A program made the position numbers and the translations under genes. Source: an uncultured Alphaproteobacteria bacterium (lineage in GTDB: Bacteria > Pseudomonadota > Alphaproteobacteria > HIMB59). Taken from it: a stretch of DNA of 45,721 nucleotides. Below are positions 1 through 45,721 of the stretch, piece by piece; position 1 is the stretch's first letter, and each line of letters opens with the position of its first letter. The notes under the pieces were generated by a model, which did no database searches, was not told where the DNA came from, and worked only from the letters and a program-made list of their open reading frames with translations. Where the stretch lies: positions 1 to 45,721 of the forward strand of contig CABYSX010000010.1 of NCBI GenBank assembly GCA_902521795.1, given 5' to 3'.

Positions 1-41
1 ATTCTCTTGTATTTTCATCTACTTTTTCATATAAATCTCGC

Positions 42-308
42 ATGGCAAGAGTTACAGTAGAAGATTGTACTAAAAACGTTGATAGTCTTTTCGACCTGGT
101 ACTAATGGCTTCACATAGGGCTAAGGTCCTAAACGCTGGCAATGAAGCACAAGTTCCATTAGATAATGACAAAAGCACAGTAATAGCTTTAAGAGAAATA
201 GCTGATGAGAAAATCAGTGTAGGGGATGTCAAAGAAGATATCATTAAAAGCTACCAACTGGTTCAGGAAAAAGAAGAAGAAAACGAAGATCATCTTCTTG
301 AAGATTAA
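42..308 (+). CDS. rpoZ: RNA polymerase omega subunit
   Basis: Omega is the small subunit that helps assemble RNA polymerase by chaperoning the beta-prime subunit. The 88-residue product opens with MARVTVEDC and continues with [12 protein letters not shown] and [10 protein letters not shown], the classic alphaproteobacterial omega signature. The C-terminal tail (about residues 72-88) is an acidic Glu/Asp-rich stretch, as is common. It lies 29 bases before spoT, the usual rpoZ-spoT arrangement, which ties transcription to the ppGpp system. Only 41 bases precede it in the window, so its promoter cannot be judged. Confidence 0.95.
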
Positions 309-337
309 AAGTTCAATTTAGTTTATTATTTTAGCTG

Positions 338-2476
338 ATGTTCCAAACCAGCTATTTCAATGATAGTTACAGCGACTTCAAGTCAGCATTGCAATCTTAT
401 GATAAAAATTTTAATGAGAATTTATTTGTTAAAGCAATAGAGGTAGCAGAAATATCCCATAAAGATCAATTCCGTGCCTCTGGAGACCCATATATAATAC
501 ATCCATACGAGGTTTGTAAGTCACTCATTGAACTAAAATTAGATACAGAAACAGTTATCACAGGCTTACTCCACGATGTAATTGAAGATACAAAATTTTC
601 AAAATTAGAATTAAAAGAAAATTTTGGTCCTAATATAACAAATTTAGTTGATGGCTTAACTAAAATTGATTTTTTAGAGGAAAAAAATACAACAAGATCG
701 GAAAAAGAAGCTGAAAATTTTAGAAAACTTCTTATCTCAACAGCCAAAGATATAAGAGTTTTAATTATTAAATTAGCAGATAGGCTGCATAATATAAAAA
801 CAATTCATTATTTTAAAGATGTTGAAAAAAGAAAAAGAGTTAGTAATGAGACCTTATTAATTTACGCCCCCTTAGCTCAGAGACTAGGATTTGAAAATTG
901 GAAGTCGATTTTAGAAAATATTTCTTTTAAAAACCTTCATCCGGATATCTTTAGTAGAATTAACGATAAAATTGATAACACTTTTAAAAATCTAGAAGGC
1001 TCTTTTATTGATCTTGAAAATTTAATGAAAGAATATCTAAATAAGTCAGTTATTGATGCAGAAATTCATTATAGAAAAAAAAATCCATATTCAATTTGGA
1101 AAAAAATAAATAAGAAAAATACTGACTTAAACTCTATTTCAGACATAGCTGCTGTCAGGATCATCACTAAATCAACAAGAGATTGCTATAAAGTACTGGG
1201 TATAATTCATCGAAATTTCTCCGCAAAAGTAGGAAGAACTAAGGATTATATATCAAGCCCTAAACCTAATGGATACCGATCAATACACTCAGACCTTATT
1301 TTCCAAAAAAAAATATTTGAAGTACAAATAAGATCAAGAGCAATGCATATGATTGCTGAGAATGGTATTGCTGCGCACTGGAGATATAAATATCTAAATA
1401 AAGATAGTAGTAGTGAGGGGGTATATGCTTGGTTAAGAGATGCTGTTAATTATGTTGAAGAAAATGAACAACATTTAATTTTAAATAAAACTTCCCAACA
1501 ATTTTTTGATGAGCAAATATATGTTTTTTCTCCAAAAGGTGAATTATTTACACTCCCTTTAGACTCTACACCTGTTGATTTTGCTTATACAATTCATACA
1601 GATATAGGAGATAGGTGTGCTGGTGCAATTGTAAATGGACAAGAGTTACCTTTAAGCACAAAACTTGATAATGGAGATCAAGTTGAAATTATCTTAGATG
1701 AAAACACTACAATTTCCCCGTTATGGATTAGATTTGTAAAAAAAGAAAAAGTTAAAGAAAAAATAAGATACTTTTTTAGGTCAAAAAGAAGAAGAGAATT
1801 TGAAATTCTTGGAAAAGATATTTTAAGTTATATAGCAAAATCTAAAAATATAATTTCTGATGATGGTATCTACGAAAAGATTTTAAAGAAGACTGACTTC
1901 AAATATAAAAATAAACTTTTTGAAAATGTAGGAAGGGGTTTTTTATCTAGAGCAGAACTTGATAAGCTTTTCAAAGAAATGGAAAATAATATTGTCAAAA
2001 AAATTTTTCAATCTAATGATGACGAAGAGAGAGTAGATGTATTAAAATATGAAAATGGTATAGCTGTGAACTATGCAACTTGCTGCTCTCCAATAAAAGG
2101 TGATAGCATCATATCTATTATGTCCTATGGGCGTGGATTAGTTGTTCATAATACAATTTGCGATAGTTTGGGTTATTATCATAAAGATAATTTCTACAAA
2201 TCAGAGTGGGGAGAGGATGAAAACCAATCTGAATTTAACTCAAGAATAGAGATAATTATTAAAAATCAACCAGGCGCACTATTTAGTATCACTTCAATTT
2301 TTGATAAACATGAGATTAATATTGAAAATATCCGTATCGCTAATAGAACTAAAAAAGTTTACACATTCATAATCGACATAAGTATTGAAAGCTCTGATAA
2401 ATTAAAATTTGTTCTTGCCGAAATGAAAACTTTAAGCCAAGTTGATAAAGTTAAAAGACAATCTATTAATTATTAA
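338..2476 (+). CDS. spoT: Bifunctional (p)ppGpp synthetase/hydrolase
   Basis: This enzyme makes and degrades the stringent-response alarmone (p)ppGpp. Domains in order: an HD hydrolase (about residues 25-200) with H55 in IIHP, H79-D80 in LLHDVIEDT and D148 in LADRLHN; a synthetase (about 245-355) with DYISSPKPNGYRSIH at 303-317 and E328 in FEVQIRS; TGS (about 393-455); and a C-terminal ACT domain (about 640-712, starting near KNQPGALFSI). Both catalytic domains keep their key residues, so the protein should be bifunctional (Rel/SpoT type) rather than a specialised RelA. The length of 712 residues is usual for alphaproteobacteria. Its stop codon shares one base with the pdxJ start (TAATG), implying coupled translation. 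Confidence 0.96.
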   Translation: MFQTSYFNDSYSDFKSALQSYDKNFNENLFVKAIEVAEISHKDQFRASGDPYIIHPYEVCKSLIELKLDTETVITGLLHDVIEDTKFSKLELKENFGPNITNLVDGLTKIDFLEEKNTTRSEKEAENFRKLLISTAKDIRVLIIKLADRLHNIKTIHYFKDVEKRKRVSNETLLIYAPLAQRLGFENWKSILENISFKNLHPDIFSRINDKIDNTFKNLEGSFIDLENLMKEYLNKSVIDAEIHYRKKNPYSIWKKINKKNTDLNSISDIAAVRIITKSTRDCYKVLGIIHRNFSAKVGRTKDYISSPKPNGYRSIHSDLIFQKKIFEVQIRSRAMHMIAENGIAAHWRYKYLNKDSSSEGVYAWLRDAVNYVEENEQHLILNKTSQQFFDEQIYVFSPKGELFTLPLDSTPVDFAYTIHTDIGDRCAGAIVNGQELPLSTKLDNGDQVEIILDENTTISPLWIRFVKKEKVKEKIRYFFRSKRRREFEILGKDILSYIAKSKNIISDDGIYEKILKKTDFKYKNKLFENVGRGFLSRAELDKLFKEMENNIVKKIFQSNDDEERVDVLKYENGIAVNYATCCSPIKGDSIISIMSYGRGLVVHNTICDSLGYYHKDNFYKSEWGEDENQSEFNSRIEIIIKNQPGALFSITSIFDKHEINIENIRIANRTKKVYTFIIDISIESSDKLKFVLAEMKTLSQVDKVKRQSINY

Positions 2477-3183
2477 TGAAACTTGGAGTTAACATAGATC
2501 ATATTGCTACCCTTCGTAACGCTAGAGGACAAAACAATCCAAATTTGTTAAGAGCATTAAAAGTTTGTCATGATGCAAAAGTTGACACTTTAACCGTTCA
2601 CTTAAGAGAAGATAGAAGACATATAAAAGATCAAGATTTATTAGAATTAAAAAAAAATTCTAAAATTCCAATTAACCTTGAAATGGCTCTTACAGATGAA
2701 ATGATACAAATAGCTGATAAGATTAATCCTGAGTTTATTTGCCTAGTTCCTGAAAAAAGAAATGAAATTACTACAGAGGGTGGTTTAAATTTAAATAAAA
2801 TTTCTTATTCAAGATTAAAAAAGCTATTAAAAATTTCTCAAAAAAAAAATATACAAATTAGTGCTTTTATTAATCCTACGAAAAAAATGATTACTTTAGC
2901 TAAAATTTTAGGTTTTAATACTGTTGAAATACATACAGGGCCTTTAGATAAAAAAATCATTAAAAAAAATATTATTAATAAAATAAACGAAATGATCGAG
3001 TATGCTCACTCTAAGAAACTAATAGTTAATGTAGGGCATGGTTTAAATTTTAATAACATAAAATATATAAAAAAAAGAAGATATGTGGATACTGTCCACG
3101 TTGGACATTTTATAATATCTGAAGCTATATTTATTTCACTAGCTAAAACTATTAAGACTTTCAGAGGATTAATAAAAAAATGA
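2476..3183 (+). CDS. pdxJ: Pyridoxine 5'-phosphate synthase
   Basis: PdxJ condenses 1-deoxyxylulose 5-phosphate with 3-amino-2-oxopropyl phosphate to give pyridoxine 5'-phosphate in the DXP-dependent vitamin B6 pathway. The 235-residue TIM-barrel protein carries the family signatures VNIDHIATLRNARG near the N-terminus, VHLREDRRHI, CLVPEKRNEITTEGGL, VEIHTGPL and NVGHGLNF, and ends with HVGHFIISEAIF. It overlaps spoT by one base and acpS by four (ATGA), which places it in the conserved spoT-pdxJ-acpS-lepB operon. The PLP made here serves glyA and the aminotransferase elsewhere in the window. Confidence 0.96.
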   Translation: MKLGVNIDHIATLRNARGQNNPNLLRALKVCHDAKVDTLTVHLREDRRHIKDQDLLELKKNSKIPINLEMALTDEMIQIADKINPEFICLVPEKRNEITTEGGLNLNKISYSRLKKLLKISQKKNIQISAFINPTKKMITLAKILGFNTVEIHTGPLDKKIIKKNIINKINEMIEYAHSKKLIVNVGHGLNFNNIKYIKKRRYVDTVHVGHFIISEAIFISLAKTIKTFRGLIKK

Positions 3184-3548
3184 TTATTGGCCACGGAATA
3201 GATTTAGTTGAGATAGATAGAGTAAGTAACATTTATGCAAAATATAAAGAAAACTTCATATCTAAATACTTTGTTAATGATCAATTAAAAAAAATTGACT
3301 CTAATTTACTTGCAAATAATTTTGCTATTAAAGAGGCCTTTTCCAAAAGTATTGGTCTGGGATTTAGATCTCCTTGTTATCCAAATAATATCGTTGTTAG
3401 TAGGGATACCTTAGGCAAACCAGTTATTTCTTTGAAAAATAAACTAGAAAGTTATTTGGATGAAACTTTTGGAAAGTGTGTCATTCATGTTAGCCTTACA
3501 GATACAAAGTTATATTCGATTGCGTCGGTAATTATTGAGCAAAATTAA
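3180..3548 (+). CDS. acpS: Holo-[acyl-carrier-protein] synthase
   Basis: AcpS transfers 4'-phosphopantetheine from CoA to apo-ACP, activating fatty-acid synthesis. The 122-residue protein starts with MIIGHGIDLVEIDRV, in which the Asp of GIDLVEI is the Mg2+ ligand, and has the second signature KEAFSKSIGLGFR, whose Glu is the second metal ligand. Length is normal for the family. The start codon overlaps the pdxJ stop (ATGA), and the 3' end overlaps the TTG-initiated lepB by 14 bases. Confidence 0.94.
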   Translation: MIIGHGIDLVEIDRVSNIYAKYKENFISKYFVNDQLKKIDSNLLANNFAIKEAFSKSIGLGFRSPCYPNNIVVSRDTLGKPVISLKNKLESYLDETFGKCVIHVSLTDTKLYSIASVIIEQN

Positions 3549-4266
3549 ATCATCTTTGATTAATAATTTTAAAGCACTTTTTTGGGCTTTAATTATTGCT
3601 GGTGTAATTAGAACTTTTGCTATTGAGCCATTTAAAATTCCCTCTGGTTCAATGAAACCAAATTTATTAGTAGGAGATTTTTTATTTGTTTCTAAATGGG
3701 ACTACGGCTACTCAAGATATTCATTTCCCTTTGGAATACCCCCCTTCAAAGGAAAAATATTTGAGAGTAATCCTGAAAGAGGTGACGTAATCGTCTTCAA
3801 ACTCCCTGGTCAAGAAAATATAAACTATGTAAAAAGATTAATCGGTTTACCAGGGGAAACAATTAAGGTTATAAATGGTGAAGTTTATATTAAGTCAAAT
3901 AATTCAAAAGAATTTGAAATGTTAAATCAATTCGATGATGGATTTTTTTTTGATGATCAGTATAAAAAAGATATTCAGCAGTTAATAGAAAATGAATATA
4001 AAATATTAAATATTACTGACAACGGACCACTCGACTACACTCCAGAATACCAAATTCCTAAAGACAAATTTTTTTTTATGGGTGACAACAGAGATAATTC
4101 ATCTGACAGCAGAGTTCTCAGTGGGGTAGGTTTTGTTCCCAAGGTAAATATAATTGGAAAAGTTTGGTTTATCTGGTTTTCAGTTGATACAGATTTTTCA
4201 ATTTCAAAATTTTGGAATTTACCTCTACATATTAGGTATGATAGGCTATTTAATATTATCAAATAA
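3535..4266 (+). CDS. lepB: Signal peptidase I
   Basis: This membrane serine protease removes signal peptides from exported proteins. There is one N-terminal membrane segment (about residues 12-28), then the catalytic Ser39 in IPSGSM, the general-base Lys100 in YVKRLIGLPGE, and the C-terminal GDNRDNSSDSR box. At 243 residues it is the normal size for an alphaproteobacterial LepB with a single anchor. The start is a TTG at 3535 inside the end of acpS; the first in-frame ATG is Met40, beyond the catalytic Ser, so a non-ATG start is required. It is followed by rnc, as in most alphaproteobacteria. Confidence 0.93.
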   Translation: MSKIKSSLINNFKALFWALIIAGVIRTFAIEPFKIPSGSMKPNLLVGDFLFVSKWDYGYSRYSFPFGIPPFKGKIFESNPERGDVIVFKLPGQENINYVKRLIGLPGETIKVINGEVYIKSNNSKEFEMLNQFDDGFFFDDQYKKDIQQLIENEYKILNITDNGPLDYTPEYQIPKDKFFFMGDNRDNSSDSRVLSGVGFVPKVNIIGKVWFIWFSVDTDFSISKFWNLPLHIRYDRLFNIIK

Positions 4267-4271
4267 ATATT

Positions 4272-4925
4272 TTGAATAAGGCACAAATTTTCAAAACTCT
4301 TAAAAGCCTCAAGGGCTTCGATAAAAGTTTGCAACATGATAGTTTTGAAAAGTCGAAAAAAAATTCTGATAAACCATTTCAAAAATATGAGTTCTTAGGA
4401 GATAGAGTTTTAGGTTTAGTAATATCAGAATATTTGATTGCTACTTTCTCTCATAATACACTGGATGAAATTTCAAGAAGATTTATTCATCTTGTAAATA
4501 CAAATACTTTAGCCAAAATATTTAAAAAATATAACTTAGGTGATATTTTTAAACATCAGCTTGACCCCAACTCAAATAAAAATTCTGTTTACGCTGATGC
4601 TCTTGAGTCTTTAATTGGATTTGCATATACGAGAAAAGGATTGGATTTTTCAAAAAAATTAATAATGGAATTATGGCAAGACGAATTAGACACTCTTCCT
4701 CAAAAAGATCCTAAAACATTTATCCAAGAATATTGTCAAAAAAAATATAAAACAATCCCTGACTATAATCTAATTAAAGAAGCTGGCACAAAACATAAAC
4801 CTAAATTTATAGTTTCTTTAAAAATTAATGACAACGAAGTAGAGGCAGAGGGAATTTCTAAACAAAAAGCAGAAATTTTAGCAGCAAAAAAAATGATTAA
4901 GATAATAAATAACTTGAATAAATAA
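4272..4925 (+). CDS. rnc: Ribonuclease III
   Basis: RNase III cuts double-stranded RNA during rRNA and mRNA maturation. The N-terminal RNase III domain (about residues 1-140) contains YEFLGDRVLGLVISEYL and DALESLIGFAY, which supply the four main metal-binding acidic residues. The C-terminal double-stranded RNA-binding domain (about 145-217) ends with QKAEILAAKKMIKII. The usual NERLEFLGD box reads FQKYEFLGD, so the first Glu of that box is replaced by Gln. Translation must begin at TTG 4272, because no ATG occurs before the active site. In relatives era follows directly, but here recO follows after 4 bases. Confidence 0.92.
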   Translation: MNKAQIFKTLKSLKGFDKSLQHDSFEKSKKNSDKPFQKYEFLGDRVLGLVISEYLIATFSHNTLDEISRRFIHLVNTNTLAKIFKKYNLGDIFKHQLDPNSNKNSVYADALESLIGFAYTRKGLDFSKKLIMELWQDELDTLPQKDPKTFIQEYCQKKYKTIPDYNLIKEAGTKHKPKFIVSLKINDNEVEAEGISKQKAEILAAKKMIKIINNLNK

Positions 4926-4929
4926 TTAA

Positions 4930-5562
4930 TTGTATAAAACCGAAGCTATAGTAACGAAAGTAGAAAATTTTAAAGAAAATCATTTAAGTGTTTCTTTTTA
5001 CTCTACTGAGCACGGCCAAAAATCTCTTGTTGTATTTGGTGGAAAGTCCAAAAAAAAAAGCACTAATTATGTTAAGGGGGGATTTAATAATATTGAATTT
5101 GATAGCAATAATGTTTGTCTTTCCTCTACATCTATTAGTTCCTTTAAATGGTTTTTATTTTCAAAATATGAGCTAAAGGCGATCGATTATATTTGCTTTT
5201 TAATAAACAAGTTACTTTTTTTAGCTGATCAAAATTCTAATGTTATAAATTATTATTTGCTATTAATGTCTAAAATGAATGACAGGTCTAATTATCTGTC
5301 AGAGCTATTATTACTGGAGCTTGAAATCTTAAAAACCTCAGGCTATCAACCTGATTTCAATCAAAGTGTTTTAGAAAAAATATTTAATTCTAATAATATG
5401 AGTAATTTGAGAACTAATGAGGATATTTACGAATATTTGAAAAACAACAAAGATCACCAATCGGTTTTTTTTGATTTTATGAGCAGAATAATCAACAGAG
5501 TATTGATTAATTTGAATATTAATTTACCTTTTTCTAGAAATGAAGTTGCCAAGAAAAATTGA
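4930..5562 (+). CDS. recO: DNA repair protein RecO (divergent)
   Basis: RecO helps load RecA onto SSB-coated DNA in the RecFOR pathway. The call rests on the N-terminal OB-fold-like region EAIVTKVENFKENHLSVSFYS followed by a basic loop GGKSKKK, on a helical C-terminal part, and on its position after rnc. At 210 residues it is short for RecO. It has only two cysteines, both far from the usual zinc-finger position, so that module is absent. It starts at TTG 4930, with no ATG available near the N-terminus, and its end overlaps rpiB by 23 bases. Because of the divergence, the assignment leans on gene order. Confidence 0.7.
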   Translation: MYKTEAIVTKVENFKENHLSVSFYSTEHGQKSLVVFGGKSKKKSTNYVKGGFNNIEFDSNNVCLSSTSISSFKWFLFSKYELKAIDYICFLINKLLFLADQNSNVINYYLLLMSKMNDRSNYLSELLLLELEILKTSGYQPDFNQSVLEKIFNSNNMSNLRTNEDIYEYLKNNKDHQSVFFDFMSRIINRVLINLNINLPFSRNEVAKKN

Positions 5563-5980
5563 AAAAATCTATATAGCCTCAGATCATGCAGGTTTTAGGC
5601 TAAAATCGTTTATTATCAAAGAATACCTTGGCAAAAAAAAATGTAATTTCGTAGATTTAGGGACAAATTCAGATAAATCGGTTGATTATCCAAAATTTGC
5701 AAAAATATTATGTAAAAATATCAATAAATCCAGTATGGGTATCTTGATCTGTGGTTCTGGAATAGGAGTAAGTATAAGTGCAAATAGGCATAAGCACATT
5801 AGAGCTTCTCTTTGTCATAATGCACAAACAGCAAAAATGACAAGAAAACATAATGATAGTAACGTTATTTGTTTAAAAGGAAGACCTTTTGTAAAAAAAA
5901 ATATTTTTGCTATGCTCAACGCCTATTTTAAAACAGAATTTGACAAAGGCAGACATTTAAGGAGAATATCGCAAATATGA
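5540..5980 (+). CDS. rpiB: Ribose-5-phosphate isomerase B
   Basis: RpiB interconverts ribose 5-phosphate and ribulose 5-phosphate in the pentose phosphate pathway. The 146-residue product shows [10 protein letters not shown] near the N-terminus, VDYPKFAK, the catalytic Cys in [14 protein letters not shown], and RHLRRISQI at the end, all typical of the RpiB/LacAB family. It overlaps recO by 23 bases and glyA by 4 (ATGA). The rpiB-glyA-nrdR order is widespread in alphaproteobacteria. Confidence 0.95.
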
Positions 5981-7254
5981 CACTCAGTGAGAATTTTTTT
6001 TCTAGTAACCTAGAACACGCAGATAAAGATTTATATCAAAGCATTTCACAGGAACTATCAAGACAACAAAATCAAATTGAATTAATAGCTTCTGAAAACA
6101 TAGTTTCTAAAGCTGTTCTTGAAGCTCAAGGTTCAATCATGACTAACAAATATGCTGAGGGTTATAGTGCTAAAAGATATTATGGTGGATGTGAGTTTGT
6201 AGATATTGCTGAAAATCTTGCTATCGATCGTTTAAAAGAATTATATGGTTGTAATTATGCCAATGTCCAACCTCACTCAGGTGCTCAAGCTAACCAAGCT
6301 GTATTTTTAGCATTAATTAAACCTGGAGACACAATCTTAGGGATGTCTTTAGACGCTGGTGGACACTTAACTCACGGCTCACGACCTAATCAATCTGGAA
6401 AATATTTTAATGCTATCCAGTATGGCATTAAACCAGAAACCTCTTTAATAGATTACGATGAGGTTGAACGTTTAGCAGTCGAACATAAACCTAGTATGAT
6501 AATTGCTGGTGGCTCCGCTTACCCAAGAAATATTGATTTTAAAAAATTCAGAGAGATCGCAGATAAAGTTGGATCATACTTACTAGTTGATATGGCTCAC
6601 TATTCTGGACTTGTCGCAGCAAAAGAATACCCAGATCCATTGCCACACGCACACGTGGTTACATCAACTACCCACAAGACTATAAGAGGACCAAGAGGGG
6701 GAATGATCCTTTCAAATGACCTAAATCTTGGAAAGAAGTTCAATAGTTCAGTTTTTCCTGGTTTACAAGGCGGACCTTTAATGCATGTAATTGCTGCCAA
6801 AGCAGTTGCTTTTGGTGAAGCTCTTCAACCTGAGTTTAAAAGCTATATTCAACAAGTCAAAAAGAACGCATCAATTCTAGGCGAAGTACTCATGTCAAAT
6901 GGAATAGATATCGTTACTGGTGGCACAGATTCTCATATGGTCTTAGTAGATTTAAGATCAAAAAATGTAACTGGTAAAGACGCTGAAGAAAGCTTGGAGA
7001 GAGCTGGAATGACTTGTAACAAAAATGGTGTTGCAAATGACCCAAATCCCCCAACTATTACCTCAGGTATTAGATTAGGATCTCCAGCTGCAACAACTAG
7101 AGGTTTCAAAGAAGAAGAGTTTAAATTTATAGGTGAAAAAATTTCCACAGTTATAAATGCACTATCATCATCAAATGCAGATATATCAATGACTGAAAGT
7201 TCAATCCTCAAAGATGTGACAGAGCTCTGCTCTAAGTTTCCAATTTATAAATAA
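5977..7254 (+). CDS. glyA: Serine hydroxymethyltransferase
   Basis: SHMT interconverts serine plus tetrahydrofolate with glycine plus 5,10-methylene-THF and so feeds one-carbon metabolism. The 425-residue protein has [28 protein letters not shown], the [10 protein letters not shown] segment and the PLP-binding Lys234 in [14 protein letters not shown]. Length and motifs are canonical. It overlaps rpiB by four bases and is followed by nrdR after two bases. Functionally it would connect glycine made from glyoxylate by the aminotransferase at 20610-21770 to the folate pool. Confidence 0.97.
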
Positions 7255-7256
7255 AT

Positions 7257-7712
7257 ATGAAGTGCCCCTTTTGTAAGGAGAAAGAAACTTCAGTTTTAGA
7301 CTCAAGACCAACAGAAGATGGTGGGGTAATAAGAAGAAGACGTCTCTGTGGTTGTGAAAGAAAAGAACGATTTACAACTTTTGAGAGAGTTCAGTTTAGA
7401 GAATTTTTAGTTGTCAAAAAGAATGGCGAAAAATCGATATTTGATAGAGATAAAATCGCCAAATCTGTTGAACTTGCCTTAAGAAAAAGACCTGTAGACA
7501 TAGACACAAAAGAAAAATTAATTTCAAAAATTGTTAGAGATTTAGAAGGAATGGGTGAGAATGAAGTAAGCACTACCACAATTGGAGAAATGGTCATGCA
7601 AGGATTATATTCTTTAGATAAAGTTGGCTATGTGAGATTTGCTTCAGTCTATAGAGATTTTCGCGAAACTAAAGATTTTGAACAATTTTTGGAAAAAATA
7701 GACAAAAAATAA
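7257..7712 (+). CDS. nrdR: Transcriptional repressor NrdR
   Basis: NrdR represses ribonucleotide reductase genes through a zinc ribbon that binds NrdR boxes and an ATP-cone domain that senses ATP/dATP. The 151-residue protein begins [18 protein letters not shown] and has the ATP-cone (about residues 49-139). The second half of the zinc ribbon is odd: instead of a CxxC pair at 31 and 34 it reads C31-G-C33-ERKERF, a CxC pair with one extra residue before the conserved FTTFER. The gene sits between glyA and ribD, its usual alphaproteobacterial location. Confidence 0.94.
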
Positions 7713-7715
7713 AAC

Positions 7716-8705
7716 TTGTTAAGTACGTCTCACCAAAATTATTTACAAAGTGTAAATAATTTATCAATTAAAAATATTGGACTTACAGGGAAAAATCCTT
7801 CAGTTGCATGTCTGATTGTAGATTACTCTAAATCATCAAAAGGTATTATCCTTAGTTATGGTTTAACTTCAAAAAATGGTAGACCTCATGCAGAAATTAA
7901 TGCTTTAAAAAAAATATCACGTAATAAAATTAACAATAAAACTGTCATGTACATTAGCTTAGAACCTTGTTTTAAAAAAAGTAGCTGTTGTGCTAAGGCA
8001 ATTGTTAAGGCTGGTATAAAAAAAGTTTTTATCAGTTCATTAGATCCAAATCCAAATATAAAAGGCAAGGGAATTGATTTTTTAAAAAAACAAAAGATAA
8101 AAGTTTTTCATTCATTAAAATCTACAGATAGGTTTAAGATAATTAATAAATTTTTTTACACTCGTAAAACTTTAAATAGACCCTTCATTACTCTTAAAAT
8201 CGCAATCTCAAAAAATGGGTTTAGTAAAAGCCCAACTCATAAAAATATAACTTCTGATCAAACTCAATATTATATGCATCAACTAAGATTATCTCATGAC
8301 GCTATTGCTGTTGGTATGAATACGGTATTAGATGATAAGCCAAAATTAACATGCAGATTACAAGGTGTTTCAAAAAATATTGCAAAATTAATATTCTCAA
8401 ATAAAGAAATTAAATTTAAGAATTATATGTTGATTATAGTTGACTATAAAAAAACAGTTACTAAAAATTTCTCCTTATTTAAAAAATTGAAAACTCAATC
8501 TATTCTTATCGAAGGCGGACTTAATACCTTTAAATACTTTCTTAATTGTAATTTATTTGATGAGGTTATAGTCTGCCAGTCAAACATGACTATAAAAAAT
8601 GCAAGTAAAAAATATTTTTTATCAATGAAATCAATAACAAATAATCTCATATTAAAGTCCTCTTTAAAGTATGGAGAGGATATGATTTATAAATTTACAA
8701 ACTAA
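7716..8705 (+). CDS. ribD: Bifunctional riboflavin biosynthesis deaminase/reductase
   Basis: RibD deaminates and then reduces the pyrimidine intermediate of riboflavin synthesis. The N-terminal deaminase keeps the zinc ligands in GRPHAEINAL and in EPCFKKSSCCAKAI. The loop between the two zinc cysteines is about two residues shorter than the usual EPC...PPC spacing. The reductase domain starts near RPFITLKIAISKNGF and contains HDAIAVGMNTVLDDKP and ILIEGGLNTF. At 329 residues it is shorter than most RibD. It starts at TTG 7716 (first internal Met about residue 73) and its stop codon shares one base with the ribE start. Confidence 0.9.
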   Translation: MLSTSHQNYLQSVNNLSIKNIGLTGKNPSVACLIVDYSKSSKGIILSYGLTSKNGRPHAEINALKKISRNKINNKTVMYISLEPCFKKSSCCAKAIVKAGIKKVFISSLDPNPNIKGKGIDFLKKQKIKVFHSLKSTDRFKIINKFFYTRKTLNRPFITLKIAISKNGFSKSPTHKNITSDQTQYYMHQLRLSHDAIAVGMNTVLDDKPKLTCRLQGVSKNIAKLIFSNKEIKFKNYMLIIVDYKKTVTKNFSLFKKLKTQSILIEGGLNTFKYFLNCNLFDEVIVCQSNMTIKNASKKYFLSMKSITNNLILKSSLKYGEDMIYKFTN

Positions 8706-9286
8706 TGTTTAGTGGAATAATTCAATCACAAGGTAAAATTAAAAAATTGACAAGAGAAGAAAAGTCCTTGGTGGTTGAAATCCAATCTTCACTAAAAGGA
8801 TATAAGTTAGGTTCTTCAATTTGTTGTTCTGGAATTTGTTTAACAGTTACATCAATAAAAAAAAATACTTTTAAGGCAGACATTTCCTATGAAACAATTA
8901 ATAAAACCAATGCTAAATATTGGAAAGTAGGAAAAAAAATAAATTTAGAAAAATCTTTAAAAGTTGGTGATGAGATTTCTGGTCATTTTGTTTTTGGTCA
9001 TATTGATACGACTTGCTCTGTTGAAGAATTATATAAAATTGGAAGTAGTTGGTTTTTATCTTTTATTTTTCCAAAAAATCTTAAAAAATTTATAGTTCAA
9101 AAAGGGTCAATATCTTTAAATGGTATTTCTCTTACAATAAATAATGTAAAAACAAATAAATGTCATTGCATGATCATACCTCATACCTATAAACATACAG
9201 ATATTCATACATATAAGAAAAATGAAATTTTAAATCTTGAAGTCGATATGCTTGCAAGATACGCTCACTCCTCAAAAAATAGGTAG
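8705..9286 (+). CDS. ribE: Riboflavin synthase, alpha subunit
   Basis: Riboflavin synthase dismutates two molecules of 6,7-dimethyl-8-ribityllumazine to riboflavin. The 193-residue protein starts MFSGIIQSQGKI, the family hallmark, and contains two tandem lumazine-binding repeats: one with GSSICCSGICLTVTSI and the other with KGSISLNGISLTINNV. It overlaps ribD by one base, and the ribB gene follows after 8 bases. It belongs to the ribD-ribE-ribB-ribH-nusB operon. No FMN riboswitch is visible upstream, since ribD abuts nrdR. Confidence 0.96.
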   Translation: MFSGIIQSQGKIKKLTREEKSLVVEIQSSLKGYKLGSSICCSGICLTVTSIKKNTFKADISYETINKTNAKYWKVGKKINLEKSLKVGDEISGHFVFGHIDTTCSVEELYKIGSSWFLSFIFPKNLKKFIVQKGSISLNGISLTINNVKTNKCHCMIIPHTYKHTDIHTYKKNEILNLEVDMLARYAHSSKNR

Positions 9287-9294
9287 TTAAATTA

Positions 9295-10368
9295 ATGTCA
9301 GATTTTACAAATATCGAAAATATTATAGATGATGCCCGTAATGGTAAAATGTATATTCTGGTTGATAGCGAAGATAGAGAAAACGAAGGTGATTTAATTA
9401 TACCTGCCTCTCTTTGCAAACCAGAACATATCAATTTTATGGCAACTTATGGTAGAGGCTTAATCTGTCTATCTATATCAGAGACCAGAGCTGATGAATT
9501 AAAACTGCCTTTAATGAATCCAGATAATTGGAAAAAGAAGACGACAGCATTCACCATTTCAATTGAATCTAGTACCAACATTACAACAGGTATTTCTGCA
9601 TTTGATAGAGCAGAAACAGTAAGTGCAGCAATAAATCCAAATTTTAAACAGGGAGATATTGTTAGTCCCGGACACGTATTTCCTCTAATTGCTTGGGACG
9701 GAGGTGTGCTAACAAGGGCAGGTCACACTGAAGCTGCTGTAGACATATCCAGACTAGCTGGATTAAATGACTCTGCTGTAATTTGTGAGATCATGAACGA
9801 TGATGGTAGTATGGCAAGGGTTCCGGACTTGATACCTTATGCAAAAAAACACTCTTTAAACATAGGTACTATCCAAGACTTGATCGCGTATAGAATTAAA
9901 AACGACTTGCTCATAAAAAAAATTCCTGAAAAGCAACACCAAATTAAAAATATCTACTCAGATATATTTGAATTTAATGTATTTGAAAATACCATTGATG
10001 GATTGCACCACGCAACTTTACATTTAGGAGATTTATCCAACCAAGACAGCGTAATGACAAGAGTTCATCCTGTTCAAGGCTTTGATGATATAATAATGAA
10101 TTTTAATAATCCAAAAACAAAAGACTTACATGCCTCAATTGAAAAAATAAAATCTCATGGATCTGGAATAATAGTTCTCATTAATAATCCAATACTGGGA
10201 GATCTTGGAAAGTTATCGAATGATGAAAAAGTAAAATACTATGGTCTGGGAGCTCAAATACTTAAAAATTTCTCAATTAATAATATTTCTGTTTTGTCTA
10301 ATTCACTTGGAGAAGATTTAGATTTAGGAATTTATGGATTAAACGTCAATAAAATAGAGAGTCTTTAG
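9295..10368 (+). CDS. ribB: 3,4-dihydroxy-2-butanone-4-phosphate synthase with a degenerate RibA-like domain (RibBX type)
   Basis: The N-terminal half (about residues 1-205) is DHBP synthase, which turns ribulose 5-phosphate into the four-carbon riboflavin precursor. It shows DSEDRENEGDLIIPA, YGRGLICLSI and TRAGHTEAAVDISRLAGL. The C-terminal half aligns in outline with GTP cyclohydrolase II and keeps YYGLGAQIL, but the zinc-binding region after RVH contains no cysteines (RVHPVQGFDDII). That half therefore should not have cyclohydrolase activity. This matches the RibBX architecture known in proteobacteria, where GTP cyclohydrolase II must be supplied by another gene. Confidence 0.9.
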   Translation: MSDFTNIENIIDDARNGKMYILVDSEDRENEGDLIIPASLCKPEHINFMATYGRGLICLSISETRADELKLPLMNPDNWKKKTTAFTISIESSTNITTGISAFDRAETVSAAINPNFKQGDIVSPGHVFPLIAWDGGVLTRAGHTEAAVDISRLAGLNDSAVICEIMNDDGSMARVPDLIPYAKKHSLNIGTIQDLIAYRIKNDLLIKKIPEKQHQIKNIYSDIFEFNVFENTIDGLHHATLHLGDLSNQDSVMTRVHPVQGFDDIIMNFNNPKTKDLHASIEKIKSHGSGIIVLINNPILGDLGKLSNDEKVKYYGLGAQILKNFSINNISVLSNSLGEDLDLGIYGLNVNKIESL

Positions 10369-10373
10369 TCATT

Positions 10374-10799
10374 ATGAAATCAAAATTAAAAATAAAAATA
10401 ATTGTTGCTGATTATTATAAAGATATAACAGATCCACTAACAAAATCTTGCATAAAAGTATTAGAAAAAAATGATCTTAAATACGAAATTTTAACTGTTC
10501 CTGGTGTTTATGAAATACCCCAAATGATAAAATGGAAAATAAAATCAAATAACTATAATTTATTTATTGCTTTAGGATGTGTTATTAAGGGTCAAACTTA
10601 TCATTTTGAAGTTATATCTGACTCTGTTGGGAAGGCCCTATTAGATATAGTAAATCAAAATAAAACCACTCTTATTTCTAATGGTATAATCAATGCATAC
10701 AATAACCCCCAAGCTTCAAAAAGATCAAATAATGATAACAAAAATAAAGGGCATGAAGCTGCAACTGCGATGGTTAAAATGATTAAATGCTTAATTTAA
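10374..10799 (+). CDS. ribH: 6,7-dimethyl-8-ribityllumazine synthase
   Basis: Lumazine synthase joins the DHBP and pyrimidine intermediates just before riboflavin synthase. The 141-residue protein carries VPGVYEIPQMIKW, the core motif ALGCVIKGQTYHFEVISDSVGKALLDI (20 residues at most shown as two overlapping parts: ALGCVIKGQTYHFE and VISDSVGKALL), and SNGIINAYNNPQA. Length is near the family norm. It sits five bases after the ribB gene and overlaps the nusB start by 13 bases. Confidence 0.95.
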   Translation: MKSKLKIKIIVADYYKDITDPLTKSCIKVLEKNDLKYEILTVPGVYEIPQMIKWKIKSNNYNLFIALGCVIKGQTYHFEVISDSVGKALLDIVNQNKTTLISNGIINAYNNPQASKRSNNDNKNKGHEAATAMVKMIKCLI

Positions 10800-11173
10800 A
10801 TAAAAATACTAGACTATTTTTTTTTCAATTTATATTTCAAAGAAATTATTCCACTGACTTTGAGTTAGATGAATTCATCAAACAAAATATTAAAAAGAGA
10901 CCTTTTAATAAAAAAAAATTATTTTCTTTAAACGAGAGCTTTAACTCTAATATAGAGAAAATAAAGGGGTTGATAGATTCTAAAATTATTGAAAAAACAA
11001 ACAAAATAACTGTTTTTTTACTTTATGCCTTTTGCTCTGAATACCTTTTAAATAAGGAGAAAAAAAAGATATTAATGAGCGAATATATTAAGCTTTCTAA
11101 GGATTTTCTTACCCAAGAAGAGGTTAAATATTTCAACTTTTTACTTGATGATGCCTCTAAAAAAGCACCTTGA
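10787..11173 (+). CDS. nusB: Transcription antitermination protein NusB (divergent)
   Basis: NusB partners with S10/NusE in rRNA antitermination. The 128-residue, all-helical product has NTRLFFFQFIFQRNY at the N-terminus, equivalent to the RxxALQxLF start of NusB. Its C-terminal SEYIKLSKDFLTQEEVKYFN matches the EYVxLAKxF...F(V/I)N ending. Similarity is moderate, but the position right after ribH is the canonical one. It is shorter than most NusB proteins. thiL, which often follows nusB, is absent here; hppA follows after 31 bases. Confidence 0.82.
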   Translation: MLNLNKNTRLFFFQFIFQRNYSTDFELDEFIKQNIKKRPFNKKKLFSLNESFNSNIEKIKGLIDSKIIEKTNKITVFLLYAFCSEYLLNKEKKKILMSEYIKLSKDFLTQEEVKYFNFLLDDASKKAP

Positions 11174-11204
11174 AAATAAAATAGAAATAGATTAACAACT
11201 TACC

Positions 11205-13328
11205 ATGTCTCAAATACAGTACTTGCAAATAGTATTATTTGCTGCAATCGCAGCGATTGCTTTCGGTTTATTTACAACAAATAAAATATTAAGTTTATCT
11301 AAAGGCACCAAGAAAATGATTCAAATATCTGGTGCTATTCAAGAGGGTGCAAAAGCTTACTTAAATAGACAGTACACTACCATAGCTATAGTTGGCATAG
11401 TGATCTTTCTTGCATTTTTTTTAATACCTTTTGAACATACATATGATGTACCAGTTGGTTTTTTGATTGGTGCTGTTTTATCAGGCTTAGCTGGCTACAT
11501 AGGAATGAACGTATCAGTTCGTGCAAATGTTATAACTGCTCAAGCATCTAGCGAGTCTTTGAAAAAGGGTTTGTATGTGGCATTTAACGCTGGTGCCGTA
11601 ACTGGACTTTTAGTTGTAGGTTTAGCATTAGCAGGTATTGCTGGATATTTTTTACTTTTATATTTTGGTTTTGGTAGAAGTGGGAGAGAGCTTATTGAGC
11701 CTTTAGTAGCTCTAGGTTTTGGTTCATCTTTAATTTCAATTTTTGCAAGACTAGGTGGGGGCATATTTACAAAAGGTGCTGACGTTGGTGCAGACTTAGT
11801 TGGTAAAGTTGAAAAAGATATTCCGGAAGATGACCCTAGAAATCCTGCTGTTATTGCAGACAATGTAGGAGATAATGTAGGAGACTGTGCTGGTATGGCT
11901 GCAGATTTATTTGAGACTTATGTCGTATCTATTGTTGCAACTATGGTATTGGCAATAATCTTTCAAGGAGCAGTAACTGATTTAACAATTTATCCACTGC
12001 TATTAGCTGGATCAAGCATCATTGCCTCTATTATAGGTTCACAGTTTGTCTCAATATCCACAACGAAATCCTCTATTATGGGAGCTCTTTATAAAGGTTT
12101 CTTTATGACACTGATAATCTCAGTTGTGCTATTTGCTATAATCACTCATTACTCAATTGGCTTTGATCAATATTTCCAAATAGGATCTAAGTGGTATAAC
12201 GGTATGGATTTATTTCTCTGTGCTGTCTATGGTTTATTAATTACTTTAGCTCTTGTTTTTATAACTGAATACTACACAAGCACAGAGTATCGACCTGTGA
12301 AGAGCGTTGCTGAAGCTTCCCAAACTGGTCATGCAACAAATATTATTCAAGGATTAGCCATGGGTATGGAGTCTACTGCTATTCCTGTGCTTATTATAGT
12401 TGCGGGTATTGGATTAACATTTGCAACTGCAGGTCTATTTGGCATTGCAATTGCAGTAACTTCGATGTTAGCTCTGGCAGGAATGGTAGTTGCGCTAGAC
12501 GCCTACGGACCTGTAACAGATAATGCAGGCGGTATTGCTGAGATGTCTGGATTGAGAAAAAGTGTAAGACAAAGAACTGATGCTCTTGATGCCGTTGGAA
12601 ACACCACTAAAGCTGTCACTAAAGGATATGCAATCGGATCTGCCGGTCTTGGAGCCTTAGTTTTATTTGCAGCCTACACAGAGGATCTAAAATATTTTAA
12701 TAAGGAAACAGGTAATAATGTTTTTGACGTATCTTTTGATCTGTCAGAGCCATATGTAATTATTGGTCTTTTATTAGGAGGGTTACTTCCATATTTATTT
12801 AGTGCATTAAGCATGACGGCTGTTGGAAGAGCAGCTGGATCAGTTGTTTTAGAAGTTAGACAACAGTTTAAAGAAAAAAAAGGAATAATGTCAGGTAAAG
12901 AGAAACCAGATTATGGGAAATGTGTAGACATCTTAACAAAATCTGCAATTAAAGAAATGATCATACCGTCTTTACTCCCAGTTTTATCACCAGTGGTTGT
13001 ATTCTTTGGTGTCTATTCCCTTACTGGTAGTGTTAATACTGCATTTCAAGCACTTGGTGCTCTTTTAATTGGAGTCATAATTACTGGTTTTTTTGTAGCT
13101 ATTTCAATGACTGCTGGAGGCGGTGCATGGGATAATGCAAAAAAGTATATTGAAGATGGTAATTTAGGCGGGAAAGGTAGCGAAACGCATAAAGCTTCTA
13201 TCACCGGGGATACTGTTGGTGATCCTTACAAGGATACTGCAGGCCCAGCTGTTAACCCAATGATTAAAATAACAAATATCGTATCAATTCTATTATTATC
13301 AATAGTTGTGCATTTAAATATTATTTAA
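11205..13328 (+). CDS. hppA: K+-independent membrane H+-translocating pyrophosphatase
   Basis: This integral membrane pump couples pyrophosphate hydrolysis to proton export, saving energy from biosynthetic PPi. The 707-residue protein has about 16 hydrophobic segments. The pyrophosphate-binding segment [13 protein letters not shown] begins at D193 and is followed by [20 protein letters not shown]-terminal signatures are [17 protein letters not shown] and [18 protein letters not shown]. The diagnostic position is Lys469 in [10 protein letters not shown]: Lys marks the K+-independent, proton-pumping class, whereas Ala marks K+-dependent enzymes. Its 3' end overlaps the convergent bamE by four bases at TTAA, leaving no room for a terminator. 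Confidence 0.96.
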
Positions 13329-13657
13329 CTTAAGTCAATTTCTTCAACAGACCTTAAAATATTATCTTTAAATTTTAGTTTTAAGGTCTTGTTGTAGACA
13401 GTCTCATTGAAAGCAGCTATTCCTTTTTTTTTATCAGTTCTATAAATCCACAAATTTTCAAGGTTTTCCTTTATTAAAGGGGGGCCAATAATAGTAATTA
13501 TGTCTTCTTTTGAGTAATCGATTTTTTGGTAATTTTCTTTGATTTCATTAAAACTATTTTCTGAAATACCAGAAAAATAAACATCTTTTGAGCAAGAAAA
13601 TAAAATTATTGACAATAGAAGGGGTAAAAAAATTTTATGAATTTTTAAAATATTCAC
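13325..13657 (-). CDS. bamE: Outer membrane assembly lipoprotein BamE (SmpA/OmlA family)
   Basis: BamE is a small lipoprotein of the BAM complex that inserts beta-barrel proteins into the outer membrane. The 110-residue product has a signal peptide ending in a lipobox, ILFSC with Cys22 as the lipidated residue. The mature part has [20 protein letters not shown], matching the IGxP...WxY pattern of the SmpA/OmlA fold. It appears to start at GTG 13657. It is divergent from plsX with only 49 bases between them and convergent with hppA, where the stops overlap. BamE next to plsX is common in alphaproteobacteria. Confidence 0.85.
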
Positions 13658-13706
13658 AATAAAAACAAATAAGGTATAAGTTTCTTTAAAGCAATAATAA
13701 ATATAG

Positions 13707-14711
13707 ATGAATAAGTATTTAATAAACCTTGATCTTCACGGTGGTGACTTTGCACCAAACTCAGTTCTAGAAGGGGCAAATATTGCTAAAACCAATAATC
13801 CATCTATTAACTTTAATTTACACTCAGAAAAATCTATTTATGAAAAATTTAAACCAATATTTTCAGACTTATTTGATAAATCTCAATGGACTCAATCTCA
13901 AAACTTTATTTCCCCAGATATGAAACCTAGTGATGCATTAAAAAAAGATAATCGAAACAGTTCAATGTCTAATGCTATTTTGAATTTAAAAGAGGATAAG
14001 AATCAAATAAGTATTTCAGCAGGGAATACGGGTGCTATGATGGCCTATTCAACTGTTTATTTAAGGACAATTGAAAATATAACTAGACCAGCGATTGCTT
14101 CTCTTTTTCCATCAGAAAAACATCCAGTATGTTTTTTAGATTTAGGAGCAAATGCTGAATGCAGTTCAGAAAATTTATTAGATTTTGCTGTTATGGGGAG
14201 TACTTACTATAAAGTTCTATATCCGCAAATTGACACCAAAGTAGCACTTTTAAATATTGGATCGGAGGAACTCAAAGGAAATAATTTAATTCAAGAGACA
14301 CATGAATTAATGAAAAGTGATAAAAGAATAAACTATAAGGGTTTTGTAGAGGCAGATGAGATAACCTCCACAAACAATCATGTCATTGTTACAGATGGAT
14401 TTTCTGGAAATATTGCACTTAAAACAGCTGAAGGTGTATCTAAATTTATAACTGACTCTTTAAAAAAAAGTTTGACTTCCTCTCCATATTCAAAATTTTT
14501 GTCTTTATTGCTTAAAAAAAATTTTAATAATTTTAAAAATTCAATCGATCCTAGAAACTATAATGGAGGAATGTTCATTGGAGTAAACGGTATAGTTATA
14601 AAAAGTCACGGTAATGCAGACTCACATGCGTTTGCAAATGCAATAGAATTTGGTGTCAAATGCATTGATGCTAATTTACTTAATGAGATTAAGAAAAATG
14701 TCTCAAGATAA
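13707..14711 (+). CDS. plsX: Phosphate acyltransferase PlsX
   Basis: PlsX converts acyl-ACP to acyl-phosphate, the donor used by PlsY to start phospholipid synthesis. The 334-residue protein has LDLHGGDFAPNSVLEGA at the N-terminus, then SAGNTGAMMAYS, RPAIASLFPS, FLDLGANAECS and VTDGFSGNIALKTAEG, all PlsX signatures. The ihfA start at 14698 lies inside its 3' end. In most alphaproteobacteria fabH lies between plsX and ihfA, but here it is missing from that slot. Confidence 0.95.
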   Translation: MNKYLINLDLHGGDFAPNSVLEGANIAKTNNPSINFNLHSEKSIYEKFKPIFSDLFDKSQWTQSQNFISPDMKPSDALKKDNRNSSMSNAILNLKEDKNQISISAGNTGAMMAYSTVYLRTIENITRPAIASLFPSEKHPVCFLDLGANAECSSENLLDFAVMGSTYYKVLYPQIDTKVALLNIGSEELKGNNLIQETHELMKSDKRINYKGFVEADEITSTNNHVIVTDGFSGNIALKTAEGVSKFITDSLKKSLTSSPYSKFLSLLLKKNFNNFKNSIDPRNYNGGMFIGVNGIVIKSHGNADSHAFANAIEFGVKCIDANLLNEIKKNVSR

Positions 14712-14973
14712 ATTAACAAGAGAATCAATAGCTAAACAAATATCAATTGAATTCGGTATTGCTTATTCTACAGTTTATAAAAAAATTGATAAAATTTTAG
14801 AAATTTGGAGCAATATGATGATCAACTCAGATCTATCAATAAATTATATTGGCTCTTTTAAAATAAATCAAAAAAATGAAAGAATTGGAAGAAATCCAAA
14901 AACAAAAGAAGAGCACTTAATAAAATCAAGAAAAGTTATAAGCTTTAAAAAATCCAATAAACTACTTTTATGA
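14698..14973 (+). CDS. ihfA: Integration host factor, alpha subunit
   Basis: This HU/IHF-family DNA-bending protein has 91 residues from the ATG at 14698. The reading frame is open further upstream, but SQDKLTRESIAKQI is the expected N-terminus of IhfA. The core of the call is the DNA-binding arm, ERIGRNPKTKEE followed by RKVISFKKSNKL, which matches the GRNPKTGEE arm of the IHF-alpha type. It overlaps plsX by 14 bases and merR by 4 (ATGA), preserving the plsX-ihfA-merR order. Confidence 0.9.
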   Translation: MSQDKLTRESIAKQISIEFGIAYSTVYKKIDKILEIWSNMMINSDLSINYIGSFKINQKNERIGRNPKTKEEHLIKSRKVISFKKSNKLLL

Positions 14974-15278
14974 ACAAAAACTTTTATAATATAGATGATG
15001 TATCCCAGATAGTGGGGGAGCAAAAACACACTATAAGATTTTGGGAGAGTAGAATTTCAAAATTGAAAGTTATTAGAACTCAATCAGGCCACAGATTGTA
15101 CGATTATGAAAACTTACTCCTTCTAAAAAAAATAAAAAATTTACTTGATGTCCAAAAATTAACTTTAGATGGAGTAAATGATTATTTATCAAAATCAAAA
15201 TCAAAAAATAAATCTCTGAATGATAATATCCTCTCAGATTTAAAAGATTTATTGGGACTTCTTAAAAACTCTAAATAA
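14970..15278 (+). CDS. MerR-family transcriptional regulator
   Basis: The 102-residue protein has the MerR helix-turn-helix and wing, YNIDDVSQIVGEQKHTIRFWE followed by SGHRLYDYENL (about residues 6-55), with a short C-terminal helix. There is no effector domain or cysteine pair, so it is not a metal sensor. This small MerR protein sits next to ihfA throughout alphaproteobacteria, and its target is generally not established. It overlaps ihfA by ATGA, so the two are translated together. Confidence 0.88.
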   Translation: MNKNFYNIDDVSQIVGEQKHTIRFWESRISKLKVIRTQSGHRLYDYENLLLLKKIKNLLDVQKLTLDGVNDYLSKSKSKNKSLNDNILSDLKDLLGLLKNSK

Positions 15279-15310
15279 TCTCAGATTAACAAAGGTTCAC
15301 AGAGTATTCG

Positions 15311-15350
15311 TTTTGCTGGCTTGAGGTCGCTGGTTCAATTCCAGTGATCA
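15311..15350 (+). pseudogene. Possible relic of a tRNA gene (T-arm and variable loop only)
   Basis: The segment 15323-15345 reads like the 3' half of a tRNA: a variable-loop-like GAGGTC followed by a T-arm, GCTGG-TTCAATT-CCAGT, with five pairs (one G-U) and a seven-base loop. I could not fold a matching anticodon arm, D-arm or acceptor stem around it, and no CCA follows. In many alphaproteobacteria a tRNA-Pro gene lies just after plsX-ihfA-merR, so a decayed tRNA at this place is plausible. Chance resemblance is also possible. Confidence 0.3.
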
Positions 15351-15429
15351 TAAACACATTAAAATTAGGAAAATAATGATTAAAACTCTATAGTATCTCG
15401 ATTTATATCAAAAATTTTATCTATAATCC

Positions 15430-15457
15430 TTGATTTTTTAATGATTTTACTTATATT
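15430..15457 (+). promoter_or_regulatory. Candidate promoter of the rplM-rpsI operon
   Basis: A TTGATT box (15430-15435) and a TATATT box (15452-15457) are separated by 16 bases, a reasonable sigma-70 pattern. Transcription would begin only a few bases before the GTG start at 15467, giving an almost leaderless mRNA; no ribosome-binding sequence is visible there. AT-rich DNA produces such matches by chance, so the call is tentative. Confidence 0.3.
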
Positions 15458-15466
15458 CCCCCTATC

Positions 15467-15934
15467 GTGAAAACAACTACTCTAAAAAAATCTGAGTTCC
15501 AGAAAGAATGGCATCTATTAGATGCTACTAATATTTCTGTTGGCAGACTTGCTTCTAGAGTTAGCTTAATACTCAAAGGTAAAAATAAACCTCAATACTC
15601 TCCTAACTTACCAGTTGGAGATGGCGTGATTATTATTAATACTGATAAAGTAAGATTTTCAGGTAATAAAACTACTGATAAAAAATATTACAAACATACA
15701 GGCCATCCTGGTGGTATAAAAGAAATTACTCCAGAGAAGCTAAAAGAAAAAAATAAATCTGATGATATTATAAAAAAAGCAATAAAAGGAATGCTTCCTA
15801 ATTCACCTTTATTTAGGGACCTTATGAAAAATAATTTAAAAATATACAAGGATGCTAATCATCCTCATGACTCCCAAAATCCAAAATTATTAGATTTTAA
15901 GTCAATTAACAGAAAGAATGAAGTTAATGTCTAA
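15467..15934 (+). CDS. rplM: 50S ribosomal protein L13
   Basis: The 155-residue protein has EWHLLDATNISVGRLAS near the start, then LKGKNKPQYSPNLPVGDGVIIIN, KYYKHTGHPGG and the GMLPNSPL segment, all standard for bacterial L13. The start is GTG 15467. It overlaps rpsI by 8 bases, the universal rplM-rpsI pair. A short non-coding interval of 188 bases precedes it; this contains the tRNA-like relic and a candidate promoter. Confidence 0.96.
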   Translation: MKTTTLKKSEFQKEWHLLDATNISVGRLASRVSLILKGKNKPQYSPNLPVGDGVIIINTDKVRFSGNKTTDKKYYKHTGHPGGIKEITPEKLKEKNKSDDIIKKAIKGMLPNSPLFRDLMKNNLKIYKDANHPHDSQNPKLLDFKSINRKNEVNV

Positions 15935-16316
15935 TCAAGTTTATAGCACAGGCAGACGTAAAGAATCTATTGCGAGAGTATGGATATCTAACGGGACAGG
16001 AAATATTACAATTAACAAAAAAAAAATTGATGATTATTTTCCAGACAAAGCTTTAAGAATGATAATCAACCAACCCTTGGAAGTAGCAAAAAAATTAGAC
16101 TCTGTGGATCTAAGAATTACGGTACTTGGAGGCGGTCTCTCTGGTCAAGCTGGTGCAATCAAACACGGTATTAGTAGATCATTAACAAAAATTGACCCTA
16201 ATACTAAAGATATATTAAAAAAAAATGGTTTCTTAACAAGAGACTCGAGAACAGTAGAACGTAAAAAGTATGGTAGGCAAAAAGCTAGGCGAAGTTTTCA
16301 GTTCTCTAAAAGATAA
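15927..16316 (+). CDS. rpsI: 30S ribosomal protein S9
   Basis: S9 is recognised by YSTGRRKESIARVWI at the N-terminus, TVLGGGLSGQAGAIKHGISR in the middle, and the basic C-terminal tail ending RKKYGRQKARRSFQFSKR, which reaches the P-site tRNA. I choose the ATG at 15927 (129 residues, MSNQVYSTGRRK); an ATG three codons earlier at 15918 is also possible. It overlaps rplM at its start and the small lipoprotein gene at its end. Confidence 0.96.
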   Translation: MSNQVYSTGRRKESIARVWISNGTGNITINKKKIDDYFPDKALRMIINQPLEVAKKLDSVDLRITVLGGGLSGQAGAIKHGISRSLTKIDPNTKDILKKNGFLTRDSRTVERKKYGRQKARRSFQFSKR

Positions 16317-16491
16317 TCTTTTATTTATTTTTTCTGTCATTTTACTATCTATAACAACCACTTCTTGTGAAAGATCTTTTCAGAACTTTGATAAAAATTT
16401 ACTTGAAAAGAAAAAAGAATTAGAGGAATTCAACGAAAAGAGTAGTATTAGAAAAGAACAAATTTTAAAATCTCAAAATGAACAAAATTAG
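16270..16491 (+). CDS. Small predicted lipoprotein of unknown function
   Basis: I do not recognise this 73-residue product. It begins inside the end of rpsI in another frame. It has a short charged N-terminus, a hydrophobic stretch LLFIFSVILLSI and a lipobox-like ITTTSC with Cys33, followed by a highly charged, probably helical tail (LLEKKKELEEFNEKS). This is the layout of a signal-peptidase-II substrate. It overlaps the hom start by 14 bases, suggesting it is a real translated gene within the rpsI-hom interval. The exact start is uncertain. Confidence 0.6.
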   Translation: MVGKKLGEVFSSLKDNLLFIFSVILLSITTTSCERSFQNFDKNLLEKKKELEEFNEKSSIRKEQILKSQNEQN

Positions 16492-17764
16492 AATAGCAAT
16501 TTTAGGATTAGGTGTCGTTGGCTCTCATGTAGTCAAGTTAATAGAAAAAAACTCATATACATTAGATAATACGAAATGTGAAATAGTTGCTATTGGTGCA
16601 AAAAACAAAAAAAAGAAAAGAATTTTCAATGTTAGCAAATACAAATGGATTAATGATTTTAAAAGCTTAAATCAAATTAAACCTGACCTAATCATTGAAA
16701 CTATTGGAGGTACTGGGAAATATATTAATGATCTTTATAAATTTTGCTTAAAAAATAAAATATCTCTCATTACTGCAAATAAAGCACAACTAGCTGAAAA
16801 GTCAGATTTATTTTTTGAGGGATTTGATAAGAAAAATTTATTTTTGGGATTTGAAGCTGCAGTGTTAGGCGCAGTACCAGTAGTGCAAACAACACAACAA
16901 AGTATTTATCCCTCAAAAATTAATGCTATTTATGGAATTTTTAACGGCACAACTAATTATATAATTTCAAAGATGTATGAAAATAAGATTAGTTTTAAAG
17001 AAACATTAGAACAGGCAATTAATAATGGATTTGCAGAACAGGACTCAAGTGCAGATTTGTCTGGTAGAGACGCTATGCATAAGCTTGTATTGCTCTCAAA
17101 TATATCTTTTGGAAAAAAATTTAAATTTTCTGATATGCACTATGATGGAATAGAAAATATTAAGCTCATTGATTTAGAACAGGGTCTTAACCTTGGTTAT
17201 AAATTAAAACTTGTTTCTATAACAGAGAGGAATAAAGATAAATTTTTCTCATCTGTAGCACCTTGTTTCGTTCCAGATTCTAGCTTAATAGCAAAAACTA
17301 ATTTTGAAGAGAATGTAATTACCTTTGAAGGAGAAAACTTTTTAAAGACTAGCTTAGTTGGAAAAGGTGCAGGTGGATATCCTACAGCTACTTCTATTAT
17401 TTCTGATATCAAAAGATTTATTAATCACTCTTCAGACAAAGGTGTATTTATAAAAAAATATTCACGAATGATGAAAGCTAAGTTTGTTAGTCAATCTCAA
17501 AGAATTAGACCATACTATTTAAGAATGTCTGTACTTAATAAAGTAGGTGTTCTAAAATCGATAGCACAATTATTTTCACAAAAATTAATTTCTATAAAAT
17601 CTATAATTCAATTAAATACTTCAAATGAGAAAATCGTACCTATTGTTATAATATCTGATCCAGTTGGTTTAAAAAATATCACGCAAGTAGTTGATAATTT
17701 AAAGAAAACTAATTTTCTTAAAAACGAAATTTCTGTAATCAGAATAGAGGAAAATATTGGATAG
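16478..17764 (+). CDS. hom: Homoserine dehydrogenase
   Basis: This enzyme reduces aspartate semialdehyde to homoserine, the branch point to threonine and methionine. The 428-residue protein has an N-terminal Rossmann fold with AILGLGVVGSHV, the catalytic-domain signatures GIFNGTTNYIISKM and GFAEQDSSADLSGRDAMHKL, and GKGAGGYPTATSIISDI. A C-terminal ACT domain starts near YYLRMSVLNKVGVL and would allow feedback control by threonine. It is followed, with an overlap, by glpX and then recJ, the usual alphaproteobacterial order. Confidence 0.95.
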   Translation: MNKIRIAILGLGVVGSHVVKLIEKNSYTLDNTKCEIVAIGAKNKKKKRIFNVSKYKWINDFKSLNQIKPDLIIETIGGTGKYINDLYKFCLKNKISLITANKAQLAEKSDLFFEGFDKKNLFLGFEAAVLGAVPVVQTTQQSIYPSKINAIYGIFNGTTNYIISKMYENKISFKETLEQAINNGFAEQDSSADLSGRDAMHKLVLLSNISFGKKFKFSDMHYDGIENIKLIDLEQGLNLGYKLKLVSITERNKDKFFSSVAPCFVPDSSLIAKTNFEENVITFEGENFLKTSLVGKGAGGYPTATSIISDIKRFINHSSDKGVFIKKYSRMMKAKFVSQSQRIRPYYLRMSVLNKVGVLKSIAQLFSQKLISIKSIIQLNTSNEKIVPIVIISDPVGLKNITQVVDNLKKTNFLKNEISVIRIEENIG

Positions 17765-18710
17765 AAATCTTGCTATTGAGTTGGTCAGGGTTTCCGAATT
17801 TGCAGCATTAGCTGCATCCAAACATATAGGAAGAGGAAATGAAAAAGCAGCTGATCAAGCCGCTGTTGATGCAATGCGAAAATGCCTAAACTCTCTTACA
17901 ATATCAGGTACAGTTGTAATAGGTGAAGGTGAAAGAGATGAAGCTCCTATGCTGTATATTGGTGAAAAAGTTGGTCAAGGTGGACCAAATGTTGATATTG
18001 CACTTGATCCTTTAGAGGGAACGACAATAACAGCAAAAGGTGGTGAAAATGCTATGGCAGTTATTGCGCTGGCACAAGAGGGGGGCTTTTTAAATGCTCC
18101 TGATGTATATATGAGAAAAATTTCAGCCAAAGTTGACAATGATTGCATTATATCTTTAAGCCAAGATCTAAAATCAAATATTAAAGAGCTAGCAAAATAT
18201 AAAAAAATTAATACTGAAGATCTAGTAATATGTATTCTCGACCGTGAAAGACATCAAGAGGATATTGAAACAATAAGATCTGCAGGTGCGAGAATTAAAA
18301 TAATTGGTGACGGAGATGTTAGTGCAGTAATTTCCTCAGCTATAGATAATAGTAATATTGATATGTATTATGGTATAGGTGGTGCACCAGAGGGAGTACT
18401 AGCTGCTGCTGCTTTGCAATGTGTAGGTGGTTATTTAGAGGGCCAGCTAATATTTTACAATGATCAAGAAATAGAGAGAGCAAGAAAAACAGGCATAGAA
18501 AATTTAGATAAGATTTATAAGCTTAATGATCTAGCTACTGGAGATGTAATGTTTTCAGCAACAGGCGTAACTGATGGAACCATGCTTCGAGGTATTAACA
18601 TCAATAAAAAGTTTGCAGAAACACACTCTATTGTGATGCGTTCTAAAACAGGAACTATCAGACAAATTGATGGAAAACATAATTTCGACATCAAGCAACT
18701 TGACTACTGA
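17757..18710 (+). CDS. glpX: Class II fructose-1,6-bisphosphatase
   Basis: GlpX removes the 1-phosphate from fructose 1,6-bisphosphate in gluconeogenesis. The 317-residue product has HIGRGNEKAADQAAVDAMR, the metal-binding stretch IGEGERDEAPMLYIGEKVG, DIALDPLEGTTITAKG, and GIGGAPEGVLAAAALQCVGG. It starts at TTG 17757, eight bases after an AGAGG ribosome-binding sequence and overlapping the hom stop; no ATG is available until about residue 36. It overlaps recJ by about 40 bases. Confidence 0.94.
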   Translation: MDRNLAIELVRVSEFAALAASKHIGRGNEKAADQAAVDAMRKCLNSLTISGTVVIGEGERDEAPMLYIGEKVGQGGPNVDIALDPLEGTTITAKGGENAMAVIALAQEGGFLNAPDVYMRKISAKVDNDCIISLSQDLKSNIKELAKYKKINTEDLVICILDRERHQEDIETIRSAGARIKIIGDGDVSAVISSAIDNSNIDMYYGIGGAPEGVLAAAALQCVGGYLEGQLIFYNDQEIERARKTGIENLDKIYKLNDLATGDVMFSATGVTDGTMLRGININKKFAETHSIVMRSKTGTIRQIDGKHNFDIKQLDY

Positions 18711-20388
18711 AAAGACCTTTAACGGTACGGTTTGGAGACCATCAAATTTAGATTTAAATGAAGATGCAGCTTTTGAAGTTGCTCAAAAAAATAATATATC
18801 TATAAATTTATCAAAATTATTAATTAACCGTAATATAAAAAAAATATCTCATTTTTTAAATTCAAAGTTAAAAGAGAATATTTCAGTAAATGAAATCTTA
18901 AAACTATCTAATTTAAAAAAGACAATTCCTTTTTTTGAAAATATTAATAATGATAAGAAAATTTCTATTTTTTCAGATTATGATGTAGATGGAGCTTGTG
19001 CTGCTGCTATTTTTAAAAAATATCTTACTCAATTTGGCATTGAGGTGTTTGTTTATATTCCGAATAGATTGAATGAGGGATATGGATTAAGCACCCCAGC
19101 CTGCGATAAATTACTAGAATTCAGTTCTAATATTTTAGTTTTAGATTGTGGGAGTAACAATATTGATGAACAAAAATATATTCATAAACAAGGTGCAAAT
19201 CTTCTTGTAATAGACCACCACGAATGTGAAAGTTACTTTAATGAAACTGTTGTTATAAATCCTAAAACTCCAGATGATAAGTCTAATCTTGATGATTTAT
19301 GTGCCACAGCATTATCATTCCTAGTTCTGGTTTTTCTAAATCATGAAGATATTTTTCAAAAAAAAGATATATTGCAGTACCTTGATCTTGTTTCACTAGC
19401 TACAATTTGTGATTTAGTTCCTTTAAATAATATAAATCGATCATTTGTTAAGCAAGGATTGAGGATAATTAATTCAGAAAATAAAAATAAAGGTATTCAA
19501 ACTCTAATAAATCTAACAAAGATTAAACAGAAAATATCTGAGTATCACCTTGGATATATTATTGGGCCTAGGATTAACGCAGGGGGAAGAATGGGGGAGT
19601 CTTTACTGGCCTATAACCTCTTAGCATCTGAAAACATACACCAAGCTATTCAAGTTGCACAAATTATTGAGTCTCATAATCAAAATAGACAAAAAATCCA
19701 GACTAAAATCGTAAAAGAGATAGATTTAGATCATAACAATAATGTTAATATAAATTTTTTTTATGATGAAAAATGGCATATTGGGGTAGTAGGGATTATA
19801 GCTGGAAGGCTTATGCGTATAAATAATCGACCGTCATTTGTAATGACGCAATCTAATGATTTAGTAGTTGGTTCTGGTAGATCTCAGGGTGAAAAAAATA
19901 TTGGACTATTAATGATGCAAGCAACACAACAAGGTATTCTAATAAAAGGAGGCGGTCATCACAAAGCTTGTGGATTTACATTAAAAAAAGAAAATGTTGA
20001 TACTTTTAAAAGTTTTTTAATTGATCAGACAAAGGATATAGAAATTTTAAACGAAAAGTCTTATGACTCTCTAATTGATGTGAATGTGATCAATGACAAT
20101 CTTTTAAAAGACCTAGAATATTTAAGCCCTTTTGGTCAACAAAATGCGGAACCAATTTTCAAAATTGAAAAAGCTAAAATTGATATTTTAAAAATCTTTA
20201 AAGATAAGCATGCAAAATTAAAGGTATCTGATAACCTTGGCTTTTCATGTGAAGGAATGTTTTTTGATGTTTCATCAACAGATCTTAAAAATTATTTAGC
20301 AAATCGATCTGAGTTTAATTGTTATTTTAAGGTTAAAAAAGATCCGTATAGCGATAAAACTATAATACACCTTGAAGATATTCATTGA
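18670..20388 (+). CDS. recJ: Single-stranded-DNA-specific exonuclease RecJ
   Basis: RecJ is a 5'-3' single-strand exonuclease used in recombination and mismatch repair. The 572-residue protein carries the DHH-family motifs: FSDYDVDGACAAAIFKKYL, LVLDCGSNN, VIDHHECES, and the DHHA1 region with GVVGIIAGRLM and IKGGGHHKACGFTL. A C-terminal OB-like domain follows (LEYLSPFGQQNAEPIF onward). I choose the ATG at 18670; a TTG one codon upstream is the alternative. The start lies within the end of glpX. No convincing hairpin terminator follows before tRNA-Glu. Confidence 0.93.
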   Translation: MENIISTSSNLTTEKTFNGTVWRPSNLDLNEDAAFEVAQKNNISINLSKLLINRNIKKISHFLNSKLKENISVNEILKLSNLKKTIPFFENINNDKKISIFSDYDVDGACAAAIFKKYLTQFGIEVFVYIPNRLNEGYGLSTPACDKLLEFSSNILVLDCGSNNIDEQKYIHKQGANLLVIDHHECESYFNETVVINPKTPDDKSNLDDLCATALSFLVLVFLNHEDIFQKKDILQYLDLVSLATICDLVPLNNINRSFVKQGLRIINSENKNKGIQTLINLTKIKQKISEYHLGYIIGPRINAGGRMGESLLAYNLLASENIHQAIQVAQIIESHNQNRQKIQTKIVKEIDLDHNNNVNINFFYDEKWHIGVVGIIAGRLMRINNRPSFVMTQSNDLVVGSGRSQGEKNIGLLMMQATQQGILIKGGGHHKACGFTLKKENVDTFKSFLIDQTKDIEILNEKSYDSLIDVNVINDNLLKDLEYLSPFGQQNAEPIFKIEKAKIDILKIFKDKHAKLKVSDNLGFSCEGMFFDVSSTDLKNYLANRSEFNCYFKVKKDPYSDKTIIHLEDIH

Positions 20389-20435
20389 TTGATTTTTTAT
20401 TAAATCTAGCTATTTTGTTTGTTTTAAAGATCGAT

Positions 20436-20510
20436 GTCTCCTTCGTCTAGCGGTTAGGACATCACCCTTTCACGGTGAAGACACGGGTTCGATTCCCGTA
20501 GGAGATGCCA
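20436..20510 (+). tRNA. tRNA-Glu (anticodon TTC)
   Basis: The 75-base segment folds as a standard tRNA. The acceptor stem pairs GTCTCCT with AGGAGAT (first pair G-U), the anticodon stem is TCACC/GGTGA around the loop CTTTCAC, giving anticodon TTC, and the T-arm is ACGGG-TTCGATT-CCCGT. The discriminator G is followed by an encoded CCA. It reads GAA/GAG codons. It sits alone between recJ and the aminotransferase gene. Confidence 0.96.
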
Positions 20511-20524
20511 AAATATTGACTTTT

Positions 20525-20541
20525 ATTTCACTTAGTGAAAT
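20525..20541. repeat. 17-bp perfect palindrome downstream of tRNA-Glu
   Basis: ATTTCACT-T-AGTGAAAT is a perfect inverted repeat with a one-base centre, 14 bases after the tRNA-Glu CCA end and about 70 bases before the aminotransferase start. No T-run follows directly, so it is not a typical intrinsic terminator. It could be an operator for the downstream gene or a processing hairpin; nothing in the sequence decides. Confidence 0.4.
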
Positions 20542-20609
20542 TGCTAAATAAATATTTGAAAAGCAATCCATAAAGTCATTATTTGAATAGAAAGGATATA
20601 GACTAAATT

Positions 20610-21770
20610 ATGCCAGGTAAAATTTCACTTTTCGTCCCAGGGCCAACCAATATGCCTGATAGAGTAAGACAGGCAATGGATATTTCAAATGAGGACCACC
20701 GTGCACCAGGAATGGATAAATTTTGGCATCCACTAATAAACGATTTAAAAAAAGTTTTTGAAACAACCTCAGGTCAACCAATTATATTTCCAGGTACAGG
20801 CTCTAGTGGATGGGAAGCAGCACTTACTAATTTATTAAGCAAAGGAGATAAAGTTTTATCTGGAAGATTTGGACATTTTTCTCACCTTTGGATTGAAATG
20901 TGTAAAAAACTTCACATTGATGTTGAAGAAGTAGATTGTGAATGGGGTTCAGGAACACCTCATGAAGAATTTGAAAAGATTTTATCAGCTGATAAAGAAC
21001 ATAAAATAAAAGCTGTACTTGTTACCCAAAACGAAACCTCTACTGGAGTAACGAATGATGTTAAAGCCACTAGAGAACTTTTAAACAATCTTAACCATCC
21101 AGCTTTATTATTTGTTGATGGGGTAAGCTCTATAGGTTCAATAAAATTTGAAATGGATGCATGGGGCGTTGATGTTGCAGTTTCTGGATCTCAAAAAGGT
21201 TTTATGTTACCCGCAGGTCTTGCTATTTCGTGTGTTAGTCAGAAGGCACTTGAAATTGCTAAAACTGCAAATTTACCCAGAGCCTATTACGATTATCAAG
21301 ATATGTTAAAAATTAATCAAACAGGTTACTGGCCTTATACTAACCCAATGCCATTATTAAGAGGTCTACGTGAGGCTCTTGATATGATGTTGGAAGAGGG
21401 ACTTGATAACATATATTCACGTCATAAGTTTTTAGCTGAAGCAGTTCAAAAAGCCTCTAATGCTTGGGGACTTAAACTTTGTGCAAAAGATCCATCTTTA
21501 TACTCCAATACTGTTACAGCTATCATGGTTCCAGAGGGTATTGACTCCACAGACGTTGTTAAAACAGCTTACAATAAATATAACACTTCCTTTGGCGGTG
21601 GATTGAATAAAGTTGCTGGAAAGTTATTTAGAATAGGTCATCTTGGTGATTTAAATAGCACTATGATACTTGGAGCAATTTCAACAGCCGAATTAGCAAT
21701 GTATGATGTAGGAATAAAGTTTGAACTTGGAAGTGGCGTTGCCGCAGCAATCAAACATTTAAAAGTCTAA
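20610..21770 (+). CDS. Serine/aspartate-glyoxylate aminotransferase family protein
   Basis: This PLP-dependent class V aminotransferase probably aminates glyoxylate to glycine with serine (or another amino acid) as donor. The 386-residue protein has SLFVPGPTNMPDRVRQAM at the N-terminus, FPGTGSSGWEAALTNLLS, QNETSTGVTND, LLFVDGVSSIGSI and the PLP-binding Lys196 in SGSQKGFMLPAG. These fit serine-glyoxylate aminotransferase and the related aspartate-glyoxylate enzyme BhcA; I cannot separate the two by eye. A GAAAGGATA ribosome-binding sequence precedes the ATG. The PanE-like gene follows with no gap, suggesting a shared role in glyoxylate metabolism. Confidence 0.85.
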   Translation: MPGKISLFVPGPTNMPDRVRQAMDISNEDHRAPGMDKFWHPLINDLKKVFETTSGQPIIFPGTGSSGWEAALTNLLSKGDKVLSGRFGHFSHLWIEMCKKLHIDVEEVDCEWGSGTPHEEFEKILSADKEHKIKAVLVTQNETSTGVTNDVKATRELLNNLNHPALLFVDGVSSIGSIKFEMDAWGVDVAVSGSQKGFMLPAGLAISCVSQKALEIAKTANLPRAYYDYQDMLKINQTGYWPYTNPMPLLRGLREALDMMLEEGLDNIYSRHKFLAEAVQKASNAWGLKLCAKDPSLYSNTVTAIMVPEGIDSTDVVKTAYNKYNTSFGGGLNKVAGKLFRIGHLGDLNSTMILGAISTAELAMYDVGIKFELGSGVAAAIKHLKV

Positions 21771-22748
21771 ATGAAAATTTGTATTTACGGTGCTGGTGCA
21801 ATAGGTGGTTACCTTGGAGCAAAATTAACTGAGATTGGCGCTGATGTAACTTTGATCGCAAGGGGCCCTCACTATGAAGCTATTAGACAAGATGGATTAA
21901 GATTAAGAAAAGATGGTAAAGAACTTGTGGTTTATCCTAAATGCGTTGACACAGCAGAGAAAGCAGGAAAGCAAGATTATATTTTTGTCACTCTAAAAGC
22001 ACACTCTGTGCCAGGTTGTCTTGATGCTTTTGAAGTACTTATGAAAGAAGATACGTCATTTGTCTGGGGAGTAAATGGTATTCCGTGGTGGTACTTTTAT
22101 AATCATAGTAATCCTGACTTCAAAGATAAAAAAGTTACCTCAGTTGATCCAGATGGAAGTCAATGGTCCCGAATAGGTCCTGAAAAAATTATTGGTTGTA
22201 TTGTCAATCCAGCCTCAGAGGTTATTAAACCAGGTGTAATTCAACACCTAGAGGGTGACAAGTTTCAATTAGGAGAAATTAACGGCGAGGAAACAGATAG
22301 AATTAAAAAACTTTCTGAGACATTAGAAAAAGCAGGCTTTCAAGCACCAGTTAGACCAAATATTAAGGGAGATATATGGCTAAAACTTTTTGGTAACTTG
22401 TCTCTTAACCCTATCAGTGCACTTACTACATCTACTCTTGTAAAAATTTGTAGCAACCATGAAGTTAGAGATGTTGTCAAAAATATGATGAATGAAGCAC
22501 ATGCCATTTCTCAAAGCTTAGGAATTGACAAACCTTTTGATGTAGAAAGAAGAATTGATGCTGCTAAAGCAGTGGGTGAACATAAAACATCAATGCTTCA
22601 AGATTTAGAACGTGATAGGCCAATGGAAATTGATGCTTTAATTTCCTCAGTTCAAGAGCTTGGTATAATTACAAATATTCCAACACCAACAATTGATACA
22701 GTGCTTGCTTTAACAAAGCTTAGAGCAAAAGAAGCTAAATTATATTAA
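21771..22748 (+). CDS. PanE-like 2-ketoacid/oxalyl-CoA reductase candidate
   Basis: This NAD(P)H-dependent reductase belongs to the ketopantoate reductase (ApbA/PanE) family. It has the N-terminal [13 protein letters not shown] Rossmann motif, a [12 protein letters not shown] segment (about residues 99-110), the catalytic Lys205 in [18 protein letters not shown] and the C-terminal [18 protein letters not shown]. Plain PanE makes pantoate, but the gene directly follows the glyoxylate aminotransferase. Methylobacterium extorquens uses a PanE homologue (PanE2) to reduce oxalyl-CoA to glyoxylate. By context I favour a role in C2 metabolism; this is inference. Its stop overlaps that of the convergent sucD at TTAA. 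Confidence 0.8.
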
Positions 22749-23617
22749 CTCAGTGCCTCTTTAATTGTTTCACCTAATTTTGCTGGTGACTTGGAGATAT
22801 GAACTCCTGCCTCTTCTAAAGCACTAAACTTTGACTCAGCAGTACCTTTTCCCCCTGATATAATGGCGCCGGCATGACCCATTCTTTTTCCAGCAGGAGC
22901 GCTTGCACCAGCTATAAAAGATGCAACTGGTTTTTTAATTTCAGATTTTTTTATAAACTCTGCGGCCTCTTCTTCAGCAGTACCACCAATTTCTCCTATC
23001 ATAATAATACCCTCAGTTTCAGGGTCTTTTAAAAATAGATCAAGACAGTCTATAAAGTTTGTACCGTTAATTGGATCTCCACCAATACCAATACAAGTTG
23101 ATTGTCCTAGACCTACTGCAGATGTTTGAGCGACTGCTTCATAAGTAAGAGTCCCAGATCTACTAACAATGCCTATTTTTCCTTTTTGATGAATATGGCC
23201 AGGCATGATACCTATTTTACATTCATCTGGTGTAATTATTCCTGGACAGTTTGGACCAATTAAACGCGATTTCGATTTTTCTAATTTTCTTTTTACCTGC
23301 ATCATATCGAGTACTGGGACACCCTCAGTTATACAAACAATTAACTCCATATCAGCATCAATAGCTTCAATAATAGCACCTGCGGCAAAGGGAGGTGGAA
23401 CATATATTACAGTTGCATTTGCTTCAGAACTGTCTTTAGCCTCCATGACACTGTTGAATACTGGAAGACCTAAGTGTTCTTGACCGCCTTTCTTTGGAGT
23501 CACTCCACCGACCATCAGGGTTCCGTATTTAATTGCTTGTTCTGAGTGGAAAGTTCCTTGCGAGCCTGTAAATCCTTGGCAAATAACTTTGGTATTTTTA
23601 TCTATTAATACTGACAT
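22745..23617 (-). CDS. sucD: Succinyl-CoA synthetase, alpha subunit
   Basis: The alpha subunit binds CoA and carries the phosphohistidine in the TCA-cycle reaction that makes ATP/GTP from succinyl-CoA. The 290-residue protein has [17 protein letters not shown], a GGVTPKKGG loop, [10 protein letters not shown] and the phosphorylated His248 in [15 protein letters not shown] strong AGGAG ribosome-binding sequence precedes the ATG. It lies ten bases after sucC on the same strand. It could supply or use succinyl-CoA in exchange with the CoA-transferase encoded nearby. Confidence 0.95.
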
Positions 23618-23627
23618 GATCTCTCCT

Positions 23628-24815
23628 TTAATTCAAAGCCTTAACTGCTTTTTGAGCTGCATCATCTAAATTATCAGCAGATATGATTGAGAGCCCAGAT
23701 TTATTTAAAATTTCTTTTCCTAGGTCAACATTGGTTCCTTCTAATCTTACTACCAATGGAACCTCTATAGACAGCTCTTTAGCTGCAGCTACAACACCTT
23801 CAGCAATGATGTCACATTTCATGATACCACCAAAAATATTTACTAAAATTGCTTTCACATTTGGATCCTGCAGAATAATAGAGAATGCTTTTGCTACTCT
23901 TTCTTTTGTAGCTCCACCTCCAACATCTAAGAAATTTGCAGGACTACCACCATGTAATTTAATAATGTCCATTGTGCCCATTGCTAATCCTGCTCCATTA
24001 ACCATGCAACCAATTTGACCATCTAATTTTACATAGTTAAGTTCGTGTTTTGATGCTTCGATTTCAGCTGGATCTTCTTCAGTTTCATCTCTCATAGACG
24101 CAACATCTTTGTGTTTATAAAGTGCATTATCGTCTATGGATACTTTTGCATCTAAAGCTAAAAAATTACCTTCGCCAGTTAAAACAAATGGATTAACCTC
24201 GACTAGAGAAGCATCTGTTGATAAAAAGCTATTATATATTTTTTGAATTTGATCACAAAAGTCTGTTGAAAGATTTTGATCTATTTTTAAGCCCTTAATT
24301 AATTTATCTAAACTATTTTGATCAATCACACTATCTCCGGGTATATTAACTGTAATGATTTTTTCAGGCTCCTTCTCAGCTACCTCTTCAATTTCCATAC
24401 CACCTTCGGTAGAAGCTATTATTGAAATTGAGGATGTAGCTCGATCTACAAGCATACTTAAGTAATACTCTTTTTTAATATCACAACCCTCTTCAATATA
24501 AAGACGATTTACCTGCTTTCCGTTTGGACCGGTCTGTTTTGTTACGAGAGTTTTGCCAAACATTTTTTTAGCATTATCTTTAGCCTCATCCTTAGAAAAA
24601 CAAACTCTAACTCCACCTTTTTCATCACCACTATCTTTAAACTTACCCGCACCTCTTCCTCCGGCATGAATTTGAGATTTCACCACCATTACCGGTGTTT
24701 GGATAGAGTCTACTGCAGTATCTATATCACTATCATCCAATACTGGATATCCATTTAAAACTCTTACATTATTATTTTTCAATAAAATTTTCGCTTGGTA
24801 TTCGTGCAGATTCAT
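23628..24815 (-). CDS. sucC: Succinyl-CoA synthetase, beta subunit
   Basis: The beta subunit holds the ATP-grasp nucleotide-binding fold and the succinate site. The 395-residue protein begins [12 protein letters not shown] and contains [75 protein letters not shown] and [17 protein letters not shown]. The intact [12 protein letters not shown] segment argues for a true SucC rather than malate-CoA ligase (MtkA), in which that loop is shortened. An AAGGAG ribosome-binding sequence precedes the start, which overlaps the upstream quinone oxidoreductase stop (ATGA). Confidence 0.94.
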
Positions 24816-25816
24816 GCCTGTTCTCCTTTTATATCTAATACTATTTTTCCGATGTGATCGGACTTTTCCATAACTTCATGTGCTTTATTTACTTCATGCA
24901 TTTTAAAAGTTTCAAAAATTGTAGGCTTATATTTGCCATCCTCTATCAAGGGCCATATTTCTTTTTGCACTTGATCGACAATAATTCCTTTTTCTAAAGG
25001 AGTTCTAGATCTCAATGTTGAACCAGAAATTTTTAGTTGTTTGTTCATTATATGCAGGAGATTAGCTTCACCTTTAATTCCACCTAAGGCAGCTATGTAT
25101 GTGAGTCTTCCTTTAAAGTTTAAAATTTTTAAATTTTTTTTTAGATACTCTCCTCCAACCATGTCTAATATAACATCAACTTTTAATTTTTTCTCATTAA
25201 AATATTTCTCAAAATCTAAATCTTTATAATTAATAGCTTCTGTTGCCCCTAATTCTATACAACTCTTACACTTTTGATTTGTCCCTGCAGTAACGTAAAG
25301 ATTTTTTGTATAGTTTTTAAGAATAGAAATAGCTGTAGTGCCTATGCCACTACTTCCCCCATGTATTAGAATACTTTCATCTTTTTGGAAGTTCGATACA
25401 TTAAAAATATTTTCATAAACTGTGAGTGTCGTTTCAGGCAAACCTCCCGCCTCAAGGGAATTTAAATTGCTTGGTAAGGGCATAACTTGTTTTTCATCAA
25501 CATTCACAAATTCTGCATAACCACCACCTGCTAGAATTGCACATACGTGGTCTCCTAAGCTAAATTTTTTTACTAACTTACCTAATTTTGAAACTTTACC
25601 AGAGCACTCGAGACCGATTATTTCACTTTCACCTTTTGGTGGAGGGTAGTGACCTTTTCTTTGAAGAATATCGGCTCTGTTGATACCAGCGTAATCAATT
25701 TCAATTTGTATTTGGCTATCAAGAGGATCATTCAATACTTTTTCATCTATAAAGAGATTACCCTCATTATTATTGATAAATTTCAAAATTATTTTCCTCT
25801 GGCATTTTGTATACAT
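24812..25816 (-). CDS. NAD(P)H:quinone oxidoreductase (zinc-free MDR family, PIG3/Qor type)
   Basis: This medium-chain reductase probably reduces quinones or enones with NADPH. It has the zinc-free signatures [59 protein letters not shown] and [13 protein letters not shown], and ends with HIGKIVLDI. The reading frame is open up to 25909, but homology begins near RKIILKF. I therefore start it at the ATG at 25816 (334 residues), which lies exactly in the centre of a 17-bp palindromic operator. It overlaps sucC by ATGA, so qor-sucC-sucD form one operon divergent from tctCBA. Confidence 0.85.
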
Positions 25817-25823
25817 TATACAA
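25807..25823. promoter_or_regulatory. Palindromic GntR-type operator between qor and tctC
   Basis: TTGTATA-CAT-TATACAA is a perfect 17-bp palindrome with a three-base centre. The same 13-base core, GTATACATTATAC, occurs in front of the ThDP-enzyme gene at 29831-29847. The pattern fits the TnGTATAC-type sites bound by FadR/FCD-class GntR regulators, and such a regulator is encoded at 29142-29801. The centre CAT is the complement of the qor start codon, so bound protein would cover that start. The tctC ATG lies 155 bases away on the other side. Confidence 0.75.
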
Positions 25824-25857
25824 TTCTTAAAAACAATCTCTGTTATAAGGGTTAATA

Positions 25858-25874
25858 AAAGATTATGTATACCA
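25858..25874. promoter_or_regulatory. Second, weaker GntR half-operator upstream of tctC
   Basis: The segment ends with ATGTATACCA, identical to one complete half plus centre of the 29831-29847 operator read on the opposite strand; over 17 bases 12 match. The other half is degenerate. Its centre is 51 bases from the centre of the perfect site at 25807-25823, close to five helical turns, so the two could be occupied cooperatively. Chance occurrence is less likely given this spacing but cannot be excluded. Confidence 0.45.
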
Positions 25875-25978
25875 ACAATATTTGATAAAAATTTCAAATT
25901 ATGAAACAACGAAAATTATTATTTTTCAATCTACTATAAATAGTCTATTCTACGCCCTAACCTATAGGAGGAAACAAT

Positions 25979-26956
25979 ATGTCAATAATTAAGAAATTAG
26001 CATTAGTAGTTGTTTCACTTTCACTTGTCGCTGTTAGCTCAGTGTCTTCTGCGAAGCCTTTTAGTCCGAAGAAGCCTGTTGAGCTTATTATACCAGCTGG
26101 TCAAGGTGGTGGAGCTGACGAAATCGCTAGATTAGTTCAAGGTGTTATCGAGAAGAACGATTACGCATCTAAGCCTGTGATTCCGATTAACAAATCTGGT
26201 GGATCAGGTGGTGAAGCTATGACTTATGTTAAGAAAAAAGCTGGTGATGAGCACACACTTATCATTACTCTTAACAACGTTCTTACTACACCCGTAAACC
26301 AGCCAGAATTAGGCATTGATTTCTTTAATGACTTTACACCTCTAGCAAGACTTATCACTGATACTTTCCTAGTTTGGATTGCAACAGAAGGTAAGAACAC
26401 TGCTGGTGTAGAAACATTTGATGATTTCATTAACCTAGCAAAAGGTAATGGTCTTGTAATGGGCGGTACAGGAAGTATGTCTGAGGACGAATTACTTCTT
26501 GGTATGATGAGAGGTCAATTTGGATTTGACGCTAAGTATGTTCCATACAGCGGCGGTGGTGCTGTTGCTAAGGGACTAGTTGGTGGTGAGTCTGATTTCA
26601 CATTAAACAACCCTTCAGAGCAAATGGGTTTCTATCAGTCAGGTGACTCAAAAGCATTAGTCATGATGACTCCTGAAAGAAATCCTGCATTCCCTGAAGT
26701 ACCATCTTCATATGAATTAGGTTATCCTGATCTTGAATACTACATGATGAGAGCATTTATGGCTCCAGCTGGTATTGATGCAGAAGTAGAGAAGTACTAC
26801 ACAGGTCTTCTTCACACTGTTTATCATGATGACGAGTTCCAAACTTTCAACATTGACGACGGAAAGTTAATGAGTTGGTTAGAAGGTTTTGGTCTTAAAG
26901 ACTTCTTAGCAATTGAATATGAGAAGCACGGCGAGATCATTAAAAACTTTAACTAA
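25979..26956 (+). CDS. tctC: Tripartite tricarboxylate transporter substrate-binding protein (TctC/Bug family)
   Basis: This periplasmic binding protein captures a carboxylate for the TctAB membrane complex. The 325-residue product has a Sec signal peptide (MSIIKKLALVVVSLSLVAV, likely cut after SSA at residue 25), then VELIIPAGQGGGADEIARL, the family's substrate-loop region, and YVPYSGGGAVAKGLVGGESD. The ligand cannot be read from sequence; neighbours suggest oxalate or another small carboxylate. A strong TAGGAGGAAAC ribosome-binding sequence precedes the ATG. Codon use is shifted, with AAG used for about 13 of 21 lysines where neighbouring genes mostly use AAA, pointing to high expression. 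Confidence 0.92.
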   Translation: MSIIKKLALVVVSLSLVAVSSVSSAKPFSPKKPVELIIPAGQGGGADEIARLVQGVIEKNDYASKPVIPINKSGGSGGEAMTYVKKKAGDEHTLIITLNNVLTTPVNQPELGIDFFNDFTPLARLITDTFLVWIATEGKNTAGVETFDDFINLAKGNGLVMGGTGSMSEDELLLGMMRGQFGFDAKYVPYSGGGAVAKGLVGGESDFTLNNPSEQMGFYQSGDSKALVMMTPERNPAFPEVPSSYELGYPDLEYYMMRAFMAPAGIDAEVEKYYTGLLHTVYHDDEFQTFNIDDGKLMSWLEGFGLKDFLAIEYEKHGEIIKNFN

Positions 26957-26975
26957 TATTTAAGTTACGAGCGAT

Positions 26976-27590
26976 ATGAGCATAACAAACAAAATAACTG
27001 TCAAAAGAGCAGAAATTGCTGTTGCTGTTATTTTAGCGTTATGCTCAATCGCTCTAATGATTAAAAGTGCAGAGAACAGGATTACATGGAATGCAGAAGA
27101 AAATATGGGCGCTGGATTTCTCCCTTTTTACCTATCTCTTGGCATGCTCATATGCACTATTCTTACCATAATAAAATTTGTTTTAAAAAGATCACCACAA
27201 TCTAAAGATGACTCTCCTTTTATTGATGCAGTGGCTTTTAAATTTATAGCTGTGACTATAATCTCATTAGTTGTCTTAGTTCTAGCTATTGGCTACCTTG
27301 GAATTTACTTTTCACTAATTTTCTTTTTGGCATTTTACCTAAGATACTTTAGTGAAAAAAGTATCGCATTTATAACTATATTCGCAATTACAACGCCTAT
27401 ATTAACTTTTTTATTTTTTGAGTGGATGTTAAAAATACCTTTGCCTCAGGGTGTATCTGAGCCCTTATTTTATCCAGTCTACGATTTTATGTATGGTGGA
27501 TTTTCATTTGCTGTGAAAATGATTTTTATTATTTTAACAGTCATATTACCAACAGTACTAGTTTTTTTAACAACTAGATTTATTAAGTAA
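26976..27590 (+). CDS. tctB: Tripartite tricarboxylate transporter, small membrane subunit TctB
   Basis: TctB is the small, poorly conserved membrane subunit of TTT carriers. The 204-residue protein has about five hydrophobic segments, including VAVILALCSIALMI, FLPFYLSLGMLICTILTIIK and ISLVVLVLAIGYLGIYFSL. It contains the MGAGFLPFYLS motif typical of TctB and the IPLPQG segment near the third quarter. It lies 19 bases after tctC and 27 before tctA, completing the canonical tctC-tctB-tctA order. Confidence 0.9.
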   Translation: MSITNKITVKRAEIAVAVILALCSIALMIKSAENRITWNAEENMGAGFLPFYLSLGMLICTILTIIKFVLKRSPQSKDDSPFIDAVAFKFIAVTIISLVVLVLAIGYLGIYFSLIFFLAFYLRYFSEKSIAFITIFAITTPILTFLFFEWMLKIPLPQGVSEPLFYPVYDFMYGGFSFAVKMIFIILTVILPTVLVFLTTRFIK

Positions 27591-27617
27591 TTATTTGAAA
27601 GAGATTAATTAAATCAT

Positions 27618-29141
27618 ATGGAAACAGTTGGATTTCTTTTAGACGGCATTTTTACATCACTTCAGTGGTTTAATTTAGCACTACTAATATTTGGATGCCT
27701 AATAGGTTTGTTTGTTGGAGCAATGCCTGGTCTTGGTTCAGTTAATGGTGTAGCAATTCTTATTCCTATTACTTTTATTATTCCACCCACTGCAGCAATA
27801 ATTTTTCTTGCTGCTGTATACTACGGTGCAATGTATGGAGGAGCCATTAGCTCTGTTATGCTAGGTATTCCTGGGGCCTCTACTGCAGTTGCCACAGTTT
27901 TTGATGGCAGACCACTAGCGGTCAAAGGAGAGGCTATGACCGCATTAACTGCTGCTGCAGTTGGTTCATTTGTTGGTGGTACTGTCTCTGTTATTCTATT
28001 TACGTTATTTGCCCCACCTCTTGCTGAAGTTGCCCTCAGGTTTAATGCTCCAGAAACATTTGCGTTAATGGTTATGGCCTTTGCAACTTTTGTCGGTTTA
28101 GGTGGAGACGATGTACCTAAAACTATTTTTTCAATTTTAATTGGACTAGCACTATCAACTATTGGTTTAGATTTAATTACTGGAAAACCAAGATTAATTT
28201 TCTTTAACATACCTGGTTTCCTTCATGGAATTAATTTCCTAGTTTTAGCTATAGGTATATACGGAATAGGCGAAATGCTTTGGACTCTTGAGGAGACAAA
28301 AGGCAAAGTTCAAATGTCAAAACTATCTGTCAACATGAAAGAAGTTGGAAGAGCATTTGGTGCGCTTAAGAAAACTATTATGGCAATGAACATAGGCTCT
28401 TTTTTAGGCTTCTTTGTTGGAATTCTGCCTGCAGCAGGTGCAACACCTGCTTCACTAATGTCTTACGGTATTACAAAACAATTATCAAAAAACTCCAAAG
28501 AATTTGGAGAGGGTGTTCCCGCAGGTGTTGTAGCACCAGAGTGTGCAAACAACTCAGCAAGCACAGGAAGTATGCTTCCTATGTTAACACTTGGAATACC
28601 TGGATCTCCTACTACAGCTATTTTACTTGGAGGTATGATCTTATGGGGACTTACACCTGGTCCTCTTTTGTTTACACAAGAACCCGAGTTTGTATGGGGT
28701 TTGATCGGAAGTCTTTACATAGCAAATTTCTTTACCCTTGTTCTAAATATTGCATTAATACCTGCCTTTTTAATGGTCTTAAGAATACCTTTTGCCATCT
28801 TAGCTCCAGTTATTTTTGTGCTTTGCGTAACAGGAGGTTATGCGCCCACTCAAAGTTTGCACGATGTATGGCTTATGTTGTTATTTGGATTTGCAGGCTA
28901 TATTTTAAGAAAATTAGATTATCCAGTCGCACCTGCAGTTTTGTCAATTGTTCTTGGTCCTTTGGCTGAAAAAGCTTTAAGACAATCTTTGATTTTATCT
29001 GACGGTAGTATGGGGATATTTTTTGATGTTTCGGAAAAACCTATTGCAGCTGTGATAATGTATATAGCTATTGTCCTTTTAATAATGCCCGCATTTGGTC
29101 CTCTTTATAGAAGACTCTTTAAAAAAAAACAAACAGCGTAA
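27618..29141 (+). CDS. tctA: Tripartite tricarboxylate transporter, large permease subunit TctA
   Basis: TctA is the main channel-forming subunit, driven by an ion gradient. The 507-residue protein has about 11-12 membrane segments and the family signatures GLFVGAMPGLGSVNGVAILIP, YGAMYGGAISSVMLGIPG, LGIPGSPTTAILLGGM and the inner repeat GFFVGILPAAGATPASLMSYG. The two related PGxG-type motifs mark the internal repeat. Its stop codon is immediately followed by the GntR ATG at 29142, which places the regulator in the transporter operon. Confidence 0.95.
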   Translation: METVGFLLDGIFTSLQWFNLALLIFGCLIGLFVGAMPGLGSVNGVAILIPITFIIPPTAAIIFLAAVYYGAMYGGAISSVMLGIPGASTAVATVFDGRPLAVKGEAMTALTAAAVGSFVGGTVSVILFTLFAPPLAEVALRFNAPETFALMVMAFATFVGLGGDDVPKTIFSILIGLALSTIGLDLITGKPRLIFFNIPGFLHGINFLVLAIGIYGIGEMLWTLEETKGKVQMSKLSVNMKEVGRAFGALKKTIMAMNIGSFLGFFVGILPAAGATPASLMSYGITKQLSKNSKEFGEGVPAGVVAPECANNSASTGSMLPMLTLGIPGSPTTAILLGGMILWGLTPGPLLFTQEPEFVWGLIGSLYIANFFTLVLNIALIPAFLMVLRIPFAILAPVIFVLCVTGGYAPTQSLHDVWLMLLFGFAGYILRKLDYPVAPAVLSIVLGPLAEKALRQSLILSDGSMGIFFDVSEKPIAAVIMYIAIVLLIMPAFGPLYRRLFKKKQTA

Positions 29142-29801
29142 ATGATTCAAAAAATAGGAGCTGTAAACCTTAAAGGTAAAGTATATGAGTCTTTAAAAAA
29201 ATATATTTTATCTTTGAATATATATTTAAAAGAAAGTGATTTTCATTTAGATGAAAGACAATTGTCTGAAAAGCTAGGAGTAAGTCGAACACCTATAAGA
29301 GAGGCTGTTGCCAAATTAGAGCAAGAAGGTATTGTAAAAACCGTTCCAAGAAGAGGTGTGTTTGTCCATAGAAAATCAAAAAAAGATTTGGTAGATATTG
29401 TAACTGTTTGGGCAGGACTAGAGGGATATGCAGCGCACTTAATTATTAAAAATTCAAAAAAAGACGAAATAGAAAGTTTAAATAAATTCTGTCATTACTC
29501 TAAGGAGAACGTTTTATCTGAATTAGATAACTACTCGAATGATAACATCAAATTCCATAATCAAATCATGAAATTAACTAAGGTTAAATTAATGGGAGGA
29601 ATTTTAGAGTCTCAATTAATCCATCTACAATACCTCAGGAAAAAGTTTATAATCGAGTCAAATAGGGCCGTCAAATCTATTGATGAGCACAATGATATTG
29701 TTAGATCTCTTGTCGCAGGACAAGCATCAAAAGCAGAAAAACTTCTTAAAAATCATGCACTTACATTAGTGGATAAGATTCAAGAAAGCATTAATTCATA
29801 A
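29142..29801 (+). CDS. GntR-family transcriptional regulator (FadR/FCD class)
   Basis: The 219-residue protein has an N-terminal winged helix (about residues 13-75) with LSEKLGVSRTPIREAVAKLE and VPRRGVFV, and a C-terminal helical FCD ligand domain with KFHNQIM, EHNDIVRSL and KNHALTLV, where the histidines fit the usual metal/ligand site. It abuts tctA and lies 63 bases before the ThDP-enzyme gene. The two perfect palindromes at 25807-25823 and 29831-29847 are its most likely operators. It probably senses the transported carboxylate or a product such as glyoxylate; this is inference. Confidence 0.92.
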   Translation: MIQKIGAVNLKGKVYESLKKYILSLNIYLKESDFHLDERQLSEKLGVSRTPIREAVAKLEQEGIVKTVPRRGVFVHRKSKKDLVDIVTVWAGLEGYAAHLIIKNSKKDEIESLNKFCHYSKENVLSELDNYSNDNIKFHNQIMKLTKVKLMGGILESQLIHLQYLRKKFIIESNRAVKSIDEHNDIVRSLVAGQASKAEKLLKNHALTLVDKIQESINS

Positions 29802-29830
29802 GGCAAAATTCTTTGCAACACCTAATAATC

Positions 29831-29847
29831 TGGTATACATTATACCA
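29831..29847. promoter_or_regulatory. Palindromic GntR-type operator upstream of the ThDP-enzyme operon
   Basis: TGGTATA-CAT-TATACCA is a perfect 17-bp palindrome with a three-base centre, sharing its 13-base core with 25807-25823. A TTGCAA box (29813-29818) followed after 17 bases by TACATT (29836-29841) would place the site over the -10 element, the arrangement expected for repression. The GAGAGAGG ribosome-binding sequence of the next gene begins four bases after the palindrome. Confidence 0.78.
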
Positions 29848-29864
29848 CCAGAGAGAGGTTAAAT

Positions 29865-31541
29865 ATGTCTACAGGATCAAACGAACAAATGATAACTGGC
29901 GGAGAGCTAGTTGCAAAGGCCCTAAAAGCTGAAGGAGTTGAAGTAATTTACACTTTATGTGGAGGGCACATTATTGACATTTATAATGGATGTTTAAACG
30001 AAGGAATTAAAATCATTGACGTTCGTCATGAAGAAGTCGCCTCTCATGCTGCTGACGGATATGCACGAATGACTGGTAAACCAGGTTGTGCGGTTGTGAC
30101 TGCCGGTCCTGGAACTACTCATGCATTAACGGGAGTTGCAAACGCTTTTAGAGCTGAAATTCCGATGCTTTTAATTGGCGGTCAGAGTTCTCTTACACAA
30201 CATAAAATGGGATCTTTACAAGATTTGCCTCACGTAGACATGATGCAACCCATTACAAAATTTGCTGCTACAGTAATGTCCACTGAGAGATGCGCAGACA
30301 TGGTCTCAATGGCTTTCAGGGAAACTAGAAATGGATCGTTTGGCCCATCTTTCTTAGAAATTCCAAGAGACATTCTTGACTCATCTATTCCTATGAGTAA
30401 AGCTGTATTACCACAGGCAGGCAAATACAGTGCTTCATCAAAAACATTAGCAGACCCAACAGATGTTCAAAAGGCTGCTGATATAATTTCAAAAGCTGAG
30501 AGACCTTGCGTTCTTTTGGGCCAACAAGTTTGGACTTGCCAGTCAACAAAAGAAGCAATTGAGTTTGTTAAAAATATGAACATACCTGCATATTTAAATG
30601 GTGCTGCCAGAGGTTCAATGGCACCAGGAGACCCACATCATTTTCATAGAACCAGAAGAAATGCATTTACTAAATCAGATTGTATCATAATTGTTGGAAC
30701 ACCATTTGATTTCAGAATGGGTTATGGAAAAAGATTAAACCCAAATGCAACAGTAATTCAAATTGATATGGATTATAGAACTGTTGGAAAAAATAGAGAC
30801 ATCTCTCTTGGCTTAGTCGGTCATATTGGAACAACTCTAAAAGCTATTTCAGAGGCAGGAACAAAGAAAGACAGATCAGATTGGTTTGGTGAACTTCGAT
30901 CAGGTGAAGAGGCCGCATTAGAAAAGCTGATGCCTACTTTTACAACTGATAAATCTCCAATCAGCCCTTACAGAGTGGCATGGGAACTAAATCAGTTTTT
31001 GAACGATGACACGATATACATTGGCGATGGTGGAGATGTTGTTACTATCAGTGCTCAGGCTGTACAGCCAAGAATGCCAGGTGCTTGGATGGACCCTGGA
31101 CCTCTTGGAACATTAGGAGTTGGGGTACCTTACGCGCTTGCTGCTAAATTATCAGCTCCAGAAAAAGAAATTCTTTTATACTGCGGTGATGGAGCATTTT
31201 CTATGACTGGTATGGATTTTGAGGCATTTGTTCGTCACAAAGCCCCAGTTTTAACAGTTATAGGAAATAACTCTGCTCAAAATCAGATTAGATTTGGACA
31301 AATTATGAAGTACGGAGAAGATAAAGGAAATGTTGGAAATATCTTAGGCGATGTCAATTTTGATGAATTTGCAAAAATCTTTGGTGGTCATGGAGAAGCT
31401 GTCAGAGAAGCAAAAGAAATTCAACCAGCCCTTAAACGAGCTAGAGAAGCTGTAAAGTCAGGTATCCCTGCTATTGTAAATATTTGGGTTGATAAAGAAG
31501 AATTTGCACCTGGTACAAAAAACCAGACTATGTACAAATAA
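29865..31541 (+). CDS. ThDP-dependent enzyme: oxalyl-CoA decarboxylase or 2-hydroxyacyl-CoA lyase (acetolactate synthase-like)
   Basis: The 558-residue product is a three-domain ThDP enzyme of the acetolactate-synthase superfamily. It keeps the catalytic Glu56 in DVRHEEVASHAADGYAR, AGPGTTHALTGVANAF, and the ThDP-Mg motif GDG (441-443) to NN (468-469). Because the next gene is a formyl-CoA:oxalate CoA-transferase homologue, decarboxylation of oxalyl-CoA to formyl-CoA is the leading hypothesis. However, its N-terminus (LCGGHIIDIYNGC) and C-terminus (FAPGTKNQTMYK) look more like the ALS/2-hydroxyacyl-CoA lyase branch than classical Oxc (GVVGIPITN). It is not ordinary IlvB, since no small subunit follows. 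A strong GAGAGAGG ribosome-binding sequence precedes it. Confidence 0.75.
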   Translation: MSTGSNEQMITGGELVAKALKAEGVEVIYTLCGGHIIDIYNGCLNEGIKIIDVRHEEVASHAADGYARMTGKPGCAVVTAGPGTTHALTGVANAFRAEIPMLLIGGQSSLTQHKMGSLQDLPHVDMMQPITKFAATVMSTERCADMVSMAFRETRNGSFGPSFLEIPRDILDSSIPMSKAVLPQAGKYSASSKTLADPTDVQKAADIISKAERPCVLLGQQVWTCQSTKEAIEFVKNMNIPAYLNGAARGSMAPGDPHHFHRTRRNAFTKSDCIIIVGTPFDFRMGYGKRLNPNATVIQIDMDYRTVGKNRDISLGLVGHIGTTLKAISEAGTKKDRSDWFGELRSGEEAALEKLMPTFTTDKSPISPYRVAWELNQFLNDDTIYIGDGGDVVTISAQAVQPRMPGAWMDPGPLGTLGVGVPYALAAKLSAPEKEILLYCGDGAFSMTGMDFEAFVRHKAPVLTVIGNNSAQNQIRFGQIMKYGEDKGNVGNILGDVNFDEFAKIFGGHGEAVREAKEIQPALKRAREAVKSGIPAIVNIWVDKEEFAPGTKNQTMYK

Positions 31542-31557
31542 ATCTTAGGAGGAAATC

Positions 31558-32805
31558 ATGGAAGCTTTAAAAGGTGTCAAAATATTAGACATGACTCATG
31601 TACAATCTGGTCCAACTTGTACACAATTATTAGCTTGGTTTGGTGCAGATGTTGTTAAAGTAGAAAGACCAGGAGTTGGAGACGCTACTAGGGGTCAATT
31701 AAGAGATGTTCCTGATGCAGACAGCTTGTACTTTACAATGCTTAATTCTAACAAAAGAAGTATTACACTAAATCCGAAGAAGCCTGAAGGTTCAAAAATA
31801 TTTACTAAACTAATTAAAGAATGTGATGTAATGGTCGAAAACTTTGCCCCAGGTGCTTTAGACAGAATGGGTTTTTCTTGGGAAAAAATTCAGGAGATAA
31901 ATCCAAGAATGATCTATGCATCTGTTAAGGGCTTTGGTCCGGGTAAGTACGAAGATTGTAAAGTTTATGAGAATGTTGCTCAATGCGCAGGTGGATCAGC
32001 TTCAACAACAGGTATGCTTGGTGAAGTCCCGCTAGTTACTGGCGCTCAAATAGGAGATAGTGGAACAGGATTACATCTAGCATTAGGTATTGTTACCGCA
32101 TTGTTTCACAGAGAAAAGTCAGGAAAAGGTCAAAGAGTGTCTGCTGCTATGCAAGACGGTGTTTTAAATCTTTGCAGAGTAAAACTTCGTGATCAACAAA
32201 GGCTCTCTAGAGGCCCTCTAAAAGAATATTCTCAATTTGGAGAAAATATTCCTTTTGATGACGCCACGCCACGTGCAGGTAATGACTCTGGCGGAGGTCA
32301 GCCAGGAAGAATTCTAAAATGTAAAGGTTGGGAGACCGATCCTAATGCCTATACTTACTTTATTACTCAAGCTGCAGTTTGGGAAAAAGTATGTGATGTT
32401 ATTGGAAAACCTGAATGGAAAGAAGATGAGAGTTACTCAACTCCTGCGCTTAGACTACCAAAACTTAATGAAATCTTTAATACCATCGAAGCTTGGACTA
32501 TGACTAAAACAAAATTTGAGGTTATGGATATATGTAACCCTCTTGATATACCAGTTGGTCCAATACTTTCATTAAAAGAGTTGTCTGAGGATCAAGGACT
32601 AAGAGATACCAATACAATAGTTGAGGTTGATCATCCTGAAAGAGGAAAATATTTAACAGTTGGCAATCCTATTAAATTATCAGACTCTCCAGCAAAAGTT
32701 GAAAGATCCCCACTTCTTGGAGAACATACAGATGAGATACTGAAGGAATTTTGTCAAATGAGCGAAGATGAAATTAAAGCTGTAAGAGAAGCCGGAGCAG
32801 TATAA
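31558..32805 (+). CDS. frc: Formyl-CoA:oxalate CoA-transferase homologue (class III, CaiB/BaiF)
   Basis: This enzyme moves CoA between carboxylates, in the Frc family from formyl-CoA to oxalate. The 415-residue protein resembles Oxalobacter Frc along its whole length. It has [14 protein letters not shown] (Gln16), the active-site Asp167 in [11 protein letters not shown], Tyr58 in [23 protein letters not shown], the glycine-rich loop [11 protein letters not shown] and [15 protein letters not shown]. The Oxalobacter Trp48 position is Gln47 here (TRGQLRD), as in E. coli YfdW. A TAGGAGGAAATC ribosome-binding sequence precedes the ATG, 16 bases after the ThDP enzyme. The acceptor could also be a 2-hydroxy acid. 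Confidence 0.88.
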
Positions 32806-32831
32806 TATACATTCAATTTTAAGGAGACATA

Positions 32832-33749
32832 ATGAAGATAATTTTAATGGGACAACAAGCATTTGGAAAAAGTGCTTTAGAAAAATTTCATACAGAAACA
32901 GACCACGAAGTTGTAGCAGTATATTGTGCTCCCGATAAAGAAGGTAAACCAGTTGACCCTGTAAAAGAGTATGCCCAAAGTGTAAGTCTCCCAGTATACC
33001 AACCATCAAATTTTAAAGATCAAGAGGTATTAGATCAAATAAGGTCTCATGGAGCAGATTTATGTGTAATGGCATATGTTATTATTTTCGTTCCTGAAGG
33101 GGCAAGAGATATTCCTACTCATGGTTCAATATGTTTTCACCCTTCATTACTTCCATTACATAGAGGCCCAAGTTCTATTAACTGGCCAATTATTGGCGGA
33201 TCAACTAAAACAGGTCTTTCAATCTTTTATCCGAACGATGGATTAGATGAAGGTGAGATATTACTCCAAAAAGAAGTTGACATAGCGCCTGATGATACTT
33301 TGGGCGATGTTTATTTTAAAAAGATATTTCCATTGGGTCTAGATGCTTGTGTAGAAGCAGCAAATCTAATTGAGTCTGGAAATGCACCAAAAACACCCCA
33401 AGACGACTCTAAAGCAACATATGAATCTTGGTGTAAAAAAAGTGATGCAAGAATTGATTGGAAAAAGCCAGGAAATGAAATTTATAACCTAATTAGAGGC
33501 TGCAACCCTCAACCCGGTGCATGGGCTGAATTTATGGGTGACGAGTATACATTCTACGATAGTAGATTTATTGATGAACAAAGCGCGGAGCATTTCCCTG
33601 GTCAAATAATATCAATTAATGCTGAGAATGTTAGAATAGCTGTAAAAGGTGGATTTATTGAAGTATCAAGGTTTAAATCTGATCAAGGTAAATTATTTGT
33701 AAAAGACATGAACACTGCAGTATTTACAGAGGGTGATTTATTCTCATAA
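32832..33749 (+). CDS. Formyltetrahydrofolate hydrolase/formyltransferase-like protein (stand-alone ALDH1L1 N-terminal type)
   Basis: The 305-residue protein matches the formyltransferase fold followed by the Fmt C-terminal domain, in the version found at the N-terminus of 10-formyl-THF dehydrogenase. It has MGQQAFGKSALEKF, the catalytic His103 in FHPSLLPLHRGPSSINW and Asp139 in NDGLDEGEILLQKE, then IRGCNPQPGAW. Asn of ordinary Fmt is Cys101 here; the dehydrogenase domain also lacks Asn there. No aldehyde-dehydrogenase or carrier domain is attached. It lies 26 bases after frc with an AAGGAGACA ribosome-binding sequence, so it probably handles the formyl group from formyl-CoA, as hydrolase or folate transferase. 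Confidence 0.82.
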   Translation: MKIILMGQQAFGKSALEKFHTETDHEVVAVYCAPDKEGKPVDPVKEYAQSVSLPVYQPSNFKDQEVLDQIRSHGADLCVMAYVIIFVPEGARDIPTHGSICFHPSLLPLHRGPSSINWPIIGGSTKTGLSIFYPNDGLDEGEILLQKEVDIAPDDTLGDVYFKKIFPLGLDACVEAANLIESGNAPKTPQDDSKATYESWCKKSDARIDWKKPGNEIYNLIRGCNPQPGAWAEFMGDEYTFYDSRFIDEQSAEHFPGQIISINAENVRIAVKGGFIEVSRFKSDQGKLFVKDMNTAVFTEGDLFS

Positions 33750-33758
33750 TAGCTTTTA

Positions 33759-34253
33759 GTGGCTAAACCTAATAAAGATTCACTTAAGACCTTATCGTTT
33801 ATAACTTATTTCATAATACTTTTTGTATTTTGGTTTATTTTATCGGGTTACTTAAAAACTCTTTTACTTTTCTTTGGAGTTATTAGCGTTTTATTTGTTT
33901 TTTGGATGTCCTACAGAGCTAAAGCACTTGAGGAAGACTCTTTTCCTTTAAAAATCATACTTAGATTACCATTTTATTGGATTTGGCTTTTTAAAGAAAT
34001 TTTTAAATCTGGAATAACAACAACAGCTTTAATTTGGAATGGTAAATATTCTCCTCAACTTATAACAGTTAAGGCATCTCAAAAGAATAGAACAGGCATT
34101 GCAAACTATGCAAATGCTATAACACTTACACCTGGCACTGTAACAATAGAAGTAGATAAAAAAATATTTCTTGTTCATGCATTAAGTAAGAAACTCTCTG
34201 AAGACTTGCAGACAGATGATATGAACAAAGTAATTACAGATTTAGATAAATGA
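33759..34253 (+). CDS. mnhE: Multisubunit Na+/H+ antiporter subunit MnhE (MrpE)
   Basis: MrpE is a small membrane subunit of Mrp-type monovalent cation/proton antiporters. The 164-residue protein has two or three hydrophobic segments near the N-terminus (FITYFIILFVFWFILSGYL and LLLFFGVISVLFVFW), PFYWIWLFKEIFKSG, and the family hallmark NAITLTPGTVTIEVD, followed by a soluble tail. It starts at GTG 33759, nine bases after the formyltransferase-like gene, and overlaps mnhF by ATGA. It opens a ten-gene unidirectional antiporter cluster. Confidence 0.9.
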   Translation: MAKPNKDSLKTLSFITYFIILFVFWFILSGYLKTLLLFFGVISVLFVFWMSYRAKALEEDSFPLKIILRLPFYWIWLFKEIFKSGITTTALIWNGKYSPQLITVKASQKNRTGIANYANAITLTPGTVTIEVDKKIFLVHALSKKLSEDLQTDDMNKVITDLDK

Positions 34254-34519
34254 TCTTTTTTGCAACATTAACTGTTTTGGGGGTCTCTGTAGCATTATGC
34301 TTAGTTCGAGCAATCAAAGGTCCAACTCCTTTTGACAGAATATTATCTATATCAAGCATTGGGACTATTATAGCGATAGGCATAAGTGTTCATGGTTTTG
34401 CATTTGAAAGGCCTGATTTTGTAGATATTTCATTGATGTACATACTTTTGAATTTTTTAGGCACCATAGCAATACTTAGGTATTACAAAATAAAAAGGAA
34501 AAAAAGTAATGTCTTATAA
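34250..34519 (+). CDS. mnhF: Multisubunit Na+/H+ antiporter subunit MnhF (MrpF)
   Basis: The 89-residue protein has three membrane segments and the MrpF signature CLVRAIKGPTPFDRILSISSIGT, here with the conserved GPTPFDR and a later FVDISLMYILLNFLGTIA. MrpF helps form the membrane core of the antiporter. The start overlaps mnhE by four bases and its end overlaps mnhG by 11 bases. Confidence 0.92.
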   Translation: MIFFATLTVLGVSVALCLVRAIKGPTPFDRILSISSIGTIIAIGISVHGFAFERPDFVDISLMYILLNFLGTIAILRYYKIKRKKSNVL

Positions 34520-34823
34520 TTATATTGAATTGATCACTCTTATCTTATTAGTAATAGGTTGCTTCTTCATTTTATCTGGGAGTTTAGGCTTGATAAAGTT
34601 ACCGGATGTATTTAGTCGGATTCACGCTGCCGGCCTAATTGATACACTAGGATCAGGTTTTATAGTCTTAGCTTTAATAATTTATTCAGGTTTTAGTTTA
34701 TTAAGCCTTAAACTATTATTGATTCCTATCTTTTTAATATTCACCAGCCCTGTAACAGGTCATGCCATAGCTTTATTTGCTCATGAGTCAGGGCATAAGC
34801 CAAAAGGAAAAAATAAAAAATGA
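34509..34823 (+). CDS. mnhG: Multisubunit Na+/H+ antiporter subunit MnhG (MrpG)
   Basis: MrpG is recognised by LSGSLGLIKLPDVFSRIHAAG (residues about 23-43, the PD.(Y/F)xRxHAAG hallmark) and TSPVTGHAIALFAH. It has three hydrophobic segments in 104 residues. It overlaps mnhF by 11 bases and the next gene by four (ATGA). The E-F-G order equals the order of the first three subunits of archaeal Mbh complexes. Confidence 0.93.
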   Translation: MSYNYIELITLILLVIGCFFILSGSLGLIKLPDVFSRIHAAGLIDTLGSGFIVLALIIYSGFSLLSLKLLLIPIFLIFTSPVTGHAIALFAHESGHKPKGKNKK

Positions 34824-35392
34824 ACTTTTTATTAATTAATTTTTTCTTAATTTCCCTGTTACTAGTAACAACTTTTTTTATTTTTAAAACTACATCATTA
34901 ATAAGCGTGGTAGCTCTTACTGGAGCATTTACTTTGCTTTGTTCCGCTATTTACGTAAATTTAGATGCAGTTGATGTAGCATTTACAGAAGCGGCTGTGG
35001 GGTCTGGAATATCAACTATTTTAATGGTAATGGCTGCTGCAAAATTACCTGAGGGAAAAAAAAATAAATTAATAAATTTATTTCCTAGCATTATCCTAGC
35101 AGTATCGATATCACTAATATTGATTATCATAATTGCTAATCTCCCATTACTAGGCGATCCAAATGCTCCAATACATCTTCATGTAGTTCCAGAGTACCTT
35201 AAGGAAAGTAAAGACTTTTTTCACATACCAAATGTCGTAACTAATATTTTAGCTAGCTATAGGGGTTTTGATACTCTTGGAGAAACAATTGTTATATTTA
35301 CTGCAGGCCTAGGTGTTATAGCCTTGTTAACTAGTAACACTCTTAATCGTAAAACAAACTTTAAGAAAAATAATAAAAAAAATGAGAGATAA
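34820..35392 (+). CDS. Antiporter subunit corresponding to fused MbhD-MbhE / C-terminal part of MrpA
   Basis: This 190-residue membrane protein has about five hydrophobic segments. The first half contains DAVDVAFTEAAVGSGISTIL, the DUF4040/MbhD hallmark, and the second half has YRGFDTLGETIVIFTAGLGV, the MbhE-like motif found at the C-terminus of MrpA. In classical Mrp operons these parts are the tail of the very large MrpA; here they are a separate gene, as in Mbh/Mbx-type clusters. It overlaps mnhG and mnhB by 4 and 11 bases. Confidence 0.82.
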   Translation: MNFLLINFFLISLLLVTTFFIFKTTSLISVVALTGAFTLLCSAIYVNLDAVDVAFTEAAVGSGISTILMVMAAAKLPEGKKNKLINLFPSIILAVSISLILIIIIANLPLLGDPNAPIHLHVVPEYLKESKDFFHIPNVVTNILASYRGFDTLGETIVIFTAGLGVIALLTSNTLNRKTNFKKNNKKNER

Positions 35393-35819
35393 AATTTCAT
35401 CTAGTCCAGTATTAAGTGTCGTGAGTAAAATTCTTTTTGCACCAATTATTATATTTGGACTTTACGTGCAATTCCATGGCGACTACGGACCAGGAGGAGG
35501 ATTTCAGGCAGGAGTAATAGTGGCGGCTGCTTTTATTTTATATTCAATGATATTTGGGCTTTCAAAAGGTGAAACCTTAGTTCCGATAATGATTAATCGT
35601 TATTTAATGTGTGTTGGTGTTTTGTTATATGCAGGCGTTGGAATAGTTTCAATTCTTCTTGATGGTATGTACTTAGATTATAATGTTTTATCATCAGACC
35701 CTTCAACTGGTCAACATATAGGCATTATATTAGTTGAACTAGGAGTTGGTATCACTGTTGCAACAGTAATGATTGCCTTATATCACTCCTTCGCTTCTTT
35801 TGGAGAGATTAATGAGTAA
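35382..35819 (+). CDS. mnhB: Multisubunit Na+/H+ antiporter subunit MnhB (MrpB)
   Basis: The 145-residue protein has four membrane segments and the MrpB hallmark FHGDYGPGGGFQAGVIVAAA (the H...PGGGF motif), followed by GIILVELGVGITVATVMIAL. It overlaps the preceding gene by 11 bases and mnhC by eight (ATGAGTAA), keeping the cluster translationally tight. Confidence 0.92.
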   Translation: MRDKISSSPVLSVVSKILFAPIIIFGLYVQFHGDYGPGGGFQAGVIVAAAFILYSMIFGLSKGETLVPIMINRYLMCVGVLLYAGVGIVSILLDGMYLDYNVLSSDPSTGQHIGIILVELGVGITVATVMIALYHSFASFGEINE

Positions 35820-36174
35820 CTTTATTTATTTTTGGAACCATTTCGCCTTTATATTACTGATGGTTGGTGGTTTATTTATAATTATCACGAGTCAAAACTA
35901 TTTAAAAAAGGTAGTTGGCTTAGCAATTTTTCAAACTGCAGTTTTTGTATTTTTTGTATCACTCGCAAAAGTCTTAGACGGAACAGCTCCTATTTTAACA
36001 AAAATGGAAAACGCTTATTCAAATCCATTACCACATGTCTTAATACTGACTGCTATTGTGGTTGGTGTTGCAACTTCAGCACTAGGATTAGCGTTAGTAC
36101 TACAGATCTACAGGAACTATGAAACAATCGAAGAGAAAGAAATACAGTCTTTGGAGTTAAAGTCAGATAAATAA
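35812..36174 (+). CDS. mnhC: Multisubunit Na+/H+ antiporter subunit MnhC (MrpC, NuoK-like)
   Basis: MrpC resembles NuoK of complex I. The 120-residue product, from the ATG at 35812, has three membrane segments and the signatures GLAIFQTAVFVFFVSLA and NPLPHVLILTAIVVGVATSA, matching the DPLPQALVLTAIVI box of the family. The frame is open 13 codons further upstream inside mnhB, but the overlapping ATG is the better start. The next antiporter-like gene starts directly after its stop. Confidence 0.9.
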   Translation: MSNFIYFWNHFAFILLMVGGLFIIITSQNYLKKVVGLAIFQTAVFVFFVSLAKVLDGTAPILTKMENAYSNPLPHVLILTAIVVGVATSALGLALVLQIYRNYETIEEKEIQSLELKSDK

Positions 36175-37671
36175 ATGTTTAATATATTTTTAGACGATGC
36201 TGCCGCATTGGTAGTGGTTTTACCTCTATTAATTTCAGCAATAATAGCTTTCATACCATCAAAAATATGGCCCTGGATCATCTCACTTGTCACTTTAGTT
36301 TTACATTTGGTTTTATCTTTACACCTTCTAAAAGAAATTTCTATTTCAGGTTTGATAATTTATGAGTTTGGAAACTGGGAACCACCATGGGGGATCTCTT
36401 TCAAAATAGATGGAGTCAACATTGGGCTTCAATTGTTGTTTTCAATTTTTGTTTTAATATCTACATTTTATTCTAGGAAAATATTTTTAAGTGAAATTGA
36501 CTCTAGGGACTCTGGAAAAGCTTACTCTTTGTGGTTGTTGGCAATTGGAAGTTTAAACGGGATTATCTTAACCAACGATATCTTTAATTTATTTGTCTTT
36601 TTAGAAATATCCGCCTTAGCTTCTATTTCCTTAATCGCATTGGGTGCAGGTCAAAATAGAAAAGCGTTATTAGCGGCATTTAATTATCTGATTATTGGAG
36701 CTATCGGTGCCACATTTTATGTAATTGGAGTTGGTTTTGCCTATGCAATGACAGGAACTTTAAATATGAATGATCTCGTCATTCAGCTGGCTCAATATTC
36801 TGATGGCCAGCTAGCTATCTTTGCCGGAATGTCATTTATGCTTATTGGACTTATGGTAAAAGCTGCAATTTTTCCTGTCCATATTTGGTTACCTCCCGCA
36901 TATAGTTACGCTCCCTCAGCTGTTTCAACTCTTTTGGCTGCATTAGCTACAAAAACAATTCTTTATTTTTTTGTGAGACTTTTGTACGAGGTATTCATAA
37001 TATATCCAAGTTACTTAAGCTTATTTTTAGATTTTGTTTTATATCCTTTATCTTTACTCGCTATATTTATCGGAACTTTGATAGCTATATATCAAGATGA
37101 TATAAAAAAACTTTTGGCATTTTCATCAATTGCTCAGATAGGTTATATAACTCTGGCTTTTAGTCTTAAAGACCATAGTGGTATTACTTCAGGTTTTATT
37201 CATATATTTAACCATGCTCTAATTAAAGGAGGTTTGTTTATGGCTGTTGGTTACTTTGCTATTCTTCAAAAGGATAGGGTAACCCTTACTAGTTTAAAAG
37301 GTTTTGGCTACAAATACCCAATAACTTCATTTGCTTTATTAATTTGTGGACTATCTTTAATTGGATTGCCTTTAACTAATGGCTTTATTTCAAAATTGTA
37401 TTTATTTCAAGCTCTTTACACAAACCAGATGTATTTTTCAATCGCTTTGGTAGCGATAAGTTCAGCATTAGCTGTTGCATACTTTTGGAAAATAGTGGAA
37501 CAGATGTGGTTTTCTGAAATTAAATTTAAATCAGAAAAAGAGGATGCTTATATTTATTTACCAATATGGATAATTACAGTCTCTGTCATTGTTTTTGGAA
37601 TATATTCATCAACAATAATAGAATTTTCTAACTTGTCTGCAGACTATCTAATATCAGGTTATCAAAATTGA
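36175..37671 (+). CDS. mnhD: Antiporter-like subunit MnhD (MrpD/NuoN type), first of three
   Basis: This 498-residue, roughly 14-helix protein belongs to the NuoL/M/N family that moves protons or sodium. It carries the key acidic residue in FVFLEISALASISLIALG and the conserved lysine in MVKAAIFPVHIWLPPAYSYA, followed by a broken-helix region and DDIKKLLAFSSIAQIGYI. It follows mnhC directly, which makes it the true MrpD by position. The following gene starts at a TTG overlapping its stop. Confidence 0.92.
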   Translation: MFNIFLDDAAALVVVLPLLISAIIAFIPSKIWPWIISLVTLVLHLVLSLHLLKEISISGLIIYEFGNWEPPWGISFKIDGVNIGLQLLFSIFVLISTFYSRKIFLSEIDSRDSGKAYSLWLLAIGSLNGIILTNDIFNLFVFLEISALASISLIALGAGQNRKALLAAFNYLIIGAIGATFYVIGVGFAYAMTGTLNMNDLVIQLAQYSDGQLAIFAGMSFMLIGLMVKAAIFPVHIWLPPAYSYAPSAVSTLLAALATKTILYFFVRLLYEVFIIYPSYLSLFLDFVLYPLSLLAIFIGTLIAIYQDDIKKLLAFSSIAQIGYITLAFSLKDHSGITSGFIHIFNHALIKGGLFMAVGYFAILQKDRVTLTSLKGFGYKYPITSFALLICGLSLIGLPLTNGFISKLYLFQALYTNQMYFSIALVAISSALAVAYFWKIVEQMWFSEIKFKSEKEDAYIYLPIWIITVSVIVFGIYSSTIIEFSNLSADYLISGYQN

Positions 37672-39119
37672 GTAATTCTTTTTTAATCATACTGGGTATT
37701 ATAACCCCATTATTCTCAGCATTATTTTCTTATGTCTGTAGATATAATAATAATTTAAGAGACTCTTTTGGTATAATAGGCGGTCTAGTCACCTTTTTAG
37801 TTAGTTTAAAAATTTTTCATGGAATACAAAATAACGAAATATTTCAAATAACTTTTTTTACACTTTTTGATGAAGTTGATTTTACTTTTAAAGTTACCGC
37901 TCTTGGATCTATTTTTAGTTTAGTAGCTTCATCTCTTTGGATACTGGCTTCAATTTATACTATAGGTTATATGAGAGGAGCTGGTGAAAAAAATCAGACA
38001 AGATTTGTAATTTTTTATTCAATTGCAATCCATGCTGCACTGGCAATAGCTTGGTCTGGAAATCTTCTAGTCTTATTTATTTTTTATGAAATATTAACAT
38101 TTTCAACTTTCCCTTTAGTTGGACATAAACAAAATGCTGAGTCACAATCTGCAGGACGACTTTATTTATCGATTTTAGTCGGCACTTCTTTAATATTTTT
38201 CTTACCGGCTATATTTTGGATTTGGCTTGAAACAGGGACTCTGGATTTTCAAGATGGAGGAATATTAATAAATCAGTTTCCAGCAGAGTACCTTTCTCTT
38301 CTAATAGCCATGCTTGTATTTGGAATTGGTAAAGCAGCGATTATGCCAATTCATCGATGGTTACCGGCAGCAATGGTGGCACCAACTCCAGTTTCTGCTC
38401 TACTTCATGCAGTAGCTGTTGTAAAAGCTGGTGTTTTTAGCTTTCTTGTAGTTATTGTTTATATAGTAGGTCCTGAATTCTTGCTTCAAACAAAAAGCTC
38501 AGATTGGTTAGTTTGGTTAGCATGTTTTACAATTATGGCATCCAGTATCATTGCAATTACAAAAGATGATTTAAAAGCTAGATTAGCTTATTCTACTATT
38601 AGTCAACTTTCTTATATTATTCTTGGAGCTGCTTTGGCTTCATCACTAGCGTTAAAAGGAGCTTCCTTTCATATAATTACTCATGCTCTGGGTAAGATAA
38701 CTTTGTTTTTTTGTGCTGGTGCTATTTATGTAACAGCCCACATTAAAAAAGTAAGTGAACTAAAAGGTATGGGTTTTAAATTACCATTGATATTTTTTGC
38801 TTACACTTTAGGAGCTCTATCAATTATCGGAGTTCCGCCATTTATAGGTTCATGGAGCAAATTTTATTTAATAATGGGTTCTATTGAGAGAGAATTTATT
38901 GTTGTTGCTATGATTTTAGGCATATCCTCACTTTTGAATATTTATTATTTATTACAACCAGTAGTAATAGGATTTACTCAAACTTCTAGAGGAAAAGTAA
39001 AATTAACTAAAGCTCCTTTAACTGTTTGGCCACCAGTAATTACCGGATTGAGCTGTTTAATATTCTTTTTTTATGCAAACTATTTCTTAAATAATGTAAG
39101 TGGAGTAATAGTGATTTAA
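37668..39119 (+). CDS. Antiporter-like subunit (NuoL/MrpA-N or MrpD type), second of three
   Basis: The 483-residue membrane protein has FIFYEILTFSTFPLVGHK with the essential Glu, AAIMPIHRWLPAAMVAPTPVS with the conserved lysine just upstream, then LLHAVAVVKAGVFSFLVVIV and DDLKARLAYSTISQLSYII. The LLHAxxVVKAG motif is closer to the MrpA/NuoL side than its neighbour. It may replace the N-terminal part of MrpA. It starts at TTG 37668, overlapping the preceding TGA; no ATG is available early in the frame. Confidence 0.88.
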   Translation: MSNSFLIILGIITPLFSALFSYVCRYNNNLRDSFGIIGGLVTFLVSLKIFHGIQNNEIFQITFFTLFDEVDFTFKVTALGSIFSLVASSLWILASIYTIGYMRGAGEKNQTRFVIFYSIAIHAALAIAWSGNLLVLFIFYEILTFSTFPLVGHKQNAESQSAGRLYLSILVGTSLIFFLPAIFWIWLETGTLDFQDGGILINQFPAEYLSLLIAMLVFGIGKAAIMPIHRWLPAAMVAPTPVSALLHAVAVVKAGVFSFLVVIVYIVGPEFLLQTKSSDWLVWLACFTIMASSIIAITKDDLKARLAYSTISQLSYIILGAALASSLALKGASFHIITHALGKITLFFCAGAIYVTAHIKKVSELKGMGFKLPLIFFAYTLGALSIIGVPPFIGSWSKFYLIMGSIEREFIVVAMILGISSLLNIYYLLQPVVIGFTQTSRGKVKLTKAPLTVWPPVITGLSCLIFFFYANYFLNNVSGVIVI

Positions 39120-39353
39120 ATGAAAAAGAATGATTTAACAAGTATGGGTAAAAGTTTTACAAAGTACATACTTATTATTGGGGTACTCTTAATTCTTTCA
39201 GATTTTACATTCCATAGACATGAATATTTTTCATTTGCTGAGATTTATGGTTTTCCAGCTTTTTTTGGATTTATAAGTTTTGTTTTTATCGTTTTGTTAG
39301 GAAAGTGGTTAAGAAAATTCTTAATGAGAAAGGAGGACTATTATGATCAGTAA
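39120..39353 (+). CDS. Small two-helix membrane protein of the antiporter cluster
   Basis: I do not recognise this 77-residue protein as a named Mrp subunit. It has two hydrophobic segments (YILIIGVLLILSDFTF and AFFGFISFVFIVLLG) and a basic C-terminus (KWLRKFLMRKEDYYDQ). It begins right after the preceding stop and overlaps the next antiporter gene by 11 bases, with an AGGAGG sequence in its end serving that gene. Its conserved placement between large antiporter subunits suggests an accessory or assembly role; that is inference. Confidence 0.7.
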   Translation: MKKNDLTSMGKSFTKYILIIGVLLILSDFTFHRHEYFSFAEIYGFPAFFGFISFVFIVLLGKWLRKFLMRKEDYYDQ

Positions 39354-41025
39354 CATTATCCCAGGCTTATTAATGATACTCACTTCATTCTTGTTACCAA
39401 CAATACCACAATATTTTAGACAACCTGCAATGTTACTTTCGGTTGGTTTGTCAGCTTTATCATTATTCAATGGTTATGGAACTTTTTTAGAGTGGGATGT
39501 GCTTGGATTAAATTTAATATTATATCAATCAGATAGCTTAACTTTTCCATTTTCTATTATTTTTCATATTGCAGCTGTTCTAGTCATCATCTTTAGCTGG
39601 CATAGTAAAAACTTAATGGAGCATATGGCGACACTCGCTTATGCTGGTTCAGCGATAGGTGCACTTCATGCTGGTGACTTCTTTAGTTTATTTATATGGT
39701 GGGAAGCCACGGCTCTAACTTCAGTTTTTATAGTATTTGCAGGAAATACTAAAGCAGCAAGAGACGCAGCCATGAGATATTTGATCATTCAAGTCTCCTC
39801 AGGTGTTTTGCTTTTAATTGGAGCGTGTTTGTTGTTGTATCAAACTGGAAATCACAACTTAACTGTTTTAGATCTAACTACAGATTTTGGAATTTTTATA
39901 TTTATTGCTTTTGGAATTAAAGCTGCCTTTCCCCTTTTAAATGGCTGGTTACAAGACTCATATCCTGAGTCTTCTGTTACGGGTACAGTGGCGTTATCGG
40001 CATTTACAACAAAACTAGCTATTTATGCATTAGCCAGAACGTTCCCAGGCACAGACTCATTGATTTGGATTGGAGCTATTATGACTGCGTTCCCTGTCTT
40101 TTTTGCTGTAATTGAAAATGATTTAAGAAGAGTTTTATCTTTTAGTCTAAATAATCAATTAGGTTTTATGGTAGTAGGTATTGGTATTGGAACGGAGCTA
40201 TCACTTAATGGAACAGTGGCTCATGCATTTGTTCATATTATATATAAGGCCTTACTTTTTATGAGCATGGGTGCTGTTTTATATAGAGCAGGAACCACAA
40301 AAGCTTCAGAATTAGGTGGTCTATATAAATACATGCCCTTTACTACAATCTTTTGCATCATAGGTGCCATGTCTATTTCTGCCTTTCCATTGTTTAGTGG
40401 TTTTGTAGCGAAGTCTTTAATCATGTCCTCTTTAGGAGGTATGGGTATGGTTTTAATTTATTTTGTATTATTTTTTGCATCTGCAGGTGTGTTAGAGCAC
40501 TCGGGAATAAAGATACCTTATTTTGCATTTTTTGCGCATGAGAGAAAATCAAAAGTGAAAGAAGCTCCCATTAATATGCTTATAGCAATGGGCATTGCAG
40601 CTTTTTTATGCATTGGAATTGGAGTTTTTCCTAAATACTTATATCAGATACTTCCATACACAGTTGAGTACCAACCATATACGATAGACCATGTTATAAG
40701 TCAGCTTCAACTTTTAGTTTTTGCTATTATTGCGTTTCTATTCCTTGTTAAATTTAAACTTTATCCCTCAGAGATTAAATCTACCGTATTAAACTCTGAT
40801 TGGTTTTATAGAAAAATGCTCCCCGGTATAGGAAAACCACTATTTAAAAAAATAGGTCTGTTAACAGAATTTATTTATGAAAATTTAAGGTTTTTTTTCA
40901 GATTGATATTAAATAAATCTCATAAATTTAGTAATTCATCGTATATAAAAGTTACAACACCTAGTTTTGCAGCAACAATTCTCATATCAATATTATTTAT
41001 AATGCTACTAATTGTATTGTTATAA
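39343..41025 (+). CDS. Antiporter-like subunit (MrpD/NuoN-like), third of three
   Basis: The 560-residue protein has about 15 membrane segments with FIWWEATALTSVFIVFAGN, containing the essential Glu, GIKAAFPLLNGWLQDSYPES, containing the conserved lysine, and ENDLRRVLSFSLNNQLGFM. A C-terminal extension beyond about residue 490 ends in one further membrane helix (ATILISILFIMLLIVLL). An AGGAGG ribosome-binding sequence lies nine bases upstream of the ATG. It ends the cluster and abuts, tail to tail with no gap, the chorismate mutase gene. Confidence 0.9.
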   Translation: MISNIIPGLLMILTSFLLPTIPQYFRQPAMLLSVGLSALSLFNGYGTFLEWDVLGLNLILYQSDSLTFPFSIIFHIAAVLVIIFSWHSKNLMEHMATLAYAGSAIGALHAGDFFSLFIWWEATALTSVFIVFAGNTKAARDAAMRYLIIQVSSGVLLLIGACLLLYQTGNHNLTVLDLTTDFGIFIFIAFGIKAAFPLLNGWLQDSYPESSVTGTVALSAFTTKLAIYALARTFPGTDSLIWIGAIMTAFPVFFAVIENDLRRVLSFSLNNQLGFMVVGIGIGTELSLNGTVAHAFVHIIYKALLFMSMGAVLYRAGTTKASELGGLYKYMPFTTIFCIIGAMSISAFPLFSGFVAKSLIMSSLGGMGMVLIYFVLFFASAGVLEHSGIKIPYFAFFAHERKSKVKEAPINMLIAMGIAAFLCIGIGVFPKYLYQILPYTVEYQPYTIDHVISQLQLLVFAIIAFLFLVKFKLYPSEIKSTVLNSDWFYRKMLPGIGKPLFKKIGLLTEFIYENLRFFFRLILNKSHKFSNSSYIKVTTPSFAATILISILFIMLLIVLL

Positions 41026-41316
41026 TTATTTTTTTATTTTTGAGGACTCAAGCTTGATAGCCTCTTGGATAAAGATTTGCCATATCCTCACTATAATTTC
41101 AGGATCAATTTTATTTCTTTTTGCCTTTGATTGAACAGATTTCAAAATATGAGTAATTCGTTCGTGGTCAATTATTTCATCTTTACTCTCTTTTAATTTA
41201 GTAACTTTATGAATTTCTTTAAATCTATCTCCAATTAATTCAATAATTTTATTATCAATATTATCAATATCTTTCCTTACTTTTTTAAGATCATCCATAT
41301 TATTTTTTTTAGTCAT
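41026..41316 (-). CDS. Chorismate mutase (AroQ class)
   Basis: This small all-helical enzyme converts chorismate to prephenate for phenylalanine and tyrosine synthesis. The 96-residue product has LKKVRKDIDNIDNKIIELIGDR, HKVTKLKESKDEIIDHERI and IVRIWQIFIQEAIKLE, matching the AroQ helix pattern with the conserved Arg, Lys, Asp-x-x-Arg and final Gln-Glu. The start may be the ATG at 41316 or the internal ATG six codons later. It is a stand-alone domain with no prephenate dehydratase fused. Confidence 0.85.
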   Translation of the reverse strand: MTKKNNMDDLKKVRKDIDNIDNKIIELIGDRFKEIHKVTKLKESKDEIIDHERITHILKSVQSKAKRNKIDPEIIVRIWQIFIQEAIKLESSKIKK

Positions 41317-41345
41317 TTTTGATTATTACTGTAAATTAAATTTAT

Positions 41346-41897
41346 ATGAATTTTAAAAATACTAAACATAAAGTTGCTTTATTCTGTGGTTCAATGTATG
41401 GATCAAATAAAAAATTTAAAGAATTAGCTGTTACAGTTACTAAATACTTGGCCCAAAATAATTATGATATTGTTTATGGAGGCGGGGATAATGGATTGAT
41501 GGGCGTTGTAGCTAACACAGCTTTAAAATATAATTCTCATGTAACTGGTATTATCCCTTCTTTCCTTGATAAACGTGAAAAAATCCACTCTAAAATTAAT
41601 AAAATTTATGTGACTAAAACAATGGAACAAAGAAAAAAAAAGTTTCTACAAATATCAGACAGCTTTATAGCCTTACCTGGAGGAGGAGGTACAATTGAGG
41701 AAATAAGCTTAGTTGTAAGTGCTCTTCAATTGGGAGTAATCAAGAACAAAAAATGTTTAATATTTAATTATGAAAATTATTGGAATGACATAATCAATCA
41801 ATATAAAAAAATTGTGAATGCTAAGTTTGCATACAAAAATTTTAAAGATTTATTTTTTGTGTGTAATACCCTTACTGAATTTAAAGAGATCTTTTAA
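41346..41897 (+). CDS. LOG-family protein (cytokinin riboside 5'-monophosphate phosphoribohydrolase-like)
   Basis: LOG-family enzymes remove ribose 5-phosphate from nucleoside monophosphates; the bacterial substrate is generally uncertain. The 183-residue protein has VALFCGSMYG, IVYGGGDNGLMGVVANTAL, the catalytic region MEQRKKKFLQISDSFIALPGG ending in GGGTIEEI, and a final helix. In most LOG proteins the box reads PGGxGTxxE, as here. Its stop overlaps the convergent amidotransferase stop at TTAA. Confidence 0.88.
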   Translation: MNFKNTKHKVALFCGSMYGSNKKFKELAVTVTKYLAQNNYDIVYGGGDNGLMGVVANTALKYNSHVTGIIPSFLDKREKIHSKINKIYVTKTMEQRKKKFLQISDSFIALPGGGGTIEEISLVVSALQLGVIKNKKCLIFNYENYWNDIINQYKKIVNAKFAYKNFKDLFFVCNTLTEFKEIF

Positions 41898-42679
41898 TTA
41901 TGTTTCAAATAATTTAACCAATTTCTCAACTCTCTATTCCGGATATTATCATTTAATAAAGATTGACTATAGCTATTAACATTCGGTTTTTTGTAATCCT
42001 TGATTAGATTAGTAATTTGATTTTTAGTGAATATTTTTTCTTTGAGTAAAATACTCTTTCTAGCATTAAGAATTTTGCCAGTATATTTAAAATTAAATTC
42101 AGGATGATATTGGGTACCCCAAAAATTTTTAGTTACAAGAGACTGAATCGAAAAATGATTATCAGAGAGAATTTTTGAATTGTTTGGTTTTTGAGAAATA
42201 TGGTCTACATGAGAGGCAAAAGCATCAAACACTGCTGGTTTTTTAGTATACATTGGGTGTATCTTACCAAACTTGTTAATGCTAATATTATAGGCTATTC
42301 CGATCTCTCTTCCTTTGGGATTTTTTTTAACTGCTCCACTATTTGTAACTGTATAAAGTTGCATTCCCCAACAACTTCCAAACATATTTATTTTTAATTC
42401 TGACATTTTTTTCATTAAAGAAATTTGATTTTTAATTTCTCGAGTATTGTCATAAATATTAAGGCTAGAACCAGTCCACACTACTCCTCTAAATGACTTT
42501 ATGAAGTTTTCTTCGTATATCTTATTTAAGTCCATTGATGGATAAATAAATGTAGTTTTTATATTTGGATTTATGCTTTTTAATTGATCTCTATAAAATT
42601 CACAGATTGGTTGTAATTTATATTTTGCTAGCTTACCCCATCCGTTTTTATCATATCCATTAACTATTAGTAAATTCAT
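41894..42679 (-). CDS. Class I glutamine amidotransferase (orphan GATase domain)
   Basis: This 261-residue protein has the glutamine-hydrolysing triad: Cys in FGSCWGMQL, then His and Glu in GTQYHPEFNF, with RGVVWTGSSLNIYD in front of it. No synthase domain is attached, so the acceptor is unknown; members of this group act on small amines, glutamate conjugates or nucleotides. The C-terminal 60 residues are lysine/asparagine-rich and may form an extra helical tail. It is divergent from the EamA gene with 28 bases between them. Confidence 0.82.
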   Translation of the reverse strand: MNLLIVNGYDKNGWGKLAKYKLQPICEFYRDQLKSINPNIKTTFIYPSMDLNKIYEENFIKSFRGVVWTGSSLNIYDNTREIKNQISLMKKMSELKINMFGSCWGMQLYTVTNSGAVKKNPKGREIGIAYNISINKFGKIHPMYTKKPAVFDAFASHVDHISQKPNNSKILSDNHFSIQSLVTKNFWGTQYHPEFNFKYTGKILNARKSILLKEKIFTKNQITNLIKDYKKPNVNSYSQSLLNDNIRNRELRNWLNYLKHN

Positions 42680-42707
42680 TCATATTTAATATATTTAGAT
42701 TATCTAG

Positions 42708-43580
42708 ATGTCAGCATTTATCTACAAATCAATTTCTGTTCTGTTTTTTGTTCTAATGAGTGTGTGTATCAAAGCTACCGGAGATAATTTACCACTTTTT
42801 GAAGTAGTTTTTTTTAGAAGTTTTTTTGCTCTTATTCCACTGTTTTTAGTTATTTTTTATTTTAATTTAAAAATCACTTCTATAAATAACTACAAACTTC
42901 ACTTTTTTAGAGGCTTAGTAGGCATCGCTGCCATGTCATTATTCTTTATATCCTTAAGGTATGTACCATTAATTGAAATGCAAACTATTAGCTACTCCTC
43001 AGTTTTTTTTATATCAATATTATCAATCTTTTTCTTAGGAGAAAAAATTGGTTATAGAAGAGTAATTGCAATTATTGTGGGTTTTATAGGTGTAGTTATT
43101 ATTTTAAAACCAGATGTTAATTTACTTAGTAATTATTCTGTTTTACCTCTTTTAGCTAGCATTTTTCTATCAATGGCTGTCATAATTTTAAAAAAAATAC
43201 TATTAACCAATAATAATATATTGAGTGTTTGGACTTTTACACTTTTTGCCACTTTATTCAGTTTATTCTTTTTTAATGATGATTGGATTTGGCCTAATAA
43301 TTTTGATTTGGTTCTTTTAATTGCATCCGGCATTTTAGGTTTTGTGGCACAGCTTTGTCTCTCCAAATCTTTTCAACTAGCAGATGCTTCTGTATTAGCA
43401 CCTCTAGATTTTACATCTGTAATATGGGCTTTTTTAATTGGATATATTATCTTTGGAGAATTTCTTTCAAGAGAAGTATTGTTAGGGGGCCCATTAATAT
43501 TATTATCTGTGGGATATATTTTTTATCGTGAGACAGTTCTTCGTAAAAAAATTGTTTTAGGAAGTAACAAACAATTCTAA
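42708..43580 (+). CDS. EamA/DMT-family transporter
   Basis: The 290-residue protein has ten hydrophobic segments in two EamA halves. The first half contains SVCIKATGDNLPLFEVVFFRS and PLIEMQTISYSSVFFISILSI with FLGEKIGYRR. The second half has FVAQLCLSKSFQLADASVLAPL and FGEFLSREVLLGG. The paired GE(K/F)xxxR motifs are typical of drug/metabolite exporters of this family. The substrate is not predictable. A run of ten T follows the gene (43600-43609) without a clear hairpin. Confidence 0.9.
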   Translation: MSAFIYKSISVLFFVLMSVCIKATGDNLPLFEVVFFRSFFALIPLFLVIFYFNLKITSINNYKLHFFRGLVGIAAMSLFFISLRYVPLIEMQTISYSSVFFISILSIFFLGEKIGYRRVIAIIVGFIGVVIILKPDVNLLSNYSVLPLLASIFLSMAVIILKKILLTNNNILSVWTFTLFATLFSLFFFNDDWIWPNNFDLVLLIASGILGFVAQLCLSKSFQLADASVLAPLDFTSVIWAFLIGYIIFGEFLSREVLLGGPLILLSVGYIFYRETVLRKKIVLGSNKQF

Positions 43581-43623
43581 TTAAAGTTTAGACAGAGCAT
43601 TTTTTTTTTGATACTAAAAACAT

Positions 43624-44064
43624 ATGGATTATCTACATACAATGGTTCGTGTCAGTGACATTGATCAGTCGATTGATTTTTATTGTAATAAATTAGGCTT
43701 GGTAGAATTTTCTAGAAAAGAAAGTGAGAAGGGACGTTTTACTTTAATTTTTCTTTGTGCTCCTGGCGATAAAAATACAGCAGAAAGCGAAAAAAAACCC
43801 CTTTTGGAATTAACATATAATTGGGACAAGGAAGAGTACCAAGGTGGTCGAAACTTTGGACATCTTGCTTTTAGAGTAGATAATATTTATCAAGTTTGTG
43901 AAAGTCTTATTAAAAATAATGTAGTAATAAATAGACCTCCAAGGGATGGTTATATGGCGTTTATTAAATCACCAGACGGTATTTCCATTGAGTTACTTCA
44001 AAAGGGTGAGAGTCTTGAAATCAAAGAACCTTGGTCAAGTATGGAAAATAATGGTTCTTGGTAA
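43624..44064 (+). CDS. gloA: Lactoylglutathione lyase (glyoxalase I)-like VOC protein
   Basis: Glyoxalase I converts the methylglyoxal-glutathione adduct to S-lactoylglutathione. The 146-residue protein has the four metal-ligand positions: His5 in YLHTMVRVSD, Glu in PLLELTYNWD, His in FGHLAFRVDNIY, and Glu in DGISIELLQKG. The segment SIDFYCNKLGLVEFSRKE is also typical. A C-terminal tail of about 20 residues extends past the usual end. It converges with DUF1476 with a single base between stops. Confidence 0.9.
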   Translation: MDYLHTMVRVSDIDQSIDFYCNKLGLVEFSRKESEKGRFTLIFLCAPGDKNTAESEKKPLLELTYNWDKEEYQGGRNFGHLAFRVDNIYQVCESLIKNNVVINRPPRDGYMAFIKSPDGISIELLQKGESLEIKEPWSSMENNGSW

Positions 44065-44065
44065 A

Positions 44066-44347
44066 TTATATCTCAGAGAGTTTTTTTTCTATATCTTCTC
44101 TAGTTAAACTACCATTATTTTGAGATATCACCTCTAAAGCCTTACGAATGATATCTTCATCCCCAGGCTCCTCAAGATCAGATAATATTATCTCTCTGAG
44201 TAATTCTGTATTATCAGATTGTCCAATATCATCAAGAATGAATTGGGCAAAAACTTTATTTCTAGAATTTCTCTTTTCAAATTCAGTTTGCTCTTTTTGA
44301 CTTTGTTCTGCTTCAAAAGCCTTTTGTCTATCTTTAAATTTATCCAT
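44066..44347 (-). CDS. DUF1476 protein, F1-ATPase zeta-type inhibitor
   Basis: The 93-residue protein starts with KFKDRQKAFEAEQSQKEQTEF and has RRN-like SRNKVFAQFILDDIG and EPGDEDIIRKAL, matching the alphaproteobacterial DUF1476 family. In Paracoccus denitrificans the homologue (zeta subunit) inhibits ATP hydrolysis by F1Fo-ATP synthase through its N-terminus. The N-terminal helix with charged residues fits this role. It lies six bases after the dehydrogenase gene on the same strand. Confidence 0.9.
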   Translation of the reverse strand: MDKFKDRQKAFEAEQSQKEQTEFEKRNSRNKVFAQFILDDIGQSDNTELLREIILSDLEEPGDEDIIRKALEVISQNNGSLTREDIEKKLSEI

Positions 44348-44353
44348 AATTAA

Positions 44354-45721
44354 TTATTTCATAGTTGGCATGTTGAGTGAAGCCCCTGCGACATCATCTG
44401 GCCATCTTGATGTTATAGTCTTTCTTTTGGTATAAAAGTTTATTCCTTCTTCTCCATGCATTCCATGACCACCGAATATTGAGCCTTTCCAGCCACCAAA
44501 AGTATAAAATGACATAGGCACTGGTATAGGAATATTGATACCAACCATCCCAATTTGGACATTCTTCATAAAATTTCTTGCGAATGCCCCATTAGATGTA
44601 TAAATGGAAGTTCCATTACCAAATTCATGCTTATTAATTAAGTTCAAAGCACCTTCAAAGTTGTTCATATTCAACACAGATAAAACAGGTCCAAAAATTT
44701 CCTCTTTGTAAATGGACATGTCTTCACTAACGTCATTAAATATTGTAGGACCAACAAAATTACCATTTTCATAACCTTGTAGACTAATCCCTCTACCATC
44801 TAGTTCTAATTTTGCACCTTCTTCAACTCCTTTTTCAATATATGACAGAACTTTTTGTTTGTGTTCTTTTGTAATGAGTGGTCCCATTTCACTTTGTGGG
44901 TCTAAAGACTCACCAACTTTTATTTTGCTAGCTTTCTCTTTTAATAAATCCATAAATGGTTTTTGGATTTTACCAATAGGCATAGCCACTGAAGTTGCCA
45001 TGCAACGTTCACCCGCAGATCCAAAAGCAGCTCCAATTAATCCATTTACTGCATCCTCTAAATTTGCATCTTCCATTATTACCATATGGTTTTTTGCACC
45101 ACCAAGTGCTTGAACTCTCTTATTTGTTTTTGAACACTCGGTGTAAATATACTTAGCGACAGGTGTTGACCCAACAAAACTTACAGAAGAAATATCTTCG
45201 CATTGAAGAATTAAATCTACGACATTTTTATCACCATTTACAACTGTAAGAATATTATCAGGAAGACCTGCCTCGCTCATTAATTCAGCAAGTTTCAAGG
45301 AGCATTGAGGAACTTTTTCAGAGGGTTTAAGCATAAAGGCATTTCCACATGCAATTGATAATGGAAACATCCACATTGGAACCATAGCTGGAAAATTAAA
45401 AGGTGTTATTCCTGCACATATTCCTAAAGGTTGTTTAATATCAAACAAATCTACGTTTGTACCAACGTTAATTGAATGATTTCCTTTCAACAAATGTGGT
45501 ATACCGCATGCAAAGTCAACTACTTCAAGACCTCTTTGTAAAGATCCTTTTGCATCAGAAAATACTTTACCATGTTCTTCAGAAATGATTTTTGCAATCA
45601 AATCAAAATTTTTTTCAATTAAGACTTTAAACTTAAATAAAATATCACTTCTTTTTGTAATAGGTGTATTGGCCCATAATGATTGAGCTGATTTCATTTT
45701 ACCAATTATTTTTTCAAACTC
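44354..45721 (-). CDS. mmsA: Methylmalonate-semialdehyde dehydrogenase (acylating), 5' end outside the window
   Basis: MmsA oxidises methylmalonate or malonate semialdehyde to propionyl- or acetyl-CoA in valine, inositol and beta-alanine breakdown. The visible part has GICAGITPFNFPAMVPMWMFP, SFVGSTPVAKYIY, the catalytic Cys in AFGSAGERCMATSVAMPIG, EEIFGPVLSVLN and SFYTFGGWKGSIFGG. The CoA-dependent class is indicated by the GERCMA environment. The first in-window Met is not the start: EFEKIIGK precedes it in frame up to the window edge, matching the ALDH N-terminal helix, so about 50 residues lie beyond 45721. Confidence 0.94.
   Translation of the reverse strand, partial: EFEKIIGKMKSAQSLWANTPITKRSDILFKFKVLIEKNFDLIAKIISEEHGKVFSDAKGSLQRGLEVVDFACGIPHLLKGNHSINVGTNVDLFDIKQPLGICAGITPFNFPAMVPMWMFPLSIACGNAFMLKPSEKVPQCSLKLAELMSEAGLPDNILTVVNGDKNVVDLILQCEDISSVSFVGSTPVAKYIYTECSKTNKRVQALGGAKNHMVIMEDANLEDAVNGLIGAAFGSAGERCMATSVAMPIGKIQKPFMDLLKEKASKIKVGESLDPQSEMGPLITKEHKQKVLSYIEKGVEEGAKLELDGRGISLQGYENGNFVGPTIFNDVSEDMSIYKEEIFGPVLSVLNMNNFEGALNLINKHEFGNGTSIYTSNGAFARNFMKNVQIGMVGINIPIPVPMSFYTFGGWKGSIFGGHGMHGEEGINFYTKRKTITSRWPDDVAGASLNMPTMK

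Follow-up and report, generated by a model that had tools for sequence, protein, structure and literature searches.

Two perfect palindromes around a gntR gene as probable operators of an oxalate and C1-folate regulon in an HIMB59 alphaproteobacterium

Introduction

A 45,721-nucleotide stretch of DNA from an uncultured alphaproteobacterium of the HIMB59 lineage (contig CABYSX010000010.1; hereafter the window) contains two closely similar 17-bp palindromes and, between the two transcription units that they precede, a gene for a GntR-type regulator. Are the palindromes operators of this regulator, and which genes would it control? Judged from the sequence, they probably are, and the regulator would repress a regulon leading from oxalate and formyl-CoA to C1-folate and serine-cycle metabolism.

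Results and discussion

The two palindromes

Both sites were found as originally claimed, and a third, weaker element was noted:

25807 to 25823: op1, TTGTATACATTATACAA, exact, in the intergenic region between the divergent qor and tctC; candidate operator.
29831 to 29847: op2, TGGTATACATTATACCA, exact, 17 bp 5' of the ATG of the ThDP-enzyme gene; candidate operator.
25865 to 25874: degenerate secondary core, ATGTATACCA, between op1 and tctC; read from the sequence, low confidence.

Op1 and op2 are perfect 7-3-7 inverted repeats that are identical at 15 of 17 positions and have a 13-base core in common. The original prediction called such a pair very unlikely by chance, which overstates the case for the window alone. 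Perfect 7-3-7 palindromes occur 11 times in the window, against a mean of 7.8 per simulated window, and 10.1% of 1500 order-2 Markov windows contained a pair identical at 15 or more of 17 positions, so that the significance of the pair within the window is weak. The non-randomness of the sites follows instead from genome-wide and comparative counts of exact sites, and to that extent the claim stands.

In the genus, 52 genomes together contain 128 copies of the exact motif and four of a reversed control; the corresponding counts in the window's own genome are three and one. Allowing up to two mismatches gives 17 sites in the own genome and 18 for the control. With up to one mismatch there is no clear excess in three of four relatives (4 vs 4, 4 vs 3 and 5 vs 8; the fourth, G030, has 8 vs 1), and these looser sites are inseparable from chance. 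All six inexact sites that we inspected, three from G030 and three from the own genome, fall within open reading frames of unrelated function or at their edges; one from G030 lies where a gene for a solute-binding protein begins. These inexact sites, with counts at chance level, were left out of the regulon. We also looked for the motif scattered genome-wide, and the exact sites are not so distributed.

All 45 distinct genus sites that were classified lie 5' of five gene units, namely qor|tctC, the ThDP enzyme, the formate-tetrahydrofolate ligase gene fhs, a pntA-like gene and a malyl-CoA-lyase-like gene; this sample is non-random, since it came from part of the matches, mainly sites away from gntR. 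The arms are the conserved part and the centre varies (CAT, CAA, CGT or TTT), and the 13-base core therefore fails as a definition of the motif. A matrix of 58 sites is descriptive only, because some sites were counted on both strands and sites were chosen by similarity.

The palindromes could also be AT-rich inverted repeats that arose by chance, or RNA hairpins, with no operator function, as the number of palindromes in the window, the simulated pairs and the chance-level inexact sites would allow. We consider this extremely improbable given the genus-wide excess of exact sites, their reuse 5' of other functionally linked genes and an alignment of 14 sequences in which the intergenic region has diverged and op1 stands out as its chief conserved block.

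Genes next to the sites

The following genes surround the two sites:

22745 to 23617, minus strand: sucD/mtkB-like CoA ligase alpha subunit, 3' of qor (NCBIfam succinate-CoA ligase alpha, 479 bits over 336).
23628 to 24815, minus strand: sucC/mtkA-like CoA ligase beta subunit, 3' of qor (NCBIfam succinate-CoA ligase beta, 544 bits over 370).
24812 to 25792, minus strand: qor, PIG3-family quinone oxidoreductase (TIGR02824, 391 bits, cut-off 297), with a predicted TTG start.
25979 to 26956, plus strand: tctC, substrate-binding protein of a tripartite tricarboxylate transporter (PF03401).
26976 to 27590, plus strand: tctB-like membrane protein, located between tctC and tctA.
27618 to 29141, plus strand: tctA-like membrane protein (open reading frame), with homologs adjoining gntR relatives elsewhere.
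29142 to 29801, plus strand: gntR, VanR-group FCD regulator by predicted fold, last gene of tctCBA-gntR.
29865 to 31541, plus strand: ThDP enzyme of the 2-hydroxyacyl-CoA lyase/oxalyl-CoA decarboxylase (OXC) superfamily (profile scores and structure matches).
31558 to 32805, plus strand: frc, formyl-CoA:oxalate CoA-transferase family (TIGR03253, 695 bits, cut-off 504; YfdW structures, 542 bits).
32832 to 33749, plus strand: formyltransferase-like protein (PF00551, PF02911), nearest to the N-terminal domain of 10-formyltetrahydrofolate dehydrogenase.

The sucC/mtkA-like protein scores 470 against a malate-CoA ligase model, below the cut-off of 604. Frc has the Asp of GDSG at position 167 and the GGGQ loop, both of which we take to be catalytic. 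The ThDP enzyme was rejected as an orthologous oxalyl-CoA decarboxylase, with 245 bits against the 739 needed for TIGR03254. Its best model is the acetolactate synthase PRK05858 (482, below the cut-off of 587), and its closest solved structures are 2-hydroxyacyl-CoA lyases.

Conservation and placement of the sites

Relatives that have kept the operon have also kept the sites. Op1 is present in all 28 relatives whose sequence reaches it (27 exact, one with a single mismatch), and op2 is exact in 28 of 28. As predicted, op2 stands in front of the ThDP-enzyme operon; sites of its type lie 15-31 bp from the ATG. The predicted regulon of two operators proved too small, with a third in the own genome 5' of fhs; this site is exact in 30 of 30 fetched loci, 27-30 bp 5' of the ATG. 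Some relatives also have sites 16-17 bp before the start codon of the pntA-like gene or 57-83 bp from the start of the malyl-CoA-lyase-like gene.

The original assignment of op1 to tctC gave way to another. In the window op1 lies 14 bp from the predicted qor start on the opposite strand and 155 bp from tctC. The gap to qor is 13 bp in 19 of 28 measured sites (range 0-14 bp, with one second site at 35), against 107-181 bp to tctC in relatives. On sequence grounds qor, with its sucCD/mtkAB-like unit, appears to be the best-placed target of op1, and tctC is a possible second one.

The regulator could instead bind these sites as an activator, or op1 could be mainly a distal tctC site acting together with the core at 25865-25874. 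We regard this as unlikely. The distance to tctC would suit it, and so would the malyl-CoA-lyase-like sites, because of which operator distance cannot be called fixed; the degenerate core, which intergenic alignment finds in some relatives, is missing in several. The ThDP, fhs and pntA-like sites, close to their start codons, and the position of op1 beside qor argue against it. The abstract of PMC4494728 bears on both sides: a single site in a divergon usually serves both operons, but such shared sites lie near the intergenic middle, whereas op1 lies at the qor end.

The regulator

The predicted FCD-type GntR gene does lie between the two units. Its product has an N-terminal winged helix-turn-helix and an FCD domain (PF00392, 49 bits, cut-off 27; PF07729, 46 bits, cut-off 24.3). 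It is the sole GntR helix-turn-helix found in the own assembly; another could be missing, since the genome is 84.8% complete. Six helices in the effector domain mark the VanR group, and the structure model (pLDDT 86.2) has six helices after the winged helix. The best fold matches are 7u5q, PmiR, Atu1419, Lar, TM0439 and McbR, with FadR at rank 43, and the modelled fold places the protein in the VanR group. The VanR group also has a metal site in the effector domain, built from Asp or Asn and three His. The predicted metal-site residues here (N135, H139, H183 and H205, an Asn and three His) and the putative DNA-contact residues (E38, R49, T50 and R53) are invariant in all 26 sequences.

A close known parallel is Atu1419 of Agrobacterium fabrum, a VanR-group FCD repressor (PDB 6z74, 6za3) whose proposed effector is methylene-tetrahydrofolate (PMC7797058). 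Identity in the structural alignment is 24%. Its E34/R45/T46/R49 align with the putative DNA contacts here, its zinc ligands Asn137/His141/His192/His214 with the predicted metal site, and its Tyr133 and Arg183 with Y131 and R175. The pocket residues match only in part, Arg86, a citrate contact, aligning with Trp90. Its operator, ATGTATACAT, has nine of ten bases as in op1, although it spans 10 bp and the site described here 17 bp. Atu1419 controls genes around folate C1 chemistry, as the regulator here would; its targets are hydroxycinnamate genes, against the oxalate/C1 genes predicted here.

As described in PMC4494728, FadR-subfamily regulons have TKGT/ACMA boxes in an A/T-rich palindrome, with a GT-AC distance of 2-3 nt and an extra half-site near the core. 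The sites here have such boxes as outer arms, with GT and AC 9 nt apart; the inner core GTATAC has the distance of 2 and likewise an additional half-site, and the box on its right reads ACAT or ACAA. The main text of PMC4494728 contains neither "oxalate" nor "GTATAC". E. coli NanR, as cited in that paper, recognizes direct repeats of TGGTATAW; the half-site word TGGTATA is shared, whereas the arms here are inverted, and gntR scores 56 bits against the NanR model (cut-off 260).

Regulator and site in other taxa

In other Proteobacteria, among them Bradyrhizobium, Azospirillum and Roseovarius, related regulators adjoin oxc/frc-type clusters with sites like TGGYATACMNNATRCCA, which combine the 10-bp GntR palindrome with a third half-site. 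These clusters share with the window a related GntR, frc and the operator family, but most encode an enzyme nearest true OXC rather than a 2-hydroxyacyl-CoA-lyase-like one, and the genes here are spread over several units. The class-level neighbourhoods cover 20 of 25 class genomes. The named loci are the best 80 of 580, and 27 weaker ones (L286-L312, 29-37% identity) were excluded from the neighbourhood and site counts. An OXC-type enzyme, meaning one that tblastn scores higher against the L161 OXC than against the window enzyme, occurs in 34-35 of the named loci, in L256 at only 25% identity; L161 alone was checked against the OXC model. The best match of the L161 OXC in the own genome and three relatives is the ThDP enzyme, at 26-27% identity. 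In some loci homologs of fhs, sucCD/mtkAB, panE and qor adjoin gntR relatives.

In 13 of 20 and 34 of 53 loci the best match to the unchanged genus pattern lay within 400 bp 5' of gntR, compared with means of 1.1 (maximum 7) and 2.5 (maximum 16) for shuffled-arm palindromes, a null that excludes arm shuffles with fewer than three changes. When shuffles with few changes were kept, the near-identical TGKTATA equalled the real word (14 and 17 vs 13 and 16). Locus L169 has the op2 word and several named loci have sites with 3-4 mismatches only; L172 has no site within four mismatches, and the L168 sequence extends only 20 bp 5' of gntR.

The sister family has fhs in 23 of 23 genomes and a GntR ortholog in none of the 23 (E 1e-10). 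No site with fewer than three mismatches was found in the 21 measurable fhs upstream regions, and 17 of the 23 genomes have a palindrome of the same shape with another centre. This palindrome, TTGTATATGGTATACAA, was rejected as part of the regulon; in the three loci read it sits at a transaldolase/priA start.

Might the palindromes belong to another regulator, with the proximity of gntR incidental? The sister-family palindromes fit this reading, as do the incompleteness of the own genome and seven congeners that carry one or two exact sites with no GntR match, in assemblies that are incomplete (55-79%). We nevertheless consider it very unlikely: in other orders the motif accompanies gntR relatives that are about 33-47% identical, the own assembly has the single GntR helix-turn-helix, and the outer arms of the site have the form of the TKGT/ACMA boxes given for the FadR subfamily in PMC4494728. 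The rarity of the exact words in the genome, their conservation and their recurrence beside related GntR genes support the original prediction of GntR-regulon operators.

Proposed mechanism

For the preferred reading, repression by the regulator encoded between the sites, GntR most likely binds the 17-bp element as a dimer or higher oligomer. The element may be read as a 10-bp GntR core, TKGTATACMW, that shares bases with a third half-site, TATACMA; in the genus this combination would give the 7-3-7 palindrome. Bound just 5' of start codons, GntR would most likely repress the operon of the ThDP enzyme, frc and the formyltransferase, the opposite-strand qor and sucCD/mtkAB-like genes, and the fhs gene in another part of the genome. 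It may also act from op1 on its own tctCBA-gntR unit, though this is less sure. No consensus promoter overlapping an operator emerged from promoter and terminator scans, so that occlusion is no more than a possible means of repression. GntR would leave the DNA once an effector occupied the Asn and three-His metal site of its FCD domain. Such a regulon would tie the import of oxalate or a related acid, and its activation with CoA, to capture of formyl-CoA or formate on tetrahydrofolate and to serine-cycle-type assimilation.

More speculatively, and with considerable doubt on our part, this GntR subfamily may sense a C1 folate, such as 5,10-methylene-tetrahydrofolate or 10-formyltetrahydrofolate, at the Asn and three-His zinc site. 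Working through a three-half-site operator that is conserved among Proteobacteria, such a sensor would make oxalate/formyl-CoA assimilation, fhs, transhydrogenase and malyl-CoA lyase follow the state of the C1-folate pool and not oxalate. On this reading the ThDP enzyme would be a non-orthologous replacement of OXC.

Implications

No paper on a GntR regulator of oxc/frc was found in the literature searched. In PMC8305402 oxc and frc are described as present and not differentially expressed. No paper in the open-licence collection searched joined "oxalate" and "HIMB59", the main texts of PMC10308909 and PMC10734472 contain neither "oxalate" nor "oxal", and a text search for TGGTATACCA had only unrelated papers among the matches listed.

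The regulon of the one recognized GntR in the assembly can be traced in the sequence. The reading predicts oxalate or a related acid as a C1 source in a small-genome genus, probably of the marine HIMB59/AEGEAN-169 lineage. The predicted pairing of GntR and operator beside oxc/frc in Bradyrhizobium, Azospirillum and Roseovarius makes this family a candidate regulator of oxalate degradation in both soil and sea.

Probable operators in the window

The original prediction rested on two perfect palindromes, and a check of the sequence found both exactly where it had placed them. They and the genes concerned are:

25807-25823, op1, palindrome in the divergent intergenic region between qor (minus strand) and tctC
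29142-29801, plus strand, gntR, FCD-type GntR regulator, last gene of tctCBA-gntR
29831-29847, op2, palindrome downstream of gntR (which ends at 29801) and 17 bp 5' of the ThDP-enzyme ATG at 29865
29865-31541, ThDP enzyme, followed by frc in the same unit
32832-33749, formyltransferase-like protein of that unit

The inferred TTG start of qor, at 25792, is 14 bp from op1, and the tctC ATG at 25979 is 155 bp from it. The gntR gene lies directly 3' of tctA, with a gap of zero. The pair had been judged very unlikely by chance, but the window alone (G+C 32.1%) gives moderate evidence only: it has 11 perfect 7-3-7 palindromes, against a mean of 7.8 in simulated windows, and a pair identical at 15 or more of 17 positions occurred in 10.1% of 1500 simulations.

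Distribution of the motif

The pattern TKGTATAMWKTATACMA matches exactly at two places in the assembly containing the window (1.195 Mb searched, 84.8% complete), namely op1 and op2. When up to two mismatches were allowed, 17 sites were counted and the reversed control gave 18, so we give inexact sites no weight. For the form TKGTATANNNTATACMA we counted three exact sites and one control site. The third, TGGTATATTGTATACCA at C2:119087, is one mismatch from the TKGTATAMWKTATACMA pattern and lies 28 bp 5' of fhs, encoding formate-tetrahydrofolate ligase (NCBIfam 906 bits, cut-off 652). The 52 genomes of the genus contain 128 exact sites, with at least one in 51 of them, whereas the reversed control occurs 4 times; when one mismatch was allowed, only one of four relatives showed an excess over control. 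In one relative, G030, a one-mismatch site, ATGTATATTGTATACAA, stands at the start of a solute-binding protein gene (near 1566 of locus L313).

Among 29 gntR loci, of which one per site ends at a contig end before that site, op1 is present in all 28 relatives reaching its position (27 exact, one with one mismatch), as is op2 in 28 of 28. The fhs gene occurs in 42 of 52 congeners, and its operator is exact in all of the best 30 fhs loci, 27-30 bp 5' of the ATG. The proposed GntR regulon is right in kind, its exact sites being few and conserved, but a third operator, that of fhs, has been added and the motif redefined.

We classified sites by the gene downstream at 51 loci, a non-random sample of the 128, which gave 45 distinct sites after removal of six fetched twice: fhs 24, qor|tctC 9, ThDP enzyme 6, pntA-like 4 and malyl-CoA-lyase-like 2, with none of the 45 outside these five contexts. 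The one pntA-like gene tested scored 423 bits with PRK09424 (cut-off 383) and 360 with TIGR00561, under its cut-off of 444. For the one malyl-CoA-lyase-like gene tested, the closest solved structure was 5ugr (E 1.5e-112); in the relatives' loci a sucC/mtkA-like gene comes next.

The sister family of the order served as a control. No GntR ortholog was found in the 23 genomes searched at E 1e-10, all 23 have fhs, and no site with fewer than three mismatches lies within 300 bp upstream of fhs at the 21 loci with a readable start (two further starts are cut, and the start codon of L200, one of the 21, is doubtful). Of these genomes, 17 carry an unrelated palindrome with the same layout. At the three loci read (near 1501 in L123, L132 and L134), this palindrome, TTGTATATGGTATACAA, stands at the transaldolase/priA start.

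Candidate targets of op1

The gap between op1 and qor is 13 bp in 19 of the 28 exact sites measured across relatives and 0-14 bp in the rest, apart from one of 35 bp, a second site in locus L065. The gap to tctC is 107-181 bp. Elsewhere the operator lies 15-31 bp (ThDP enzyme), 16-17 bp (pntA-like) or 57 and 83 bp (malyl-CoA-lyase-like) before the start, and only relative to qor is op1 positioned like the ThDP, fhs and pntA-like operators. In an alignment of 14 divergent regions the operator is the main conserved block; promoter scans did not help in choosing the target. The ThDP unit stands as a predicted target, but op1 is better assigned to qor than to tctC. A degenerate core at 25865-25874, absent from several relatives, is a candidate site that could serve tctC.

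Regulator and neighbors in other taxa

A match to this GntR at E 1e-25 or better occurs in 29 of 385 genomes of the class, four of the 29 in this genus, and we read the neighborhoods in 20 of the 25 others. The frc gene is present in 17 of the 20; the enzyme is nearest oxalyl-CoA decarboxylase (OXC) in 11 and of the window type in 9, with both in none, and we also found fmt-like genes in 9, fhs in 6, sucC/mtkA in 2 and panE with qor in 1. Enzymes were called OXC-type when they scored better by tblastn against the OXC of locus L161, which passes the OXC model (1009 bits, cut-off 739), than against the window enzyme. From the best 80 loci in named genomes, we analyzed the 53 at E 9e-37 or better: 34 are OXC-type, 8 window-type and 11 have neither in the stretch, and frc is present in 45. 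The window-type enzyme replaces the OXC type in 17 of 73 other-taxa gntR loci (the named ones being 53 of the best 80), and the two types occur together in none of the 73 stretches fetched. In some of these loci, homologs of fhs, sucCD/mtkAB, panE and qor adjoin gntR relatives, which gives independent support for the regulon derived here from operators, some of the qor and mtkA matches being only 31-42% identical.

The unchanged genus motif had its best match within 400 bp 5' of gntR in 13 of 20 class loci and 34 of the 53 named loci (of the best 80); when positions upstream of any listed gene were counted, the figures were 16 and 45, respectively. For 148 shuffled-arm palindromes, the corresponding means were 1.1 and 2.5 (maxima 7 and 16) upstream of gntR, and 2.6 and 6.3 (maxima 11 and 27) upstream of any gene. 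The op2 word itself recurs upstream of gntR in L169, as the fhs word does in L233.

Sites in other taxa (TGGTATACCA-AATACCA, TGGCATACCA-CATGCCA and similar) consist of a 10-bp GntR-type palindrome (GT, two bases, AC) and then a third half-site oriented like the second. PMC4494728 describes additional half-sites close to GntR palindromes. Genus sites have ATACAT or ATACAA as their middle half-site and perfect outer arms, and so form the 17-bp palindrome. The sequence would be compatible with a protein that contacts the outer arms and with one that contacts the inner core.

Comparison with Atu1419

The GntR protein has Pfam GntR and FCD domains, and its AlphaFold model (pLDDT 86.2) has six helices after the wHTH. 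The best fold matches include 7u5q, PmiR, Atu1419, TM0439 and McbR; FadR ranks 43rd. Atu1419, of the VanR group in Agrobacterium fabrum, is described in PMC7797058 as a repressor with the 10-bp operator ATGTATACAT and N5,N10-methylene-THF as proposed effector. Its DNA-contact residues E34, R45, T46 and R49 align with E38, R49, T50 and R53 of the window protein, and its zinc ligands Asn137, His141, His192 and His214 with N135, H139, H183 and H205. Each of these eight is identical in all 26 sequences of one alignment; in a second, whose 28 sequences include four outgroup paralogs, 25 retain N135, 27 retain H139 and all 28 retain H183 and H205. The citrate contacts Tyr133 and Arg183 correspond to Y131 and R175 (26/26), whereas Arg86 aligns with W90. 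The operator op1 matches the Atu1419 10-mer at 9 of 10 bases and op2 has two mismatches; two more one-mismatch matches in the window both lack GTATAC. G030 has a second FCD-type GntR match (32% identical, 1014594-1015178).

A C1-folate effector would be the boldest reading, and we keep it because the Atu1419 residues align, op1 resembles its 10-mer and methylene-THF is proposed there. Oxalate or another small acid would be the simpler reading.

Enzymes and proposed pathway

Frc can be assigned with confidence to the formyl-CoA:oxalate CoA-transferase family. The ThDP enzyme falls outside the OXC orthologs, and its nearest solved structures are 2-hydroxyacyl-CoA lyases (HACL); a search of the same genome and of three relatives, including one that is 99% complete, gave no better OXC candidate. 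PMC9214030 describes HACL and OXC as a single enzyme family able to join formyl-CoA and formaldehyde in a condensation, so the reaction cannot be read from family membership. The enzyme is a candidate non-orthologous oxalyl-CoA decarboxylase or a candidate lyase for another 2-hydroxy acid. The formyltransferase-like protein is closest to the N-terminal domain of 10-formyl-THF dehydrogenase and might pass formyl groups to or from folate, with formyl-CoA or formate as the partner. Its gene adjoins frc and fhs in several taxa.

Upstream in the window, 20610-22748 encodes a BhcA-like aminotransferase (574 bits, below the 650 required by its model) and a PanE-like reductase (450 bits, cut-off 223); a PanE-type oxalyl-CoA reductase is known from Methylorubrum. 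Downstream of the ThDP unit, a run of ORFs at 34509-41025 resembles, by ORF reading, Mrp-type Na+/H+ antiporter subunits.

From the frc, ThDP-enzyme and formyltransferase-like genes, together with fhs, a sucCD/mtkAB-like ligase and the relatives' malyl-CoA-lyase-like and transhydrogenase-like genes, we infer that the gene set would fit the capture of formyl-CoA or formate on folate with serine-cycle-type assimilation.
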